From Rhodococcus sp. SBT000017 (GTDB lineage: Bacteria; Actinomycetota; Actinomycetes; Mycobacteriales; Mycobacteriaceae): a stretch of 64,000 nucleotides of DNA. The notes under the pieces were generated by a model. It had not been told where the DNA came from and ran no database searches. It worked only from the letters and a program-made list of their open reading frames with translations. Positions 1 through 64,000 of this stretch are shown here, one piece after another. The stretch is from assembly GCF_003688915.1 (NCBI RefSeq), contig NZ_REFU01000005.1, forward strand, positions 1 to 64,000, in the 5' to 3' direction. The translations under genes were made by a program, and so were the position numbers. Numbering within the stretch: the stretch's first letter is position 1; each line of letters starts with the position of its first letter.

Positions 1-36
1 GCGGCGCGGAGGCCTCTTAGAGCACGGCTCGGCGTC

Positions 37-42
37 TAATCT
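37..42 (+). promoter_or_regulatory. putative -10 box, leaderless NACHT gene
   Basis: TAATCT fits the actinobacterial TAnnnT -10 pattern. It ends 7 bases before the GTG at 50, and no Shine-Dalgarno sequence is visible, so a leaderless transcript is likely. The -35 region is not recognisable and only 36 bases of upstream sequence are available. Confidence 0.3.
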
Positions 43-49
43 TCGAGGC

Positions 50-2830
50 GTGACATACGACCTCACCAGACTCGGCAACGCCCGCTTCGAGCACCTCGTC
101 CAGGCCTTGGCCCTGCGGCACCTCGGCACGGGTGTCGAGATCTTCGGGGACGGTCCGGACGGTGGGCGTGAAGCTACTTTCCGTGGCTCGATCGATATGG
201 CCGGCAAGGGAGAGTGGGACGGGTACGGGGTCATTCAAGCGAAGTACAAATCGCAGCTGAACGGCTCCCCGGCGGATCAAAAATGGTTTTTTGAACAGGT
301 CACCGCCGAACTCGATCTGTGGGTAGACCGCAGCAAAAAACGCTACAAGAACCAACCCGAGTATTTCATCATCGCCACCAATGTCTCGGTGTCCTCTGTC
401 GAGGAAAATGGCGGGCAGGACCGGCTGAGGCGATTGTTCGCCGACTACCGAGATCGGGTCGACCCGCGCACCAACAAGAAGATCGGGATGCCCAAGTTCA
501 AGGACTACGACCTGTGGCATGCCGACAAGCTGGACCGGCTACTGGAAGACAATCAGGAAATCTCTCGTCGCTACGCCGATCTAATACTGCCGGGCGACGT
601 CTTGTCGCGGCTGTTCGACCATGTCAGCCAGACCGACCGGAAGGTTGCTTCAGCGTGGATCAGCCACATCGCGAGAGCACTCTCCTCCGACACCAAGGTA
701 GAGCTCGGCGAATCGGGTGACCTCACCAACACCCACCTCGACCTGGCCCACGTAGCCGTCGACTTGCCATCGACCTTCTTCGACTCAGCCACAGAACAGA
801 TACACAGACGTCATGACGTGCGAATCGGACGGGCGTCGAGCACGGACACGGCCCTTCGCTCCCTCGTCACACGGGCAGACCAAGTTCTCTCCCCCGTGCT
901 CGATCCCGCGGCCCGAGATCGAGTAGTGATACTCGGCGGACCGGGTTCGGGAAAGTCCACACTGTCACGTCTGCTATGCCAGATCTATCGCGTCGCACTA
1001 GTAAAGGACGCTGCATCAGCCCGCGTAACGCGCGCCGTCGCCGACAAGGCGAGCCGGATCTCGGCCGCATTCGCGGACGCCGGCCTCCCCACTCCGTCGC
1101 TGCACCGGCTACCGGTAAGGGTGGTACTGAGTGAATTCGCGGACCAGGTAAGCAAGCCGGTCAAACCCACTCTTCTGCAACACATCGTCGAAACGATCAA
1201 CGACCGAGCGTCGGACCCCATCACCGTTCCCGACGCCCTGCGACTGCTCGAAACGTGGCCGCTGCTTCTCATGCTCGACGGAATGGACGAAGTCGCTTCT
1301 GCCACCAACCGCGACGAGGTTACGCAACGAATTTCGGACTTTCTGGACGAAATGGCAGCCCACCAGGCGGATGTCCTGACCGTGTGTACCTCTCGCCCCA
1401 TCGGCTTCGATAACGACGAGCGCATCAACTATCAAGAGCTCCGGCTCACCCCCCTGACCACGCAGCAAGCCCTCGGCTACGCCTCCCGCCTCCTACAAAC
1501 ACGATTCGCTGAGAACCCCGATCGCCGCGACGAAGTACTGGTACGCCTGAGCAAGGCGTCACGTAGTCCCGACACCGCACGCCTGATGACCTCCCCGCTG
1601 CAGGTGACAATCCTGAGTCTGCTGCTCGAACAAGCGACCGAAATACCCGACAGCAGATATGCGCTCTTCAAAAACTACTACGCCGTCATCCATGCGCGGG
1701 AGAGCACCAAACCACCCGGAATCGGTGACGTCATTCGCCGCTACCGAACTCAACTGGACCAGCTCCACCAACAATGCGGACTCGCCATCCACGCTCGTGC
1801 AGAATACGCCGGGGATTCTGACTCCATCTTGCCAATATCCGACCTCGAGAGCATCGCCCGCCGCATCCTCGAGGCCGAGGAACAACCCAACCCCGAACAA
1901 CTGATAGAGCAGATCGTCAAACTCACCCGGCAGCGCCTGGTCCTCCTCGTCCCTCGCGGAGACGGGGTGGCATTCGAGGTACGGAGTCTCGCTGAATTCT
2001 TCGCCGCCACGGCCCTTATGGTCCGCGGGGACGACCTCGATACTCTCGCCCGACTCATCCCCTCGGCACACTGGCGACACACCTGGCTCCTCGCAGCCGG
2101 CTACGTCTTCTCCGACCTCACCGGCAAACGCGATTCTCTTCTTCAACTGCTCACCGACGCGAACCACCACAACAAGGTCAATCGTTTCGTGATGCCGGGG
2201 TCTACCCTGGCCGTCGACGCACTCAAGGATGGGTTCGCCGCGAACACTCCGAAGTACCAGAAGCGGTTGGTGCACATAGCACTTGAGTTGATCAGGGGCC
2301 CGCGGGGCAGCCACATCACAGGCCTCGCCGAAACCCTGGCTCCGCTCATGGAGCAATCCGAAGCAATCAGAAAGACGGTTTGGCAAGAAGTCGACGCGTC
2401 CATTGCCGACAACAGCCCCGGGGCGGTCCGCACCTTCCTCAACGGCCTCGTCGAGGCCGACTCCGGGACTGTGGGAGCGACCGCAAGCAACAAGCTCGAC
2501 GCCTACATGAGCCGGCCGAACACTGAACCCTCCGGCGAATCCGGCTCGGACTCAACGCCCGACTCAACGCTTCGATCAGCCATCGACCGCATCATCCAGT
2601 TCACCCTCCCGGATAACTCCGACGCAAACGTGATCGATTTTGCAGCTCGGCTCAGGCTCGGCGACAACGACGCCGATAACGCTGCTGTCCAGCAGGTTCG
2701 AGAGATCATTGTCGACAACTGTGGCGAAAATCAGCGTCGACGGGCAACGCTCCGCCAGACACTCGCCGTCGCATTGGAACACGACATGGTCGACCAAAAC
2801 CCCGACATCCACGACCCAACCCACATCTAG
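50..2830 (+). CDS. NACHT NTPase with N-terminal PD-(D/E)XK-like nuclease domain
   Basis: A 926-residue cytoplasmic STAND-type NTPase, probably an anti-phage sensor-effector. Residues 1-70 look like an Mrr-type restriction domain: acidic residues in GDGPDGGRE (about 33-41) and a QAK motif (about 63-65) fit the D-E-QxK nuclease core. The central NACHT module has Walker A GGPGSGKST at about 296-304 and Walker B LLLMLDGMDE at about 404-413. The C-terminal half is helical and probably senses the trigger. The start is GTG with no Shine-Dalgarno. Bacterial NACHT proteins of this layout are established phage-defence genes; the role here is inferred from domains. No partner gene overlaps it, so it may work alone. 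Only 49 upstream bases are seen, so an upstream start cannot be excluded. Confidence 0.88.
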   Translation: MTYDLTRLGNARFEHLVQALALRHLGTGVEIFGDGPDGGREATFRGSIDMAGKGEWDGYGVIQAKYKSQLNGSPADQKWFFEQVTAELDLWVDRSKKRYKNQPEYFIIATNVSVSSVEENGGQDRLRRLFADYRDRVDPRTNKKIGMPKFKDYDLWHADKLDRLLEDNQEISRRYADLILPGDVLSRLFDHVSQTDRKVASAWISHIARALSSDTKVELGESGDLTNTHLDLAHVAVDLPSTFFDSATEQIHRRHDVRIGRASSTDTALRSLVTRADQVLSPVLDPAARDRVVILGGPGSGKSTLSRLLCQIYRVALVKDAASARVTRAVADKASRISAAFADAGLPTPSLHRLPVRVVLSEFADQVSKPVKPTLLQHIVETINDRASDPITVPDALRLLETWPLLLMLDGMDEVASATNRDEVTQRISDFLDEMAAHQADVLTVCTSRPIGFDNDERINYQELRLTPLTTQQALGYASRLLQTRFAENPDRRDEVLVRLSKASRSPDTARLMTSPLQVTILSLLLEQATEIPDSRYALFKNYYAVIHARESTKPPGIGDVIRRYRTQLDQLHQQCGLAIHARAEYAGDSDSILPISDLESIARRILEAEEQPNPEQLIEQIVKLTRQRLVLLVPRGDGVAFEVRSLAEFFAATALMVRGDDLDTLARLIPSAHWRHTWLLAAGYVFSDLTGKRDSLLQLLTDANHHNKVNRFVMPGSTLAVDALKDGFAANTPKYQKRLVHIALELIRGPRGSHITGLAETLAPLMEQSEAIRKTVWQEVDASIADNSPGAVRTFLNGLVEADSGTVGATASNKLDAYMSRPNTEPSGESGSDSTPDSTLRSAIDRIIQFTLPDNSDANVIDFAARLRLGDNDADNAAVQQVREIIVDNCGENQRRRATLRQTLAVALEHDMVDQNPDIHDPTHI

Positions 2831-2945
2831 GAACCAAACGTCGAAAGAACACAGCCGACAGGGCCCTCGGCCCGAGGACCCAGACACCGGCACCCCACCT
2901 CAACCGAGCATGCCGGCGGACCCACCACCAGAGCACACAAAGACA

Positions 2946-3030
2946 GGGGATGTGCCATATCCCCAGCTCAATGCACCCACAGCCACATCACGCACACCCC
3001 GATACCGACGACCGGGACATGCCATACCCC
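2946..3030. repeat. two copies of an imperfect palindrome in a gene-free stretch
   Basis: The 306 bases between the NACHT gene and the next gene hold no convincing coding sequence. They contain GGGGATGTGCCATATCCCC (2946-2964) and a close copy, GGGACATGCCATACCCC (3014-3030). The first has 6-bp inverted arms GGGGAT/ATCCCC. Both share TGCCATA and lack a following T-run, so a paired protein-binding site is more likely than a terminator. Confidence 0.5.
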
Positions 3031-3136
3031 AGCCCAAGCACGGCGCGACAACAAGAAACCCCACCGAACCCAAGGATCGGCGGGGTCATCGAGGGGGCGA
3101 CTTAGGAGAGAAGAAGCCAACCCAGACTGAAGAACA

Positions 3137-3700
3137 TCAAGAATCGGTAGCCCGATCCGTCGTCACCTCCGCCGTGAATCGAACTGGATGAAGTCTCTGC
3201 CGCAGTCTCTGCCGCACCGCTCTCAGGCCCGTTTCGCTCGTGACGAACACAAACACCGCTCTATTACCTCTTACGTGCAAAAAGCCGTCAGGTGGTTCTG
3301 CCTTGAACCTGTAGGAGAGCCGCTGCCGTTTATTGAAATAGAATTCGTCTGTCAATACGTCCGATGACAGGCCGACCCCTACATCCTCGTGGACGTAAGA
3401 GTCGATCGAGACGGAGTAGGAACCCCGCAGTCTCCTGCGAGAGCTTGCCCACCGCAAGGGAACTCCCTCTACGACAGCCAAACCAAACATCTCTCCCAGC
3501 CATCGCCACTGCTCCCCGATATGACGCAACCCCTTGTTCACATGGGCCGACTCAGCGATCAACTCGGGTCGACGCGGATGATTCTTCGGGTAGATCGCCC
3601 CGATAAGCCGAACCGCGAACACCGGCGCGGCACCGAGCACGAACGCCACCAGCAGCGCAACCAGGATCGTTCCCCACCCGAACAGCTCCCCGATACTCAT
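3137..3700 (-). CDS. small membrane-anchored protein downstream of PadR
   Basis: A 187-residue protein of unknown function. One strong N-terminal hydrophobic segment (about residues 8-33, TILVALLVAFVLGAAPVFAV) is followed by a soluble domain with alternating beta-like stretches. The ATG at 3698-3700 overlaps the PadR stop by the ATGA pattern, so the two are translationally coupled. That choice rejects a longer reading that would run through the PadR gene. PadR regulators commonly sit beside the membrane protein they control, so this is probably the regulated partner. No family is recognised. Confidence 0.72.
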   Translation of the reverse strand: MSIGELFGWGTILVALLVAFVLGAAPVFAVRLIGAIYPKNHPRRPELIAESAHVNKGLRHIGEQWRWLGEMFGLAVVEGVPLRWASSRRRLRGSYSVSIDSYVHEDVGVGLSSDVLTDEFYFNKRQRLSYRFKAEPPDGFLHVRGNRAVFVFVTSETGLRAVRQRLRQRLHPVRFTAEVTTDRATDS

Positions 3701-4035
3701 GGCGTCACCGCCCGCAGCACGCCAGCCACACGGGTGGCGGCCTTCGTGCTGCGCTTCACGGGCGCGTTCGCGCCGCCGACGAAGTCCAACAGATATCGAA
3801 TCCCGTCGTCCGTGAGCCGGTAGTACCGGCGCGGAGGCCGATCGACACACTCCGCCGGATCCTCCCAACCGTCCGTCAGGTAGCCCGACTCGGACAACTC
3901 CCCCAGAAACGGATACATGCTGCCCGCACCCACACCGGCCTTACGCGACAACTCGTACCCCCAATGCACACCACGCCGATCACGCAGTAACTCCACCGCG
4001 ATATCGACACGAGCCCTGGTCCGACGCTTTCCCAT
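3697..4035 (-). CDS. PadR-family transcriptional regulator
   Basis: A 112-residue winged-helix regulator. The sequence reads through a PadR wing-helix core: YELSRKAGVGAGSMYPFL, then GYLTDGW and RRYYRLTDDG, with a short C-terminal helix for dimerisation. The ATG at 4035 is chosen because a TAAGCT -10 box (4042-4047 on the minus strand) ends 6-7 bases upstream, which predicts a leaderless mRNA. A GTG two codons earlier is the alternative. It is coupled to the downstream membrane-protein gene by a 4-bp overlap. Twin 12-bp repeats upstream (4049-4076) are the probable autoregulatory operator. The ligand is unknown. Confidence 0.88.
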   Translation of the reverse strand: MGKRRTRARVDIAVELLRDRRGVHWGYELSRKAGVGAGSMYPFLGELSESGYLTDGWEDPAECVDRPPRRYYRLTDDGIRYLLDFVGGANAPVKRSTKAATRVAGVLRAVTP

Positions 4036-4048
4036 GACCACAGCTTAA

Positions 4049-4076
4049 CCGATATAGGTCTTATCCGATATAGGTC
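4049..4076 (-). promoter_or_regulatory. PadR promoter with twin operator repeats
   Basis: CCGATATAGGTC occurs twice (4049-4060 and 4065-4076), separated by TTAT. Each copy contains a near-palindromic CCxATATxGG core. The 16-bp period and position just upstream of the predicted -10 (4042-4047) suit tandem binding of a PadR dimer for autorepression. Confidence 0.6.
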
Positions 4077-4100
4077 ACTTAGTCGGATCAACTGCAGGGT

Positions 4101-4799
4101 CTACTGACCCGTGCGTCCTCTCACACGCGGACGCACTTTGTTCGCGTGCGAGAGGCTCGGCTCACGTCGTGATGTAAAGACGTAGGGCACCACCGCCTGC
4201 TCCGCTGCCTGGACAACCTCCGTCAATACGCTGGTCGACTGCTTTACGTAGTCGAGGTCCAGGTCCACGATGAGTCCGTCGCGCGTATGGAACTGCTTTC
4301 GATCGTCTTCTGTTCTCAGCGCTCCACGTCGATGCACCAAAGTGTGACGCAGGTCGCGAACCCGTCGCACCTCTTCGGTATCGACGTCGACGCCGAGGCG
4401 GGTATAGAACGACTTGAGGTCACCCCAATTCACCGATCTGTCAGCGCGAACGGCCCACTCGAGGTCGTGTTGGTGTAGCACTTCCGCTGCCGCCGATTCG
4501 AGATACACCTCGAACGCCGTCACCGAGTCCTTCACGGTCGCCGACCGCAGCATCCAGTCGTAGTCGTGCGGCATCACGTTGTGCAGTTGGCTGAAAAGAA
4601 TATCAATCGGATCGGGCTCGTCTCCGGTGCCGGGACTCTGGTTGATCGCAGCCAACATCTTGTCGATAGCCTTCGTCGACCACCGCGCTGTCAAGTGATG
4701 GAACGCAGCGATATCGGATCGCGCCAAACACCACTCGTCGAACGCCGCAGTCTCCTGCGCATCGCTCCATCCACGCCAAGCCGGATCTAATTCCTCCAC
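4101..4799 (-). CDS. HEPN-like protein
   Basis: A 232-residue, mostly helical protein with no recognised family name. RHTLVH at about residue 150, after a helix reading TAFEVYLESAAAEVL, matches the R-x4-H signature of HEPN domains, many of which are ribonucleases in toxin-antitoxin and phage-defence systems. The GTG start at 4799 has no clear Shine-Dalgarno; a TACCAT hexamer just upstream (4805-4810) could give a leaderless message. It stands alone, with about 280 bases of apparently empty DNA upstream. The function is inferred from one motif only. Confidence 0.62.
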   Translation of the reverse strand: MEELDPAWRGWSDAQETAAFDEWCLARSDIAAFHHLTARWSTKAIDKMLAAINQSPGTGDEPDPIDILFSQLHNVMPHDYDWMLRSATVKDSVTAFEVYLESAAAEVLHQHDLEWAVRADRSVNWGDLKSFYTRLGVDVDTEEVRRVRDLRHTLVHRRGALRTEDDRKQFHTRDGLIVDLDLDYVKQSTSVLTEVVQAAEQAVVPYVFTSRREPSLSHANKVRPRVRGRTGQ

Positions 4800-5086
4800 C
4801 TGCGAATGGTAGGTGCTGTCTACTCGGCGAGAGCTGGTTCAGGACAATCACGGATAGACGTGGAACCGTCCCGCGTGCCCTACCGCGAGCAGGCAAGTGG
4901 ATCGACCCCGCCAACGTAGCCGCTTCACTTCCGGTCACGGCCGACACCAGCCACGGGCACGCTACTTTCGGATCAGACAGTCCAGACGCCACCATTGACC
5001 CGACTCGTCAGAAACGCACACAGCGCGATAGGGGACCCCTCTCCAAGAACGAGGGCAGCTCTTTCAATCCGGATCAGTGAGCGTGG

Positions 5087-5704
5087 TCATCGTCGTAGTT
5101 CTCCGACGTGGCCCGCGATTGCCCGCAGCGCATGGTCAATATCCGCGAGTTCACTGTTGCTCCCCAATACGCGTGGTCCCGTGGTCGGAACTGGGCTTAC
5201 CGACGTCATGTCCTCGATCCCCAGCTCGTTCGTTTCCGAGTACTCGGTGCCGTTGTCGTCGGTGTAGGTGATACGCGCCGGGACGGTGTCGGACACGCCG
5301 GAGGCAGCTCGTCCGGTCTCAGGGTTGCCGACGTCGTGCCACATCACCCTGTGTCGGGCACCGGGAACCAATGTTCGTGGGTTCCTGAGGTAGCGCCTCA
5401 AGGGGTCGCTGATGTGGTCTGTGTCGTTGCGTTTAGACAACTGCCCGATGTCGACAAGGACCCCACGTGCGGTGGACCGCCCTAGGTTTTGGAGCACCAG
5501 ATCGGTGCTGCCGGGGCCGTGCAGCCCAGGAACGATGTCAGCCACGACGTACGGTCGCCGTTCCTGCTCGGCTTGCTCGCGCAGCAGCGTCAACTGGTCC
5601 TTCGCTCCTCCTAGCGTCTTGTGCGCGACCACCACCAGCCCGATTGTCGCGATGGCGGTGGCTACGGCACCGACCGCGGTAACCCAAAGCAGAATGTTGT
5701 CCAT
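5087..5704 (-). CDS. single-pass membrane protein of unknown function
   Basis: A 205-residue protein. Residues 4-28 (LLWVTAVGAVATAIATIGLVVVA) form one membrane helix, followed by a short coiled-coil-like stretch (about 35-50) and a soluble domain rich in beta-type segments. The start is supported by AGGAG about 9 bases upstream of the ATG. It lies downstream of the IS element and in the same direction as the gene the IS altered, so it was probably once closer to or co-transcribed with that gene. No family is recognised. Confidence 0.65.
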   Translation of the reverse strand: MDNILLWVTAVGAVATAIATIGLVVVAHKTLGGAKDQLTLLREQAEQERRPYVVADIVPGLHGPGSTDLVLQNLGRSTARGVLVDIGQLSKRNDTDHISDPLRRYLRNPRTLVPGARHRVMWHDVGNPETGRAASGVSDTVPARITYTDDNGTEYSETNELGIEDMTSVSPVPTTGPRVLGSNSELADIDHALRAIAGHVGELRR

Positions 5705-6000
5705 CAGTACTCACTCCTGGTTCGCGCGTGTGCCCTCACGATAGGACGCCCCGAGGTGTCCAACTGCAACCAGCCCAGACCGGCGACCGTCGACTCATAG
5801 GTATCGAACCAACGCCCTGTCGAGTGCTGCTAACCTCGATCTTGCATGAGGCCGATGTGTCGGCCTGAGCGGTTCGAGATTGCGGTTTTCGAGCTCGATG
5901 GTGACTTCGGGCGTGGTGACTCTGCCGATATCGTTCGGCTGGGCGCTCGGTTCCACTGTCCGAGACGGGTCTTTCGGGTCGATCGGTCGGTGGGTTGGGG

Positions 6001-7395
6001 TCAGGCGGGCGCGGGTAGCGCCGCCAACCGGGTCAGTGCGGTGATGATCAGGTCGGACCAAGTCGCATCTTTGGATAGTCGCAGGTGGGTGCGACGGGCG
6101 TGGTTGGCGATGCGGCCGGCGATCGAGAAGATTCGCAGACGTAGCCGTTTCGGTTCCCACCTGCGGGCGTCGTGGTCGGTGAAACCGAGCATCTGAGTCC
6201 ACGCGGTGAGTTCGAGGGCGAGAGCGACGATGGCAAGCCAGATTCGGTTCTGGTCGAACCCGTGCAGCGGAAGATTGCTCAGCCCAGTATCTTTCGCGAT
6301 ACGGATCCGGTCCTCGCAGCGGGCACGGCGGCGGTGCCGTAGTTCGAGGTCTTGAACTTTGCCTCGTACGGTGTTCGTGGCGAATGCAGTGAGCCGCAGT
6401 CCGTCGGTGTCGGTGAAGCGCAGTTGCGCACCGGGGTGCGGGCGTTCCTTCCTGATCACCACACGCATCCCCGGTGGCCAGGTCGACAGGTCGAGGACGC
6501 CGGTGGCGTCGATGACCCATGCCCCGTCGCGGACCTGTTCTTCGGCGTCGACTGCGACCGACCAGGCGTCATCGGGGACCTCGCTCAGCGCCGTGACCAT
6601 GGCGTCGGTGAGTCCGAACCCGATCGAGTAGGAAACCCGTTGCTTGTGCAGCCAGGACAGGTACGCGTGGCTGGCTCCGGCTCCATCGGTGCGGACCAGC
6701 ACTTTCTTGCCGGGCCGGCTGCCGTTGGTGAACGTTAGTTGCGCGAGCGCGGCGCGGGTGACGTCGATGTGGTCGGCGGCGGTGTTCGAGCCGGCGTTGC
6801 CGGCGCGCAGCAGCGCGGCGACGGGCTCGCCGGTGCCGGACTGTCCGTGGTCGACGAAGGCGAGTAGTGGGTGAAAGCCGTACCCTCGCTTGTATGTCGG
6901 TGCTGCGAGCTCTTTGTCGGAGTGTGCGGTGACGAGGGTCGCATCGAGGTCGATGACGATCGGATTGTCCGCGGTGATGTCGTGATCGGGTGCATGCTTG
7001 CCGGCATGTTTCCATGCCGATGCGCGTGCTGTCGCGCGGGCGGTGTCGATCGCGGTCAGCACTGCGGGTGCATCGGCGGCCAACGTGGCGATCAGTCTGG
7101 AGACGGTCGCATCGGACGGCACTTCCCCGAACACGCCGGTGTGCTCGCGCAGGGTCGCGATGTCGGCGAGGCAGTCGCCACCGAGCGCTAACGACACTGC
7201 GAGGTCGGTGATGATCTTGCCGGGATCGAACTGCGCCAACGGTTTCCGCCACGGCATCAATGCCGCGGACAGTTCGGAGCTCAGGCCTGTGACCTCAGCT
7301 GTTCGGAGCAGTGTCACCGCGCCGGCGTGCGACACGATTCCGGTTCCGGTGGCATCGACGGACAAGGTCGGGTACGACGACGTAGACTTGCTCAC
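6001..7395 (-). CDS. IS1380-family transposase
   Basis: A 464-residue DDE transposase that appears full length. The first catalytic Asp lies in VIDLDATLVTAHSD (about 147-160), the second near VLVRTDGAG (about 230), and the Glu in a basic helix, RCEDRIRIAKD (about 360). The start is GTG, directly after an imperfect hairpin made of TGAAGGGTGCTCC and its complement at the element end. That hairpin could limit translation from transcripts entering from outside. No frameshift or internal stop is seen, so the element may still be active. Confidence 0.93.
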   Translation of the reverse strand: MSKSTSSYPTLSVDATGTGIVSHAGAVTLLRTAEVTGLSSELSAALMPWRKPLAQFDPGKIITDLAVSLALGGDCLADIATLREHTGVFGEVPSDATVSRLIATLAADAPAVLTAIDTARATARASAWKHAGKHAPDHDITADNPIVIDLDATLVTAHSDKELAAPTYKRGYGFHPLLAFVDHGQSGTGEPVAALLRAGNAGSNTAADHIDVTRAALAQLTFTNGSRPGKKVLVRTDGAGASHAYLSWLHKQRVSYSIGFGLTDAMVTALSEVPDDAWSVAVDAEEQVRDGAWVIDATGVLDLSTWPPGMRVVIRKERPHPGAQLRFTDTDGLRLTAFATNTVRGKVQDLELRHRRRARCEDRIRIAKDTGLSNLPLHGFDQNRIWLAIVALALELTAWTQMLGFTDHDARRWEPKRLRLRIFSIAGRIANHARRTHLRLSKDATWSDLIITALTRLAALPAPA

Positions 7396-7396
7396 C

Positions 7397-7473
7397 TGAA
7401 GGGTGCTCCTCGATCACGTGAATATTCAACCTTAGACAAGTCGAATTATCGCAGGTCGGAGCACCCTTCTTCA
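7397..7473 (-). repeat. inverted repeat in transposase leader
   Basis: GAAGGGTGCTCC at 7398-7409 is exactly complementary to GGAGCACCCTTC at 7458-7469, with a 48-base loop. The inner arm abuts the GTG start of the transposase. Only transcripts starting outside the element would contain both arms and fold, a known way for insertion sequences to silence read-through expression. Confidence 0.6.
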
Positions 7474-8450
7474 GTTTTGACACGGGACGAAGACAGATCA
7501 CCATGAAAGCGCCAGGCTAAAGCCTGTTCTGGTGCGAGAATGATGTTTATCAGCCCGATTACATATGCCGCCCAGTCTTCAATCGAGCGAGCGTAGAACG
7601 CGGTTGCGGCAACAAACTGACGCCCCAGGCTCGTAGGTAGCCGCTCGGCGAGCGGGGCGACCAACTCCCGAGCCTTCTCGTACCGGGGAGACGTCACATC
7701 GCGCCTGATCACGCCTGACGTCGGCGGTTCTGCCCCGGCCTCCTTGAGCTCCCGAACGGCAGCCGCGACCCAACCGGAGTCTTCGTCGAGCAGCAACGGT
7801 ATTTCGATGCGCTGCACCGACAGGATCGCTGTTCGACCGAGAGCGAGAGAGATCCCGCCGGCATCTTCGCGATCGTTGCGGTAGCGGGCAACGTCCACAC
7901 CTGGCGGACACACCTCGTCCAGCATCACGTCACCCATCCAATTCCCAGGGTCTGGAATCCAACCTGCCCGAACTGCGACCGTGGGAACGAGATGCAACCG
8001 GTAGAGATAGAACTGTGTGCCGGGCTCGTCCTGATGGTCGTAGATACGCCGAAGCATGTTCTCTACCGCCGCCTCGTACGTGCCGACATGCAGCGCTTTT
8101 GCTCGCTTCACGTCGACCCAGTTATCGAGCAGAGCATCACTTTTCATGTCCGCCCGGCTGTCGTCGTTGAGTGATGCCGCCGGATCGAAGTCAGGCCAAT
8201 CCGGATGCGTGCTGGTGTGGTACCAAGCGAATTGGGTGATCTCGTCGTCTTGCAGGGCAAAATCGTCCGGATCGACAGTTACTCGGGGCCCAGCTTCAGC
8301 CTCACAGGTCACCCCACATCCTGGGCAGCTCTCCTGGCTGTCGCTCCACCGATCGATCCATTCGAGGTCGGCAACCCATCGACGGCCACAGTGCCCGCAA
8401 AGCATGTGGCGGTCACGGAAGAAATCGACTGCCCGTTCCACGCCATTCAT
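7446..8450 (-). CDS. zinc-ribbon protein with IS-derived C-terminus
   Basis: A 334-residue protein of unknown function. Residues 18-50 carry two CxxC-type pairs (CGHC and CPGC), a zinc ribbon. Further on, FAWYHTSTHPDWP, then HVGTYEAAVENM and FYLYRLHLVP, recall the H/Y and HxGT spacing of ADP-ribosyltransferase-like folds, but this is weak. The last 13 codons after DLSS are encoded by the end of the IS element. Removing the IS with one copy of ACG would restore an end reading DLSSLVRYL followed by a stop at 5795. The insertion therefore changed only the tail and activity may survive. The ATG at 8450 has a weak AGAGAGA ribosome site. Confidence 0.66.
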   Translation of the reverse strand: MNGVERAVDFFRDRHMLCGHCGRRWVADLEWIDRWSDSQESCPGCGVTCEAEAGPRVTVDPDDFALQDDEITQFAWYHTSTHPDWPDFDPAASLNDDSRADMKSDALLDNWVDVKRAKALHVGTYEAAVENMLRRIYDHQDEPGTQFYLYRLHLVPTVAVRAGWIPDPGNWMGDVMLDEVCPPGVDVARYRNDREDAGGISLALGRTAILSVQRIEIPLLLDEDSGWVAAAVRELKEAGAEPPTSGVIRRDVTSPRYEKARELVAPLAERLPTSLGRQFVAATAFYARSIEDWAAYVIGLINIILAPEQALAWRFHGDLSSSRVKTEEGCSDLR

Positions 8451-8565
8451 TCTCTCTTACCTCGCACGCCTGACGCGACGTACTCGGGACGTACTTGACC
8501 AAAGGAACGCCCGTCGATCACTCCGTCAGGAGCAATTATCTGATCGTCGCGCCCGCGGATCATTG

Positions 8566-9375
8566 TCATACTGCGACTGCCGCGGAGTCCAACCGGCGAT
8601 GTACATACGAAAAAAGTGCGAATGCATCATAGAAATCTGTCTCAGACTCACTTGAGCCAAGTCGCGTGTTGTGCGCGCGGGGATTCCGGTAATGACCATG
8701 GATACCGGTCAACAAGTTCTTGAACCCCCGATGCTCGGCCTGCTCAGAGTCGGAACGGTATGCATTGATCAATATCTTTGGCGTGGCATTCTTCGAACCA
8801 AACACGGCTGTGAATAGGTCTTCACCGTCTAGGCCCAGACCGGTGTGTCTCCGAAGTCGGTCCGGAATACTCTTCGACGCTTCTCCGATCGCGTGGAACA
8901 ACGACTTGCGCAGCAACTCCTCCGAGCAATATCTCATCACGGTGGGGTGACACCCCCGGCGACGTAGCTCCACTGCCAGCACACCAGCAAGCTCAGCAGC
9001 CTCAGTGAGATTCTTCGCTTTTAGCCTCGCTGTTGCCATCTGGCCGGCGTCGTTGACCCGGAAGCCAGCCAAGACCAAGACAGCATTGAGCTCCGCCTGC
9101 AATGCGTAAAAGCGCGCAGGATTATCGGCGTATCGAAGCGGGTCCATTGCCGCATTCAAGTACGCAATGAGTGTGCTGCCACTTTTACGCTCTACTTGCG
9201 CGTTGTGGAGAGTCGTGAGAAGTTGTGTGCGTTTGTTCGGGCCAGCGGCTAGATCGTTGAGTTTGGCTGCATGAAGCAGCTCTCGAAGCTCCGAACCACT
9301 TAGCCCTGGGTACTCGGTTTGAGCTAACACGTTGCACACCGCGCGGGTGACCTGAAGTGGGAAGACGTCCGCCAT
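8566..9375 (-). CDS. TIGR02391/Ymh-type HEPN-like protein
   Basis: A 269-residue soluble protein. The C-terminal part (GFKNLLTGIHGHYRNPRAH, about 215-235) matches the conserved block of the TIGR02391/Hypoth_Ymh family, and RNPRAH provides an R-x4-H HEPN-like motif. Members of this family are often found in defence and mobile regions and some are annotated as abortive-infection-like. The ATG at 9375 is chosen over an upstream in-frame start because AGGAG lies 7-8 bases before it. It runs in the same direction as the zinc-ribbon gene, separated by about 115 bases, so co-transcription is possible. Confidence 0.78.
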   Translation of the reverse strand: MADVFPLQVTRAVCNVLAQTEYPGLSGSELRELLHAAKLNDLAAGPNKRTQLLTTLHNAQVERKSGSTLIAYLNAAMDPLRYADNPARFYALQAELNAVLVLAGFRVNDAGQMATARLKAKNLTEAAELAGVLAVELRRRGCHPTVMRYCSEELLRKSLFHAIGEASKSIPDRLRRHTGLGLDGEDLFTAVFGSKNATPKILINAYRSDSEQAEHRGFKNLLTGIHGHYRNPRAHNTRLGSSESETDFYDAFALFSYVHRRLDSAAVAV

Positions 9376-9658
9376 TGGTACTCCTGTTATCTCTCTTGCC
9401 GCACCTGACATGGAGCACGTTGGTTCACCCCGCCCTAAGGAGCAGGCCTCCGTAACCCTCCCAGAATCTCCCACTGGTAAGCGACCGGGCAGTAGCCTGT
9501 CCAGATGAGTGACCTCGTCCCGGCACCGGCAAGGGAAAGGACGAATTTGCGACCACCCCTGGTGCCGGCCGATCCGCTCTCCGCATAGGCAGGAAGAATA
9601 CGCAACGACGCTTGCACACCCCCGACAAGCTTATTTCTTCAATGAAAGGACCTCCACT

Positions 9659-10030
9659 GTGGCCAGGCAGGTAACAACTCAATTGGTCGACGATATCGAT
9701 GGCTCGGTCATCGACGACGAGTCGGGTGAGACGATCGAATTCGCGATCAGCGGTGTCGAGTACGTAATCGATTTAAAGTCTAAGAACGCCAACGAGTTTC
9801 ACCGCAAGCTCGATTACTACATCGAGCACGCCACCCGTGTAGGTGGCCGCAAACGCAAGCCCTCCCCCACTGTCGCGGCGTCCACTACGCAGAGATCTTT
9901 CACCGCCACGAAGCGTGATCCCGCGCAGACGCGTGCGATCCGGCAGTGGGCGGCTGACAACGACTACGAGATCAGCGATCGCGGCCGGATCCCCGAGAGC
10001 ATCGTCGAGGCCTACGACGCCGCACACTGA
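9659..10030 (+). CDS. lsr2: Lsr2 nucleoid-associated protein
   Basis: A 123-residue Lsr2 family protein, the actinobacterial H-NS analogue that binds AT-rich DNA and silences acquired genes. The N-terminal dimerisation part reads VTTQLVDDIDGS through YVIDL. The C-terminal DNA-binding part ends in WAADNDYEISDRGRIPESIV with the AT-hook-like RGR. The GTG at 9659 is chosen because it gives the canonical start MARQVTTQLVDD and has AAAGGA 8 bases upstream; a longer reading to 9509 is not conserved in the family. A strong terminator follows at 10081. A plasmid-borne copy probably tames plasmid gene expression in the host. Confidence 0.95.
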   Translation: MARQVTTQLVDDIDGSVIDDESGETIEFAISGVEYVIDLKSKNANEFHRKLDYYIEHATRVGGRKRKPSPTVAASTTQRSFTATKRDPAQTRAIRQWAADNDYEISDRGRIPESIVEAYDAAH

Positions 10031-10080
10031 CCCAGCTCATCCCCAGTATTCGGCACCCTGACGCGTGCCGGAGACAGCCG

Positions 10081-10113
10081 AAAAGCCCCCGTCCACGTGG
10101 ATGGGGGCTTTTT
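10081..10113. terminator. Rho-independent terminator after lsr2
   Basis: AAAAGCCCCC and GGGGGCTTTTT arms enclose a GTCCACGTGGAT centre, giving a long nearly perfect stem with T-runs on both strands. It sits 50 bases after lsr2 and can also stop the leftward genes that end at 10177. Confidence 0.88.
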
Positions 10114-10176
10114 CGTTGCGGATCGCACCGCTACAGGTGCGCCTCTATTCGCCGCTCAGACTGCGGCCCGGCGCGT

Positions 10177-10365
10177 TCACCGGCGGGTTGTGCGGATCGC
10201 GTGTACGGCGATGGCCCCGAACACGATGACGTTGGTGACCGCGAGCCACATCGGTACCGCCCCGGCCGCTCCTGCGTATGCCGACATCGCGATCACCAGC
10301 ACGAGGCAGATCCAGGACAGCATGTTGTATGCCTGGTGTCGTGCGTGCTTCGACGTGGTTTTCAT
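10177..10365 (-). CDS. small two-helix membrane protein
   Basis: A 62-residue protein with two hydrophobic segments (about 14-34, MLSWICLVLVIAMSAYAGAA, and 38-56) and basic ends, a hairpin topology. A GAGGGGCGAGAA ribosome site lies just before the ATG. It is the last gene of a leftward series of plasmid genes ending at the terminator near 10100. Its function is unknown. Confidence 0.6.
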   Translation of the reverse strand: MKTTSKHARHQAYNMLSWICLVLVIAMSAYAGAAGAVPMWLAVTNVIVFGAIAVHAIRTTRR

Positions 10366-10447
10366 TTCTCGCCCCTCGTGTCGATCCGCAATCGAGGTGT
10401 AATGGTGCCGGTCGGGTCCGTCAGGTTCGATCCAGCCGCCGGGTTCG

Positions 10448-10726
10448 TCACGCGCTGTCGGTGTCCGCTCGCAGGTAGCCCTTGCCGGTTGCGGTGGTGT
10501 GCAGGCTGTCGATCTTGATGCTCACCTCGCGGCCGGGTTCGGTGATCTCGCCGGTGTCCTGGTCGTGCGCTGAGATGACGGTGCAGACTGCTGCGGCGTA
10601 GGCGGTTCCGACGTTGTCGAAGCGGTCGATGCGCAGTGTGCGTCGGGTGGTCCGCGCCGGATGGTCGCGCCAGTTCTGTCCGATCCTGAGTTCGTCTCCG
10701 TGCCGGTTGGCCATGCTGTCGGTCAT
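10448..10726 (-). CDS. small plasmid protein of unknown function
   Basis: A 92-residue soluble protein. The middle (RRTLRIDRFDNVGTAYAAAVCTVI) and the end (REVSIKIDSLHTTATGKGYL) alternate like beta strands, suggesting a small barrel. AAGGGAG lies about 6 bases upstream of the ATG. It is transcribed with the DUF3560-type gene upstream (49-base gap). No family is recognised. Confidence 0.6.
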   Translation of the reverse strand: MTDSMANRHGDELRIGQNWRDHPARTTRRTLRIDRFDNVGTAYAAAVCTVISAHDQDTGEITEPGREVSIKIDSLHTTATGKGYLRADTDSA

Positions 10727-10774
10727 AGATGCTCCCTTGCGGCCTGTTCGGCTGCCTGTGGGCTTGTGGGGCGG

Positions 10775-11779
10775 TCAGGCGACGTCGTTGCTCGTCGCGG
10801 AAGCGTCGTCGCGCTCGGCTGCGGTGCGGTGGCCGCGGATCTCGGTGTAGACGACGCGGTCGGTGCCGCTTCCGCCGACGATCGAGCCGATGGTGACGGA
10901 TTTGGTGTTGACGCGGCGGACGGGGTGCCAGTGCCCGGCGTAGCGGATGAGGTCGCCCACGGCGACGGTGTCGCGGCTGTAGGTCTGGACTTTCCCGGAC
11001 GCGATCTGCTCGGCCCTCACGGCCTGCCAGTAGGTCAGCTCGTCCTCGGTGTGCTCGATCTCGTCGAGCACCCGGTCGCGGTGCGCTCCCTGGGCGGGTG
11101 CGTGCTCCTCGAGCATCTTCTGACCGGTCTGGCTGTTAGTGAACAGGGTTCGGGTGTGGCCGTCGAGTGTGCGTTCGAGGCTGCGGAGTTCGGCGGTGAG
11201 CTTGTCGATGCGGCGGGCGACGGTCTGCGGCTGGTAGCGCGCTGAGGTGGTGTGGGTGGCGGCGTCGGCTCGGCCGCGTGCGGCGGCGGATTCGCGTTCG
11301 GTCATGACGGCTTTTCCGAGGGCGTTCCAGGACTTGTCGAGGGCGCGGCGGTGTCGACTTTCGCTGTGGTGTCCGATCTTGATCGGTTCTCCGCCCGGGG
11401 GAAGGGCGGCGTGCGCGGCTTTGTCTGCGGCCCAGGCTGTCTCGGCATCGACTGCTTTGCGGTTGGCTTTCGCGGCGAGTGCGTCGACGCGTGCGGCCTG
11501 TCGGTCGATCTTGTCTGCTTCGACCTCGGCTGTGGTGCGGTAGGTGTCGTCGATCGTGATGTCGACGTCGGATCCGTCGGCGCGCAGGGCGGCTGCGGTC
11601 CGGTCGATCTGTGCGGTGTCGGCTCTGCGGTCGCGTGAGTGCCGGATGTACCAGGTTCCGAGGGTGCGGGACCAGCGCCAGCCCTGAGCTTTGAGGATCT
11701 GTGCGGTGCCGTCGCCGCGGGCGGTGCCGTCGATGAGTGTGCCGTCGGCGTGAGTGTGGGTGATGGTCAGTGCGGACAT
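10775..11779 (-). CDS. DUF3560-type plasmid protein
   Basis: A 334-residue protein resembling the DUF3560 family common on actinobacterial plasmids. The N-terminus (about 1-60, ILKAQGWRWSRTLGTWYIRHSRD) has the WxW/YIxxSRD pattern of that family. The middle (80-250) is a long, charged, coiled-coil-like region. The C-terminal about 70 residues (VAVGDLIRYAGHWHPVRRVN) look like a small beta domain. The ATG at 11779 follows AAAGGACG; an upstream start at 11854 is less likely. The biochemical role of the family is unknown. Confidence 0.72.
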   Translation of the reverse strand: MSALTITHTHADGTLIDGTARGDGTAQILKAQGWRWSRTLGTWYIRHSRDRRADTAQIDRTAAALRADGSDVDITIDDTYRTTAEVEADKIDRQAARVDALAAKANRKAVDAETAWAADKAAHAALPPGGEPIKIGHHSESRHRRALDKSWNALGKAVMTERESAAARGRADAATHTTSARYQPQTVARRIDKLTAELRSLERTLDGHTRTLFTNSQTGQKMLEEHAPAQGAHRDRVLDEIEHTEDELTYWQAVRAEQIASGKVQTYSRDTVAVGDLIRYAGHWHPVRRVNTKSVTIGSIVGGSGTDRVVYTEIRGHRTAAERDDASATSNDVA

Positions 11780-11868
11780 GGGGGACGTCCTTTCGTGGCG
11801 ATCTGTCGAGCGGGGGCGGTGGCGGCGAGCGGGGGTGGTGCGATGTGGCACCACCCCCGCTCGGCCTG

Positions 11869-12249
11869 TCAGGAGATCGGGTGCAGCTCATAGCCGAGTG
11901 CGGTCGCGAGCATCACCAGCAGCTCCTCACCGTTCGGCAGGGCTGCTCTACGGCCCATGTGCGAGGCGATCCGCTCGCACTCGTTCGGCCGACCGCACTC
12001 GCAGTTGCCGTGTTCCGGGCCGTTGGCGTACGTCGAATCCAGTGCCTCGCCGGAGATGGTCGTGGGGTCGAGCACCCAGCGGTTCGAGCCTGCCGGGTCA
12101 CGCATGAGATAGACGCCCACCGAGTCTTCGATGTAGTGGGTTCCGTGTGCGCGGGCCAATTCCATGCCGCTGGTCTCGACCCCCTGCCGCGGCGCGGTCA
12201 CGATCTCGGCTGCGTCGGTGACGGTGATTGCTGTGAATGTGTCGGACAT
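11869..12249 (-). CDS. plasmid protein with Cys cluster, unknown function
   Basis: A 126-residue protein. A cluster CECGRPNECERI (about 83-94) could bind metal; otherwise no known domain is visible. An AAGGGGGAC ribosome site precedes the ATG, and a promoter carrying the shared plasmid operator lies immediately upstream (12278-12307). It is probably the first gene of the leftward series down to 10177. Confidence 0.62.
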   Translation of the reverse strand: MSDTFTAITVTDAAEIVTAPRQGVETSGMELARAHGTHYIEDSVGVYLMRDPAGSNRWVLDPTTISGEALDSTYANGPEHGNCECGRPNECERIASHMGRRAALPNGEELLVMLATALGYELHPIS

Positions 12250-12277
12250 GTTGTCCCCCTTCGTTCGTTGTGCTTTA

Positions 12278-12307
12278 ACCTTACACGCTCACCGTGTATT
12301 GTTGCAA
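12278..12307 (-). promoter_or_regulatory. shared operator/promoter, copy 1
   Basis: On the minus strand, a TTGCAA -35 (12302-12307), an 18-base spacer and a TAAGGT -10 (12278-12283). The spacer holds TACACGCTCACCGTGTA (12282-12298, plus-strand reading), a 5-bp inverted repeat TACAC/GTGTA with a 7-base centre. The same motif recurs upstream of three other genes in this window. Confidence 0.72.
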
Positions 12308-12398
12308 GCGCGGAGCCGTCGCACTCGACCACAAACGACGACGGCCCCGGTCGACACGGATGAACGTGTCGGCCGGGGCCGAGGAAGGCCAGAGTGAG

Positions 12399-13025
12399 CT
12401 ACGAAATCGACTCCTGCAGTTCGCCTGCGGTGTAGTCGCCGATCGTGAGGCCGTAGCGGCGCAGACCACCGAAGCGCTGACGTACGGCCTGCTCGACCAG
12501 GTTCTGATTGAGCAGGGCCTGCGCGTCCTCGCCGTAGCGGGCGACGACCGGGACCGACAGGTCCAGAGTCAGCGTCACCGTCGTCGGTGCGTGATACTCA
12601 CGGCGGCGAGGAGGCAGTGCGTGCTCGCGCATGAAGCTGTCGAACACCCCGCACAGACTGTTCTCGTCTGCCCAGCGGTGTGCGTCCTCGACGAGCGCGG
12701 CGCTTGCGTGATCGGCACGAACGAGCGCCTGCATCAGGTTCGCCACCTGCTCGCACCACCACTCGGGGGCCGTGTCCTGCTCGACCGTAATGGCCTCGCA
12801 CGCAACGCGTCCGGTCCACAGAGGGCCAGGCTCGAAGGGAGTCAACGCAACCCACACGGTCTCGCTTGCAGCCTCGAGGTCGTCGCGCTCGACGACGATC
12901 CAGCCGCGCCGGACGGTGCCACCCTCGGCGATGGCGACCAGGCAGCCGTCCGCGGGGTAGTCGGCAGAAAGATCTGCGGGAGCGGTGTCGGTTGCGGTGG
13001 AGCCTGCGGCGTCGAAGTTGTTCAT
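12399..13025 (-). CDS. plasmid protein of unknown function
   Basis: A 208-residue soluble protein. Residues about 35-70 (GCLVAIAEGGTVRRGWIVVERDD) look like a small beta domain. A helical stretch with WWCEQVANLMQALV follows, and the C-terminal 60 residues are again beta-like. The ATG at 13025 is chosen because GAGGGGAACC lies just before it and the predicted transcription start (about 13050) falls downstream of the longer alternative at 13058. Its promoter carries the shared operator. No family is recognised. Confidence 0.6.
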   Translation of the reverse strand: MNNFDAAGSTATDTAPADLSADYPADGCLVAIAEGGTVRRGWIVVERDDLEAASETVWVALTPFEPGPLWTGRVACEAITVEQDTAPEWWCEQVANLMQALVRADHASAALVEDAHRWADENSLCGVFDSFMREHALPPRRREYHAPTTVTLTLDLSVPVVARYGEDAQALLNQNLVEQAVRQRFGGLRRYGLTIGDYTAGELQESIS

Positions 13026-13056
13026 GGGGTTCCCCTCTCGGTTGGTGATGACGCCC

Positions 13057-13084
13057 ACTTTACACGCTCACCTTGTATTGTCAA
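13057..13084 (-). promoter_or_regulatory. shared operator/promoter, copy 2
   Basis: A consensus-like promoter on the minus strand: TTGACA (13079-13084), 16 bases, TAAAGT (13057-13062). The spacer carries the shared motif TACACGCTCACCTTGTA (13061-13077 in plus-strand reading). It drives the gene starting at 13025. Confidence 0.75.
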
Positions 13085-13160
13085 TATCGAGAAGTGCTGT
13101 TCCGAAACAACGTTGACGGTTCACGCAAGACGCAACGCCTACCGTCACTAGAATTCGACA

Positions 13161-14336
13161 ATGTCACTTTCCGATCAGAACACCCGATGGACCGAGCGCG
13201 CCAACGAAGTCATCGGAATAATGCAACCTCTTCTGGATCTCATTGCGGCAGAAGGCGATCACTTCCCCCCCGACACAACGGTTGCCGCCCTGCAAGGTGC
13301 CATAGAAGACGTTGCCGATGCCACCACTACTGACGCACCGACGCCCGGGTCTCCCCTCGACGAGGCACTCTCCCCATTCTTCGAGAAAATCAACTGGTTC
13401 TGCGCATTGGACGTAGGGGGCATGGCGCAGTCCGGACTGCTCAGCGCCCTCACTGCGATCACTCGGTCGGCCACCGATGCACGCGCGGAGCTCAGCGACG
13501 ACAAAGTGCAGATCTGGACAGTCGATGAGGTAATCGCGGACTTCAAACACGAATACCGAATCTCGCTGCTGTCAACGATGACGGCGAACCATGCCCTGGT
13601 CAACAGGCTCGCGACTTGGCAGCGGAACAAAGCTGAGGGGAAGAACCCGGGAGACTATTTGGACGTGGCGAAAGTCCAGTTCACATCGGAATCCAGCATC
13701 TCGACCGTCAAAATGTCCGTCCTGGAACGCCTGCTCATGGCACCTGCATCGGTGATGACCCCCCTCAATATGTCCGCCAGTATGCACACACTGTTTACCG
13801 GTGGCTCCCCACCTGCGCTGTTCAGAATGTCCTACGCCCAGTGGTTCAACAGCGTCTATACCTCTTGGGAAGACGTGTACCGGCCCCGCCTGGCCCGCGC
13901 CCACGGCTCGGACCCGACAGGCAAGCCATGGACCAAAGAGGACATCAGTTCGAAGTTCTTCGGAGAACTGCGGTTCACCCGAAACGACTTCGTCCACAAA
14001 AAGGGAATCTGCGTGCAGAGCGCGGACAACACGATCATCGACTGGGCCACACGCGGGGAATTGATCTCACCGACCACGGTACAGATGCTCTCGCTTCTGG
14101 AGCTGTTTCCCGAAACGGAGTTGCGCGAGCCCCCCACTCGCGCCCCAGCCTCCACCCCGAGCATGGAGAAGCTGCGGTGGGATTTTCCGAGCGCATGGGT
14201 GGACCGGGTCGAGCAGCATGTAGTGGGAATCGCACCGGCCAAGAAGCAACGTCGCGCCGTGTTCATGGCCGTGATCGACAAGTGGATGGACGAGACCCCC
14301 GATCGATCACCACAGCAGAGCGAGAGGCCAGACTGA
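13161..14336 (+). CDS. large HEPN-like protein, unknown function
   Basis: A 391-residue, largely helical cytoplasmic protein. RFTRNDFVHKKG at about 276-287 contains an R-x4-H motif of the HEPN type. The N-terminal half has long amphipathic helices. No close family is recognised. It faces the HEPN-like gene at 14379-15620 tail to tail with 42 bases between, so the two are not co-transcribed. A role in RNA cleavage or phage defence is a guess from the motif and the neighbourhood. Confidence 0.65.
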   Translation: MSLSDQNTRWTERANEVIGIMQPLLDLIAAEGDHFPPDTTVAALQGAIEDVADATTTDAPTPGSPLDEALSPFFEKINWFCALDVGGMAQSGLLSALTAITRSATDARAELSDDKVQIWTVDEVIADFKHEYRISLLSTMTANHALVNRLATWQRNKAEGKNPGDYLDVAKVQFTSESSISTVKMSVLERLLMAPASVMTPLNMSASMHTLFTGGSPPALFRMSYAQWFNSVYTSWEDVYRPRLARAHGSDPTGKPWTKEDISSKFFGELRFTRNDFVHKKGICVQSADNTIIDWATRGELISPTTVQMLSLLELFPETELREPPTRAPASTPSMEKLRWDFPSAWVDRVEQHVVGIAPAKKQRRAVFMAVIDKWMDETPDRSPQQSERPD

Positions 14337-14378
14337 GCCAACGACCCGACACCACATGGGAACCCGGCCAGCTCCGGG

Positions 14379-15620
14379 CTACTCGAGTTCTCCCACGTCA
14401 CCCCAAACGTGGTCTACCCACATCTTTCGCCAGTCCCGAAACTCCCGCTCCCACATGTCGTTGTGTTCTTCGTGCGCGGTGAGGAGCATCGTCACGTTCG
14501 CTCCGCCATATCTCCTGATCGATTCGTGTCCCAGCAACAGCGAAACAGTTTTCGGGTATTCCGGGCCACGTTTGACAAGCGTCTCCGCGACGAAGGCGAA
14601 CAGTCCATCCGTCGCGGTTCGTGCGCTCTGCACCGCAGCAACGTCCGCGTTGTCGCCAGCGTGAACGATGCGATGACGAGGCTTGGCGACGTCGATCATC
14701 CATGCCTTCAGCGGCACGGATCTGTTGAAGTTCCAGTTACCGCCCAATAGAGGAGCGAATCTGGTCTTCGCGCGTGTGGCTGCAGAGTTGTTCCAGTTCG
14801 CGGCGGCCTCGGCAGGAGACTGCCCGGATTCCCACAGCAGCGCTGTCAGCAAATTGTCCAACATCACTTCACACGCGGTAGCAAAAGAGACGATCGCTCC
14901 TGCATAGTCGCCCAGTTCGGCACGGGCATCGGCTCGACCGATGTGATCACGCACGACAACTGCCGGTCTGGTGATCGCGAATTGATAGAACGCGTGCCGA
15001 GTCAGTTCAACGGCCTCCGCTGGGAGTTTCTCTCCCGAAATGAGCGTTTTCGCGTGGTGCTGCAACAGCACTACTGCCGAGTCTCCCCAGGTCGCAGAAC
15101 CGTCCGGCTTTCGAGCCCCCACGAGAGTGGGTACGATCGGCGAAAGTTCCGTGTATGCCAAGTCCTGCAACGGAATTCCGGTGATCAGTCGCACTGATCT
15201 GACGACGTCGAAGACAATGCAGCGGGCGAGGGTCATCACGTCGAGCAACCCATCTTCCTGGTTCCTGGCTGCATCGGGGTCGAGAACGGGAAAGACGCAC
15301 ACAGCGACTGTGGTGACTTGAGGAATTTCAGGACGGCCATCGGCGATCGGTTTGTCTCGGTCGTAGCGAACAAACTTGTCGAGCGCCTCGGAAGCAGCGA
15401 AGGCCAGATCGACGGCACGGTGGACAGGACTCTCGGCACGAGCCCAACCAATTTGAACATCGAGCGGCAGCTGCATCCAGCGACCGTCGTACGTATCCGG
15501 CCCGAAGCCGTGAGCCATCAGGAACTCCGCGTCGACCCGTAGCCGTGTGACCGTCTCCAGGTAGACGTACTCGGGCAAAGCCAGGGAGAGAGCAAGCTGG
15601 TACTCCACTGCGTCAGACAC
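14379..15620 (-). CDS. HEPN-like protein, unknown function
   Basis: A 413-residue soluble protein. The C-terminal third has a helix (SFATACEVMLDNLLTALLWE) followed by KPRHRIVHAGDNAD, a good R-x4-H HEPN signature in the order expected for the HEPN helical bundle. The first 200 residues show no known domain. The GTG at 15620 is chosen because GGGGAGGA lies 7 bases upstream; an in-frame ATG at 15719 would place the ribosome site inside the gene. It is the fourth unrelated protein with this motif in the first 16 kb. Confidence 0.68.
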   Translation of the reverse strand: MSDAVEYQLALSLALPEYVYLETVTRLRVDAEFLMAHGFGPDTYDGRWMQLPLDVQIGWARAESPVHRAVDLAFAASEALDKFVRYDRDKPIADGRPEIPQVTTVAVCVFPVLDPDAARNQEDGLLDVMTLARCIVFDVVRSVRLITGIPLQDLAYTELSPIVPTLVGARKPDGSATWGDSAVVLLQHHAKTLISGEKLPAEAVELTRHAFYQFAITRPAVVVRDHIGRADARAELGDYAGAIVSFATACEVMLDNLLTALLWESGQSPAEAAANWNNSAATRAKTRFAPLLGGNWNFNRSVPLKAWMIDVAKPRHRIVHAGDNADVAAVQSARTATDGLFAFVAETLVKRGPEYPKTVSLLLGHESIRRYGGANVTMLLTAHEEHNDMWEREFRDWRKMWVDHVWGDVGELE

Positions 15621-15725
15621 GGTCACATCCTCCCCTCTGGCCGAAGAGCACGAGGTGAAACTACGAGGCGCGCTCTTGCTCGGTCGGGCCGAGAACGAGC
15701 ATCTGCACATCGCGGCCATCGCCGG

Positions 15726-16817
15726 TTACACCGGGCCAGCAGCTACCTTCTTCGCTGTCCGCGCCGCTCCGCCTGCCGATACCTGAGATCGCGCAGCGAG
15801 CGTGAGAGCTTTGGCGTAGCGGCGCTCGAACTTCAGGTCGAGTCCCGCAGTCGACGTCCAGAAGAAGGGCTCGGAGCTGGCGGCACCGATGAGCGCTCCG
15901 GCCATCGAGGCGATCGAGTCGGAGTCGCCGTTGCTCGTTGCTGCCCAGCCGAGGCCGTCGGCCGGGGTGAGGGGTGCGTTCGGGCCGGTCGCCTGGTCTG
16001 CGACCAGTAATGCGAGTGCGACTGCGGTGGCCGATTCCCAGCCCTGTCCGATCCCGAAGCACGGATCTCCGTACTCGACGGGGTCGAGGCCGCGGATTTC
16101 GCGTTGGGCCGTCAGCGCGGCTGTCAGGGCGTCGGTGACGCGGTCGTCGAGCCCGGCGACGAGGTACCCGGCGACGTCGTCGGTGAGCGGTGCAAGGACT
16201 CGGCGCAGGTACGAATCTTCGAGCCAGGCACTGGTGCCGTCGTAGAGGGCCGCGGCTTCGGCCATCGCGAAGATGAGCAGATTTCCCGCCCGGGCGGGGG
16301 CGTTGCGGACGGCGTCGGCGAGCAGTAGCGCCGAGGTCACGGCACGGGGGTGATTGTGGGTGATCAGCGCCTGCAGTGCGGTCAGGCCGAGCCAGTGGGC
16401 ATCGTCGGCGAAGGCGGTGGGGACCAGGCGCATGACCGCGCCGCACCCGGCAGAGGTAATTGCGCCGTCCTTCTCGTACCAGCGAGCACCGGCGGCGAGG
16501 TTCGTCAGCGATCCCATGCACGTGCGGCCGGGGGCGCGGTAGTTTTGTGGGCTCGCTTTCCATTCCTGGAATCGAGCCGTGAGCGCTGCGGTGACGGCGT
16601 CGATGTCGTCGATATCGTCGACGTCGACGAGTGCGTCGTGCACCGCGAACGTCATCTGCGTGTCGTCGGAGATGCGCCAAAGCTTGGGTGGCGGCGCGAC
16701 GGGATAGCTGGGCATGTTCGCGTACTGGGTGAACTCGACTTGGTAGCCCCAGGCGTCCCCTGCAGCGACACCGACGAGCGCGTTGGCGTATCGAGTCGCA
16801 GTCGTTGCGTCGGTCAT
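15726..16817 (-). CDS. ADP-ribosylglycohydrolase
   Basis: A 363-residue ADP-ribosyl hydrolase of the DraG/ARH fold, which removes ADP-ribose from modified proteins using two metal ions. Metal-binding motifs are visible: SDDTQMT at about 50-56 and NGDSDSI at about 296-302. An N-terminal GVAAGDAWG and a central THNHPRAV are also typical. The ATG at 16817 follows GGGAGGC. It has its own promoter with the shared plasmid operator (16856-16880). It lies downstream of an ADP-ribosyltransferase and a small gene in the same direction, so it probably reverses that enzyme's modification and protects the host. Confidence 0.9.
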   Translation of the reverse strand: MTDATTATRYANALVGVAAGDAWGYQVEFTQYANMPSYPVAPPPKLWRISDDTQMTFAVHDALVDVDDIDDIDAVTAALTARFQEWKASPQNYRAPGRTCMGSLTNLAAGARWYEKDGAITSAGCGAVMRLVPTAFADDAHWLGLTALQALITHNHPRAVTSALLLADAVRNAPARAGNLLIFAMAEAAALYDGTSAWLEDSYLRRVLAPLTDDVAGYLVAGLDDRVTDALTAALTAQREIRGLDPVEYGDPCFGIGQGWESATAVALALLVADQATGPNAPLTPADGLGWAATSNGDSDSIASMAGALIGAASSEPFFWTSTAGLDLKFERRYAKALTLAARSQVSAGGAARTAKKVAAGPV

Positions 16818-16855
16818 GGGTGCCTCCCGTGGGCGGAGCGGATAAGTCGACGCCA

Positions 16856-16880
16856 ACCTTACACGCTCACCTTGTATTGT
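16856..16880 (-). promoter_or_regulatory. shared operator/promoter, copy 3
   Basis: TAAGGT -10 (16856-16861, minus strand) with the shared motif TACACGCTCACCTTGTA (16860-16876, plus reading). It lies between the small gene ending at 16882 and the hydrolase gene, giving the hydrolase a separately regulated promoter. The -35 is weak. Confidence 0.66.
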
Positions 16881-16881
16881 T

Positions 16882-17076
16882 CTAGTCGTCGGTGATACTC
16901 GAGGTCACCTCTTCGCCCCGCGAGATGGCCAAGGCGGCGTCTCGGACGATGACCTCTTCGTCCGCCTCCAGGTCGGCCACCCGCGCGAAGTAGCCGGCCA
17001 CGACGTCGGGGCTCTTTCCCGCGGCCAGTTCTTGGCGGATGAGGTCGAGCTGCTCGGTGGTGAGATTGGCTTGCAT
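16882..17076 (-). CDS. small acidic protein between ADP-ribosyltransferase and hydrolase
   Basis: A 64-residue acidic helical protein (MQANLTTEQLDLIRQELAAG onward) of unknown function. It has a GAAAGGCCC ribosome site and lies 48 bases after the transferase stop and before the hydrolase promoter. Its size and place suit a small inhibitor or antitoxin of the transferase, but nothing in the sequence proves this. Confidence 0.58.
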   Translation of the reverse strand: MQANLTTEQLDLIRQELAAGKSPDVVAGYFARVADLEADEEVIVRDAALAISRGEEVTSSITDD

Positions 17077-17124
17077 GGTGGGCCTTTCGTATCGGGATCG
17101 GTTCGTACGTGTCGGTGGCGGGAT

Positions 17125-19290
17125 CTAGGCTGCGTTGCCGATGGGTGTCGGTGCGGTCTTGCTTTCGGCGACGAGATCCTCGGCCACGAGATAGACCGTC
17201 GGTTTGCCGCCGAGCCCGTTGTGGTCGATCTTCACGCACCGCAGGTCGGTACCCGGCGGGACGACGACCTCGTCCTCACCGGAGAACTGCGAGATCGATT
17301 TGACCGGGATTCCGTTGCGGGTGCGAATGACCATCATGTACGGCGGGTGTCCGGCGAACCCGTGCGCGACGGTCTCGCGGGTGCTGCAGCTGGTGACCTT
17401 GCCGATCTGCACCTTCGATCCCACACTGAATGCCTGGTCGATGTACTCGCCCGCGGTGCCCTTCCACCCCGACGGCACTTTCGTCCCGCGCATGACGGTC
17501 ATCGGCTGCTGGTTGGGGTTGTGCTCGTTGAACTTGTCGAATGCCGATTCCAGTTGTGAGACCGTCGATTTGATCGATGGAGGCGGTGTGGCGTCGCGCC
17601 CGGTGATGGCGGCGTTGATCTGCCGGTAGCTGCCACCGGTGTACGTGGTGAGCGCGGCGCGCTCTTTGCTGCCGAGGTGCTTCTTGACGAACTCCGAGTT
17701 CGATGCGGTCAGCGACTCGATCGAGGACACCTGCAGCGTGCCCGACGAGTTCGTGAACCCCCACTTCTTCAGGTCTCCGGCCCGTTGGGCGATCACCTCG
17801 TAGTCGCCCGCGGTCTCGACACCGAACGCTCGGATACCGGACCGTGTCAGCGCCGAATGCTTGTCGGCCCCGAGGCTCTCGGGTGGGATCTTGTGCTCGA
17901 AGTGCGGGATGACACCACCGCCGCGGGTGGGCGTGCCGAGAGCGCGCCGATGCGCGGCCGCGTAGGCGGCGTCGGCCTGCTGCGTCGAGCCACCTTCGGC
18001 GATGACCTTCTCGTGCGCCGCGCGCCCAGCGGCGACCGCGGCCTTCTCGCGCAAGGCCTTCTTGTGGCACTTGACGCCGTCGTAGATGTCGGCGCGGACA
18101 GGGCCCGCTCCCACGGCCTCGACCAGTTTGGTGTGCGCGCCGTCCATGCCTTTGTCGATGATCTGCTGGTGCTGCGCTGTGGTGCTGGCGCTGCCGTCGG
18201 CGGCTTTGCGGGCAACCTCGAGCGCGAGATCGCTCTTGACCGCGTGTGCCTGGCGCTGCATGTCGGTCGCGCCGTCGGGCAAGGCCTCGACGGCGGTCAT
18301 CACCGGGATGCGGTTGGCCTTGGCCAGCGCCTGCTGCTTGCTGCTGGCGGATGCCACCGCGTAGTACGCGTCGCCCTTGCGCTGGACGATGAGAAAGTCC
18401 GACGGGCCACGCCTGTAGATTCCGGTACCCCCGTCGAGAAGTCGACCTTCCACCTCGGTGATGCCGTCACCAGTGTCGACGGGAATTTTCGCTGCCGAGT
18501 AGACCGAGGTGTCACGATCGCGGCCCACCAGCGACAACGACCCGGTGCCTTGGAGAGCGTCGGTGGCCTCACCCGCGAAACGCCGGTTGTGGGATCGGGC
18601 GATGGCTTCGACGTCCGCGTCGGTCAGCTCGGCACACATGCGATCGGAACCAGCCTGGTCCAGGTCCACCCGTGTCCCGAACCGCGCCGCCACAAGATCG
18701 TCGGCCGCGTGCTCGCGCTCGACCTTCGCCGCGGCGTGCGCGGTCTTGGCATCTTCGAAAGCTTTCTCGCGCTCGGCGACATCAGCAGCGCTGCCGGTGC
18801 CGGCGTCGAGCTCCTTGGCCGCCTTGCGCAGTCGAGCGCGTTCCCGGTTGACCGCTTTGCGTGCGTCGTCCACTGCGAGTTCGGCTGCCGCATCGCGCTT
18901 CTGCGCCTCGTCGAGCGCGATCTGAGCGTCCGAGAGTTGTGGGCCGAGCAGTTTCTGCTGTTCCTTCTTAGCCTGAGCGATAAGCAGTTTCGCCGACGGA
19001 GGGTTGGCATGCACGCTCGGCATCGGGGTACCGCCGAGCACGCTCTTGTCGATCCCGAGCCCCGCCATCATCTCGGGCAACATGCTCGGTGGTGCCGCCT
19101 GAACAGCCGCGGCAGTCTCGACGAGGCCCTGCTCCTTGAGGTGCGCGACGACTTTCTTGCGCGCTTCGCGGCCCAGCCGCCTGTTGGCGTTCGCATTCGC
19201 AGCAGCGGAGTAGCTGCCACATTTCGGGCAGCGCCGCCCACCGTTGGATTTTGCCCGGCACATAGGGTCACTGTACTGCAGAAACGACAT
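17125..19290 (-). CDS. ADP-ribosyltransferase toxin with zinc finger and coiled coil
   Basis: A 721-residue multidomain protein. Residues about 10-25 form a Cys motif (MCRAKSNGGRRCPKCGS). Residues about 85-220 are a long Ala/Lys/Glu-rich coiled coil. The C-terminal about 140 residues are an R-S-E class mono-ADP-ribosyltransferase: Arg at about 601 (VMRGTK), an STS-type motif in SCST at about 634-637, and the ExE pair in GEDEVV at about 672-674. R-S-E transferases with ExE usually modify arginine. The ATG at 19290 follows a GGGGGGA site; the longer reading upstream is low-complexity and rejected. No signal peptide is seen. The adjacent ADP-ribosylglycohydrolase makes an effector-immunity or toxin-antitoxin role likely. 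Confidence 0.86.
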   Translation of the reverse strand: MSFLQYSDPMCRAKSNGGRRCPKCGSYSAAANANANRRLGREARKKVVAHLKEQGLVETAAAVQAAPPSMLPEMMAGLGIDKSVLGGTPMPSVHANPPSAKLLIAQAKKEQQKLLGPQLSDAQIALDEAQKRDAAAELAVDDARKAVNRERARLRKAAKELDAGTGSAADVAEREKAFEDAKTAHAAAKVEREHAADDLVAARFGTRVDLDQAGSDRMCAELTDADVEAIARSHNRRFAGEATDALQGTGSLSLVGRDRDTSVYSAAKIPVDTGDGITEVEGRLLDGGTGIYRRGPSDFLIVQRKGDAYYAVASASSKQQALAKANRIPVMTAVEALPDGATDMQRQAHAVKSDLALEVARKAADGSASTTAQHQQIIDKGMDGAHTKLVEAVGAGPVRADIYDGVKCHKKALREKAAVAAGRAAHEKVIAEGGSTQQADAAYAAAHRRALGTPTRGGGVIPHFEHKIPPESLGADKHSALTRSGIRAFGVETAGDYEVIAQRAGDLKKWGFTNSSGTLQVSSIESLTASNSEFVKKHLGSKERAALTTYTGGSYRQINAAITGRDATPPPSIKSTVSQLESAFDKFNEHNPNQQPMTVMRGTKVPSGWKGTAGEYIDQAFSVGSKVQIGKVTSCSTRETVAHGFAGHPPYMMVIRTRNGIPVKSISQFSGEDEVVVPPGTDLRCVKIDHNGLGGKPTVYLVAEDLVAESKTAPTPIGNAA

Positions 19291-19406
19291 GTCCCCCCGT
19301 GGGGTGGTACCAGCTGGATCCCGGCGGACAGGCCGGTTGCGAGGTTCTGCAGCGGAGGGTTGCTGACTGAGGCGATGGCGTCCGGACAAGGGCGATCGTG
19401 GAGTGG

Positions 19407-20369
19407 TTATCGGCGGCGTCGATCCCAACCGCGCTGAGCAGCGATGATGCAGAAATCGGAGGTGTCGTCGACGACGAAGTCCGTGGTATCGACGAGCGTT
19501 CGTTGTGCGTAAGCGAAGACGACGATGTTTTCCGCTTTTCTTGTATGAAACCGCTTCGCGTCGGTGCGGTGTTGCTCGATCCGATCGCGCATCGCCTCCT
19601 GTCGCCTTTTCGACCATGCGGACCATTCGATCCGCAATCGGTGCGGTTGCCTCGGCCGGTTTCCGCTCGAATCGATGGGACCGGCGAACAAAGGTAGGGC
19701 GATGTACTGGCCAGTGTCCTCTGGTGGCACGCTGAACATCAGGTTGGCGTAGACGATGAGGTTCGGCGCTTCGACGGTGTACCCGCTGGTGCCGAGGCGG
19801 GAGAAAGCCCTGTCGTAAGGGCCCTTGTAGGCATGCTCGCCGGCTCCACGTCCAGGCAGTTCGAGACGTCGTCCTGCGAACCCGACCTGCCGGTAGCTGA
19901 CGAAATGACTGCAGATCGGTAGGAGTGTCGACACTGGGCTCGGCCTCAAACCACTCGTGCGCTCACGCGCAGGGGCGTCGGAACCGCGGGACGACTGGCG
20001 CACTTGTTCGGCGGGGGCATCGGGATCGACGACCTCACGCTGCTCGTTCCGGACGAGTTCGGCTGGGAACGACGCCCCTGCTGTCAGTTGCGTTGCTGCA
20101 GGATGCACCACGCCATTACGAACCAGCATCTCTTGACCGGATATCTCGCAGCCCGACTGATGCGCAATACGGAAATGCGGTCGAGTGGCGTACTCCCCGC
20201 TGGGACTTGCAGGGTTCTCGCCTACTGCGACCATCGTCGCAGTGGCACGGCAGTCGGAACACCGATGCGGTCCGGCGTCGGATTTAGAGAACTTGCCGGC
20301 ACGGATCGACCGGTCGAGGTCCGATGCCCACTCCTCGTTTCTCGACCTATCGCTATAGGCGTAGTCCAT
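19407..20369 (-). CDS. protein with N-terminal zinc-finger-like motif
   Basis: A 320-residue protein. Residues 35-75 contain CSDC and later HFRIAHQSGC, a C2-H2/HC arrangement recalling the N-terminal zinc finger of CoiA-like proteins. The C-terminal part has beta-rich blocks (EAPNLIVYANLMFSVP, QYIALPLFAGPI) and a basic helix. GGGGAGGG precedes the ATG. It starts 71 bases after attH in the same direction, so read-through from the att operon is possible, but it is not a known att gene. Its function is unknown. Confidence 0.62.
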   Translation of the reverse strand: MDYAYSDRSRNEEWASDLDRSIRAGKFSKSDAGPHRCSDCRATATMVAVGENPASPSGEYATRPHFRIAHQSGCEISGQEMLVRNGVVHPAATQLTAGASFPAELVRNEQREVVDPDAPAEQVRQSSRGSDAPARERTSGLRPSPVSTLLPICSHFVSYRQVGFAGRRLELPGRGAGEHAYKGPYDRAFSRLGTSGYTVEAPNLIVYANLMFSVPPEDTGQYIALPLFAGPIDSSGNRPRQPHRLRIEWSAWSKRRQEAMRDRIEQHRTDAKRFHTRKAENIVVFAYAQRTLVDTTDFVVDDTSDFCIIAAQRGWDRRRR

Positions 20370-20440
20370 GTTTGAGTCCCTCCCCGGAAGAGACCTTACA
20401 AACGTGTCCTCCCAGCCTGTGGCACAACGTAACTGGCAAT

Positions 20441-21601
20441 CTACGTGGTGTAGTCCGCGTTGATTCGAATGTATCCATCGGTGAGGTCGCAGCCGAACAC
20501 TGTCCAGGCGTCAGTGCCGATTCCGAGGTCGATGTTGATCTCGACGGTGGCCGTTGCCAGGTGTGCACGAACGGCCTCGATGGTGGCCTGCTGGTCGAGC
20601 GACGAGTTCGGATAGACATCGATGTCCGCGAAAGCAACTCGGACTTTGCCGGGATCTATGTCCACCTCGCTGCTGCATTTTCCGATGGCCATGAGAACTC
20701 GTCCCCAGTTGGGGTCTTCACCGTGGATCATGGTCTTGACCAAGGGAGAGTTGATGATCGACTTTCCGACCGTGCGCGCTTGGCGCTCGCTCGATGCGCC
20801 GGAGACTGTGGTGACGATCAGCTTGGTCGCACCTTCGCCGTCGCTGGCGATCATTTTCACTAGTTCCGTGCACACTTCCTCGAGAGCTTGCTCGAACGCG
20901 GTATCGGGTACCGGCCCGGCGGCACCGTTGGCGAAGATCGCTGCTGTGTCGCTGGTGGAGGTGTCGGTGTCGATCGAGACCGAGTTGTAGGTGCGGTCGA
21001 CGACGTCACGGAAGATTCGGTCGAGGGTGTTTTGGGGGACGTCGGCGTCGGTGAAGACGAACGACAGCATGGTCGCCATGTCCGGTTCTATCATCCCGAC
21101 ACCTTTGGCGATTCCGACGATGGTGCTGGTGCCGACGGTTCGTTCGGAGACCTTGGCGCGGGTGTCGGTGGTCATGATTGCTCGGGCCACTGCGTGCGCG
21201 TCGAGTGGTGTTCCCTGGCCGAGCCCGTCGAGTCCGGTGCGAATGGTGTCCATCGGATATTGCACTCCGATGACTCCGGTGGAGGCCATGATCAGGGCGT
21301 TGGGTTCGATTCCTACGGTTCGTGCGACGGATGCGCGTATCTCGGTGGCGTTGCGGAGCCCTTCCGCGCCGGTCGCGACGTTGGCGTTCTTGGCCAATAC
21401 GAGGACCCCGCGAGGACTGATCTGCTCGATCGAGGTCTTGCTCAAGGTGACGCAGGGGCCGGCGAACAGTGACTTCGTGAAGACGACCGAGGAGGTGCAC
21501 GGCCTGTCGGAGATGACCATGGAGAAGTCGTCTCTACCTTCGTCTGCGAGTCCCAAATGGGTTGTCCAGCAGTGAAACCCCCGTGGGGACGCGGCGCTCA
21601 T
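20441..21601 (-). CDS. attH: ArgJ-like ornithine acetyltransferase
   Basis: A 386-residue member of the ArgJ/OAT family, which moves an acyl group from N-acyl-ornithine to glutamate or related acceptors and matures by self-cleavage. The cleavage motif KGVGMIEPDMATML is at about 166-179, with the nucleophilic Thr at about 177. The ATG at 21601 follows AAAGGGCAGAC. It is the last att gene, 32 bases after attG. The clavulanate cluster contains a comparable OAT (oat2), which strengthens the parallel to clavam chemistry. Here it may acylate or deacylate an arginine-type intermediate. The symbol follows the R. fascians att order. Confidence 0.9.
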   Translation of the reverse strand: MSAASPRGFHCWTTHLGLADEGRDDFSMVISDRPCTSSVVFTKSLFAGPCVTLSKTSIEQISPRGVLVLAKNANVATGAEGLRNATEIRASVARTVGIEPNALIMASTGVIGVQYPMDTIRTGLDGLGQGTPLDAHAVARAIMTTDTRAKVSERTVGTSTIVGIAKGVGMIEPDMATMLSFVFTDADVPQNTLDRIFRDVVDRTYNSVSIDTDTSTSDTAAIFANGAAGPVPDTAFEQALEEVCTELVKMIASDGEGATKLIVTTVSGASSERQARTVGKSIINSPLVKTMIHGEDPNWGRVLMAIGKCSSEVDIDPGKVRVAFADIDVYPNSSLDQQATIEAVRAHLATATVEINIDLGIGTDAWTVFGCDLTDGYIRINADYTT

Positions 21602-21633
21602 GTCTGCCCTTTCCGATCCGTGTGATGTTGAAG

Positions 21634-23100
21634 TCAGGACGCTCTGGACCATGCCAGCAATGCGCGCCGGTCGGGCTTGCCGACAGACGTTTTCGGCCAG
21701 TCGGACATCAGAGTGATCTTTCCGATGAGACCGTAGCTGTTCATCACTTTGGTGACGCGAAGGTGGATTCGTCCGAGGTCTGCCCCGGTGGGTGTCAGGC
21801 GGCACAGTACTGTCGTCTGCTTATCTGCTCCTGTGGCCGTTGGGGCGAACACGACGACCTCGTCCACCTCGTCGAGTGCGGTGATCTCGTCGACCAGGAC
21901 GCCTGCCGAACAGAGTTGACCGTGGTTGTTTGTCCATACGTCATCGATGCGGCCCAGGACGTTGATGGCACCGTTGTCATGGACCATCACCGCGTCCCCG
22001 CTTCGGTACCAGCCGTCCGTGAATGCGCTCTGTGTACGGTCCGGGTCTCCCCAGTAGCCTTCTGCTCGGTGCGCTCGGCGGAATTCGGGCTCGCCCACTC
22101 GATAGGTATCTGCGTCGATTCCGTGGATGGGGCGCACTCGCATCTCCACCCCGGGTAGGGGTCGCAGTTCGGCCGCGCTCTGCAACTGTGGCCGCAGATC
22201 TGCGCACATGATGCCGCACTCGGTGGCCCCGTAGAGCCTGCGTAGGTGGACTCCGCACCGCTGGTGGATCAGCCGTGCAGTGGTCGGCGTCAGGAGAGCC
22301 CCGCCCGTCAGTGCGGTGGTCAGGTGTTCACCCATTCGCTCCGATGCCGCCGGTGACGCTGCGATCGCGTCGTAGTGCGAGGGAAGGGCGCTCATATAGG
22401 TACCGTTCCAGTCGCAAATCGCTCTCGCGAGGGCAGAGGCCGGGAGACCAGCGTCGAGGTGCACCGTGGGTGCTCCCGAGAGCAAGCCCGCGAGAACGTG
22501 AACGTCCATCCCGTGCGCGAAATCGAGGGGGTGGATGTTGATGATCACATCGTCGGCTGTCAGACCGAGCTGCTGGCACCAGTCGGTGCGGTCGGCGAAC
22601 AGCGATTCCTCGGTCCAGTACACCCATTTCGGCTCACCACTCGATCCGGATGTTTCGAGGATTCTTCCTCGCACGGCGTCGTGCTCGGTCACGTCGTGGT
22701 GACGCGTTGGGTTGCAGTATCGGAGCTTTCGGGTTGCTGCATCGAACACGGAGCCCAGTTCAGGCAGGCCGGGGTCGATGTCGTGGTCGGTGATGGCGTG
22801 CCAGCGGCGGCCCAGTGCGCTCAGTCGTTCCCATGCTGGATGCCGCGTCCGGCTCGCCAGGTGCACGCCGCCGGCGGCCATCGTTCCCAGTAGTGCTGCA
22901 ATGAAGTCTGCGGCCCCGGGGTGGTGATCGACGACGACCACGTCGCCTTCGTCGATCACCGGTGCCAGTGCGTCCCGCCATGCCGTCGCTGCGGCCGACA
23001 GCTCCCCGAACGTCGTATGGCGTCGTCCCTGGTGGAGTGCGTCCTGGTCCTTTTCGGGCATGCTGTTCAGTGCGGTGAGGAACCCTCGCGCGTCAGACAT
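21634..23100 (-). CDS. attG: AMP-forming acyl ligase (ANL superfamily)
   Basis: A 488-residue adenylate-forming ligase. The P-loop-like A3 motif TSGSSGEPK is near residue 180, an ATECG motif near 310, and YRSGDAV near 370. It should activate a carboxylate as an acyl-adenylate. The usual C-terminal lysine region (VGKPDRRALL) is present. The ATG at 23100 overlaps the attF stop by 8 bases. In this pathway it could activate a carboxylic acid for amide formation or the product for export; the substrate is not predictable. No carrier-protein gene is nearby. Confidence 0.88.
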   Translation of the reverse strand: MSDARGFLTALNSMPEKDQDALHQGRRHTTFGELSAAATAWRDALAPVIDEGDVVVVDHHPGAADFIAALLGTMAAGGVHLASRTRHPAWERLSALGRRWHAITDHDIDPGLPELGSVFDAATRKLRYCNPTRHHDVTEHDAVRGRILETSGSSGEPKWVYWTEESLFADRTDWCQQLGLTADDVIINIHPLDFAHGMDVHVLAGLLSGAPTVHLDAGLPASALARAICDWNGTYMSALPSHYDAIAASPAASERMGEHLTTALTGGALLTPTTARLIHQRCGVHLRRLYGATECGIMCADLRPQLQSAAELRPLPGVEMRVRPIHGIDADTYRVGEPEFRRAHRAEGYWGDPDRTQSAFTDGWYRSGDAVMVHDNGAINVLGRIDDVWTNNHGQLCSAGVLVDEITALDEVDEVVVFAPTATGADKQTTVLCRLTPTGADLGRIHLRVTKVMNSYGLIGKITLMSDWPKTSVGKPDRRALLAWSRAS

Positions 23101-23836
23101 TGATCTGTCCTCGGAACAAGTGTCTGACGCTGCCCGGTTCGATCGTTGTCCGCCCGTGCAGAACCTGTTCGTTGTCGAGGACGAGAAGATCACCCGGGGC
23201 CCAGTCGTGCGAGTAGAAGCTGGCACTGCCCCGCAGGTAGGAATCGAGCCGTGCGAAGACGGCCCGGCTGTCTTCTTCGGTCGAGCCCGCCAGACGGACC
23301 GACCATCCTGCGGGGGTGGTCCGTTCCTCGGTGAACGGAAGTGCCACGTTCAACCGCGTTGTCCCCGTAGCTGATCGCACTGCAGGTGGAATCGACAGCC
23401 AGCGGTGCGCAACGTCGGGAAAGTGGGATTGGTCGGTGACGTAGTACTCCCAATCGACGTCGGTCACCGTGCTCAGGTCCGGTGGGAGTGTCGCATCGAG
23501 TAGCTCCGATTGCAGACAGAGTTCTGTGCGTCCGGATCCTGTGGGCTGATCGACAGCATTGCAATACAGCGCAATGTATTTGGGACAGGTCCCGACAAGT
23601 GTGCCGTCGGTGTGCAGAGGCAGGGCGCTGCGCCCGGTGACGACGCGGTCCGGTAGCGGACTTGCGTCGAGATCGAGCAGACCTGCGCTTCCGGTGCCGA
23701 ACCGATGTGTGGCGAGAGTCCCGAGCCCCTGCACGAAGACCTCGAAGTCGCTTCTGCCGAAGTTGACGTCGCCGACCAGAGCGAATCCATCCCGGGTGGC
23801 CACTGCCGCGAGATCTCCGGGATCGATTGCCGTCAC
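23093..23836 (-). CDS. attF: clavaminate-synthase-like Fe(II)/2-oxoglutarate oxygenase
   Basis: A 247-residue TauD/clavaminate-synthase-like oxygenase, shorter than clavaminate synthase itself (about 325). The metal facial triad is visible: HTD at about 75-77 (LPLHTDGT) and the distal His at about 227 (QVLHGRT), with a basic residue about 11 positions later for 2-oxoglutarate. It overlaps attE by ATGA and attG by 8 bases. In clavam synthesis such enzymes hydroxylate, close rings and desaturate the beta-lactam intermediate. Here it follows the beta-lactam-synthetase-like gene directly, suggesting a similar step. Confidence 0.9.
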   Translation of the reverse strand: MTAIDPGDLAAVATRDGFALVGDVNFGRSDFEVFVQGLGTLATHRFGTGSAGLLDLDASPLPDRVVTGRSALPLHTDGTLVGTCPKYIALYCNAVDQPTGSGRTELCLQSELLDATLPPDLSTVTDVDWEYYVTDQSHFPDVAHRWLSIPPAVRSATGTTRLNVALPFTEERTTPAGWSVRLAGSTEEDSRAVFARLDSYLRGSASFYSHDWAPGDLLVLDNEQVLHGRTTIEPGSVRHLFRGQINV

Positions 23837-24993
23837 CGCTGCTCACCGCCGACCGCAACATCGTGGTCTCCCAGAGGGACCTCATCGAGCGTCTGTGCCC
23901 GAATTCGGGCACAGACGGCAGCCAGTTGTTCTCCGAGCGCGCCGTCCAACCCCGCTGACAAACCCGCCCCTTGGTGGATTGCGACTTTTCTCCCGAACGC
24001 AGTCTCACCGGGCAGTTGGTAGGCCGCGAGCTCGCGGAGATAGTACTTTTCGATGCCGTCGACTGTCTTCAGCTGAGCGGGGACACTCTGTTGAATGTGC
24101 AGTAGAGCAGGACTCCAGTACGGGTGGTACATGCGCGGCCCTGGGGTGAATTGGCCGGTCACCATCATTCCTGATGCGCTGGCGTCGTCGATACGTTCGT
24201 TCAGATCGCCGGCGACTGCGCCCATACCGAAATCGCTTCCGGCGTTGAGCAGATCGCTGCCGAGTCCGGTCACGAGGTCGGCACCACATGCTCGCGCCAA
24301 CTCGAAGGCCACTGTCACCAGCAGATGCACGGTGATGACTTCTGCATCATCGGATTGAGTGTGCTGCATGCACGGGTAGATCGCCGCTGTCGATTCCTGT
24401 GCGGTGACGTCGATGACGTCGAGCGGCAGACCGACGTGGCGCGCTGTTCGAGAGGCACCGTCGATTTCGTCACCCCAGGGTGTGCGGAGGGTCAGTGCAC
24501 GGACGTCGGCACCGGCCCTCCACAAGTAGGAGGCGAGGAGTCCGGAGTCGACACCACCGGAGAGCAGCAAGCGAATAGGACGCCCCGACGATGCAATTTC
24601 CGTTGCTGCAGTGCGTAATCCATGGTCGAGCCACCCCATGGCCTGTTCGAGCGAACACCCTGGGACACCGCCCGACGGCGACGATCGGGGGACAGCGCGG
24701 TGCACCGACAACTCTCCGTCGGCGGAGCAGACCAGGGTCGTCCCGGGGCGAAGTGCCGTGGTGGTTCCTACACGGTGACCGACACTCGCGGCAGTCGCCG
24801 CGAACTGCGATCCCACCGCCCATGTCCGTGCATCATCGGTGCGGGAGAGAAAGACTCGGCATTCGCCGTGCAGCGGCGTTGTGATCATGACTGTTCCGTC
24901 GTTGCGGTTCAGCACGGGGCCGGTATGTCCGCCAACACGGCGGATGCAGCCGCTGCGCGAAAAGACGACCCACCCATGATCGGTTGGGGTCAT
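23833..24993 (-). CDS. attE: beta-lactam-synthetase-like amidotransferase
   Basis: A 386-residue asparagine-synthetase-fold enzyme. The ATP-pyrophosphatase loop LLSGGVDSG is at about 143-151. The N-terminal domain lacks the Cys-2 nucleophile needed for glutamine hydrolysis, as in beta-lactam synthetase (Bls) and carbapenam synthetase, which close a beta-lactam ring inside one substrate. YYLRELAAYQL and GRKVAIHQGAG near the C-terminus match the region of the catalytic Tyr/Glu and Lys of those enzymes. It is shorter than Bls (about 510). The ATG overlaps the attD stop (ATGA). Ring closure is a family inference. Confidence 0.88.
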   Translation of the reverse strand: MTPTDHGWVVFSRSGCIRRVGGHTGPVLNRNDGTVMITTPLHGECRVFLSRTDDARTWAVGSQFAATAASVGHRVGTTTALRPGTTLVCSADGELSVHRAVPRSSPSGGVPGCSLEQAMGWLDHGLRTAATEIASSGRPIRLLLSGGVDSGLLASYLWRAGADVRALTLRTPWGDEIDGASRTARHVGLPLDVIDVTAQESTAAIYPCMQHTQSDDAEVITVHLLVTVAFELARACGADLVTGLGSDLLNAGSDFGMGAVAGDLNERIDDASASGMMVTGQFTPGPRMYHPYWSPALLHIQQSVPAQLKTVDGIEKYYLRELAAYQLPGETAFGRKVAIHQGAGLSAGLDGALGEQLAAVCARIRAQTLDEVPLGDHDVAVGGEQR

Positions 24994-25814
24994 GGGTTGT
25001 CTCCGACAATTGTGCGCATCTTCTGTTGGGCCGCATCGCCTGCAGCGAACCCCGCTCGGTGGCCGGCTATTGCTGCAATACGGGCTCGTTCCATGTCGAG
25101 CAGCAGATCGTGGTTGACGAACGCCTTGGTGCGGGCAAACGGCACCGATTGGTACTCGGCCAGTGCCTGTGCTCGGGCGCATCCTGCAGCGAGCGGGTCA
25201 CTGTGGGCTGCAACGAGTTCATCGAGGAGGCCGTCGGAAAGTGCGGTGGCACCGAGCCATCGATCGCACCCGATGATCATTCGATTCGCCACGGCAGGCC
25301 CTACTCGGCGTTGCAGGAGCGGAGCTCCGAGTATGCAGGAGATACCCAACTTGAGCTCGGGCATACGGAGGTCCGACGTCGACGTTCCGATGCGCCAGTC
25401 GGCGCACAGTGCCAGCTGAAGACCGATGCCGATGCAGTATTTGTCGATGACTGCCACGGTCGGTTTCGAGATCGACAGAACTGCTCGATACATGTCCACG
25501 CAGGCGTCGATCCATCGATTGACCTCGGAGCCTCCCGTGAAGTCCTTGACTTCGTTGAAGTCACCGCCGACACCGAAGGATCGACCGTCTCCCCCGTACA
25601 GAACCAGCCCTTCGACATCCGGGGTGTCCCCTAGCTGCCAGACCAACTCGGTGATGCCGCGCATCTTGTCTGTGGAGAACGTGTTGTGTCCTTCACCGTC
25701 GAATTCGATGATCGCCAGGGGGCCGTTGCGAACTGCAGTACCGCCATGGGCTTCGGGCGACCTCGGCCGATCGTGGGGCTCGTGGGTGGCGGAGGGTGAG
25801 TGCAGTGTTCTCAC
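24990..25814 (-). CDS. attD: crotonase-fold enzyme (carboxymethylproline-synthase-like)
   Basis: A 274-residue enoyl-CoA hydratase/isomerase superfamily protein. Crotonase oxyanion segments are visible at GRSFGVGGDFNE (about 80-92) and KYCIGIGLQLALCADWR (about 125-141). The GTG at 25814 gives a 4-bp GTGA overlap with attC and keeps the coupling pattern of the operon. In carbapenem synthesis a crotonase (CarB) joins malonyl-CoA to an amino-acid aldehyde to make the beta-amino acid closed by the synthetase. The same job here would supply the substrate of AttE. Confidence 0.87.
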   Translation of the reverse strand: MRTLHSPSATHEPHDRPRSPEAHGGTAVRNGPLAIIEFDGEGHNTFSTDKMRGITELVWQLGDTPDVEGLVLYGGDGRSFGVGGDFNEVKDFTGGSEVNRWIDACVDMYRAVLSISKPTVAVIDKYCIGIGLQLALCADWRIGTSTSDLRMPELKLGISCILGAPLLQRRVGPAVANRMIIGCDRWLGATALSDGLLDELVAAHSDPLAAGCARAQALAEYQSVPFARTKAFVNHDLLLDMERARIAAIAGHRAGFAAGDAAQQKMRTIVGDNP

Positions 25815-26389
25815 GCTTCGACCAGCTCCCCGCGCTTTCGGCGGTCTGCGTCGAGGGCGCGGCGTGTGTAGAGACGTTGTCCCCATTGTTCGCTGTGATC
25901 GGCGGTGATAGTGGTGCCGTTGCATATTGCGGTGACGATTCGATGGAATTGAGCCAGTGCGACGGCGGCGGTGCGTTCGCTCAAGCTCGTCTCGGATTCG
26001 CCTGGGACGATGTCGAATCGGTCGACCGCGATGATCGGACCGCCATCTACCTTCGGGGTGATGATGTGGCAGGTGGCCCCGAATTGCGTTTGGTTGTCGT
26101 CGATCGCGTAGCGGTATCCGCCGATCCCTCGGTAGTTCGGGGTCGCCGGGTGGAAGTTCACGGCCAGTTCCCGCACTCGATCGAGTGTGGCCTCGGACAG
26201 GATGAAGTCCGATTTGAAGGAAAGAAGCAGGTCGCATCCGTGCCACTGATCGAACGATCGAGTCACTGGATCGCCGTAGTCCCAGGCAAACCAGTCGACG
26301 TCGGCGAATCTGCGGCGGAGAAAGTCGTGGGCGAGTTCGCCCCACCGTGATCCGTCGGAGATGAGCAGAACAGAACGGGTGTCTTTCAT
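25811..26389 (-). CDS. attC: 10-formyltetrahydrofolate-dependent formyltransferase
   Basis: A 192-residue formyltransferase-fold protein, about the size of GART (PurN) and of the catalytic half of methionyl-tRNA formyltransferase. The catalytic triad is intact: NFH at about 78-80 and the Asp in KVDGGPI at about 115. The C-terminal tRNA-binding domain is absent, so a small-molecule amine is the likely acceptor. ATGA overlap with attB. It may formylate an amine of the att metabolite, a step not present in clavam or carbapenem pathways. Confidence 0.88.
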   Translation of the reverse strand: MKDTRSVLLISDGSRWGELAHDFLRRRFADVDWFAWDYGDPVTRSFDQWHGCDLLLSFKSDFILSEATLDRVRELAVNFHPATPNYRGIGGYRYAIDDNQTQFGATCHIITPKVDGGPIIAVDRFDIVPGESETSLSERTAAVALAQFHRIVTAICNGTTITADHSEQWGQRLYTRRALDADRRKRGELVEA

Positions 26390-27573
26390 CGAGTGACAAC
26401 TCCTTCGGTGAGTGGGAGAGCCCAGCAGTACGCGAATCCGGCACCTGCTTCGTGTCGAAAGGTGTCGGCCTCTTCGTAATCGGCGAGTGCCGAGCTGTAT
26501 CGGCCGTATTTCGGGGACGTCCGGCCGATGCATCGAGCGGAGCCCTTGTACAGCTCGACGGTCACTGTGCCCGTCACGCGGTGAGCCAGACGGGCGCAGT
26601 AGGCATCGAGTGCTGCACGTAGATCGGTGAACCAGTAGCCGTAGTAGACCAACTCTGCGTACTGGTCGGCGATAGACCGCTTGTGGTGGAGCGTCTCTCG
26701 GTCCAGTACGAGTGCTTCGAGATCGGTTCGTGCAGCGAGAAGAACTGTTGCAGCGGGTGCTTCGTAGATTCCGCGGCTCTTGAAGCCGACGATGCGGCTC
26801 TCGAGAATTTCGGTACGCCCGATACCGTTCGCGGCCGCTGTGTCTCCGAGTTCGCTGACCAGGTCGATCAGGTCGAGCTTGCGGCCGTCGAGAGCGACGG
26901 GGATGCCTGCTTCGAACTCGATCGTGATCGTTGTTGCACGATCCGGTGCCTGCGCCGGCGCGGTCGTGATTTGCCATGCGTCGGGCGGTGGAGCGTGGTC
27001 GATGAGGTCGAGATCCCCGCACTCGATGCTGGTGCCCCAGATATTGGTGTCGATGCTGTACGGCGTCGTCTTGCTGACACCTACATCGATACCGTGGAGA
27101 TCGGCGTAGGCGATTTCGCTACCGCGCGAGGTCATTTCCCAGTCGATGACAGGTGCGAGGATGTCGAGTTCGGGAGCCAACGCCCGCACGGAAGTGTAGA
27201 AGCGGACCTGATCGTTTCCCTTGCCCGTGGCACCGTGAGCGACTGCCGATGCACCGCGTTCGCGAGCGATGCTGACCAGCCGCTCGGCGATCAACGGTCG
27301 AGACAACGGTGCTGCCAGAAGATATTTTCCCTCGTATGCAGCGCCGGCGGCGAGAGCCGGGATTGCGTAGTCGTGGAGGAACAGGTCTCGGACGTCTTCG
27401 ACGATCACTTCCGACGCGCCGGCCGCGGTTGCGCGCTTCGAGACGGCCTCGAGGTCCTCGATTTGGCCGAGGTTCGCGCAGTACGCGATGACCTCGGTCT
27501 GATAGCGCTCTTTGAGCCAGTGCACGGCAACGGATGTGTCCAGTCCGCCGGAATATGCCAGGACGATGCTCAT
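26386..27573 (-). CDS. attB: argininosuccinate synthase
   Basis: A 395-residue enzyme joining citrulline and aspartate with ATP to argininosuccinate. The PP-loop AYSGGLDTS lies at residues 5-13. GKGNDQVRF (about 117) and the ATP/citrulline residues of the family are present, and length is normal. The ATG overlaps the attA stop (ATGA). Chromosomal argG normally does this job, so the plasmid copy either boosts arginine supply for the att metabolite or builds a guanidine on a citrulline analogue. Confidence 0.93.
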   Translation of the reverse strand: MSIVLAYSGGLDTSVAVHWLKERYQTEVIAYCANLGQIEDLEAVSKRATAAGASEVIVEDVRDLFLHDYAIPALAAGAAYEGKYLLAAPLSRPLIAERLVSIARERGASAVAHGATGKGNDQVRFYTSVRALAPELDILAPVIDWEMTSRGSEIAYADLHGIDVGVSKTTPYSIDTNIWGTSIECGDLDLIDHAPPPDAWQITTAPAQAPDRATTITIEFEAGIPVALDGRKLDLIDLVSELGDTAAANGIGRTEILESRIVGFKSRGIYEAPAATVLLAARTDLEALVLDRETLHHKRSIADQYAELVYYGYWFTDLRAALDAYCARLAHRVTGTVTVELYKGSARCIGRTSPKYGRYSSALADYEEADTFRHEAGAGFAYCWALPLTEGVVTR

Positions 27574-29087
27574 ACCCCGACCTCCATCGCGGGTTCGGGC
27601 ACGCTCACGCCGCCGACGACGGATCGCGCTGCTCGTAGGCATTCCGCCTTCGCCTCCCAGAGGCGGGTTCTGGCTTGCCGGATTTCGGAGAGTCTGTCGG
27701 TCACGTCGGCCAGGCCCTGCTCCTGCTGTTCGGCGACCCGCGTCGGTCCGGTGGATCCGGCAGAGATGTAGCTGCGCAGTGTGTGGAGGGGATCGCATAT
27801 CTGCTTCATGTCGACCTCACTGATGTCGATGTCGTGTTCCTCGCGGAGGAAAGTGGTGGTGAACGCGACGTTGCGCAGGGTGTGACCGGCTTCAAGGGCG
27901 GCGTTGACGAGGTCACCGGTGATGCGGTGGGCTGTGCGGAAAGGAACGTCGAACCGAGAGACCAAGATGTTGGCGATCTCTGTCGCGGTCGAGAAGTTGT
28001 CCCAGCACAGGGCTCTGCCGCGAGCACCGTCGAACGCGGTGTGGAGGTTCTGGCGTCGGCACAGGCGAATGGTGTCGAGGTACGTATCGAGGGCACCCCA
28101 GTAAACCGGTTTGTCCTCCTGCAGGTCGCAGCTGTACCCGAGACCGACCGACTTCTCCATCACCAGCAGTTGCACCAGCGCACCCACCGCGCGACCGGAC
28201 TTCCCTCGCGCCAGTTCTGCAACCACCGGATTCTTCTTCTGCGGCATGATCGAGCTACCGGTCGCGAAAGAATCGTGCACTTCGGCGAGAGCGTATTCGT
28301 TCGAGCTCCAGGTGACGATCTCTTCCTGCATGCGAGACAGATTCACAGCACCGCTGGCAGCTGCGCCCGCTACTTCGACTGTCCAGTCCCTCGTCGAGGT
28401 CGCATCGAGCGCATTGACCATCGGTGCATCGAACCCGAGAAGCCGGGAGGTGTAATCGCGGTCCAGGGCGAATGTAGTTCCGGCGAGCGCACACGCGCCG
28501 AGCGGATTGATGTTGATGCGCTTCCAGGCATCCATCAGGCGGGAGGCATCACGCAGCAAGGCCTGTGCGTGCGCAGCCTTCCAAAATGCTACCGAAATAG
28601 GTTGCGCTGCCTGCGAATGCGTGTAGCCGGGTAGAACTGCTTCCCGTTCCGACTCGGGGCACCCGAGCAGATCCTGCGCGAACATGAGCAATTCTTCGCT
28701 GGCATCGAGCAGCCACTCGCGGGTGACCATGCGTGCGTCGGTCTGCACCTGATCGTTTCGGGACCGTGCGGTGTGCATGCGGCCGCCGACGGGTCCGATC
28801 CGTTCGATGAGCATGAATTCGGTGTTGAGGTGCACATCTTCTTGTCGGACGTCGAGCTGCAATCCACCGTCGGCTCGGCTGCTCTCCATGTCGAGCAGCC
28901 CAGCGAGAAGCGCTTTGGTGTCGGGTTCGGTGTTGATTCCCGCGCGACCGAGCATCAGAACATGAGCGATGTTCTGCCACAGGTCGTGTTCGAGCATTCT
29001 GCTGTCCACCGATGCTGTCTCCGTGTAGCGAAGTACATCGTCGGTGATATCGGTGGAGAATCTTCCACCCCAGAGCTTTTCGCTCAT
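27570..29087 (-). CDS. attA: argininosuccinate lyase
   Basis: A 505-residue fumarase/ASL superfamily enzyme that splits argininosuccinate to arginine and fumarate. The family signature GSSIMPQKKNP holds the catalytic serine loop, and HTARSRNDQVQTD and GYTHSQAAQP are also conserved. It is somewhat longer than usual (about 465) owing to a C-terminal extension. A GGGG-type site lies upstream of the ATG at 29087. It is the first of eight coupled att genes, 199 bases after attX, a gap large enough for its own promoter. Confidence 0.93.
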   Translation of the reverse strand: MSEKLWGGRFSTDITDDVLRYTETASVDSRMLEHDLWQNIAHVLMLGRAGINTEPDTKALLAGLLDMESSRADGGLQLDVRQEDVHLNTEFMLIERIGPVGGRMHTARSRNDQVQTDARMVTREWLLDASEELLMFAQDLLGCPESEREAVLPGYTHSQAAQPISVAFWKAAHAQALLRDASRLMDAWKRININPLGACALAGTTFALDRDYTSRLLGFDAPMVNALDATSTRDWTVEVAGAAASGAVNLSRMQEEIVTWSSNEYALAEVHDSFATGSSIMPQKKNPVVAELARGKSGRAVGALVQLLVMEKSVGLGYSCDLQEDKPVYWGALDTYLDTIRLCRRQNLHTAFDGARGRALCWDNFSTATEIANILVSRFDVPFRTAHRITGDLVNAALEAGHTLRNVAFTTTFLREEHDIDISEVDMKQICDPLHTLRSYISAGSTGPTRVAEQQEQGLADVTDRLSEIRQARTRLWEAKAECLRAARSVVGGVSVPEPAMEVGV

Positions 29088-29286
29088 TGATCGGTACCCC
29101 TCTGTGTGCGTGATGGTTCGGTTTCGGTACAGGAAAGTTCGGGTCAGGGCACGGCAAAGCCAAGACCTAGCGGGGATTGGACTGCCCGCGGCGTGAACCC
29201 GACCGGGCGTCGTTACGCAGTCAGGTCGAGCTCGGGTCGAGTAGTTGAAAGAGCGAAGGGAGAAGGGCTCGGACGGCCGGGGGTGT

Positions 29287-29910
29287 CTACTCGAAGGCCA
29301 GCCGGACGCCGAAGCCCACCAGAACAACACCCAGTCCACGCTCGAGCCACGCCCCCACGCGGCCCTTCTCCAGGAACCGGCGAGCGGACGAGGCGAGAAG
29401 TGCGTACGAGGACAGACATATCAGCGCCACCACGAACTCGATCGACATGAGCAGCATGGACCACACGAAGACGTTCCCGTCGCGCGGAATGAACTGAGGG
29501 AGCACCGCCAGGTAGAACGCACCCATTTTCGGGTTCAGCAGGTCTGCGACGAAACCGGTCATGAACGCCCGCGACCACTTCGGCTGGTGCGCACTGTAAG
29601 TCGCGGCATCGACGTCGGTGAAGCTGCCCTTCCGCTGCCAGATGCTCTCGATTCCCAGGTACACCAGGTAGGCAGCACCTGCGATACGTACCGCGTCGAA
29701 TGCCCCGGGGACGCTGGTGAGCAAAGATGCCAGCCCCACGGCCGCAGCGATGCCCCACGCCATCGACCCGGTCGCCGCACCCAACGCGACGGCGACGCCG
29801 TGACGCACACCGCCGGTCAGCGAGTGTTTGACCGCCAGCATGACGTCAGGGCCTGGAATTATTCCGAAGACGATAGCGACAGGGAGATAGGCCAGAACGG
29901 GGTTGTTCAC
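29287..29910 (-). CDS. attX: LysE/RhtB-family exporter
   Basis: A 207-residue membrane exporter of the LysE family, which expels basic amino acids and derivatives. Six hydrophobic segments are readable, the first with the conserved GIIPGPDVML (about 16-25). The GTG at 29910 gives the usual family length; an earlier start would overlap the attR promoter. It is divergent from attR with a 75-base spacer, like the lysE-lysG pair of Corynebacterium. It probably exports the att product, in line with an extracellular signal. Confidence 0.9.
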   Translation of the reverse strand: MNNPVLAYLPVAIVFGIIPGPDVMLAVKHSLTGGVRHGVAVALGAATGSMAWGIAAAVGLASLLTSVPGAFDAVRIAGAAYLVYLGIESIWQRKGSFTDVDAATYSAHQPKWSRAFMTGFVADLLNPKMGAFYLAVLPQFIPRDGNVFVWSMLLMSIEFVVALICLSSYALLASSARRFLEKGRVGAWLERGLGVVLVGFGVRLAFE

Positions 29911-29985
29911 GGCGAGAACGGTACGACCACCCCGGTTTCGATGCACGTTTCCTAAGTATCGCTGATCTAGGTTTAGTATTTGTGG
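29911..29985. promoter_or_regulatory. attX/attR divergent promoter with LysR-type box
   Basis: TAGTAT (29974-29979) is a -10 placed 6 bases before the attR ATG, implying a leaderless attR message. Upstream, TAAGTATCGCTGA (29953-29965) fits the T-N11-A LysR-family box and lies inside CCTA/TAGG inverted arms (29951-29971). AttR bound here could control both directions. Confidence 0.58.
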
Positions 29986-30918
29986 ATGTACAACCACGAT
30001 CAGCTCGCCACTCTTGCCGCGATCTGCGATTCAGGGTCGTTCGAGGGGGCCGCAACGGCGTTGCACATCTCGTCTTCTGCAGTCAGCCAACGCATCACCG
30101 CGCTCGAACGAGCGTCGGGGGCCGCGTTGCTGCAGCGAACCAGGCCGGTACTGCCCACAAGAAACGGGCAAGCTCTGCTCCGACTCGCGCGGCAGATCGA
30201 AGTCCTCACTGTCGACGCCGACGCTGAGCTACGCGGCGGCTCCACGACAACGAATACTTGTGCACCACTTCGCTTTTCATTGGCTATCAATGCTGATTCG
30301 GTCTCGACGTGGTTCCAACCGGTGATGAAAGCGATCGCCGTCGACCGACGAATACTGCTGGACCTGCACATCGAAGATCAGGACCATACAGACGCTCTAC
30401 TGCGTCAGGGCGCGGTCATGGCCGCCGTGACGACCTCACGCACCGCAGCACCTGGCTGTACTGTCGAACCGCTCGGAGCCATGGTCTATTGGCCCGCATG
30501 CGCACCGTCACTCATTCGCGACGCCGATGTTGACTGTTGCGATCCCAGTCGCCTCCCGATGCTGCGATTCGACAAAAAAGACGACCTGCAACACGCCTAT
30601 CTGCGCAAGATCAAAGCGCACCGCGAGCCCCCGATCCACTACCTTCCATCGAACCGAGAATTCCTGACTGCAGCTCGACTGGGGCTCGGGTGGGGCGTGC
30701 TACCGGAGGGGCAAATAGCGCGCGACCTCGCCGACGGGACACTCGTTCACCTCGACCCCGACCACAACGTCACCATTCCCCTGTATTGGCAACGGTGGCA
30801 CTTGCCATCCGAGACGCTCGACAGGATCACAAGCTGGGTACGCGATGCAGCCCATCACGCATTGATCGAGACACCCGTACAGCCCACGCCCTCGAGAACT
30901 ACCCGAGTCGGGGGTTAG
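29986..30918 (+). CDS. attR: LysR-family regulator, ArgP/LysG type
   Basis: A 310-residue LysR-type regulator. The N-terminal winged helix (residues 1-60, GSFEGAATALHISSSAVSQR) closely resembles ArgP/LysG, regulators that sense lysine or arginine and control a LysE exporter. The C-terminal two-lobed effector domain is complete. The ATG at 29986 is chosen over a TTG at 29980 because a -10 box ends 6 bases upstream. Divergent placement beside attX supports direct control of export and of the att operon, with arginine or the att product as plausible effector. Confidence 0.92.
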   Translation: MYNHDQLATLAAICDSGSFEGAATALHISSSAVSQRITALERASGAALLQRTRPVLPTRNGQALLRLARQIEVLTVDADAELRGGSTTTNTCAPLRFSLAINADSVSTWFQPVMKAIAVDRRILLDLHIEDQDHTDALLRQGAVMAAVTTSRTAAPGCTVEPLGAMVYWPACAPSLIRDADVDCCDPSRLPMLRFDKKDDLQHAYLRKIKAHREPPIHYLPSNREFLTAARLGLGWGVLPEGQIARDLADGTLVHLDPDHNVTIPLYWQRWHLPSETLDRITSWVRDAAHHALIETPVQPTPSRTTRVGG

Positions 30919-30945
30919 CGGCTCCCATGGCGGCAGCACAGAGCA

Positions 30946-31569
30946 CTACAGGGGTGGCACGACGAGGATCGTGACGCCGGTTTCCTTCTGCCATCGCTCC
31001 AGCAGGTCGGTTCGGTCGACGAGCGCATCGGTCGAGTTCACGCCGTGAGTGGCCGAATCGGCGCGGGCTCCAGCGGAGTCGAAGATCGCCACGGCGCGGT
31101 GGTCGTGCTCGAGTTCGTGTCGAGCCCAGTACCGCACGCCTGCGAAGCCGGCCGCGTGCAGCGATGCCGCCCACCGCTGCGTCAAGGGGTAGTTGGAGGT
31201 GTCGAAGATTTCACCGGTGACCCCGTACGCCACTCCCTTATTGCTGGTCAGGTCTGCAACGACGAGATCACCTGCCAACGAGACCGATGAGATGGATACC
31301 CCCTCGATCGAGTAGTCCGGCACCGCTTTCATGCCACCGAATTTCTCGAGCAAGGTGATCACTTCGTCTTCGGCGACGTAGCAGGTGCCGTGGGTGCCGG
31401 CCAGGTCGAATCGGCCGGCACCGTTGTTCGTGAAATACCACGGACCGCGACCGCTGCTGTGCGAACGGACGAACGCGGTGCCGGCCGGATACGTGTGCGT
31501 CGGGAATCCTGCCAGCTGCGCTGGAGGGTTCGGTTCGGACAGGTGGTTCGTGGCGCGTTCGGCGCTCAC
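30946..31569 (-). CDS. RES-domain toxin
   Basis: A 207-residue RES-domain protein, the toxin of RES/Xre pairs such as MbcT, which destroys NAD+. Candidate catalytic positions are the Arg in AFVRSH, the Glu in VAEDEVITLLE and the Ser in IFDSAG. The GTG start overlaps the upstream antitoxin stop by the GTGA pattern, which fixes the start and couples toxin to antitoxin translation. It is tail to tail with attR, 27 bases apart. Confidence 0.85.
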   Translation of the reverse strand: MSAERATNHLSEPNPPAQLAGFPTHTYPAGTAFVRSHSSGRGPWYFTNNGAGRFDLAGTHGTCYVAEDEVITLLEKFGGMKAVPDYSIEGVSISSVSLAGDLVVADLTSNKGVAYGVTGEIFDTSNYPLTQRWAASLHAAGFAGVRYWARHELEHDHRAVAIFDSAGARADSATHGVNSTDALVDRTDLLERWQKETGVTILVVPPL

Positions 31570-32096
31570 GCGGCGTACGCGTCGGCGGCTTGCTGAGCAG
31601 CTCGCACGACCGAGGGGACGTCGTCGCCGTCGATCAACGCCTGGCGGGGTGTGCGCCCACCGAGTTCGGGCTGAGCTGTGGTCAACCACGAAGCGGTCGC
31701 CCAGCCCCGCGGATCGGCACCGGACCAAGCGCGGAGGACATCGGGGATACCGAGAATCGGCTTTGCCGGACGCTGGTCGGTGAATGTGGCAGCGGCGTAG
31801 CCATATTCGCCGTTGCTTCCGGTCAGCCGCAATACCCGAGATTCGCCGACAGCCTTGTGCAGCGCCTGACGGGTGGTCCAGCCCGCCAGCTCCCGGGTCT
31901 GGGTCGCGGTGAGGATGTCGCCGATGTGTGCTGTCCACGCTCGACGCGCGCGAAGACCGCTGAGCACGTGGACGATTCCGTCCTTGACGTAGTCGACGTC
32001 GCCAGCCGACGGGGCGTAGCCCAGTTCGGACACGAACACCCCGGTCACGCGCTCGGCGATTGCTGCGGATTCGGCATCGATACGTGGTGCTGACAT
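31566..32096 (-). CDS. MbcA/Xre-like antitoxin of RES toxin
   Basis: A 176-residue helical protein. The C-terminal segment (WLTTAQPELGGRTPRQALIDGDD) is typical of the toxin-binding end of MbcA/ParS-type antitoxins, and the front half is helix-turn-helix-like. It lies directly before the RES toxin with a 4-bp overlap. The start at 32096 fits the family better than the long upstream reading through 32447. It probably represses its own operon and neutralises the toxin. Confidence 0.82.
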   Translation of the reverse strand: MSAPRIDAESAAIAERVTGVFVSELGYAPSAGDVDYVKDGIVHVLSGLRARRAWTAHIGDILTATQTRELAGWTTRQALHKAVGESRVLRLTGSNGEYGYAAATFTDQRPAKPILGIPDVLRAWSGADPRGWATASWLTTAQPELGGRTPRQALIDGDDVPSVVRAAQQAADAYAA

Positions 32097-32193
32097 ACCT
32101 TCATCATCCTCGTCGGCGCACCCGGCGTCAACCGCGTCAACGAACAGCCTTGAGCTGCGGACATGCATGCCTATGGAGCGAAACTTGCACCCC

Positions 32194-32230
32194 TTCCCAG
32201 GTTGACGTTTGTCAACCTGGGAAGTAGTAT
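32194..32230 (+). promoter_or_regulatory. hicA-type promoter with perfect 13-bp palindrome
   Basis: TTCCCAGGTTGAC (32194-32206) and GTCAACCTGGGAA (32211-32223) form a perfect inverted repeat with a GTTT centre. The palindrome covers a TTGACG -35 (32202-32207); 17 bases on is a TAGTAT -10 (32225-32230). A repressor bound here would block the promoter, as in autoregulated toxin-antitoxin operons. Confidence 0.8.
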
Positions 32231-32261
32231 TTGGTTTACAAACAGACGGGGAGGTGAGAAG

Positions 32262-32465
32262 ATGGACAAGGACACACGGAAGGTTCTGCAGGAGCTGGAG
32301 CGGCAAGGCTTCGCGGTGCGGATCTCGAAGGGTGGCCACCCGATGGTCTACAAGGACGGCGTGCGAATCACGACGTTCTCCGGATCGGCGAGTGACCGCC
32401 GTTCCTTCCGGAACGCGTTGGCTCCGTTGAAGCGAGCAGGCTTCCAATGGCCGCCAACACGGTGA
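32262..32465 (+). CDS. hicA: HicA-type mRNA interferase toxin
   Basis: A 67-residue HicA-like protein. The double-stranded-RNA-binding-like fold is suggested by DTRKVLQELERQGFAVRISKGGHPMVYKDG, with the catalytic His at about 26 in KGGHPMV and the usual basic C-terminus. A GGGGAGGTGAG ribosome site precedes the ATG. It is somewhat divergent from classical HicA. The downstream gene with an HTH domain is the likely antitoxin, and a very strong hairpin lies between them. Confidence 0.78.
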   Translation: MDKDTRKVLQELERQGFAVRISKGGHPMVYKDGVRITTFSGSASDRRSFRNALAPLKRAGFQWPPTR

Positions 32466-32467
32466 CC

Positions 32468-32512
32468 GGTGGCCGTGTCGGGGATGGACTCAGCATCCCC
32501 GACACGGCCACC
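32468..32512 (+). other. 19-bp perfect stem-loop between toxin and antitoxin genes
   Basis: GGTGGCCGTGTCGGGGATG (32468-32486) pairs exactly with 32494-32512 around a 7-base loop GACTCAG. No T-run follows, so it is not a standard terminator. It starts 3 bases after the toxin stop and ends 34 bases before the antitoxin ribosome site, so it may stabilise or process the mRNA and set the toxin/antitoxin ratio. Confidence 0.75.
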
Positions 32513-32563
32513 GCGATCGTCGCACAGCTCGACACCACCCACGAAGAGAAAGGGGCACCAGCG

Positions 32564-33004
32564 ATGACCAGCACGACATACAACGTCGTAGCCGAGCTCG
32601 ATGTGCCGTACGGAGAAGACGCTGCCGACAGCGCGATCGAGTTGGTGGCCGAATACGCCGGTGCAGTGGCTCGATCGGACTTCGGGTGGACCGAGGTCAC
32701 CTTCACCATCCCCGCAACCGGCCTCAAGCAGGCGAGCACGACCGCGCTGGCCATCCTCGACACCACCCCGTGGGGGGCGCGCTCGTTGCGGGTACTGACC
32801 ACCGAGGACTACGACCGCATGGTCGACCGCATGGACGCGCCCATGCTCACCCCGGCTCAGGCAGCCGAGCAGCTCGGGATCTCCCGCCAGGCCGTGCACA
32901 AGCTCATCACCACCCAGAACCTGGCGGCACGCCGCGTCGGCGCTCGATGGCTGGTGCCGGCGGACGCTGTGGCCCACCGCCTCGAGACTGTGCAGAGCCG
33001 ATAG
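32564..33004 (+). CDS. HTH antitoxin/repressor downstream of HicA-type toxin
   Basis: A 146-residue protein with an N-terminal alpha/beta part (TSTTYNVVAELDVPYGEDAAD) and a C-terminal excisionase-type helix-turn-helix, MLTPAQAAEQLGISRQAVHK (about 92-111). This is the HicB-like arrangement of a toxin-binding domain plus DNA-binding domain, though sequence similarity to HicB is not obvious. The ATG at 32564 follows GAGAAAGGGG by 8 bases; an ATG at 32447, overlapping hicA, is possible but would translate the 19-bp hairpin. It probably binds the palindrome at 32194. Confidence 0.75.
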   Translation: MTSTTYNVVAELDVPYGEDAADSAIELVAEYAGAVARSDFGWTEVTFTIPATGLKQASTTALAILDTTPWGARSLRVLTTEDYDRMVDRMDAPMLTPAQAAEQLGISRQAVHKLITTQNLAARRVGARWLVPADAVAHRLETVQSR

Positions 33005-33051
33005 CATCTACCAGCGGAAACGACGCGTCCACGACCGCCTGAGGCGACGAA

Positions 33052-33978
33052 CTACCGAGCCACGCTCGCTCCCACCGTGTCGACGCCGACGCCGGCGACC
33101 GTCAGATCGCGGTGAGCGTTGAAATAGACCTCTCGCGCCTCGGTATAGGCGAGGCAGCGCAGCCCAGCCAACGCAGAGACGGACGCAGCAACCGCGGGAT
33201 GTTCGGATGCACGCCCTGGGACGATGGTCCCGCTCGAATCGACTGTGATGTAGCGGTTTTCGAACAACGCGTCGCACCCGAGGGTGCACGTCAACATCGC
33301 CACCGAGGGGAAGTCCAGGCGCTCTGCGTCGGTACACAGGGCGCGCGGCTTGATGTGTCCGGCAACCAGCAACGAGGACGGCAGAGTGCGACCGCAGATC
33401 CCGCACTCACCGTCCGTACGTCCCCCGAACAGACTCAGGCGAAGCGCGGTCTGCTCGACCCGCCGCGCAGCCCATCCTGCGACGTCGGTGGCCGCTATGG
33501 GCCACTCGGTGCCGACACCGTGATCGTCATCCGCGTCGACGGAGTCGAGCAGGCCCAGTTCACGTAGCAGTGCACTCCCCTGCTCGGTGGTCAGAGCCGA
33601 CAGGTATTTCTGCTGCGGGACGCCGTTCTTGTTGAGCGGTCCAGGTGGCCCGTGGGGTAGCAGCTCGGCGACTCGGCTGAAATGCAGCTGCAGGTCGGTG
33701 ACGATCGGTTCGACGTCCACCTGCCAGCCGTCGTCGAGGTTTTCGTGCTCGGTCGGGTAGTCCGGTGGCCGTTGCGCCTCCCTGTACCGCGAGCTCGCGG
33801 TACTGACTGCGCGCAGATACTCGCGATAGTGGTGGAAGACGATGTCGCCCGGACGTATCTGCTGGAGCAATGCTCGATCCTGCGGCAGTCGGCCGTTGAC
33901 GTTGACGCACGTCCACAACGAGCCTTGCGTGATCGCGGCCGGGTAGTTGCTTCCCTGGCTCGCCCACCAGAACGCCAT
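33052..33978 (-). CDS. EVE/PUA-like-HNH endonuclease
   Basis: A 308-residue predicted nuclease. Residues 1-60 (MAFWWASQGSNYPAAITQGSLW, then IRPGDIVFHHYREYLRAV) resemble an EVE/PUA-like fold that reads modified bases. The C-terminal HNH module has CGICG (about 190), AGHIKPRALC (about 205), and a late TCTLGCDALFENRYI. EVE-HNH or SRA-HNH fusions are modification-dependent restriction enzymes, so this probably cuts phage DNA with altered bases. It is tail to tail with the HTH gene. The module assignment comes from motifs only. Confidence 0.76.
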   Translation of the reverse strand: MAFWWASQGSNYPAAITQGSLWTCVNVNGRLPQDRALLQQIRPGDIVFHHYREYLRAVSTASSRYREAQRPPDYPTEHENLDDGWQVDVEPIVTDLQLHFSRVAELLPHGPPGPLNKNGVPQQKYLSALTTEQGSALLRELGLLDSVDADDDHGVGTEWPIAATDVAGWAARRVEQTALRLSLFGGRTDGECGICGRTLPSSLLVAGHIKPRALCTDAERLDFPSVAMLTCTLGCDALFENRYITVDSSGTIVPGRASEHPAVAASVSALAGLRCLAYTEAREVYFNAHRDLTVAGVGVDTVGASVAR

Positions 33979-34014
33979 CGGTGATGTCCTTACCTGCTCG
34001 ATCGAATCACTGCG

Positions 34015-34401
34015 TCACTGCGCGCGGATGCTCTCGTTGGGTACCGCACCCGCTGGGGCGCATGACCACTTGTCGTTGATGTGACCGTCCTCGAACGGAT
34101 GGAGGATGTGCGGGTAGGGCAGGCCTGCATGCAGACACCGCGTCATCTCTGGCAGATCCTTCCGCCTCACGATGCCGCGCTGTTCGGCGATGAACTCGTC
34201 ATCGGCCCACTCGTAGAAGCCGGCGTGAGAGGAACTGCCTGTACGGTCCGCTCGCTCCCACCTGTCAGCACCGGACGCCTCCGGCCCGAGAGCTGCGGAC
34301 ACTGAGGCGCGATCACCGCACACCGTCGGACAGTCCGTGATGGTCGACCAGTCGACGTACAAGTCCTGGTCGGGACTGATCTTCACGATGTAATGCGGCA
34401 T
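34015..34401 (-). CDS. small protein of unknown function
   Basis: A 128-residue soluble protein (MPHYIVKISPDQDLYVDWS onward). HAGFYEWADDEFI and HILHPFEDGHINDKW are reminiscent of small plasmid-encoded proteins but match no family I know. It ends 36 bases before the HNH endonuclease start in the same direction, so the two are probably co-transcribed. Confidence 0.6.
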   Translation of the reverse strand: MPHYIVKISPDQDLYVDWSTITDCPTVCGDRASVSAALGPEASGADRWERADRTGSSSHAGFYEWADDEFIAEQRGIVRRKDLPEMTRCLHAGLPYPHILHPFEDGHINDKWSCAPAGAVPNESIRAQ

Positions 34402-34482
34402 CTATTGCTCTCCGTTGCTCGTCCGGTCATCTGTGTGCTGCCCTTCACGTTCGCGGCCACTCGTCGCGGATCCGCAGCCTTC

Positions 34483-34743
34483 CTAGGTGTTGGGGCGCTC
34501 GTTTTGTCGTCCGGATCGTGTGCGGGTGAGATCGGTTCTGGTGCCGCGGCCCGGTCGATTCCGCGCCCATTCCTCAATTTCTTTCTTGTCCCACAGCACC
34601 GTTCGCCCGACCTTCTCTTTCGGGGCTGGCCCTTGGCCGCGCTTGCTGTAGCTGTAGAAAGTGTCCGGCTTGATCGTTGAGCCCGATACCTCTTCGATCA
34701 GGGCCAAAGCCTGGGCGGTCGTCAACAGGTTCTTGCTGACCAT
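34483..34743 (-). CDS. small HTH DNA-binding protein (excisionase-like)
   Basis: An 86-residue protein with a MerR/excisionase-type helix-turn-helix: LLTTAQALALIEEVSG, then TFYSYSKRGQGPAPKEKVGRTVLW, the classic wing and W/Y pattern, followed by a basic tail. Its promoter carries copy 4 of the shared operator. It is therefore a candidate for the regulator acting on all four sites, autoregulating itself. An alternative role is a plasmid or phage-type directionality factor. Confidence 0.78.
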   Translation of the reverse strand: MVSKNLLTTAQALALIEEVSGSTIKPDTFYSYSKRGQGPAPKEKVGRTVLWDKKEIEEWARNRPGRGTRTDLTRTRSGRQNERPNT

Positions 34744-34789
34744 GTCAGAGCCGATCGGTAGGGGTTGTCGGATGAGTGTGCATGCCCGA

Positions 34790-34811
34790 ACAATACACGC
34801 TCAGTGTGTGT
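34790..34811 (-). promoter_or_regulatory. shared operator/promoter, copy 4
   Basis: TATTGT -10 (34790-34795, minus strand) overlapping ATACACGCTCAGTGTGTGT (34793-34811, plus reading). TACAC and GTGTG arms with a 7-base centre match the other three copies. It lies 46 bases upstream of the HTH gene start. Confidence 0.62.
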
Positions 34812-34887
34812 CGTTGCTTCTATCGGAAGCCCGGCTTTCCACAACTCCGAGCGAGCGCGTGATGCGGTGCGGTCCGAACGCGCTGCG

Positions 34888-35439
34888 CTAGGCGGCTGCG
34901 CGGCCCTCTGCGAGCCCGAGCAGGACGCTACGGGTGGCGCGCGCGTCCGAGAGTGCTCGGTGACCGCCTGCGAGCCTGAGGCGCGTTCCTAGTGCCACGG
35001 ATCGTGCAGCCATCACACACTGCCACCGGCCACGATCGGTCATGTCGCATACGACGTTCGCTCGGTGGCAATCCGCGGTGATGCGGCCATGGTCGAAGTC
35101 TGCATTGTAGGCCAGGATCACCCGCCCCGACACTGCCGCACACATCTGCCAGGCAACATCACACCACCGAGGGGCACGAAGAAGGTCGATCGCTGAAATG
35201 CCATGCACAGCACCCGCTTCGGGCGCTATTCGGACCGGACCTGGGTCTACAAGGGTGTCGAGCAGGACATCACCGGAGGACGCGTCGATGACAGCGACCT
35301 CGATCACGGCCCCGTCGAGATCGGTGGTTTCGACGTCGACGATGACCGCTGCACCCGGAGTAATCATCTCCTGCGCCCATGTGCGCACCTCGTCTACGGA
35401 CGCACCGCAGGGGATCTCGTCCGAAGTAGCCCTCATCAT
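34888..35439 (-). CDS. DnaQ-like DEDDh 3'-5' exonuclease
   Basis: A 183-residue exonuclease of the DNA polymerase III epsilon type. The motifs are in order: DxE in IVDVETTDLDG (about 33-43), the second Asp region AYNADFDHGRI (about 105), and H-x4-D in GGHRALSDARAT (about 158-169), so the active site is complete. The ATG at 35439 is followed by a second ATG; GGAGGAG lies 6 bases upstream. It may trim or repair plasmid DNA during replication or transfer. Confidence 0.9.
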   Translation of the reverse strand: MMRATSDEIPCGASVDEVRTWAQEMITPGAAVIVDVETTDLDGAVIEVAVIDASSGDVLLDTLVDPGPVRIAPEAGAVHGISAIDLLRAPRWCDVAWQMCAAVSGRVILAYNADFDHGRITADCHRANVVCDMTDRGRWQCVMAARSVALGTRLRLAGGHRALSDARATRSVLLGLAEGRAAA

Positions 35440-35655
35440 GCGACTCTCCTCCACACACCCGTTCCTCGCGGACATCTCGATATGAGTCTTCACCACGGCA
35501 CCGACACGAACGGTTCGTGGCACCCTCCGCTGGGTCCCTGCATCGCCGCGGCTCGCCAGACGGGTTCTCGTGAGTTTCCGGCAACACTGCTACCAGCAAT
35601 GGGGACGTATCGTTTTTCCTGTTCAGAGCGCATCTTTCCGAACTGCAGGTCGGGA

Positions 35656-35925
35656 TCAGTGACGGCACCAGAACGAGTCGGTCGGGATCTGCGCGCCCGG
35701 GATCCCGTTGCACCACAAGCAGGTGGTGTCGTGGTCTATACGGCCGAGAACTCCCTCGGCCTCCTCGATCAGCAGCAGCATCTCGACTACACCTGCAAGC
35801 GCCAGCGCTTCGGTGGCCCAACAACGCGCGCGCGGATCGCCGGCGGGAAGGTGTACTGCGTTGCAGATCAACGTGGTGATGATCTGGTGATCGCTCTCGA
35901 TGTCGGCTGGTAGCGGCCCGATCAT
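35656..35925 (-). CDS. small protein with Cys/His motif
   Basis: An 89-residue protein. DHDTTCLWCNG (about 66-75) and the C-terminal WCRH could bind zinc. The ATG at 35925 overlaps the upstream gene stop (ATGA), so the two are coupled. No function is evident. Confidence 0.55.
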   Translation of the reverse strand: MIGPLPADIESDHQIITTLICNAVHLPAGDPRARCWATEALALAGVVEMLLLIEEAEGVLGRIDHDTTCLWCNGIPGAQIPTDSFWCRH

Positions 35926-36161
35926 CGGTATCCCCAGGTGTCTTCACGCACCGCAGCGCAATCTGGGCAGTAGGCCTCGTCGACGTCGACGCTCCATCCG
36001 GTGATGCGGTCCTTCATCGCGACGCCGCAACCGTTGCAGGCCGCGACGTGAGCGATGTCGGCTGTTCGGTGACGTTCCGCGGCATCGATGGCCTTACCAG
36101 CGGTGACCGCGACGAACACCGACACCAACGCCCACCCCGCTACCACAGCGGCCCACATCAT
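35922..36161 (-). CDS. small membrane protein with zinc-ribbon tail
   Basis: A 79-residue protein. Residues 1-25 are one membrane helix (MWAAVVAGWALVSVFVAVTAG); two Cys pairs follow (CNGC and CPDC), a zinc ribbon on the far side of the membrane. GGAGGCGCA lies directly before tandem ATGs at 36161/36158. The stop overlaps the next gene by ATGA. Its function is unknown. Confidence 0.58.
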   Translation of the reverse strand: MMWAAVVAGWALVSVFVAVTAGKAIDAAERHRTADIAHVAACNGCGVAMKDRITGWSVDVDEAYCPDCAAVREDTWGYR

Positions 36162-36195
36162 TGCGCCTCCACTTCGATTGTGGGAGCAGTCATGG

Positions 36196-36438
36196 TCAGT
36201 CTTTTCTGTAGTGACTGAACAGAGTTCGGTGGATACGCTCGGTCGTCGACTGCAGATCACCGGCCTGTTCCGAATAGTCCGAGACCGATCGGCGGTCGAG
36301 CGGGGCGCGAGCTGTTCCGTATCGAGCAATCGTGGGCCCAAGGGGTGCGGCCTGTGGTCGATCGACTGTTGTGTCGAAGTGGCGGGGGCGGTACGGGCGG
36401 CCTAGATGGCTACGACCGGCATGGGGGCCGAGATTCAT
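36196..36438 (-). CDS. doubtful small ORF in 335-base gap
   Basis: An 80-residue Arg/Pro-rich reading frame filling most of the gap between the lipoprotein gene and the small membrane gene. A GAGAGGA site lies about 10 bases before the ATG, and the C-terminal half (VSDYSEQAGDLQSTTERIHR) looks protein-like, but composition is poor at the N-terminus and no family is recognised. Confidence 0.35.
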   Translation of the reverse strand: MNLGPHAGRSHLGRPYRPRHFDTTVDRPQAAPLGPTIARYGTARAPLDRRSVSDYSEQAGDLQSTTERIHRTLFSHYRKD

Positions 36439-36496
36439 TCACGTAATCCTCTCTGTGACAACGGCTGCCGCTGTTCCGTTCAGGTCGTGTTGTAGG

Positions 36497-37054
36497 TCAT
36501 GAAGGGCAGGTGATGGTGGCACCGATGTAGATCCGGCCGGGGGTGTTCCAGGCGGCGGGTGTGTCGGCTGCGGCGGTGACGTCTACGCGCCCGTCCGGGT
36601 GCCAGGTGACCGCCTGGTCGGCACCTTCGATCGGTGTGGTGTGCAGTTCGGACGCGGGTAGGCCGCGGCGGGTGTTGTCGACGGTGACGGTGTCGGTGCC
36701 GATTTCGATGTGCCAGTCGTCGATATCGAGGTGTGCGGCCGAGGCATCGGTGCAGCTCGCGTGCACTCGGTCGGCGGCGATTGCGGGTGTGATCACGCTC
36801 AGACCGCTGCGGTCGGTGCCGCCGGGGTCGGTGGTGCCGGCGACGATCGCGGCGAGGTCGAGGGCGTTGCCGGTCACCGAGACTCCCGTCCAGGGTTGGG
36901 TGACGATCGCGGGCTGGTCATCGCTCGTCGAGCTGCAGCCTGCTGTTGCTGCGATCGCGAGTGCTGCCACCACCGGCACTGCTCTGGTGAAGCAGTGCCG
37001 GTGGGCACGATGACCGGTGCCGATGTGCACGAGTTCCGTATTGGAGTCGGTCAT
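36497..37054 (-). CDS. lipoprotein of the conjugation region
   Basis: A 185-residue lipoprotein. A basic start and a hydrophobic stretch (VVAALAIAATAG) end in a lipobox with Cys at about 40 (TAGCSS). The mature part is acidic and beta-rich with a C-terminal Cys (TITCPS). GAAAGGACACACG precedes the ATG. It lies at the end of the leftward FtsK/ParA operon, suggesting a surface role in conjugation or exclusion. No family is recognised. Confidence 0.72.
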   Translation of the reverse strand: MTDSNTELVHIGTGHRAHRHCFTRAVPVVAALAIAATAGCSSTSDDQPAIVTQPWTGVSVTGNALDLAAIVAGTTDPGGTDRSGLSVITPAIAADRVHASCTDASAAHLDIDDWHIEIGTDTVTVDNTRRGLPASELHTTPIEGADQAVTWHPDGRVDVTAAADTPAAWNTPGRIYIGATITCPS

Positions 37055-37112
37055 CGTGTGTCCTTTCGGGGTTGTGGTGGGGTCGTACTCGGTGTGTGCC
37101 GTGCTCAGCGGG

Positions 37113-37172
37113 CTATTGGAACCAGCTCAGCAGCAAGCTCGGAAGCCACCAGATCTGTTGGTAGATCCACAT
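37113..37172 (-). CDS. possible 19-residue Trp-rich peptide
   Basis: ATG at 37172 to TAG at 37113 encodes a short hydrophobic peptide (MWIYQQIWWLPSLLLSWFQ) in the gap between two conjugation-region genes. AAAGGAGG lies upstream but 14 bases away, longer than ideal. It could be a membrane micropeptide or chance. Confidence 0.3.
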   Translation of the reverse strand: MWIYQQIWWLPSLLLSWFQ

Positions 37173-37224
37173 GTCTTTTTCTCTCGCCTCCTTTCGCTGT
37201 CGTCGTTGTCGGTTGGCTAGGTGG

Positions 37225-37881
37225 TCATTGTTGGAATGTGGCGACGAACCATGTGCCGTCGAGGTTTTCGGTGGTGATGGTCTGGGTGAACGAGTTCGGG
37301 GGTTGGCCGGGCTGCAGGACTGTCATGCGGGCGAGGTGGATCGTGGCGTCGACGTCGGTGATCGCCAGGCAGTAGGTGGCCCCGGCGGGGACGGCGTCGA
37401 TGTTCTGTTGAAGGCCTGCGGCATCGAGAACCGACGATGTTGGTGTCGCCAGTGCTCGTGCGGCGGCTCCGTCGCGGCGGATGTAGTAGGCGTACTGGAA
37501 CGCGCGGATCACTCCGGCACCGCTCTTCTGGTCGCCTCGTTCGGCTGCGCAGTCGCCGCCGAGGCTGGCTTGGGCGGTCGGCGTCGCCGTCGTGCTGGTA
37601 GCGGTGGTGGGTTCAGCGGAGGGCAGGTTCAGTACCGGGAGACCCGAATTCTGTTCTGGTATAGCGCTATTGACAGTGGTGGACTCGGGTGTTGCCGTGT
37701 CGTCGGTCAGTGCAGATACACCGATTCCGGTGCCCACCGCCATCGCCACCACGACTCCTGCCACGAGTACCGGCGTACGGCGCAGTCGCCTGCGGCCGGG
37801 CTGCTTGGGCGACGTCGACGACGTAGGGGCGGCGTCGTGAAGAAGGTCGGTTACTGCGGGGTGGCGGGTGGTGTGGCGCAT
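37225..37881 (-). CDS. single-pass anchored protein, conjugation region
   Basis: A 218-residue protein with a cytoplasmic basic N-terminus, a membrane helix at about 36-58 (TPVLVAGVVVAMAVGTGIGV), a Thr/Pro-rich linker (65-105), and an outer domain (QYAYYIRRDGAAARALATP to the end) with the look of an NTF2-like fold, as in VirB8/TcpC-type T4SS parts. It follows the large secreted protein gene in the same operon. The VirB8-like role is inference. Confidence 0.68.
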   Translation of the reverse strand: MRHTTRHPAVTDLLHDAAPTSSTSPKQPGRRRLRRTPVLVAGVVVAMAVGTGIGVSALTDDTATPESTTVNSAIPEQNSGLPVLNLPSAEPTTATSTTATPTAQASLGGDCAAERGDQKSGAGVIRAFQYAYYIRRDGAAARALATPTSSVLDAAGLQQNIDAVPAGATYCLAITDVDATIHLARMTVLQPGQPPNSFTQTITTENLDGTWFVATFQQ

Positions 37882-38061
37882 CGGGATCGGTCACCTCGTC
37901 GTCGAGAAGAAGAATGGAACTTGGGTGGGGCGCTGGACCGGACCGGCCCTAGGGGGCGTGGTGCAGTCCGGTCCAGCGAATGCCGCCGGGTCCCTGTTCT
38001 GCTGCGGGAAACGGGCAACGGGACCCGGTGGCGGTCTCGATATCTGACCGGTGGTGCCGGA

Positions 38062-39480
38062 TCAGATGGGCAGACCGGCAATGGCGGCGTCGATTGCCGA
38101 GCGAGCCTGATCGAACGCGGGGGCGTTCTGAGTGACTGCCGTATCGACCGCCTCGAGCACCTGGCTGCCCTCTGGCGTCGACGCTGCCGCATCCCGAACG
38201 GTCTCGACCGCTGCGGGGGCCTGCTGGACTGCCTGATCGATCGCGTTCTGAGCCGTCTCTACAGCCTGTGCAGCCCCCGGAACTGACGTGGTGATGTCGG
38301 CCAGCGGTGCAGGGGTTGCCGACGGCGCAGGGGCGGCCTCGGGCGCGGGTGCCGGCAAGGGTGCAGGTTCCTCGATGACGGCGTTCTCACCGCCGGCGGC
38401 TGCGGCACCGATCAACGCACCCACACCAGCGCCGACTGCGGTGGTGGTGGCCACGACCGGCGCGGCGATCGCTGCGCCGACGCCAGCACCGGCGAGAGCC
38501 GCGGCACCCGGCACGAAGACGTAACCGACCGGACCGGCCCACACGATCGCGGGCGTGAGCACTGGGGTGGCTGCGACTCCCAGTCCTGCGCCGATTGCAG
38601 CGCCACCCGCGGTGATCGCAGCTCCGGGGACGAGACCGACGGCGAATCCGGCGGCGGCACCGGTCAGTGCGCCGGCCGCGGTGCCGGCCGCGAGACGGTC
38701 GGCTTGTGGTGCGTCGGCGAGACCGGCGTTCATCAGAGCGTTGGCACCGTCGGCCTGGATTGCCTGGGTGGTGTTGTTGAACTGGTCGGCGAACACCGGG
38801 TCCACGAAATCTGGACGTGCGTAGGCGGTTCCGCCGATGATCACTGTGTTCTCCGGTGCTTTGACCGGACGGATGACTTTCTTCTGCACCGTCGGAATCG
38901 GTGCCGGTGCGGGCTCGGGTGCAGGGCCGGCGTCCGGGACGTCGGTGGTCACTGTCGGCGCGGTGGGCGCGGTGGGTGCGGCGTAGTAGGCCGTGTCGTA
39001 GTCGGCGGCGTAGGAATCGCTGCTGTAGTCGGTGTTGTAGGACCGGTAGCCGTATTCCTGAACGGTGGGGGATGCGGTGTAGCCCGGCAGGTAGTTCTGG
39101 TTTTGGGCCGGAATGATTTCCGGCTCCGGAGCCGGTGCGGGTGCGGGTGCGGGGTTGCCGCCTCCGGTCACTCCACCTTGACCGCTGTTCCCTCCGGTGA
39201 CTCCGCCCTGGCCGGCGTTGCCGCCGGTGACTCCGCCCTGGCCGGGATCGGCAGAGGCGACGGGGGCCAGAACGAGACCGGCCGCGGTGGCGGCGGCGGC
39301 GACCAACATCGCCACACCGACGTGAGAGGCCGGTCGTCGACGATGCCGGCCGACTGCGGGTCGGGGTCGAGGGAGTTCGTCGCGGAAATGGTGGCGACCG
39401 TCTGCTGCGGTTCGCTCGTCGACGCGGTCAGCCGATCGTGTCGACGTCGGTGAGGCGGTGGTAGCTGTCGGTGGTTGCAT
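38062..39480 (-). CDS. large Gly/Ala/Pro-rich secreted or surface protein
   Basis: A 472-residue protein. Residues about 52-80 form a signal or anchor (HVGVAMLVAAAATAAGLVLAPVASA). Three tandem copies of GQGGVTGGN follow, then a Pro/Ala linker and a Tyr-rich segment (YNTDYSSDSYAADYDTAYY). Next comes a long region of Gly/Ala-rich hydrophobic helices with GxxxG spacing (about 250-360), then another Pro/Ala linker and a helical C-terminus. The glycine-zipper part could insert in or line a membrane. The ATG at 39480 follows AAGGGAC. The position in the coupling-protein operon suggests a conjugation surface or channel component. Confidence 0.7.
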   Translation of the reverse strand: MQPPTATTASPTSTRSADRVDERTAADGRHHFRDELPRPRPAVGRHRRRPASHVGVAMLVAAAATAAGLVLAPVASADPGQGGVTGGNAGQGGVTGGNSGQGGVTGGGNPAPAPAPAPEPEIIPAQNQNYLPGYTASPTVQEYGYRSYNTDYSSDSYAADYDTAYYAAPTAPTAPTVTTDVPDAGPAPEPAPAPIPTVQKKVIRPVKAPENTVIIGGTAYARPDFVDPVFADQFNNTTQAIQADGANALMNAGLADAPQADRLAAGTAAGALTGAAAGFAVGLVPGAAITAGGAAIGAGLGVAATPVLTPAIVWAGPVGYVFVPGAAALAGAGVGAAIAAPVVATTTAVGAGVGALIGAAAAGGENAVIEEPAPLPAPAPEAAPAPSATPAPLADITTSVPGAAQAVETAQNAIDQAVQQAPAAVETVRDAAASTPEGSQVLEAVDTAVTQNAPAFDQARSAIDAAIAGLPI

Positions 39481-39575
39481 GGGTATCGAATGTCCCTTCT
39501 GGACAGGGTTGTTCGTCGTGGGTGACCACCATCGACAGCGAGAGCTATCGCCTCCGCCTCGGGTGGTCGACCGAA

Positions 39576-39776
39576 TCAGTCCATCGCCGCCCGTTCCTGC
39601 AGCACGGCGCACGTTCCCTCGTATCGCGTCGTAGCTACCGCGTTCAGGTCGGTGGCGTCGTGATCAGCGAGAGGGATCACGACGTCTCCGATCAGAACGG
39701 AGCCCTCAGGGTTGTCGATTGGCCGCACGATGCTGCGCGGCGCGCGCTGTGAGTGGGGCGTGCTCGGCTGGGTCAT
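39576..39776 (-). CDS. small protein coupled to ParA-like ATPase
   Basis: A 66-residue soluble protein (SIVRPIDNPEGSVLIGDVVIPLADHDATDL). The ATG overlaps the ParA-like gene stop by ATGA. It is probably a small partner of that ATPase; no family is recognised. Confidence 0.62.
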   Translation of the reverse strand: MTQPSTPHSQRAPRSIVRPIDNPEGSVLIGDVVIPLADHDATDLNAVATTRYEGTCAVLQERAAMD

Positions 39777-41206
39777 GTCGTCCTCGGTCCGGTCAGCGCG
39801 GTGATGACGTGTGCTCCCAGACGCGTCAGTGCATCTCGGGTGGGAAGAGCGAGACTGGCGGAGGTGATCGGCTGGCCGGAGGCGAAGACCGGCTCGTACG
39901 GCATGCGGAGCACGACCTCGATGCCGTCGCCTCGGGTGAGCTGTTCGATCTGGTCGGCTTCGATGTCCGGGGTGTCTCCTGGTCCGTCGGTGATGATCAC
40001 CATGACCCCGGCGAGCCCGTGGGGTCGGCGGGCCGCGATACGCCCGATCATGCGGCGAGCGACCGCGACGACGTCGGCGCGGAGCGGTACCGGAATGAGT
40101 ACGACCTGAGCCGTCGCGACTGCCCACTGCCAGCGGCCGGCGTTCTCTCCGTTGCCGGTATCGACAACCAGCAGATCCCGAAACTGCGACAACAGCGTGG
40201 CCAGTGCGTCGGAGTCGTCGAAGCCGAGGTCGAACCCGACATCGTCGCGTCCGATGAGAACGTCCTCACCGGACGGTTGACGCGTCAAGTAACGGCTCAA
40301 CATCGCCGAGGTGATCGCCCCGCCGGTGTTCTCGTGCAGGTCGAGCAAGCCGACCGTGTCGTAGTTCGGATGACCTGGGGTGACGATCCGGTCGGCGAAC
40401 GAGTTGTTCGACTCCCCCAGATCGACCGCGGCAACGGTTCCCGGTCCACGGTGGGTCGCCATCTGAGAGGCGAGAGCCAAGCTGAGCGGGGTCTTGCCGA
40501 CCCCGCCTTTGACGTTGATCACTGAGACAACCGCCCTGTCCGGGACCGGGCCGGAGATCGTCGACTCCGCTGCCCGTACGCCTTGCTCGTCGACACTGGC
40601 TGTGAGCTTGAGTCCGAGGGCCGCGTTGAGCCGCCCCCGCATTCCCCGGCGCGCAGGGCCTGTCGGCACCACGCCTCGAAGGCTTGCTGCCGACGCCTGC
40701 GGTGCGGTGCCGATGGTGTCGTGGTGTGGGGAGTAGCGCTCCGAAGTCGGGCGCGGTTGGCGCGTTGCGGGCCGACGGTCGGAGTCCTCGCTGTCGAAAC
40801 GTCGTCGCGGTGCCTCGTGCGGTGGTGGCTCAGGGTCGGGAGGTGGAGCGTCGCCGGGGACGCGCACCACCGATGAGGGGCGCGAGGCGGGGCGGGTGGC
40901 TGCGGTACCCATCCCGGTGGTGGCTGGCTCTCGATGTTCGGACAGACCCGTGGCGACGGTGCGCACGCTCTGGTCGGGGTCGACTTCCACACGCACCGGT
41001 GCGGTCTCGGGTCCAGCGTCGATCTCCAACGTCACCGTCGTGCCCGTTGCACGCGCTTGAGCGTTCGCGTGCTCGAACACCGCTGTCATCAGTGCGTCGT
41101 TGTCCGCGCCGCGTAGATCGACACTCGGTTGTGGCCCGTCGAGAACTTGGGCTGTCGCGTGCAGACCCGATGAGTCGATGGCGACCCTGATCGGTGTTGC
41201 TGTCAT
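39773..41206 (-). CDS. ParA/MinD-like ATPase with long N-terminal extension
   Basis: A 477-residue protein. The first about 225 residues are a beta-like segment (1-70) and a Pro/Arg-rich disordered linker. The rest is a ParA/MinD ATPase with deviant Walker A KGGVGKT at about 231-237 and VAAVDLGESNN after it, where the usual Asp is followed by Leu. LLVVDTGNGEN takes the Walker A' role. It shares one base with the upstream stop (TGATG). It lies between the coupling ATPase and small membrane genes, so positioning of the transfer machine, rather than or besides plasmid partition, is plausible; no ParB is visible nearby. Confidence 0.85.
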   Translation of the reverse strand: MTATPIRVAIDSSGLHATAQVLDGPQPSVDLRGADNDALMTAVFEHANAQARATGTTVTLEIDAGPETAPVRVEVDPDQSVRTVATGLSEHREPATTGMGTAATRPASRPSSVVRVPGDAPPPDPEPPPHEAPRRRFDSEDSDRRPATRQPRPTSERYSPHHDTIGTAPQASAASLRGVVPTGPARRGMRGRLNAALGLKLTASVDEQGVRAAESTISGPVPDRAVVSVINVKGGVGKTPLSLALASQMATHRGPGTVAAVDLGESNNSFADRIVTPGHPNYDTVGLLDLHENTGGAITSAMLSRYLTRQPSGEDVLIGRDDVGFDLGFDDSDALATLLSQFRDLLVVDTGNGENAGRWQWAVATAQVVLIPVPLRADVVAVARRMIGRIAARRPHGLAGVMVIITDGPGDTPDIEADQIEQLTRGDGIEVVLRMPYEPVFASGQPITSASLALPTRDALTRLGAHVITALTGPRTT

Positions 41207-41562
41207 CACGAGGCCACCGACTCCCCGATCCCGCCGTCGAGTTCACCGAGCAGCTCGCGCACCAACTGCTCCAGATCGGACAGGGGTGCAAGGTTGGCGT
41301 CTTTCTCTTCGCCGTCGGGCAGTAGGTCGATCAGGGCTCGGCGACGTTCGATCCCCGCGCGCAGTTCCTCGAGCCGTGGTGTGGAGATGGTGTCGCCGTC
41401 GGGGCTCAGGTTACGAAGCCATTCCGGTGCCGACTTGCGCAGCGCGGCACCGAACGCCTTGATCAACGGATCGGAGCGTCCCTTGGTGACGAAGGGCGCG
41501 TTGATGGTGTCGATGTCTTCACGGTTGAGGAGTACTGCTCGTTCGATCTGTCGTGCGGCCAT
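41206..41562 (-). CDS. small helical protein of the conjugation operon
   Basis: A 118-residue, charged, mostly helical protein with no membrane segment. It lies 69 bases after the coupling ATPase and is coupled to the ParA-like gene by a TGATG overlap. An accessory cytoplasmic role is likely. No family is recognised. Confidence 0.68.
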   Translation of the reverse strand: MAARQIERAVLLNREDIDTINAPFVTKGRSDPLIKAFGAALRKSAPEWLRNLSPDGDTISTPRLEELRAGIERRRALIDLLPDGEEKDANLAPLSDLEQLVRELLGELDGGIGESVAS

Positions 41563-41631
41563 TGTTGGGTGCCTTTCTCGGTTTTCAACTGGATGGGTGT
41601 GCGGGTGACCCGTGAGGGTCGGTCGGTGGGA

Positions 41632-44067
41632 TCAGGTGGGGGTCGGGTCGAGTTCGGGGGCGGCGAGCATGACGGTGTCGAGGCCGCTGTAGGTGATGAC
41701 ATCGACTGTCCGGCGGGAACCACCGGACTCGGCGGCCACCTGCACGCGCACTTCGCCTTCGTCCTCGACCCGGTACCCCGACTCGCGGCCCGACCGGACA
41801 ACAGGTCGCACGACGTCGACTGCGAGAACGTCGACAACGCGCGGCTCGGCGCTTCCGGGTAGCTCGAGCACGATCGACATTCCCGGCTCCAGGCTGTCGA
41901 CAGCGACGCCGTCTGCGATGGAATCAGCCAGCGCGTAGCGGCCCTCGATCTCAGCGCGGGACGTGCCGGCCGTGACCGCGATTGGCTCATGCACATCGGC
42001 ACCCATCACCTCGACGAGCGCGTGCTCGTCGGCGAGGTAGACCGCCAGCTCATCGGAGAAGCAATACACCGGGGCGTCCGAGTCGGGGAGCAGCGAGTCC
42101 ACCGCCGAGAGGTGTTCGGCGCTGAGCTTCCCGCGCACCGCCGAGTGCGTGTCGACGCTGGGGGTGAACCACACCTGTCCGACCGCCGGTTCCCCACCGA
42201 CGCCGACAGTTCCGCGCCCTGCGATGGACGTATCGACACCGTCACCTGCCGACGCGATGGCCCAGACCATGATGTTTCCGTCGGTGCTCATCCGTCCAAG
42301 CGATGCGCGGGACTGGAAGTTGTCGCGCACGCCGCCGGCGTCCTTACCGAACAGTTGCGCGTCGGGGCGCTGCACACCGAGTCCGAGCCGGATTCCGGTC
42401 GAGCGAGCCAAGGCGACCAGCTGCCCGATCCGGCCCAATGGGTCGGCGCGTTTGATGATCTCTTTCTCCATGTCGTTGCCGTTGGCTTTCAGGTGCGACC
42501 AGGCAGCGGAAAGGATGAAGAACTCGTCGAGGATCACCACGAGCGGCGGCATTTCACCGCCGTCGATGCGGTGCTTCTGCATGTAGCGGGTCCGGGTGAT
42601 CATCTCCGCATACAGCGCTTCGATCAGTAGCGCTGCGCGCAGAGCGTCGAAGACGACCGCGGCGACACCTCGGTAGCCGAGGAACTGGTGTAGTTCGATC
42701 CGTTTGGGATCGACCAGGATCGAGGCCACCCCGCGCAGCGACAGCTCGGTGATCAAGGTTGTCAGAAGAACGGTCTTGCCACCACCGGTCGGGCCGACGA
42801 CGAGCATGTGTGGGGCGTTCGACTTCGAGGATATGTTCCAGTACGCGACAACCAGTTCGTCGTCCACTTCGGCAGTGGCATAAGGGATGTGCATGCGCCG
42901 ACCGGACAGTGCCGTCGCCTTGCTCAGCGACAGTGCACCGGATTTCCCGTCCGCCCCGCTCGATGCGCCAGCGCCGAGGGCAGCCTCTCCCAAGGGCCAC
43001 GCCAGATCCTGCGGTCCGATTCCTCGGTCGTCGAGAGCAGGCACCGGAAGCTGCGACGCCATGACTGCGGCGCGGTGCAGGATCATCGTCGGCAACGGTG
43101 CACGTAGCGCCACTGTGATGGCCGGGCGATCCTTGAGCCACTGCACCCGCCACAGTTGTCCGGACGGGTGGTCACCGAGCGCTTCCAGTAACGAGCCGGT
43201 CAGTTTGCTGCGGTTTGCCTTGTCGCCGGAGGCGAAGGTCCGCTTGTAGGAAATCTCGAATCCGACGTCGTCGCCGTCCTCGCCCGTATCGGTGACCGAG
43301 ACATGGACATCTTTGAGTGTTTTTCCGTCGCTGAACAGGTCGGCGATCATGATGTGTCGCTCGCTGCGCAGGTCCGGTGCGATCAGTGTTCGGGTGATCG
43401 AGATCGACGCCTTTGCCGCCGCATAGTCGACACGGTATTCCCACTGCCCCATGGTCGCCCATGCTTCGCTGCGGCCACCGGTCCAACTGCTCAGGCGACC
43501 ACCGACGACGATGTCGACCACGGCAACGGCACGTGCTCGTGCTCGTGTCTCGGGCGGGACACCGTCGTACAGCGAGGACACCGCTGTACGAAGTCGGGTG
43601 AGCCTGCTTTCGTCGATCACAGTTCCGGGGGACAAGGCCAGCTGTGCACGCGGTGTCGAATGACGAGAGGTTCTCGGAGCCAACCGAATCGAGCTTGGCG
43701 CAGCGCCTGTTGTTTGGGCGCAGACCGCAGCGAACACTCGCCGGTGGCGACGGCGGACCATGCGCACTGCATCGAAGGACGCCGCGATCGCCACGACCGC
43801 GATCAACCGTGATCGCATCTCGATCAAGGTTTCAGCGAGCGTGGTCGAACCGGGATACATGTCGGTGATGTTGGGGGTTGTCAGCACATTCGGTGCCCAC
43901 CACACCAACACCGCGAGCCCGGCCGCGAATGCAGACAGCGGAACGAACGGGCGAATCCAACTCGGCTCTTTGCTGTCGGTGGACGTGGAGCGCGAGCTGG
44001 CCGGGCCGCGCTTCTGGTCACCGAACAGGTCCTGAAAGAACGCGCCCACTGGGTCCTTCGATGCCAT
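41632..44067 (-). CDS. FtsK/SpoIIIE-type conjugative coupling ATPase (TcpA-like)
   Basis: An 811-residue DNA translocase. Two membrane segments (about 40-63 and 88-105) are followed by a middle domain and an FtsK motor: Walker A VGPTGGGKT at about 421-429, Walker B PLVVILDEFF at about 503-512, and a late SLGRM/GRGTVGVGG region. TcpA and TraB proteins of this type feed plasmid DNA to the conjugation channel. The ATG at 44067 follows AGGAG by 8 bases. It starts next to the repeat-rich region at 44068-45188, where it may load, and heads the leftward operon. Confidence 0.9.
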   Translation of the reverse strand: MASKDPVGAFFQDLFGDQKRGPASSRSTSTDSKEPSWIRPFVPLSAFAAGLAVLVWWAPNVLTTPNITDMYPGSTTLAETLIEMRSRLIAVVAIAASFDAVRMVRRRHRRVFAAVCAQTTGAAPSSIRLAPRTSRHSTPRAQLALSPGTVIDESRLTRLRTAVSSLYDGVPPETRARARAVAVVDIVVGGRLSSWTGGRSEAWATMGQWEYRVDYAAAKASISITRTLIAPDLRSERHIMIADLFSDGKTLKDVHVSVTDTGEDGDDVGFEISYKRTFASGDKANRSKLTGSLLEALGDHPSGQLWRVQWLKDRPAITVALRAPLPTMILHRAAVMASQLPVPALDDRGIGPQDLAWPLGEAALGAGASSGADGKSGALSLSKATALSGRRMHIPYATAEVDDELVVAYWNISSKSNAPHMLVVGPTGGGKTVLLTTLITELSLRGVASILVDPKRIELHQFLGYRGVAAVVFDALRAALLIEALYAEMITRTRYMQKHRIDGGEMPPLVVILDEFFILSAAWSHLKANGNDMEKEIIKRADPLGRIGQLVALARSTGIRLGLGVQRPDAQLFGKDAGGVRDNFQSRASLGRMSTDGNIMVWAIASAGDGVDTSIAGRGTVGVGGEPAVGQVWFTPSVDTHSAVRGKLSAEHLSAVDSLLPDSDAPVYCFSDELAVYLADEHALVEVMGADVHEPIAVTAGTSRAEIEGRYALADSIADGVAVDSLEPGMSIVLELPGSAEPRVVDVLAVDVVRPVVRSGRESGYRVEDEGEVRVQVAAESGGSRRTVDVITYSGLDTVMLAAPELDPTPT

Positions 44068-44173
44068 GCCCCGCTCCTCTCTCGAATCTCGCAACCGAAC
44101 CGCTGGGCCACATCCGGGCGTGTCCGCGCGGATCATCGAACTTGGGCACCAGTGAAACCGCAAAGCAACTCGA

Positions 44174-44209
44174 CACCAAGAACGTGTGCACGCGGTCGGG
44201 CGTGTCGCG
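44174..44209 (+). repeat. 36-bp inverted repeat, left arm
   Basis: Begins CACCAAGAACGTGTGCACG and ends GTCGCG. It matches the reverse complement of 45091-45126 at 35 of 36 positions; the mismatch is G/C near position 22. The arms are 0.9 kb apart and face each other, each holding one GTGCAC site. Confidence 0.85.
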
Positions 44210-44538
44210 GTCTTCGCTACCGCAACGGGTAGGGCGAACCTGCCTTTGCAGAACGCTTTTCGGTCGTCTCGTTCAGGTGTGCACACCGCGTCCGCACGGC
44301 GGTGCACACGCTGGGTGCGTGATGGAAATACATGCGGTCAGATGGGGGTGCACATGTGGTGCGCACACCGCCTGCCCCAGTTCGCGACACACCGATTTCA
44401 GGGTTGAGCGAGCCCGTGGCAGGCACCGAACGCACCCATGCTGCGCAGTCGGACGTACCCTTGGCGACACCTCGGCTGACCCCCTGCTGACCTGGGTATT
44501 GCCCAAAGGGGTTGCGCGAGCGCTGTTTTGGAATTACA

Positions 44539-44580
44539 CTCCCCCCAAGGAACGCCGGGGGGAGTGACCCCCGAAGGGGG
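44539..44580. repeat. twin GC-rich hairpins
   Basis: CTCCCCCC (44539-44546) pairs with GGGGGGAG (44557-44564), and CCCCC (44568-44572) pairs with GGGGG (44576-44580) around GAA. Two adjacent hairpins with no T-run, in the middle of the repeat region, resemble structured nick or origin sites more than a terminator. Confidence 0.65.
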
Positions 44581-45090
44581 AGGCTTGCACCGCAGCCGAA
44601 TCCACCCCCGTGCACACGCGTCGTGCACGCCCTGGTTCCCACTCCCGTGCTCACCGTCTACGCACACCCACGTCCGCGCCGTTGACTCCCATGCCGGACA
44701 CCGACGTGGTTCGCGACAGCGCGCCAGTGCTAACCCGAACTGGCTCAACAGTTCCAAGGGGTCAAGGCCGACAGTGGGCCACGCACGGGCACACGCACCG
44801 CCGACTTCACATACGCAGCAGGCCGCGCCAACGACGATCCGAGACGGACGCAGGTGGCATTCACGGCCGGGCTGTTGCCTGCGTCCGTTGCAGCACTCAC
44901 ACACAACGCGCTCCAACACTGAACTCCACACCTCGGCTCGACCGACTGTTCTCGCCAGGGCGCGCGGCATGACAACTGCCCCTCCAGTGCACATCACCAA
45001 CCACCGCAGATTTCCTCTACGTGCACATCCACATCTCCGAATGCGCACCCCCCGTACACATCCCGTCTTGCCACGGGCCGAGCAATTGTG

Positions 45091-45126
45091 CGCGACACGC
45101 CCGAGCGCGTGCACACGTTCTTGGTG
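45091..45126 (-). repeat. 36-bp inverted repeat, right arm
   Basis: Reverse complement of the left arm at 44174-44209 with one mismatch. It ends 62 bases before the first gene of the rightward conjugation operon, so it could also act in that promoter. Confidence 0.85.
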
Positions 45127-45188
45127 GCTGCTGGGTTCCCTGTCACGGTCATGGTTGCAGAGCGATACGAATCCAATTGGGAGCGGCC

Positions 45189-45533
45189 ATGTTCTACCAA
45201 CTTCTCGACGCGGCACACGCCGTGCATTCCACGGTGGGTGTCAGCGAATCCATCGACACGGGCGTTTCGGTCCTCGCGCAGGCTCAGGACGGAGGAGGCG
45301 GGATCGAAACACAAGGCGTCGGAACGTTCCTCCAGTCTCAGGTTCTCCCACCACTGTTGGGACTCGGTGCGATCGTGCTCCTGACCAAGGGCATGAAGTC
45401 CAATTGGTCGGGTGTGGTGACGGTGGTGTCGTTGTCGACTATCGGGCTGATGTGGTTCGGGTTCTCCGCCAGACCGGACATCGCCTTGAACACCGGCACG
45501 GCGTTGGCACGACTGTTCATTCCCGGCCTTTGA
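45189..45533 (+). CDS. VirB2/TrbC-like small membrane protein
   Basis: A 114-residue protein with two hydrophobic segments (about 51-70, VLPPLLGLGAIVLLTKGMK, and 75-97) separated by a short basic loop, after a longer N-terminal part. Size, topology and first place in a T4SS operon fit a VirB2/TrbC-like pilin or channel subunit. GGGAGCGG lies before the ATG. The assignment is by topology and context, not by motif. Confidence 0.66.
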   Translation: MFYQLLDAAHAVHSTVGVSESIDTGVSVLAQAQDGGGGIETQGVGTFLQSQVLPPLLGLGAIVLLTKGMKSNWSGVVTVVSLSTIGLMWFGFSARPDIALNTGTALARLFIPGL

Positions 45534-45586
45534 TCACAGCACGTCCCCATTCCCCCAGCCCTTAACCAGAGGAAGCGAAGAACCCT

Positions 45587-45676
45587 ATGTCTGTCATGAC
45601 CATCCTCGGCGGCGTCGTCATCGGCGTCGCACTTGTCATAGCCATCCGCCGTGCCATCAAAGAACGTCGCGGATAA
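45587..45676 (+). CDS. 29-residue membrane peptide in T4SS operon
   Basis: MSVMTILGGVVIGVALVIAI followed by RRAIKERRG: one membrane helix with a basic tail, stop TAA. AGAGGAAG lies 11-12 bases upstream of the ATG. The tight fit between two T4SS genes and the clean helix-plus-basic-end layout support a real small gene. Confidence 0.6.
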   Translation: MSVMTILGGVVIGVALVIAIRRAIKERRG

Positions 45677-45736
45677 CGATTTCCGCTTGCCATCGACCCC
45701 ACACCCCACACCCCCATCGGTGGAAGTGAGCGCATC

Positions 45737-46150
45737 GTGATCGAGACCGACGACGAAATGTTCCGCGTGGACCAGCACTACCTCGGGCCACCGGGGAGAG
45801 CCTTTCCCCGGCCGATACGACATCAAGCCGTCGGGTTCGGTGCAGTGGTCGCCTTCGGCATGTATGTGGTGCTGTATCCGATCATCAGTCTGCCGATCAA
45901 CACGTGGACTCTCACGGCATGGGGCGGGGCCACCTACTGGCTCACGCGCAGATTCCTGGAATACCTCGGCCACGAACGAACAACCACCTCGATGGTGCGC
46001 TCGGCGTTCAACGACCTGACCTCACCGCGGCCGGAATCGACGAAACGGTCCACGCGACAAGCACACACGGTGGCGCTCTCGGAGCAGCTCGCACGTATCC
46101 GCATCGACCCCACACCTACACGTAGCAGCGAGAAAGCGACCTCCCGGTGA
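45737..46150 (+). CDS. VirB3/TrbD-like membrane protein
   Basis: A 137-residue protein with two membrane segments at about 32-52 (AVGFGAVVAFGMYVVLYPII) and 56-68, and a basic cytoplasmic tail. A short two-helix protein directly before the VirB4-like ATPase is the usual place of VirB3/TrbD. The start is GTG at 45737. The stop overlaps the next start (GTGA). The assignment rests on position and topology. Confidence 0.66.
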   Translation: MIETDDEMFRVDQHYLGPPGRAFPRPIRHQAVGFGAVVAFGMYVVLYPIISLPINTWTLTAWGGATYWLTRRFLEYLGHERTTTSMVRSAFNDLTSPRPESTKRSTRQAHTVALSEQLARIRIDPTPTRSSEKATSR

Positions 46151-49100
46151 CCTACCCCAACGATCGCTACGACCGTCCCGATTTGGTGCCACCGCCCGGT
46201 GCGTTGCCGCCGGTGCTTCCCGCGTCGTGGTTACGTGCCGCGCAGAACGCCGGTCTCCACACCGCCGATACCGACAACCGGGCCACCGAACGCCAACAGG
46301 GCCGGCGCGAGGGCCGATACCGAGACTCCGGCGCAGACGCCGAGTACGCGTGGTCGAATTCCGCTCTGGCGCAGCACTCTGCCCCGATCGCGTACACCGA
46401 CGACGGCGTCGCCGGCAACGAACAGGACGCGCCGTCGGACAAGCTCAGTCGTGCGCAACGTCGCCGCGCTCGCAAGACAGGCAAGCAGACCGGTGCACAC
46501 GCCTCGGATGCCCGTGCGAGCGAACAGCCGGGTGGACGAGCACGGTTGAAGAAGTCGATGCGCTGGCGGCTGAGGGCTGTACTCGGCAACGTCACCGTCA
46601 CCGACACTCACGCCACGATCTGGTTCGTCCAGTCCCCCGGCACCTGGAACATGCGTCCGATCACCGAACAAGCCCAGTTCATCCGTGACGAAGCACTCGT
46701 GCTCGCCGAACTCCGCGCCAAAGGTGTCACACGATTGCATCGACGGACGGTGCTCGAACCGTGGCCGGTCACCGAATGGGCGCAGGCACATGCAGCGCTG
46801 GCCGAGAATCCCTTGCCCGACACCCCCGAAGGGCTGCCGTGGGGGGACTATCTGGTCGGGCACCAAATGGCGATGCTCGACGGGTCACCGACCCGTAAAC
46901 GGCGATACTGGGGCATCGAGCTGCACCGGCGCTCGGTCATGGCCCGTGCCATCGTCGACGCCGCCGACATGTCCGCCGGCGTTCCGTGGCTGGGTCGCCG
47001 TCTCGCACAGTGGTCCGAGCAAGTGCTGCGCGACGAACAGGCTGCAGCCGCCGAATACATCATCGACCTCGAACGCGTCATGCTCTCCCCCGGTGTCGAA
47101 GCCATTCCCGCCGACGCAGCTGCGATGGACTACCTCCTGCGACGATCGGCCGCGGTCGGCACCGCCTTGTCCGATCCGGCCCCTGCAGGTGCACCCGCGG
47201 GATGGGCGTTCGAGGACCTGCCCGCACTGAGCGAAATTTCCGACATGACCTACACACCGGGCGATGGTCACACCGTCGTTGAAACACAGGTCGACGGCCG
47301 CACTCACCGCTCGTACGTCACCGTCCTGACCGTCGGCCGCATGGCGGCACTGCCGATACCGGAGCAGGCCTCACCGTGGCAGATCCAGGGTGACGAGATC
47401 GGAGTACCGATCGAATGGTCCGAGCGGTTGACCCTGCACACCCGCGAGGAAACCCTCGCCGAGATCCGCAAACAACGCAACGCCATCGAATCGCAGTACC
47501 GGCACTACACCGTCGAGCACGACGAGACACCCCCCGATTCTCTGGCCTCCCAGCACAAGCTCTCCCGTCAGCTCGAAACCGAGATGCGCAACGGCGGCGC
47601 ACTCTCGACCAGAGTGTCGGGATGGTGGCGCGTGGCGGTGTCGGGCAACTCCCCTCAGCAGGTGCGCGACCGGGTGTCCTCGCTACAGAAACGCTATGGA
47701 CCCAACATCGAACTTGTCGTCGAGAACGGTCAATTCCATCTGCTCAAGGAGTTCATGCCGGGCGAGGCCATCGCCAACACCGCACACAAGCGGCGCATGA
47801 GCGTGATCACCGCCTCTGCAGGCCAATCCGCTGCCTCCGACCGCATCGGTGACGAGGAAGGTGTCTATCTCGGCGAGACGGCCTCCATCAGCGCCAGGCC
47901 GGTCTGCTGGAACCTGTATGCCGCGCACGATTTTTTCGACAAATCAGGGCTGACGCCGATCGTAGGAACCCAAGGTGCCGGCAAGACTCACCTCGCCGGG
48001 ATGTTGACCTACCAAGCCGTGCGGATGGGTGCGCACGCGGTGATTCTCGACCCGTCGGGCAGGTTGCAGAAACTCGCCCACCTGCCCGAGCTGGCACCGT
48101 TCACCACCGTCTACGAACTCACCGGCAGCGGCGCACGGCGAGGCCTGCTCAACGTCTACCAGGTCGTGGCAGAGCCGAACCCCGACGATGCTGCCTACCG
48201 GAGCGATCACCCGGCCTACGCCGACACCCCCGATCCCCGTGCCTCCGCCGCCCGCGCCTACCGCGCCGCGTGCGAGGCTGCCGAAGCCGAACGCAAAGAG
48301 CTGGCCGAATCGGTGCTGCTGGACATGCTCGACTCCGACGACCGCACCGACCGCGACACCAAGGACGCCATCCGTACGGCTATCGACGCAGTCGGCGGCA
48401 GGCCGGACAACGCCCTCGACGACGTTCTGGACCAACTCGAACACCTCGCGGCCGTGCCCACCGGCACCAGCAGCGACCCCGCAGAGTCCGGTTCGGCCGT
48501 CGTCTCGGCCGAGGTACGTGCTGCGGCCGGGCGGGCAGGACGCCAACTGCGCACCATGTCCAAACTCGCTGCCGCGCAGGTTCTCTTCCGCGGCGAGAGC
48601 GCTGGGCCGAGCGATCACACCTACTCCGCGATTGCCGATTCCCGCGTGACGATCCTGACCATGCCCGGTCTGCAGATCGACGACAGTGGCGATCCCAGTC
48701 GCCAAACCGCCACTGAACGCATGGCGACCCCACTGATCAGGCTTGCGGCATGGTTGGCGATGCGTCTGGTCTACGACAAACCTCCTGCGTTGGCGAAGTT
48801 GCTGTTCCTCGACGAGAACCGGTATCTGAACCAGTCCGCGGCCGGGCGCACCCTGAACATGCGTCTGTCCCGCGACAACCGCAAGTTTCGGGTGCGGGCG
48901 TTCGTGCTCTCCCAGCTCGCGGCGGACTTCCTGAATCTGGCCGAGGGAAACAGTGACCAGGACCAATCGCAGCAGACCGACGAGATCATCATCGGTCGTA
49001 TCGGTTCGTCGGCCGGCGCTCGTGAGAATGCACTGAAGCTGCTCGGGCTCGACACCGACGAAGGATTCGAGGCTGTCTTCGACCGTCTCGGCGGAGGCCG

Positions 49101-49290
49101 GTCGAGCACCTACGACAAGCGGACCAACGAGGCCCGCCGGCAGCGAGCCGAGCGAGACGGCACCGACCAGGCCCGGACCTACCTGGTGCGGCTCGGCGGA
49201 GACATCGAGCTCGTGCGTACCTCCTGGACCCATTTCACCCACCTCGCCCACGTCGCCGCTGTCCTGGACTCGCGCGCCAAAGCCCATTGA
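46147..49290 (+). CDS. VirB4-like conjugation ATPase
   Basis: A 1047-residue type IV secretion ATPase. After a disordered N-terminus (1-140) comes a VirB4-type N-terminal domain with YWGIELHRRS. The motor follows: Walker A GTQGAGKTHLAG at about 607-618, VILDPSGRLQ, a charged insertion (about 680-800), and Walker B KLLFLDENRYL at about 882-892, then SRDNRKFRVRAFVLSQ. It is cytoplasmic or membrane-associated and powers channel assembly. The GTG start overlaps the upstream stop. Its length is above typical VirB4 (about 800) because of the insertion and N-terminal extension. Confidence 0.88.
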   Translation: MTYPNDRYDRPDLVPPPGALPPVLPASWLRAAQNAGLHTADTDNRATERQQGRREGRYRDSGADAEYAWSNSALAQHSAPIAYTDDGVAGNEQDAPSDKLSRAQRRRARKTGKQTGAHASDARASEQPGGRARLKKSMRWRLRAVLGNVTVTDTHATIWFVQSPGTWNMRPITEQAQFIRDEALVLAELRAKGVTRLHRRTVLEPWPVTEWAQAHAALAENPLPDTPEGLPWGDYLVGHQMAMLDGSPTRKRRYWGIELHRRSVMARAIVDAADMSAGVPWLGRRLAQWSEQVLRDEQAAAAEYIIDLERVMLSPGVEAIPADAAAMDYLLRRSAAVGTALSDPAPAGAPAGWAFEDLPALSEISDMTYTPGDGHTVVETQVDGRTHRSYVTVLTVGRMAALPIPEQASPWQIQGDEIGVPIEWSERLTLHTREETLAEIRKQRNAIESQYRHYTVEHDETPPDSLASQHKLSRQLETEMRNGGALSTRVSGWWRVAVSGNSPQQVRDRVSSLQKRYGPNIELVVENGQFHLLKEFMPGEAIANTAHKRRMSVITASAGQSAASDRIGDEEGVYLGETASISARPVCWNLYAAHDFFDKSGLTPIVGTQGAGKTHLAGMLTYQAVRMGAHAVILDPSGRLQKLAHLPELAPFTTVYELTGSGARRGLLNVYQVVAEPNPDDAAYRSDHPAYADTPDPRASAARAYRAACEAAEAERKELAESVLLDMLDSDDRTDRDTKDAIRTAIDAVGGRPDNALDDVLDQLEHLAAVPTGTSSDPAESGSAVVSAEVRAAAGRAGRQLRTMSKLAAAQVLFRGESAGPSDHTYSAIADSRVTILTMPGLQIDDSGDPSRQTATERMATPLIRLAAWLAMRLVYDKPPALAKLLFLDENRYLNQSAAGRTLNMRLSRDNRKFRVRAFVLSQLAADFLNLAEGNSDQDQSQQTDEIIIGRIGSSAGARENALKLLGLDTDEGFEAVFDRLGGGRSSTYDKRTNEARRQRAERDGTDQARTYLVRLGGDIELVRTSWTHFTHLAHVAAVLDSRAKAH

Positions 49291-49347
49291 CCCTTTTCGG
49301 CCTTGTCTCCCATCCGACCGACTGCCGCACCTGCCGAAGGACACCTC

Positions 49348-51570
49348 ATGCCACGAGCGTTCACAAGATCGCCACAGCCGTACTGCGACGGCGCGGTCCT
49401 GCAGCGCGTGCCCCTGGTCTCGAAACTGGCGCGCCTGACCGTGGTGGCGGCACTGCTCGGGTTGTCGTTGGTGTTCGGTCCCGCACCGGCGGCCTGGGCA
49501 GACGGGTTCGAGTGCAAGGAAGTCCCCGCCCCACAGTCACCGAACGCCACCCCACAAGCGGTGTTCGACTCGTCCTCCGCCGATGCTCCGACCGGACCTG
49601 GTTTCGGCAGCACCGGATACGGCACCCATGGATGGGCCGGGCTCAAGTGGTACACCTACGACCTCGGCTGTGGTGAAGACATCACCGGAGTGTCCCTGGT
49701 GCGCAGCAAGACCGACCTCGGCAACACCTTCCTCACTGTCGGTCAATCGTTCGCCGCGGCCGCATTCTGGCTCGACGATCAAGCCAATACGCCCGCCGAA
49801 GGGGAGCAGAACGGACGTCAGGGCGCGATCGCCCAGTTCGACGACATCGTGTACGCCATGTCGGATGCACTGCGGCCGGCGATCTTTGGGCCCTGGCTCG
49901 GTATCGGTATCGGTGTGGCGGGCTTGATCGTGCTCTACCGGGCATTGCGTTCGGACGCCGCCGGTGTCACCCGGCAGCTCGCGATCGGTGCCGCGGGCCT
50001 CGCGCTCGGCGGGTTGATGGTCGGTGCGCCGCAGAAGGCGATCTCTATTGCTGATAGCACCTTGATGTCGTTCGTCACCGACACTCAGGGCCAGATCTTC
50101 GAGGCAGCCGGTGTCGGCCCGGATCAGAATCCGCGGTTGGTGATCACCGACCACATCATCAATCCCGATATTCGGAAAGGCTATTTCGGCTCCAACGCCA
50201 GCGAAGAGACCATGGCGACATTGTGGCCGACGCTGCGAATGTCGTTGGCCTACACCTACGACGAACAGCAACGCATCAAGGATGACAATTCCGCCCAGAA
50301 GGACATCGACGCGGCGAAGAAGAAGATGTTCCAGGACCAGGTGGTCGCGCCGCTCGAAGAGAATGGTCTGTCCTACTACACCTTTCAGGGTAAAGACTCA
50401 TCCAGGGTGTCCATTGGGTTCCTGTCGATGGTCAAGACCGCCATGCCGTCACTATTGTGGATCGGCGCGTCTGTGCTGAAAATATCTGCGCTACTGGCGA
50501 TTCGGCTGGCTGTACTGACCGCACCGGTGTGGATTCCGATGGCCGTGGTCTCCGGGTCGCTACTCGCCCGCGTCGGACGGATCGTCGGATCGATCTACCT
50601 GTGGGCGTTCGCCGCCGCAGTGATCATGTCGATATACCTGTTCGCACTCATCAAGCTGTTCGACGAACGAACTCCCGTCGACGGGACATGGCGACTGTGG
50701 TTCCTGATCATCCTCACCGCAGTGTTCTGGATGGTGATGCGCCCGTTCAAACGACTGTCACAGACCATCACCCAGAACAGTCGCGGAGCGATCGGCGGCG
50801 CGTTGCACGGTCGCCGCCACGGATCATGGAAACAGAACCTGATCTCCGCCGGGTCGATGATCGCTAACCCGGCGATGGGTATCGCGGAAAAGGCAATCGA
50901 GCTGGGCCGCAGTGGTCACCAGAACGCATCGAAAGGGTTTGGTGGACAGTGGGATGCGCTGATCAACCCCAATATTGCTCACGTCCGACAGGAAGGACGC
51001 GCAAAAGCTGATGCTCGCACCGACGACTACCGCATCCGCTCCCGGGAGGCGCAGATGGCAGCACTGCACGCTCCGGATCGGAGCAATTCAATCGCTGCAG
51101 ATCTGAGTAAGGCTCCGATCGACGATGTCGCCGGCACCCAGTTGCCCGGTATCGATCTGTCCTCGGTGTCCAGCCGTTTCGACCACAGCGCGATCCATGG
51201 CCTACGCGCCGACACGACCGCCGGTTCGGACGGTCAGGCGTTCACCGATGGCTACTACCTGGCCTCTACCGGCGACGGTGCGGAACTGTATGTTCCGCAG
51301 CCGCCCCGTGATCGATGGGACGGCGGAGCAGGTGCAGCCATTGCACCGGTCACCGTCTACCGCCCCGACAGCTCATCTGACGCGCAAACGAGCAGTTCGG
51401 GCACCGGAAGACCGTGGGTGAGCGTCACGCGAGCCCAACCAGCTTCTGCGAGCACTCGGCCGAGCGGCGGCACCGCAGTACTCGAACGGGATCAACTCGG
51501 CCGTGCGAACCTCGACCGCGAGCAGTTGGGTCGACGCAGTCCTGGCGACGATCGGCCGTCCCCACGGTGA
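49348..51570 (+). CDS. VirB6/TrbL-like polytopic membrane protein
   Basis: A 740-residue protein. A signal or anchor at about 25-52 (LARLTVVAALLGLSLVFGPAPAAWA) is followed by an outer domain with two Cys (GFECKEV and DLGCGED). Membrane helices lie at about 175-250 and a cluster at about 365-460 (ISALLAIRLAVLTAPVWIPM and beyond). A basic cytoplasmic C-terminus of about 270 residues ends with LGRANLDREQLGRRSPG repeats. This is the usual layout of the VirB6/TrbL-like channel protein in Gram-positive T4SS. The ATG at 49348 follows GAAGGACACC. Confidence 0.82.
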   Translation: MPRAFTRSPQPYCDGAVLQRVPLVSKLARLTVVAALLGLSLVFGPAPAAWADGFECKEVPAPQSPNATPQAVFDSSSADAPTGPGFGSTGYGTHGWAGLKWYTYDLGCGEDITGVSLVRSKTDLGNTFLTVGQSFAAAAFWLDDQANTPAEGEQNGRQGAIAQFDDIVYAMSDALRPAIFGPWLGIGIGVAGLIVLYRALRSDAAGVTRQLAIGAAGLALGGLMVGAPQKAISIADSTLMSFVTDTQGQIFEAAGVGPDQNPRLVITDHIINPDIRKGYFGSNASEETMATLWPTLRMSLAYTYDEQQRIKDDNSAQKDIDAAKKKMFQDQVVAPLEENGLSYYTFQGKDSSRVSIGFLSMVKTAMPSLLWIGASVLKISALLAIRLAVLTAPVWIPMAVVSGSLLARVGRIVGSIYLWAFAAAVIMSIYLFALIKLFDERTPVDGTWRLWFLIILTAVFWMVMRPFKRLSQTITQNSRGAIGGALHGRRHGSWKQNLISAGSMIANPAMGIAEKAIELGRSGHQNASKGFGGQWDALINPNIAHVRQEGRAKADARTDDYRIRSREAQMAALHAPDRSNSIAADLSKAPIDDVAGTQLPGIDLSSVSSRFDHSAIHGLRADTTAGSDGQAFTDGYYLASTGDGAELYVPQPPRDRWDGGAGAAIAPVTVYRPDSSSDAQTSSSGTGRPWVSVTRAQPASASTRPSGGTAVLERDQLGRANLDREQLGRRSPGDDRPSPR

Positions 51571-51577
51571 GATCGCG

Positions 51578-52387
51578 ATGAGACACACCGCCAATCCGAT
51601 CACCACCGGCATACGAAGCTGGGTCCTCCGCAGCCCGGCTCGTCTGGCACTCGGACTGCTCATCATCGTGGTGGCCCTGTTCGTCGTCCGTGGTGTGATC
51701 ACCACCGTCACAGGCGGCACTGTCAGCTCCGCTACCGAGACGGTGGCAGCCGACGCAGCCGCATCGACCACCCCCACACCTACGGCTGTAGTCGAGGTCA
51801 CCGAGTCCGAGGTGCTCGGGCTCTCGTCGACGTCGGTCACCGACACCCCGGCTCGCGCCGCGATGTTCTATGCGCACGTATTCCTCGACACCACTGCTAC
51901 TCCGACTCAGTGGACGGTGCGCCTGTCGACAGTCACCGACCCCGGCAACATCACCGACCGCATTGCCGGCGCACGCCCGACCGCGCCGGTGACCATTCTC
52001 GGACCCACCCGCACCACCCGCACCGCAGGTGAAGCCGGCACACGAGTAGAGATCGACACCAGCTCCGGCACCCTGACCGCCACCCTCACCGAAACCGGTG
52101 GCCGCTGGCAACTGAAGTCACCGCTGCCGACCATCGACCTCACCGCGCTACCCGCGCCGTCGACCACTACACCTCGTCCCACTACAACGCTCCCGTCACC
52201 GAGCCGACCCTCGACGACATCCGTGCCGGTACCGCCCAGCACCACGCCTGCGCAGGCCGCGGCCCTTCCCTCTATTCCGTCGACGCAACCCGCACCGACG
52301 CTCGCCCCCGCGCCGGCCCCGGCCCCGGTCCCCGGACCTATCCCGATTCCGGATCTCGACACGCCCCTCCCCGGAGCCCGCCAATGA
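51578..52387 (+). CDS. TcpC/VirB8-like anchored protein
   Basis: A 269-residue protein with a membrane helix at about 20-45 (LALGLLIIVVALFVVRGVITT), then an outer domain (about 75-185) with YAHVFLDTTATPTQWTVRL resembling the NTF2-like fold of TcpC/VirB8, and a long Pro/Thr/Ala-rich tail that may span the cell wall. The ATG at 51578 lies 7 bases after the previous stop, with GGTGAG as ribosome site. The stop overlaps the hydrolase start (ATGA). Confidence 0.72.
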   Translation: MRHTANPITTGIRSWVLRSPARLALGLLIIVVALFVVRGVITTVTGGTVSSATETVAADAAASTTPTPTAVVEVTESEVLGLSSTSVTDTPARAAMFYAHVFLDTTATPTQWTVRLSTVTDPGNITDRIAGARPTAPVTILGPTRTTRTAGEAGTRVEIDTSSGTLTATLTETGGRWQLKSPLPTIDLTALPAPSTTTPRPTTTLPSPSRPSTTSVPVPPSTTPAQAAALPSIPSTQPAPTLAPAPAPAPVPGPIPIPDLDTPLPGARQ

Positions 52388-54045
52388 CCAACCCCAAGAT
52401 CGGTTCCCGGACACGTTGCGCAGCAGTCGCTCTGGCTCTGTCGGTGACCGCAGGAGTGTTGTCTGCATGCACTACCGGCGCTGTGATCGACCTACCCCAC
52501 CCGTGCAAACCCACCACCCGTAGTACCTCCGCCGACAGTCCCGGTCGCGGATCCACCGGCAACGGCACTCCCTCTGCCGCAACCGATCTCACCGAATCCG
52601 CTCCGATCCGGCTACCCACTGCACCCGGAACAACCGCGGTTACCTCCGGATTCGGGCCACGATGGGGGACCATGCACCGCGGAGTCGACTTCGCCGGACC
52701 GGAAGGAACTCCGATCTACTCCGCCCTCGACGGCACTGTCATCCTCGCGGGATCGTCCGGGGAAGGCCCCGGAGTGGGTTTCGAAAATTGGATTGTCATC
52801 GACTCCCTCGTCAACGGCAGCGCCGTCTCCACGGTCTATGGACACATGTGGCCGAATGGCATTCACGTCAAACCCGGCGATAAGGTCACCGCCGGCCAAC
52901 ACATCGCCGAGATCGGTAATGCCGGAGGATCCACCGGTGCACACCTGCACTTCGAGTACTGGCCCGGCGGCAAACTCACCGCCGGCGCAGCGATCGACCC
53001 GATGGGGCCACTGTCCGGTGCTCCGGCACCCGACGGCGCACCCGTCCCCTCAGGCTCTCAACCGGCCGGTCCCGACGCCGCCAGCTCGACAGCGGCCGTG
53101 CGCCTGGCGTCGGCATCGGCAGGCTGCACCAAGAACGGTTTCGGCACCCCTGGCGCGGGCCAGCTCAAAGCAGGCTCCGTACCAAAGGAATTCGAGGAAT
53201 GGTTCCGCAAAGCCGGATCGTTGTGCCCCCAGATCAGCCCCGCACTGTTGGCTGCGGACACCAAAGCCGAGAGTGGATTTCGGGTCCAGACCAGTGGTGC
53301 CGGCGCGAAGGGCTACACCCAGTTCATCGACGAAACCTGGGCCAGCTACGGCAAAGACGAGGACGGCAACGGCGTCATCTCCCGTTCCGACATCGGCGAC
53401 GCGGTGATGGCACAGGGGCATTACATGTGCGACAACGCCGCTCAGATCGACGCCTGGATCGCAGACGGATCAGTCAAAGGCGACCCCAAGTCCCTCTACA
53501 TTGCCGCGTACAACGCCGGATCCGGTGCCGTCAAAAGCTCCGGCGGCATGCCATCCGGACACCCCGACTACGAGAACGAGACGAAACCCTACGTAGCCAA
53601 AGTCCTTGCCTACGAAGCAGAATTCACCGACCCCGACGCAGGCGGAGCGTTCATCGCCTCCCCTGCATCCCCAGCCGGCCCGCAGGTCATCACCGCAGCC
53701 CGTCAACACCTCGGGCTGCCCTACGTCTGGGGCGGAGGAAACATCAACGGCCCCAGCAGCGGCGGATTCGACTGCTCAGGCCTGACCAGCTACGCCATCT
53801 ACTCGGGCACCGGCGGACGGGTCACGTTGCCGCGCACCTCCGAACAGCAATGGACCGTCGGCACCGAGATCCCCGTCGACCAGGCAGGCCCCGGAGATCT
53901 ACTCTTCGGCAATTTCCAATCCACCGGGCCAGGGCACGTCGCCCTCGCCCTCGGCGGAGGGCAGATGATCGAAGCCCCCCAAACAGGTGACGTCGTCAAA
54001 CAATCCCCCGTCCGCTCCGACATGAAAGCGCGCCGAGTCCTATGA
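52384..54045 (+). CDS. three-domain peptidoglycan hydrolase lipoprotein
   Basis: A 553-residue lipoprotein with lipobox LSAC (Cys about 29). The M23 metallopeptidase domain (about 75-215) has HRGVDFAG and HLHFEYW metal ligands. The lysozyme-like transglycosylase domain (about 245-385) has AADTKAESGF with the catalytic Glu and GAKGYTQF. The NlpC/P60 domain (about 410-553) has FDCSGLTSY with the Cys and GHVALALGGG with the His. All three active sites look intact. It should open the cell wall for the conjugation channel. ATGA overlaps link it to both neighbours. Confidence 0.93.
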   Translation: MTNPKIGSRTRCAAVALALSVTAGVLSACTTGAVIDLPHPCKPTTRSTSADSPGRGSTGNGTPSAATDLTESAPIRLPTAPGTTAVTSGFGPRWGTMHRGVDFAGPEGTPIYSALDGTVILAGSSGEGPGVGFENWIVIDSLVNGSAVSTVYGHMWPNGIHVKPGDKVTAGQHIAEIGNAGGSTGAHLHFEYWPGGKLTAGAAIDPMGPLSGAPAPDGAPVPSGSQPAGPDAASSTAAVRLASASAGCTKNGFGTPGAGQLKAGSVPKEFEEWFRKAGSLCPQISPALLAADTKAESGFRVQTSGAGAKGYTQFIDETWASYGKDEDGNGVISRSDIGDAVMAQGHYMCDNAAQIDAWIADGSVKGDPKSLYIAAYNAGSGAVKSSGGMPSGHPDYENETKPYVAKVLAYEAEFTDPDAGGAFIASPASPAGPQVITAARQHLGLPYVWGGGNINGPSSGGFDCSGLTSYAIYSGTGGRVTLPRTSEQQWTVGTEIPVDQAGPGDLLFGNFQSTGPGHVALALGGGQMIEAPQTGDVVKQSPVRSDMKARRVL

Positions 54046-54620
54046 CCTACCGAAAGCTCGCGGCCGTCTCCGGCCTCATCGTGCTAGTCGTCTTCGCGGC
54101 CGCGCTCTGGCGGCACAACTCCATGGACGACACCACCGCCACACCCGCACGCACACCGCCGTCGTCGACCGCCCCGGAACCGACAGAAAGCTCTGCGACC
54201 AACACTGCACCCGATCCGATGGAGTCGGGAACACCCGATGCTGTTGCAGCACAGGCGATGACAATCGCCCACACCTGGACTCCGGGTCTCGACACGAGCC
54301 CGAACGACGCATTCCGGCGCGCGGCCGAGTACTTCACGCCCCGCCTCACCGACCTGATCACCACCAACACCGGGACGGACGTGCCCCCCAGCCTGCAGTG
54401 GCAGAACTGGGCCACCGAACACGCTCGCATCATCGCCGACACCACCATCGGATGCTCCGGATGCCCAGCCGACACCACCGACACCGCCCACCGCGTCGCC
54501 ACCATCACCCAGACCGCCACCACCGCGACCACGACCACCCGCGTCGACCCCGACACCACCATCTGGTTGGCCCTCGTCCACACCGACACGGGCTGGCTTA
54601 TCGACGAACTACGCTACTGA
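54042..54620 (+). CDS. anchored protein of the T4SS operon
   Basis: A 192-residue protein with a membrane helix at about 7-25 (AAVSGLIVLVVFAAALW), a Thr/Pro-rich linker, then an outer domain (about 75-192) with CSGC and a beta-rich end. The domain length and secondary pattern resemble VirB8-like NTF2 folds. Coupled to the hydrolase by ATGA. Its specific role is unknown. Confidence 0.66.
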   Translation: MTYRKLAAVSGLIVLVVFAAALWRHNSMDDTTATPARTPPSSTAPEPTESSATNTAPDPMESGTPDAVAAQAMTIAHTWTPGLDTSPNDAFRRAAEYFTPRLTDLITTNTGTDVPPSLQWQNWATEHARIIADTTIGCSGCPADTTDTAHRVATITQTATTATTTTRVDPDTTIWLALVHTDTGWLIDELRY

Positions 54621-54650
54621 CCACTCGACTACGACAAGACAGGACGGCAC

Positions 54651-55298
54651 ATGCAGATTCAGCACCGGTCCTCAGCGACGCTCGGCTTGTTCGTAGCTGT
54701 GGCGATCACGGCGTCGGCGTTGACAGCATGCGGTGGAGACACCGCACCTGCCGCCCCCGATACCGCCACCAGCAGCATCCAAGCCACGCCCGAACTCGAT
54801 CCCTTCGAGTACGACGTCAACGACTGGAAGAAAGACACCGTCACCCGAATTATCGACATCGGCCGCGAGCGCAACGAGAGCGATACAGCCATCCTCGCAG
54901 CCCTCACTGCTTCGTACGGCGAGGTCACGTGGTGGGCAGCTCTCGACGGGACTTCGGAAGATCTGTTCGGATGGAGGAGCCCTGCGGTCATTTTTCGTGG
55001 CGAGGACCGCTACCGCGCCCCACGCTACGATCCCGCCTACATCACAGGCGCTATCAACTACTTCTACCAGCGAGGTCACGATCTGAACCTCACCCCGGAC
55101 GACCCGGTCGACTACGCCGTCGAAGTTCAGACCACCGACGTACGACCGGCAAGTTTGGGTGACAAAACATACACCTACTACCAAGACCGGGTCACCCAAC
55201 GTGGCGAGCCAAACAGATTTGCCGACGAAAGTGCGGTCCGAACTAGGTACAGCGAAGCACTTCCGTACGCCGAAGCAGCCCTTCGCCAAATTGGATAA
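54651..55298 (+). CDS. lipoprotein at the end of the T4SS operon
   Basis: A 215-residue lipoprotein with lipobox LTACGG (Cys about 27). The mature part has acidic helices, YFYQRGHDLNL and a Tyr-rich C-terminus. It lies 30 bases after the previous gene and is the last gene in the rightward T4SS run. It could be a surface adhesin or entry-exclusion protein. No family is recognised. Confidence 0.7.
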   Translation: MQIQHRSSATLGLFVAVAITASALTACGGDTAPAAPDTATSSIQATPELDPFEYDVNDWKKDTVTRIIDIGRERNESDTAILAALTASYGEVTWWAALDGTSEDLFGWRSPAVIFRGEDRYRAPRYDPAYITGAINYFYQRGHDLNLTPDDPVDYAVEVQTTDVRPASLGDKTYTYYQDRVTQRGEPNRFADESAVRTRYSEALPYAEAALRQIG

Positions 55299-55370
55299 GG
55301 GCGAGCAGCACAAAGTTCGGATTGCGTCCTCAAACCAGCCGCTGCTCCAACACTCTGTAATGTGCCGGTC

Positions 55371-56180
55371 ATGCCTCACGTCACGTCGGACGGTGCCCGA
55401 ATTCGCTACGACGACACCGGTTCCTCATCGCTGCCGGTGTTGCTGCTCGCGCACGGAATGTTCATGGACAGACGCATGTTCGACCGCCAAATCGACGAGC
55501 TGTCACGAGTCGCCCGGATCATCTGCTGGGATGCCCGTGGACACGGTGACACGACTGACCAGGGCAAGCCCTTCACGTATTGGCAATCCGCTCACGACGC
55601 GATTGCAGTCCTCGACAAACTAGGCATCGAGCGGGCTGTGATCGGGGGAATGTCGCAGGGCGGATTCACTGCGCTACGGCTCGCGCTCGCCGCGCCCGAG
55701 CGGGTGAGCGGCCTGGTATTGATCGGCACCGAAGCGGGTCGACCCACGCCCGGCCAAGTCGAGCAGTACAGCGAGCTGTTCGCAGCCTGGCTCGACAACA
55801 CGATGCCGCTCGAACCTATTGCTACGTCTCTGGCTCCCAGCCTGATTGGTGGCGACGCTGACCGCGATCAGCGTGTCTGGATCGACCGCTGGCTCTCCCA
55901 GGACCGCACACTCATCGCGCAGGCGGCGAAGTGCATCGTCGACCGCGAGTCGGTGACCGATCGTATTGCCGAGATCTCTACTCCCACATTGGTTATCCGG
56001 GGCGCGAATGACATGTCGATATCATCTGCGGCCGTTCACCAAATGGCTACTGCCCTAGGCTCTTCCGTTGTCGAAATTGCAGGTGCCGGTCATGCCGTCA
56101 ACTGGACCCACCCCACCCCCGTGAACGAAGCCATCCGTGATTTCATCGAAACACTCACGGCTCGCGACGAACTCCGGTGA
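55371..56180 (+). CDS. alpha/beta hydrolase
   Basis: A 269-residue soluble alpha/beta hydrolase. Nucleophile elbow GGMSQGGF with Ser at about 95, oxyanion HGMFMD at about 29-34, acid in VIRGANDMS (about 208), and His in GAGHAVNW (about 242) give a complete triad. The ATG at 55371 is preferred over a GTG at 55362 because a TGTAAT -10-like box ends 9 bases upstream. Its 3' end overlaps the MmyB-type regulator by 26 bases on opposite strands. The substrate is unknown; resemblance to 3-oxoadipate enol-lactonase-type hydrolases is weak. Confidence 0.85.
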   Translation: MPHVTSDGARIRYDDTGSSSLPVLLLAHGMFMDRRMFDRQIDELSRVARIICWDARGHGDTTDQGKPFTYWQSAHDAIAVLDKLGIERAVIGGMSQGGFTALRLALAAPERVSGLVLIGTEAGRPTPGQVEQYSELFAAWLDNTMPLEPIATSLAPSLIGGDADRDQRVWIDRWLSQDRTLIAQAAKCIVDRESVTDRIAEISTPTLVIRGANDMSISSAAVHQMATALGSSVVEIAGAGHAVNWTHPTPVNEAIRDFIETLTARDELR

Positions 56181-56952
56181 ACAACTGGAGTTGATGCCCC
56201 TGCATAGACGTGCCATAGATGTTTACCCACACGGTGTAGGTGGTGCCGTCGTCGTTGCGAAGGCTCATCCAGGGGTCATCTCGACCAAATATGACGTGGT
56301 TGCGACTCCACATCTGCTGGAACTCCTCGACGCCCGAAAGTTCGTCAAGCACACTATGACTCCACTGTGAGTCCTGGTAACGCGCTGACAGGCCGCGGAA
56401 CCAGCCAACGGTCAGAGTGGCTTCCTTCTCCCAGTCGACCATCACCTGGCGTGAACGTGGGTCGGTGAAGAACCATGACAACACGTTGGTGCTGTCCATC
56501 AATCCCGGATACGCCTTGCGGTAGGAGTCGTTGCAGACGAGCACATTCCATCGCTCGTCGAGAAGCGCGACCAGATGGGGGTTGACCGCCTGATACGTCA
56601 TTTGAACATCGGGATCGACCATGGCCCGGTACTCGGCAACGGTCAACGGTGATTTCGTCGGTACCCGCACGTTCTCGGACGATCGGCCCGCTAAATCAAA
56701 CAAGTGCTGCGTCTCGTCTGGACTCAGCTCCATCGATGTCGCCAGCGACCGCAGAACGGTGGCCGTTGGGCTTTCCGCTGTGCCGGATTCGAGCTTCGCG
56801 AGATAGGCAATGCTGATGTGAGCGGAGTCGGCGATTTGCTGTCGGGTAGCCCCATCCGGAAATTCCCCGGTATGTCGCTCGCGTGCGAATCGTACGAATG
56901 CCGCCAGCGAGGGCGCGGCTGTCTTCCTGTCACTACCCCGGTTGTGACTCAC
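56155..56952 (-). CDS. XRE-family regulator with MmyB-like ligand domain
   Basis: A 265-residue regulator. The N-terminal XRE helix-turn-helix (about 25-75, TRQQIADSAHISIAYLAKLESG) is followed by an MmyB-type PAS-like domain (about 95-260) with LLDERWNVLVCNDSYRKAYPG, SWFFTDPRSRQVMVDWE and the final WVNIYGTSMQGHQLQLF; family members bind fatty acids or similar ligands. The GTG at 56952 follows a TATGGT -10-like box by 6 bases (leaderless); a GTG at 56976 is the alternative. It probably controls the hydrolase it overlaps at the 3' end. Confidence 0.85.
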   Translation of the reverse strand: MSHNRGSDRKTAAPSLAAFVRFARERHTGEFPDGATRQQIADSAHISIAYLAKLESGTAESPTATVLRSLATSMELSPDETQHLFDLAGRSSENVRVPTKSPLTVAEYRAMVDPDVQMTYQAVNPHLVALLDERWNVLVCNDSYRKAYPGLMDSTNVLSWFFTDPRSRQVMVDWEKEATLTVGWFRGLSARYQDSQWSHSVLDELSGVEEFQQMWSRNHVIFGRDDPWMSLRNDDGTTYTVWVNIYGTSMQGHQLQLFTGVRREP

Positions 56953-56994
56953 CCCAATACCATAGTCGACCGCCACACGTAAGACTGTGAGGTG

Positions 56995-57022
56995 CCCCTG
57001 CCAGTAGGACTACTCGCAGGGG
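56995..57022. repeat. 7-bp inverted repeat upstream of MmyB-type gene
   Basis: CCCCTGC (56995-57001) and GCAGGGG (57016-57022) with a 14-base centre, followed by a TGTACATG palindrome. It lies in the 279-base divergent spacer between the regulator and the PAS/GAF-like gene; a possible operator for one of them. Confidence 0.4.
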
Positions 57023-57231
57023 TACTTGTACATGTAACGCTGGGTTGATACACAGCGGTCAGCGGTCTAACTTTGTGTTCCTGCACTTGCTTCACGGCAT
57101 GGCGATCCCATTACCTGTCCACTCGGTCTTGGTTGCAGAGGCTCCCCAATCCATATACACGCGCGCCGCTATGACCCAGCAATCGCGAGGGGAGGGTGCC
57201 CTGCACTCCGATACGACCGATGGAAGGACCG

Positions 57232-58341
57232 ATGACGACCGATAGCCACAACTGCACTTCACCCGCTGACGACGAGTTCACCGGCAACGAGTGGTGGGTA
57301 ATCGAAACAATGGGCCTGCCCTACAACCTCCGTCCCACCCTGGTAGCGCGCGGTAGCCATAAGCGTCAGTTCGCCACCTTCACTCGCGAGCTGCGCGACA
57401 AGGCCCAGGCCAAAGCCATCCTGGACATCATCACGAGAGTTACCGAGACCGGCGCTCCGCACACACCAGCAGATGACGTCGACGCAAACACAATCGACCG
57501 CGCATTCGACACCTACGTTTACCCGATCAAGACAGACAGCGGGAAGGTGGCAGGAGTGCAATTGTGGCGCGGCCTGCGCGGAAACACTCCTCCACCGAAA
57601 CGCCACGTCGGCACCTTCGAATTCGATTGCACAACACAGCGAACGCAGCAAAGCCGCGATCTCGAAGTGGGCATCATGGGCATGCCCGACCATCAAGACA
57701 CCCGCACGCTTCCGCAACTGTGGCCGAAGCTGAGCTTCGACGAGCGCGAAAAATACTCCACCTACATGGAAAAGCTGTTTGCCGGAAACTTTGAGCCGGG
57801 TGACCCATTCTCATCCACAGTCGAAGTGGACATCGCCGGCTCCGACAGACGACGCCTGACCTACATGACCGTTCGCGCTATCACCGAAGACGGGAATGCC
57901 ACCCCGGTGGTGTTCGGGCTGGTCCACGACATCAGCGATACCCCCGGCACCGTGAGGACCGACGACCGCGAAATGACCCGTGCTGCTGTACAACTCGCAA
58001 AGAAGATCGGGGGTGTCGGCGAAATCGTGATGCGTACTGGCTATGTGTGCGAATGGTTCAGAGCACCGCCGGGCTCGCTGTCGAGATGGGTGCACTCTGT
58101 GCCATTTTTTGACCTGCAGCTGCACCACCAGCTGACTACGGCCTTGGACGAGCTGCTGAGCGGTACTGCCGGGCGCGTGAAGCTACTGCACGGCGCGATC
58201 AGGTTCGGCGATCTTGAGCTGGAGGAAGTTTCCACAGAAATTGAACTGATCGCAGTCGGGCACGATCGCGAGACCGGACAACCCAACCAATGCCTCATCC
58301 GTGCTGTCGCGATCGAAGATCTTCCGGCAGGTATGTGGTGA
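57232..58341 (+). CDS. PAS/GAF-like sensor protein, unknown function
   Basis: A 369-residue soluble protein. Segments such as YVYPIKTDSGKVAGVQLWRG and DIAGSDRRRLTYMTVRAITED read like PAS/GAF-type ligand domains, and similar proteins are common in rhodococci and mycobacteria. No output domain is recognised. The ATG at 57232 follows GGAAGGA; a longer start at 57196 is less likely. It converges with the tandem-XRE gene, 35 bases apart. Confidence 0.65.
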   Translation: MTTDSHNCTSPADDEFTGNEWWVIETMGLPYNLRPTLVARGSHKRQFATFTRELRDKAQAKAILDIITRVTETGAPHTPADDVDANTIDRAFDTYVYPIKTDSGKVAGVQLWRGLRGNTPPPKRHVGTFEFDCTTQRTQQSRDLEVGIMGMPDHQDTRTLPQLWPKLSFDEREKYSTYMEKLFAGNFEPGDPFSSTVEVDIAGSDRRRLTYMTVRAITEDGNATPVVFGLVHDISDTPGTVRTDDREMTRAAVQLAKKIGGVGEIVMRTGYVCEWFRAPPGSLSRWVHSVPFFDLQLHHQLTTALDELLSGTAGRVKLLHGAIRFGDLELEEVSTEIELIAVGHDRETGQPNQCLIRAVAIEDLPAGMW

Positions 58342-58376
58342 CCGCGACCAGTTTCGAGACGCTGCGCCGAAGTAGT

Positions 58377-58868
58377 TCAGGCAGGCGTACCCGGCGGGCG
58401 AGTGCGCGCACGCTCGAAAGAATCACGAAGCTCGGCCGGCGTAATTTGCAATTCCGCCGCAACACGACCGGCTACGGCTTCGCTAAGCCCGCCCTCGCCT
58501 CGTTCGATCCGACCGATAGCAGCAGTGCTGAGCCCTACTGCACGCCCAAGGAGGGGCTGCGTCAGACCACGGATAATGCGCCAATCCCCTGGGTAGCGAT
58601 CATTAGGTTCGATATCGACCACGTCTTCGATTCCGCAGTCCAGATGTTCGAGAACCCGTGCCAGAACGTCGACCTGCGGGGTTCGTTTCTCATTTTCCCA
58701 TCGGCCGATCGCGGCTTCGGTGACACCAGCCAAACGACCCAGATCCGACCTCGTCAACTTCTTGTCTTCCCTGGCCTTTTTGAGGCGGGCAGGGTCGAAC
58801 CCGCGCATCACGCGCCTGGACACGGTGCCGGATCTCTTGCGATGGCGATGGTTGGCATTGCTGGACAC
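58377..58868 (-). CDS. tandem XRE-type helix-turn-helix regulator
   Basis: A 163-residue DNA-binding protein with two helix-turn-helix units: LKKAREDKKLTRSDLGRLAG with TEAAIGRWENEKRTP (about 28-65), and LTQPLLGRAVGLSTAAIGRI (about 101-120) with ERGEGGL. Two such domains in one chain may bind two half-sites without dimerising. The GTG at 58868 follows AAAGGACGG. It is divergent from the WhiB operon with a 212-base spacer, so it may regulate that operon. Confidence 0.82.
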   Translation of the reverse strand: MSSNANHRHRKRSGTVSRRVMRGFDPARLKKAREDKKLTRSDLGRLAGVTEAAIGRWENEKRTPQVDVLARVLEHLDCGIEDVVDIEPNDRYPGDWRIIRGLTQPLLGRAVGLSTAAIGRIERGEGGLSEAVAGRVAAELQITPAELRDSFERARTRPPGTPA

Positions 58869-58968
58869 GATGCACGCCGTCCTTTACAGTTGGCACATCG
58901 GATGGTCGGATCGGTAGAGCATATCGGTTACCCGAGATGGTCCGGAAAAGACCGACGCCTACAACAAA

Positions 58969-59014
58969 GGGGGCTTTTAACAGCTGACTGCCCCCACTGA
59001 ACAGGGGCAGTCAG
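58969..59014 (+). promoter_or_regulatory. alternative hairpins in whiB leader
   Basis: CTGACTGCCCC (58984-58994) pairs perfectly with GGGGCAGTCAG (59004-59014). The GCCCCC part (58990-58995) can instead pair with GGGGGC (58969-58974). The two stems are mutually exclusive, as in attenuators, and lie 67 bases before the whiB start. The transcription start is not known, so an operator role is also possible. Confidence 0.5.
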
Positions 59015-59080
59015 ACCGTCGAAGCCGGGGTTGCAGCCCCATTGGCTTCAAATGCAGCACCTAAGCAAAGGACAACTGCA

Positions 59081-59434
59081 ATGAACACGTTAGTCGGCGC
59101 GCGATCGGCGCGCCCGTTTCTGAGTACCCGCATCTTGGCTGCAGAGACATCTGCAGTATCACCCCCCTGCGCCGAAGACCCCGGGTCGTGGGATGTCGAC
59201 ATAGCCCGCCCGTCTGAGTTAATCGCGGCTGCGGAGCAGTGCGTGGGGTGCCCGATTTTCAAGGCGTGCCAGCGTGACGCCCAGGCCGGCGCTGCTGCGT
59301 CGATGGTGTGGGCCGGGACCATCTACGACGAGCACGGAAACGCCGTCGACGCCTCCACTGTGCGGACCTGGAAGCGACACAACCGGGCATGGGGTCGACG
59401 TTCACCTGTCGTGGCAACTGGCATCGCCTCATGA
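59081..59434 (+). CDS. WhiB-family iron-sulfur regulator
   Basis: A 117-residue WhiB-like protein. Four cysteines at about 30, 54, 57 and 63 (PPCAED, then CVGCPIFKAC) bind a [4Fe-4S] cluster, and the turn SMVWAG at about 75-79 and a basic C-terminus (TWKRHNRAWGRRS) complete the family pattern. The ATG follows AAAGGAC. It heads a coupled operon of at least seven genes and is preceded by alternative hairpins. WhiB proteins usually act with the principal sigma factor; a plasmid copy may time this operon. Confidence 0.88.
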   Translation: MNTLVGARSARPFLSTRILAAETSAVSPPCAEDPGSWDVDIARPSELIAAAEQCVGCPIFKACQRDAQAGAAASMVWAGTIYDEHGNAVDASTVRTWKRHNRAWGRRSPVVATGIAS

Positions 59435-59616
59435 CCGGCCACAGCGAGACGATCAGCCGCGAGCACCTGGTAACCCTGGCCAACGAAGCTGTCCGGTTCC
59501 CGGAGACGGTCACGATCGAGCAGATACGTGAATTGGGTGAGTTCGCTCGCGCCGTTCTCGCACGCGGTTCTGATTCGGTCGACGGCTCGGCCCGCAGCGC
59601 ACAGGCTGAGCGATGA
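59431..59616 (+). CDS. small helical protein, WhiB operon
   Basis: A 61-residue acidic helical protein (TISREHLVTLANEAVRF, then VTIEQIRELGEFARAVLARG). ATGA overlaps join it to whiB and to the next gene. No family is recognised. Confidence 0.62.
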   Translation: MTGHSETISREHLVTLANEAVRFPETVTIEQIRELGEFARAVLARGSDSVDGSARSAQAER

Positions 59617-60374
59617 ACGAGAGTCTGCAGTCAGAGATTGCCGCAGCGGTGGTCGCTATGCAGCTCAACCCGGATATGCCGACCGCGTATTGCCGACACG
59701 CAGCGCACGGGCCGCTGTCGAAACTCGAAGTCGATGCATCCGGTGCACCCATGTTGGTCTGCGCACGGTGTGGGTCCGGTGCTCCCCTGACCGAAGAACA
59801 GGTCCGGTGTGCGTTGGGGGCCACCGCGCTACCCACAACACCGGTAACAGCCGAGTTCGGCATTCCAGCTCCCACCACAGCCGATGCTGTTCCGCTGCGG
59901 CGTGCACCGCTACAGGTGGAGACCGCGTTCGGGGCGGTACGAGCGCAAACGGTGTTCGCGCTCGTCGTCGCCGCGCTCGCAGCGTTGACATGGTCCACGA
60001 AGATCGGGGCCGGATGGGCACTGGTCGTTTTCGTCGCGTCTGCCATCGCCTTCGACTCCGTGATCGCTCGGCTCTCCCGGCGTCGTGAACGAGACCGGGC
60101 GGCGTGGTTGCCCGGTCAGGACATGCGGGTAGTCGATCTGCAGCCGGGGACCTGGATCGAGACGCCGTTGAATCTGCGTGCCACTTCGGCGGAGATGGCC
60201 GCGTACGCCCCTCGGTGCGCGGCCCGCGTGCAGTCGCTCATGGGATTGCCCGATTCCCCGCAGACCGGCTATCTCGAGCTGACGCTCGCCGATGGCCGCG
60301 TCTACACGGTGCCGGGGTCGGCACCGGTTCGCACTCTGCACGTCGAGCCCCTCGTAGCCAGGAGAGCACTGTGA
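59613..60374 (+). CDS. membrane protein with Cys motif, WhiB operon
   Basis: A 253-residue protein. The N-terminal cytoplasmic part has CRHAAHG and CARCGSG (about 27-55), a possible zinc site. Two membrane helices lie at about 110-128 and 131-152 (WALVVFVASAIAFDSVIA). A C-terminal soluble domain (about 165-253) has a beta-rich pattern. ATGA/GTGA overlaps on both sides. It could tie transcriptional or secretion functions to the membrane; its function is unknown. Confidence 0.66.
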   Translation: MNESLQSEIAAAVVAMQLNPDMPTAYCRHAAHGPLSKLEVDASGAPMLVCARCGSGAPLTEEQVRCALGATALPTTPVTAEFGIPAPTTADAVPLRRAPLQVETAFGAVRAQTVFALVVAALAALTWSTKIGAGWALVVFVASAIAFDSVIARLSRRRERDRAAWLPGQDMRVVDLQPGTWIETPLNLRATSAEMAAYAPRCAARVQSLMGLPDSPQTGYLELTLADGRVYTVPGSAPVRTLHVEPLVARRAL

Positions 60375-62434
60375 TCGGATCAGCATCCCTTCTTCCTCAA
60401 GTTCGGTCCGTAAAGCGTTTGGGTGCAGCGCATTACGTGCTGTGGTCCATCGCGCTCACAGTCGCGGTGGCGGTCGGGTCGGTGACGTCTGCAGGGCAGG
60501 CATCAGCTGCGCCTGCTCCGTCGAGCTCGTGCGGGGGGACGTTCAATCTGTTCGTCCCCGGAACGTGGGAGACCAGCGAGAATGCCGACCCGGCGGTGCC
60601 GGTCGGGATGCTGGCCCCGATCGCGAATGCCATCTCCGGCCGCAACTCGAATGCTCAGGTCTACACGCTCCCCTACATGGCCCGGGCGTTCGACAACGGT
60701 CACACCTACGGTGACTCGAAGACCGATGGAACCGGCCGTGCCACAGACGTTCTCAAGGGAATCGCGGCGTCCTGCCCGAACACCTACTACACCTTGACCG
60801 GGTACTCCCAGGGCGCGGACATCGTCGGAGATCTCGCCTCACAGATCGGTAACGGCGGTGGCCCTGTCCCTGCCGAAAAGGTGCTCGCTGTAGGCCTGCT
60901 CGCCGATCCGGGTTCCGGCACCACCGGTGAGGCCACCGTCGGCCCCCGCGCCTCCGGAAACGGAATCGCCGACCCTCGCCCTGCCGGAATGGGCGCGTTG
61001 TCCGGTCGGGTGGCCTCGATCTGCGACCCCGCCGACATGTACTGCTCGATCAAGAAGGGCACCAACCCCGTGTTGGGGACTCTGGGCAGCGTCCTGTCCA
61101 AGACCACCACCGGTACATCAGCCGAGGGCGCAACGGGCACGGCCGGGACGTCTGTGCCCAGCTCGGCCGGCCCGGATGCCGGACGGTTGGCTGCGGCGCT
61201 GACCTCCGATTTCTCCAAGGCCGATTTGCCTGCCCTGGGCACCCAGGTCAATTCCCTGCGCGATCAGTTGTCCACGGGCACGGTCGATCCCGCCTCGGTC
61301 GCTCAGGCTGCGACCTCGGTGGCCAACACCGTCTCTCCGTTGGCGGAACTGATCTCGAGTGGGGCTGCGAACTCTGCGGCCACCAGCACTCTCGCCGCCG
61401 CTCCGGCCGGCAGCGCTCAGCGCAATGCCGCGACGGTTCTCGACGGTGCCGCCCGCAGTGATCTGTCCGGTGCCGCCGCGACCGCGACGTCTATCGCCTC
61501 GTCTGCATCGAAACTGGCGTCGACGAGTGCTGCGGGTGGCAGCGCTGCCACACAGGCGGACGGGCTCTTGGACGCAGCTGTGAAGTTGACCGGTCAGATC
61601 GCGCCGTTGACCGGAACCAACACCGATGCACTCTCGTCGGCACTTCCGGTGCTCTCGACTCTCAAACCGTCTGTGGTGCTCGATCAGGCCCTCAACGTCG
61701 CGACGGGGGTGACCTCGTTGAACGTTCCCGCGATCCTCGACGGACTCTCCAAGCTCCCGGCACGGGTCGCGGCGCTCGATGCCCGCGGCGCACACCAGAT
61801 CGCCGGCGACCTGAACAACCAGTTCGCACCGTTGGTGAAGATGGCGTCCGGTGTCGATCTGTCCTGGGTTTCCCAGGTCCTGTCCGTCATTCCGGATCCG
61901 TCCGGGTACACCCAGATCGCGGCGATGGTGGTCAACATCTTGTCCAAGGTCGATGTGATCAAGCTGGCCAACATCGTCGGGGGAATTCAAGAGGTCGCAT
62001 GGAAGGCAGTGGAGAAGCTGCTCCCCCCGCCTGGCGGTGTCCCGGACCTTGCCGGCGCAGCCGCGGCGATGACCGGACTGGTCCCCCTCGGCCTCGATCT
62101 CGCCTCGGTCGCGGTGGGGATGCTGACCGGCAAGGTTTCCAAGACCTCCCCTCAGCTGTTGGGGCAGCAGTCGAACCCGGCGGTCACCTCGATCACCGAC
62201 AGCGCGGAGAAGCTGGACCTGGCGGGTCTGACCGGCTCGCTGACGCAGATGGCTGCTTCGCCCGGGGCCGATGATCTGGCCACCCTGGTCAGTGACGGCC
62301 TGACCGCTGCGACGTTCTTCGCCTCGGGTGCCCATCAGTCCTACGGATCGATGGTCGTCGACAACGCGGGCCGCAACGCCATCGATTGGCTTTCGGACTG
62401 GCTGAACTTGCAGATCGAGCGGGTGTCCGCATGA
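60371..62434 (+). CDS. secreted cutinase-like protein with large internal insertion
   Basis: A 687-residue exported protein. Signal peptide about 20-47 (HYVLWSIALTVAVAVGSVTSAGQASA). The cutinase-like alpha/beta hydrolase starts at about 54, with Ser at about 146 in LTGYSQGAD and Asp at about 219-222 between two Cys (ICDPADMYC). The His expected some 15 residues later is absent. HQSY at about 655, followed by an amphipathic helix, matches the usual C-terminal cutinase end. An Ala/Ser/Leu-rich region of about 430 residues lies between. The GTG start follows AGGAG and overlaps the upstream stop. It may hydrolyse lipid or cutin-like esters at the cell surface. Confidence 0.82.
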   Translation: MIGSASLLPQVRSVKRLGAAHYVLWSIALTVAVAVGSVTSAGQASAAPAPSSSCGGTFNLFVPGTWETSENADPAVPVGMLAPIANAISGRNSNAQVYTLPYMARAFDNGHTYGDSKTDGTGRATDVLKGIAASCPNTYYTLTGYSQGADIVGDLASQIGNGGGPVPAEKVLAVGLLADPGSGTTGEATVGPRASGNGIADPRPAGMGALSGRVASICDPADMYCSIKKGTNPVLGTLGSVLSKTTTGTSAEGATGTAGTSVPSSAGPDAGRLAAALTSDFSKADLPALGTQVNSLRDQLSTGTVDPASVAQAATSVANTVSPLAELISSGAANSAATSTLAAAPAGSAQRNAATVLDGAARSDLSGAAATATSIASSASKLASTSAAGGSAATQADGLLDAAVKLTGQIAPLTGTNTDALSSALPVLSTLKPSVVLDQALNVATGVTSLNVPAILDGLSKLPARVAALDARGAHQIAGDLNNQFAPLVKMASGVDLSWVSQVLSVIPDPSGYTQIAAMVVNILSKVDVIKLANIVGGIQEVAWKAVEKLLPPPGGVPDLAGAAAAMTGLVPLGLDLASVAVGMLTGKVSKTSPQLLGQQSNPAVTSITDSAEKLDLAGLTGSLTQMAASPGADDLATLVSDGLTAATFFASGAHQSYGSMVVDNAGRNAIDWLSDWLNLQIERVSA

Positions 62435-62760
62435 GCACCCAAAGCCCCCGCGCACACAAACCGGCCTCTCGCTGGATCTGGTGCCCCAATTGCGGTCACC
62501 GGGGTTACCACACGCGATCCGACGCCAAGGCGGTCCGCAAACACCACCGCGGCAAAGGGTTGACCATCTTCACCTGCCCGCACCGCACCGAGGACGAAAC
62601 CGACCTCTTTCACCTCGGGCACCAACCCGTAGCCCTCGGCCGCGGACGCGTCGACCGTCGACGTATTACCGCCGACAAACGCACCGCCCACACCCATCGC
62701 ACTATCGGCACCCAGCCGACCCCATCAGCCGTATCGGACGCCCAGGAGCGTGAGCTGTGA
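62431..62760 (+). CDS. small zinc-finger-like protein
   Basis: A 109-residue basic protein. CPNCGHRGYHTRSDAKAVRKHHRG and CPHRTED give a C2...C/H2-type zinc finger (about 16-53) in which the basic helix could bind nucleic acid; the tail is basic. Coupled by ATGA to the cutinase-like gene and by GTGA to the next. The role is unknown. Confidence 0.64.
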   Translation: MSTQSPRAHKPASRWIWCPNCGHRGYHTRSDAKAVRKHHRGKGLTIFTCPHRTEDETDLFHLGHQPVALGRGRVDRRRITADKRTAHTHRTIGTQPTPSAVSDAQEREL

Positions 62761-63749
62761 CCGAACACCAGAGCACCCCGACCCTGACCCCAACACCGAC
62801 GCCGGCCGACGCCGCTGCATGGTTGGGCACCGTCGACGACATCACCGCCCTGATCGCAGCAGTCGGTCCGTATCCGGTCGTGCTCGATCGACACCAGCGC
62901 CGATGGACGATCGTCGAAATTGCCGGCGACCACGGCGACAGAGAGCTGCGGGCTCGCCCGCTGGCCACTCCGAACCAATTGATCCCACCGACAGGAACCC
63001 CAGCAGCCGCGGCGCTACTCGCGACCTGTGGCCCCCTGCTGCCGACAACAGCGCTCTCGGACCCCACCGTTGCTGCGGTGCTGCACTCCGACATCGACCA
63101 CGTCGACGAGCGCACCAGCGACCTGTTGTGGGGCCGTCTGCCCGCACGTGAATGGGTCGAGGCACTCGCCTCCGGATGGGTCGACAGCCTCGTTCCGGAC
63201 AACCCGGCCGCGCGCTGGCAGTGGTACGCCCAGATCCTCGACTCACCCCGCTGGGGCATGTCCACCATCGCAACCGGCCATCGCGAGCTGTGCCTCGAGG
63301 TCGCCGAACTGTGCCGAACGATGTCGGCCCTACCCACCCGGTCAACCCACACAGACTCCGACAACCGATACGCACAGCTGCAGCAACAATGGCAGGCCGT
63401 CGATGCAGCGGTCATGTCGGCAATCGGCGATCACGACCCCACCCCTGTAAGCAGGGACAGTAGCGGCGCTGCCTGCGACCGAGGCGTGTTCGAGGCACTC
63501 GACACCATCATCGAGATCACCACCGATGCCCTCGAGTGGCTCCGCGGCCGACCGGCCGTCGGCATGGAAGCCTGCGTAACCGCGTTCGACGCGCTCCTGC
63601 ACGCCCACTCCCCTGCTCAGGGCCGGGCACTGCTCATCGCGCTCCTCGCCCACACCCTCACCGATTACCCCGCGGACTTTTCCCTCGTCGACGTTCGCAG
63701 CACCGTCCCGGCCGGCACGCACGCGATCCACGAGAGGGCCGCATCATGA
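62757..63749 (+). CDS. protein of unknown function, WhiB operon
   Basis: A 330-residue soluble protein, helical apart from a short beta-like patch (YPVVLDRHQRRWTIVEIAGD, about 44-63). Trp-rich stretches (WVEALASGWVDS, ARWQWYAQIL) lie in the middle. GTG start overlapping the upstream stop. No family is recognised; similar proteins occur in rhodococcal plasmid operons as far as I recall. Confidence 0.62.
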   Translation: MTEHQSTPTLTPTPTPADAAAWLGTVDDITALIAAVGPYPVVLDRHQRRWTIVEIAGDHGDRELRARPLATPNQLIPPTGTPAAAALLATCGPLLPTTALSDPTVAAVLHSDIDHVDERTSDLLWGRLPAREWVEALASGWVDSLVPDNPAARWQWYAQILDSPRWGMSTIATGHRELCLEVAELCRTMSALPTRSTHTDSDNRYAQLQQQWQAVDAAVMSAIGDHDPTPVSRDSSGAACDRGVFEALDTIIEITTDALEWLRGRPAVGMEACVTAFDALLHAHSPAQGRALLIALLAHTLTDYPADFSLVDVRSTVPAGTHAIHERAAS

Positions 63750-64000
63750 GCGCACCCAGCCTCGGTCGCCGCAGCGTGCTCGGCCTCGTTGCTGTAGCAA
63801 CTGCGGCGGTCGTAGTGCAGCAATGGTCGCCGTGGACAACCTCGCATTCATCGACAACAGCGATCGGCCCAGTCGCTGCCTCGTCCACACCAGCTCCACG
63901 CGAGGCCCCTCGGGCAGATGCGGTCTCGGACAGGTCACCGGGAGACACTTCGATCGAAGACGTGATCGCCGGGTTGCGCGTGGTCGATGCGCTGCCCGAT
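63746..64000 (+). CDS. anchored or secreted protein, N-terminal part only
   Basis: The first 85 codons of a gene that runs past the window. ATGA overlap with the previous stop. Basic start SLGRRS, hydrophobic helix (about 10-24, VLGLVAVATAAVVV), then a Ser/Thr/Pro-rich linker, so the rest is probably outside the membrane. Too little is present to name it. Confidence 0.62.
   Translation, partial: MSAPSLGRRSVLGLVAVATAAVVVQQWSPWTTSHSSTTAIGPVAASSTPAPREAPRADAVSDRSPGDTSIEDVIAGLRVVDALPD

What the first reader, a model, noticed from the sequence alone, without database searches (positions are those of the whole stretch)
20441..30918. att locus: arginine-derived, probably beta-lactam-like signal pathway
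Eight minus-strand genes, seven junctions of which six overlap, combine a beta-lactam-synthetase-like enzyme without the glutaminase Cys, a clavaminate-synthase-like oxygenase, a CarB-like crotonase and an ArgJ-like acyltransferase with arginine-making enzymes. The known clavam gene for N2-(2-carboxyethyl)arginine synthase (a ThDP enzyme) and the amidinohydrolase are absent, while a folate formyltransferase and an AMP ligase are extra. The product should therefore keep the guanidine, build its beta-amino acid through the crotonase, and may be N-formylated: a hybrid of clavam and carbapenem logic. Matching the R. fascians att locus is from memory of that family; the product structure is, to my knowledge, unsettled.
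Basis: partly seen in the sequence, partly recalled or inferred. Interest (0 to 1): 0.8.

Follow-up and report, generated by a model that had tools for sequence, protein, structure and literature searches.

The report
Arginine-linked, carbapenem-like att pathway
A gene cluster first known from a gall-forming plant bacterium looks like a carbapenem-antibiotic pathway tied to arginine metabolism, but its ring-closing enzyme has lost the residues that normally do that job, so it may make an unusual signal molecule instead.

The parts
20441..21601 (-). attH: OAT2-like ArgJ (ornithine/glutamate N-acetyltransferase), 386 aa
   Evidence: TIGR00120 336.7 bits, cut-off 298; best solved relative 1vz6 425 bits; in the cassette clade of ArgJ
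21634..23100 (-). attG: class I adenylate-forming ligase, 488 aa, substrate unknown
   Evidence: PF00501 106.9 bits; 8ra0 152 bits, next 73
23093..23836 (-). attF: CarC-like Fe(II)/2-oxoglutarate oxygenase, 247 aa, Phe at the CarC Tyr165 position
23833..24993 (-). attE: BLS/CarA-type adenylating synthetase, 386 aa, short N-terminal part, Tyr348/Glu382 dyad lost, Lys443 kept
24990..25814 (-). attD: CarB/ThnE-type crotonase (carboxymethylproline-synthase type), 274 aa from GTG; a shorter 242-aa start is annotated in D188
   Evidence: 5o34 206 bits, CarB 146, next 68; residues; annotations
25811..26389 (-). attC: small folate-type formyltransferase, 192 aa, N-x-H and D catalytic positions present
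   Evidence: PF00551 48.9 bits; alignment to GART
26386..27573 (-). attB: argininosuccinate synthase, 395 aa
   Evidence: TIGR00032 447 bits, cut-off 268; tree
27570..29087 (-). attA: argininosuccinate lyase, 505 aa
   Evidence: TIGR00838 438 bits, cut-off 280
29287..29910 (-). attX: LysE-type exporter, 207 aa
   Evidence: PF01810 119.7 bits
29980..30918 (+). attR: ArgP/LysG-type LysR regulator; annotated relatives start at the ATG at 29986
   Evidence: TIGR03298 312 bits, cut-off 273.6; annotation starts

Best explanation
att is a carbapenem-type (CarB/CarA/CarC-like) small-molecule pathway tied to arginine metabolism, in which the amide-forming enzyme has been re-wired. Proposed working: AttH, with AttB and AttA, feeds the ornithine/arginine pool or shapes a guanidine-bearing building block (inferred). 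AttD joins malonyl-CoA to pyrroline-5-carboxylate/glutamate semialdehyde or a close relative, giving a carboxymethylproline-type beta-amino acid (active-site residues shown, reaction inferred). AttE adenylates that acid and forms an amide (ATP-site motif and Lys443 shown); with its Tyr/Glu dyad gone it probably does not close the ring as BLS and CarA do, and may make another lactam or an intermolecular amide (inferred). AttF oxidises the product rather than epimerising it (Phe at the Tyr165 position shown, consequence inferred). AttG adenylates a further acid and AttC formylates an amine (families shown, substrates unknown). AttX exports the product and AttR, an ArgP-type sensor, responds to it: the autoregulatory compound of the literature (inferred).
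Against: No chemistry was tested. Four Nocardia-type clusters have F, E, D and G without arginine enzymes, so the arginine link is not universal. G718 and L008 lack the OAT2-like ArgJ in the stretches held, and L008 shows no D. The Acinetobacter cassette has no ArgG, ArgH or AttC, so these are not needed by every dyad-less cluster. The AttE tree does not resolve BLS, CarA and AsnB. Tyr348 alone is also lost in five of the 13 related rows outside the clade, so its loss is not peculiar to att. The roles of the dyad, Lys443, CarB E131 and H229 are recalled, not from a call.
Confidence: 0.5

Rival explanations
1. att makes a true beta-lactam of carbapenam or carbapenem type: AttE still closes the four-membered ring, with another base or substrate assistance in place of the Tyr/Glu dyad, and AttF desaturates or hydroxylates it.
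For: Trio is CarB/CarA/CarC-like; Lys443 and the ATP motif are kept; Tyr348 is lost alone in related rows whose genes sit in similar clusters, e.g. L007, L040.
Against: Both dyad residues and a conserved Arg (BLS column 441) are changed in 12 of 12 rows of the AttE clade.
Confidence: 0.3
2. The product is an antimetabolite of arginine biosynthesis, and AttH (with AttA and AttB) are insensitive copies of its targets rather than biosynthetic enzymes.
For: A separate ArgJ lineage travels with the cassette in 11 of 13 clusters across two phyla, beside a housekeeping ArgJ in 7 of 7 such genomes checked. A review (abstract in the listing) says P. syringae antimetabolite toxins target amino-acid metabolism enzymes; that mangotoxin acts on ornithine acetyltransferase is recalled.
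Against: 1vz6-type ArgJ also belongs to the clavulanate cluster (recalled), whose product does not hit ArgJ; amidinotransferases in two clusters point to guanidine chemistry; no inhibition data.
Confidence: 0.15
3. One reading: a guanidine-keeping, possibly N-formylated beta-lactam made by hybrid clavam and carbapenem logic.
For: OAT2-like ArgJ; AttC keeps catalytic positions; ArgG/ArgH in 5 of 13 clusters and amidinotransferases in 2.
Against: AttF is CarC-like; no ThDP enzyme or amidinohydrolase; dyad lost; AttC not found in the 11 clusters of the 13 outside Rhodococcus.
Confidence: 0.1

Closest known systems
att locus of Rhodococcus fascians (pFiD188 of D188, pA21d2 of A21d2)
   Same: Same ten genes in the same order, 96.6-96.8% identical DNA
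   Different: Other plasmid surroundings and no strong IPT match in the genome
CarA/CarB/CarC carbapenem pathway (Pectobacterium enzymes; CarABC-like genes of Pantoea sp. At-9b, L038)
   Same: AttD, AttE and AttF are nearest, or equal nearest, to CarB, CarA/BLS and CarC among solved structures outside the S. cattleya-type CarB homologue
   Different: AttE dyad lost and N-terminal part short; Phe for CarC Tyr165; arginine enzymes, ligase and formyltransferase added; proline dehydrogenase- and ferredoxin-like genes of L038 absent
Thienamycin-type crotonase (S. cattleya plasmid, L037)
   Same: AttD scores the S. cattleya ORF at 206 bits, as 5o34
   Different: AttE finds the S. cattleya synthetase only at 50 bits; no AttF or AttG hit in that stretch at E<=0.01. 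That this is the thienamycin cluster is recalled; the record is unannotated
Clavulanate pathway
   Same: OAT2-like ArgJ and a BLS-type enzyme
   Different: CarC-like oxygenase; no ThDP enzyme or amidinohydrolase; a crotonase instead
Tabtoxin pathway of Pseudomonas syringae
   Same: A plant bacterium pairing a BLS-like (TblS) and an oxygenase gene (TblC) with amino-acid biosynthesis genes (passages of PMC3927611)
   Different: Lysine branch, not arginine; no crotonase in the gene table seen; sequences not compared here

Membership tests
R. fascians att locus | Ten genes attR, attX, attA-H in order, close in sequence | tested here: met
   96.6-96.8% DNA identity and the same gene order
Carboxymethylproline synthase (CarB/ThnE) - AttD | Sequence nearer to CarB/ThnE than to other crotonases | tested here: met
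   206 and 146 bits against 68 for the next of 135 hits at E<=0.001, best 60 shown
Carboxymethylproline synthase (CarB/ThnE) - AttD | CarB G62, W79, Q111, E131, H229 | tested here: met
   All five kept; position 108 is Ile (Met in CarB, Val in the S. cattleya enzyme)
Carboxymethylproline synthase (CarB/ThnE) - AttD | Makes carboxymethylproline | not testable with these tools
   Needs enzyme assay
Beta-lactam synthetase / carbapenam synthetase - AttE | Nearer to BLS/CarA than to asparagine synthetase | tested here: met
Beta-lactam synthetase / carbapenam synthetase - AttE | Catalytic dyad Tyr348/Glu382 (BLS numbering; role recalled) | tested here: not met
   Leu and Met in AttE; lost in 12 of 12 clade rows
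Beta-lactam synthetase / carbapenam synthetase - AttE | ATP motif SGGxDS and Lys443 | tested here: met
   Kept in AttE and in all 12 clade rows
Asparagine synthetase - AttE | Nearest to AsnB, with N-terminal glutaminase Cys | tested here: not met
   AsnB third in score and fold; no Cys at the protein's start
Carbapenem synthase CarC - AttF | Nearest to CarC in sequence and fold; Fe ligands kept | tested here: met
Carbapenem synthase CarC - AttF | Tyr165, proposed hydrogen donor for C-5 epimerisation (PMC6097109) | tested here: not met
   Phe in AttF and in six other clusters read; Tyr in L007, L013, L040, L046 and the Pantoea protein
Clavaminate synthase - AttF | Nearest to clavaminate synthase | tested here: inconclusive
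   Not in the 22 sequence hits or the 50 fold rows; no direct comparison made
Clavam pathway | ThDP-dependent carboxyethylarginine synthase and amidinohydrolase in the cluster | tested here: not met
   No such Pfam domain in the ten genes; the rest of the genome was not searched for them
OAT2-like ArgJ - AttH | Nearer to 1vz6 than to housekeeping ArgJ | tested here: met
   425 bits against 138+71 (1vra) and 103+40 (3it4) over two chains; clade apart from nine housekeeping ArgJs
Tabtoxin-type pathway | Sequence relation of AttE/AttF to TblS/TblC | not tested
   Toxin genes of a plant pathogen, named only; none fetched

The most novel reading that the evidence does not exclude
AttE stands for a class of beta-lactam-synthetase relatives that have traded the Tyr/Glu dyad for a hydrophobic pair and no longer close a four-membered ring. 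They form a different lactam, or an amide with an arginine-type amine, and this clade (Rhodococcus, Nocardia, Amycolatopsis, Acinetobacter) makes signals rather than antibiotics from carbapenem parts.
Probability: 0.35. Interest if true: 0.8.

Novelty: new variant of a known kind. Interest (0 to 1): 0.6.

Why it matters
The att autoregulatory compound was proposed in 2001 (title in reference lists), and a 2025 paper still speaks only of 'an autoregulatory compound' (passage of PMC12130866). Reading attD-E-F as a CarB/CarA/CarC-like trio names a testable committed step, AttD with malonyl-CoA and pyrroline-5-carboxylate, and a mass to look for. The dyad loss makes AttE a natural test of what a beta-lactam synthetase can turn into. 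The company of arginine enzymes in 12 of 13 clusters from two phyla suggests a wider family of arginine-linked pathways, with short cassettes in Acinetobacter and Glaciimonas that may be easier to study. A genome with att but no strong IPT match is one more case, beside those of PMC7261884, for a role of att apart from gall formation.

Tried and rejected
Clavaminate-synthase relation of AttF: dropped as the leading reading. Its absence from those lists does not exclude it.

True asparagine synthetase for AttE: third by score and fold. The tree could not settle the deep branching (long branches; BLS and the S. cattleya enzyme flagged as possibly drawn together), so I rest on scores and fold.

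A LysR T-N11-A box near attX/attR: one match in 170 bases against a mean of 0.44 per such window: no signal.

Identity of 8ra0, nearest solved relative of AttG: one literature search found no paper; left open.

Wider searches for AttE: 7 of 301 genomes of the family at E<=1e-20; with profile A1, 1 of 394 of the class at E<=1e-25, the window's own; 12 of 392 of the genus of G661; 1 of 250 of the order of G660, Glaciimonas itself, at E<=1e-20. All are samples of larger groups.

Base of '13 clusters': window, L005, L006, L036, G661 (L009), G662 (L010), G663 (L011), G664 (L012), G699, G718, G988, G909, L008. The stretches examined run from 7.9 to 64 kb. Left out before counting: L001-L004 and L041-L043 (same species or near-identical att), L044 (4.1 kb; probably the genome of L005), L045 and L046 (under 4 kb), the second Acinetobacter plasmid, and six weak hits that I did not fetch (G711, G723, G738, G748, G843, G911). 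L007, L013, L040 and G879 (0 of 4 with arginine enzymes) are counted apart as Nocardia type; that split follows the AttE tree for L007, L013 and L040, while G879 was placed by its similar gene set only. In G909 E is matched in two pieces and D only in part; in L008 no D was found. In G661 the ArgJ lies about 28 kb from E, in G699 ArgH and ArgG about 21 kb from E. Control: the 22 distant AsnB-like loci L014-L035 show no attD, F, G or H partner at E<=1e-5 (0 of 22; some are short contigs).

Dyad groups: the group of 7 was chosen after I had seen, so I count instead the 13 related rows outside the AttE clade in the tree (Glu kept 13 of 13; Tyr 8 of 13, Val 4, Trp 1).

Published descriptions: in searches of an open-access library I saw no paper in the listings that calls att CarB/CarC-like or notes the dyad loss; one search matched 4,345 papers and listed 20. 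Maes et al. 2001 is not held; that its abstract speaks of open reading frames like arginine and beta-lactam genes is recalled, so I do not claim the beta-lactam likeness as new. Papers were seen as listings and passages, none in full.
Full report
WHAT IS THERE. Window 20441-30918 holds ten intact genes: attH, G, F, E, D, C, B, A and X on the minus strand and attR on the plus strand. Between attA and attH six of seven junctions overlap, five by 4 bases and one by 8; attX is 199 bases upstream of attA and 69 bases from attR. The block is 96.6-96.8% identical to three plasmid records of Rhodococcus fascians A21d2 and D188, and 68-91% identical by protein to a complete att locus in Rhodococcus sp. 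H36-A4, L005. dN/dS against D188, A21d2 and H36-A4 is at most 0.35 in 30 comparisons.

WHAT THE GENES ENCODE. AttA and AttB pass the curated cut-offs for argininosuccinate lyase and synthase, AttH for ArgJ, AttR for ArgP/LysG regulators; AttX is a LysE-type exporter. AttC is a small formyltransferase whose alignment to GART keeps the positions of N106, H108 and D144 (these as the catalytic residues are recalled), though it scores far under the PurN cut-off (51 against 150 bits). AttG is an adenylate-forming ligase whose nearest solved relative, 8ra0, stands well above the rest (152 against 73 bits). AttD is nearest to 5o34, 'carB homologue' (206 bits), and CarB 2a7k (146), with other hydratases from 68 bits down; an ORF on the S. 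cattleya plasmid scores the same 206 bits and is probably the same protein. AttD keeps the CarB positions G62, W79, Q111, E131 and H229, with Ile at 108. [quoted passage not shown] the roles of E131 and H229 are recalled.

THE CASSETTE TRAVELS WITH ARGININE ENZYMES. D, E, F, G and H occur together on an Acinetobacter indicus plasmid (37-54% identity, ArgJ divergent, no attA, attB or attC relative in the 25 kb held), in Glaciimonas immobilis and in two Micromonospora. Streptomyces clusters hold F, D and E, most with a weaker AttG relative, and often an NRPS, which in L009 has condensation, adenylation, carrier and thioesterase domains. Of 13 distinct clusters, 11 carry an OAT2-like ArgJ, 5 carry ArgG and ArgH, 2 carry amidinotransferases (the tested one scores 1bwd at 312 bits), and 12 carry at least one. 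Four Nocardia-type clusters carry none, and 22 distant AsnB-like loci show none of D, F, G or H (G879). Seven of seven genomes checked with a cassette ArgJ also have a housekeeping one, while the two Nocardia have a single ArgJ (Glaciimonas has a third, short match). Cassette ArgJs (8 distinct rows) form one clade apart from nine housekeeping rows, support 100/99. AttB groups with the ArgG near the G699 cluster (97/99); the ArgGs of the G661 and G718 clusters form another branch whose place among the rest is open. So the arginine enzymes do not look like chance neighbours.

HOW IT MOST LIKELY WORKS. See Best explanation. Shown: the families, kept and lost residues, and the recurring company. 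Inferred: every reaction. Supply of a precursor or guanidine, and duplication of a target, both remain open for the arginine enzymes. Amidinotransferases in the Micromonospora clusters lean to guanidine chemistry there, without showing it for att.

AGAINST WHAT IS KNOWN. Creason et al. 2014 write that some att proteins resemble antibiotic-biosynthesis enzymes and that the metabolite is not identified (passage of PMC4092121). A 2025 paper calls it an autoregulatory compound (PMC12130866). Whether att is needed for full disease is contested (passages of PMC5726852, PMC5951678, PMC7261884). PMC7261884 reports complete att loci without fas genes in strains 311R and SBT000017. The window's genome is a like case: with the IPT family its only match is 21 bits, whereas three related att-bearing genomes have one of 292-297 bits about 11 kb from attE. 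I have not identified the strain, and did not search for the other fas genes.

VERDICT. A known locus, and a new variant of the carbapenem/beta-lactam kind. The advance is the corrected trio, the dyad loss and the arginine-linked family.

Noticed in passing
window 9643-16814 and 32314-54622: The backbone on both sides of the att segment is 96.3-97.5% identical to a 77-kb linear plasmid of A21d2 (NZ_CP049750.1), not to its virulence plasmid. In that record the two matches meet with a 4-base overlap, without the 15.5-kb att segment. In the window the start codon of the ADP-ribosylglycohydrolase gene and the first 52 bases of a 67-residue ORF lie inside the att segment, so the record reads more easily as a loss in A21d2 than as an empty site.
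   Followed up: partly
genome G000: The IPT family (PF01745) gives only a 21-bit match in the window's genome, while G256, G263 and G281 have a 292-297-bit match about 11 kb from attE: att apparently without fasD.
   Followed up: partly
window 17125-19626 (-) and 15726-16814 (-): An ORF with a C-terminal ADP-ribosyltransferase exoenzyme domain lies beside an ADP-ribosylglycohydrolase gene: perhaps a toxin and immunity pair.
   Followed up: no
window 30946-32096 (-): A RES-domain gene and a small partner follow attR, perhaps a toxin-antitoxin pair; pA21d2 has the same pair in the same place.
   Followed up: no
window 32262-32465 (+): A 67-residue ORF, HicA-like by eye only.
   Followed up: no
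P0030-P0050: AttC-like formyltransferases at about 60% identity occur in Catenulispora sp. NL8 and a Propionibacteriaceae MAG, for which the AttE search lists nothing; a R. qingshengii AttC relative sits on a contig of the same length as an AttE relative.
   Followed up: no
L011 2-3326 and 6454-8384, and L012: The two Micromonospora clusters also hold two amidinotransferase-like ORFs, an iron-containing redox (haem-oxygenase-like) enzyme and a DAP-epimerase-like protein.
   Followed up: partly
L007, L013, L040 and G879 region: A second cluster type in Nocardia and Streptomyces with AttF-, AttE-, AttD- and AttG-like genes beside NRPS genes and no arginine enzymes; AttE-like proteins there mostly have Val for Tyr348.
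   Followed up: partly
L001 11394-12131 and L002 10551-11279: Public annotation starts attE of pA21d2 at 245 aa and attD of pFiD188 at 242 aa, though the DNA matches the full 386 and 274 aa.
   Followed up: yes
L038 18435-19298: An ornithine carbamoyltransferase gene lies about 7 kb from the CarC-like gene of Pantoea sp. At-9b.
   Followed up: no
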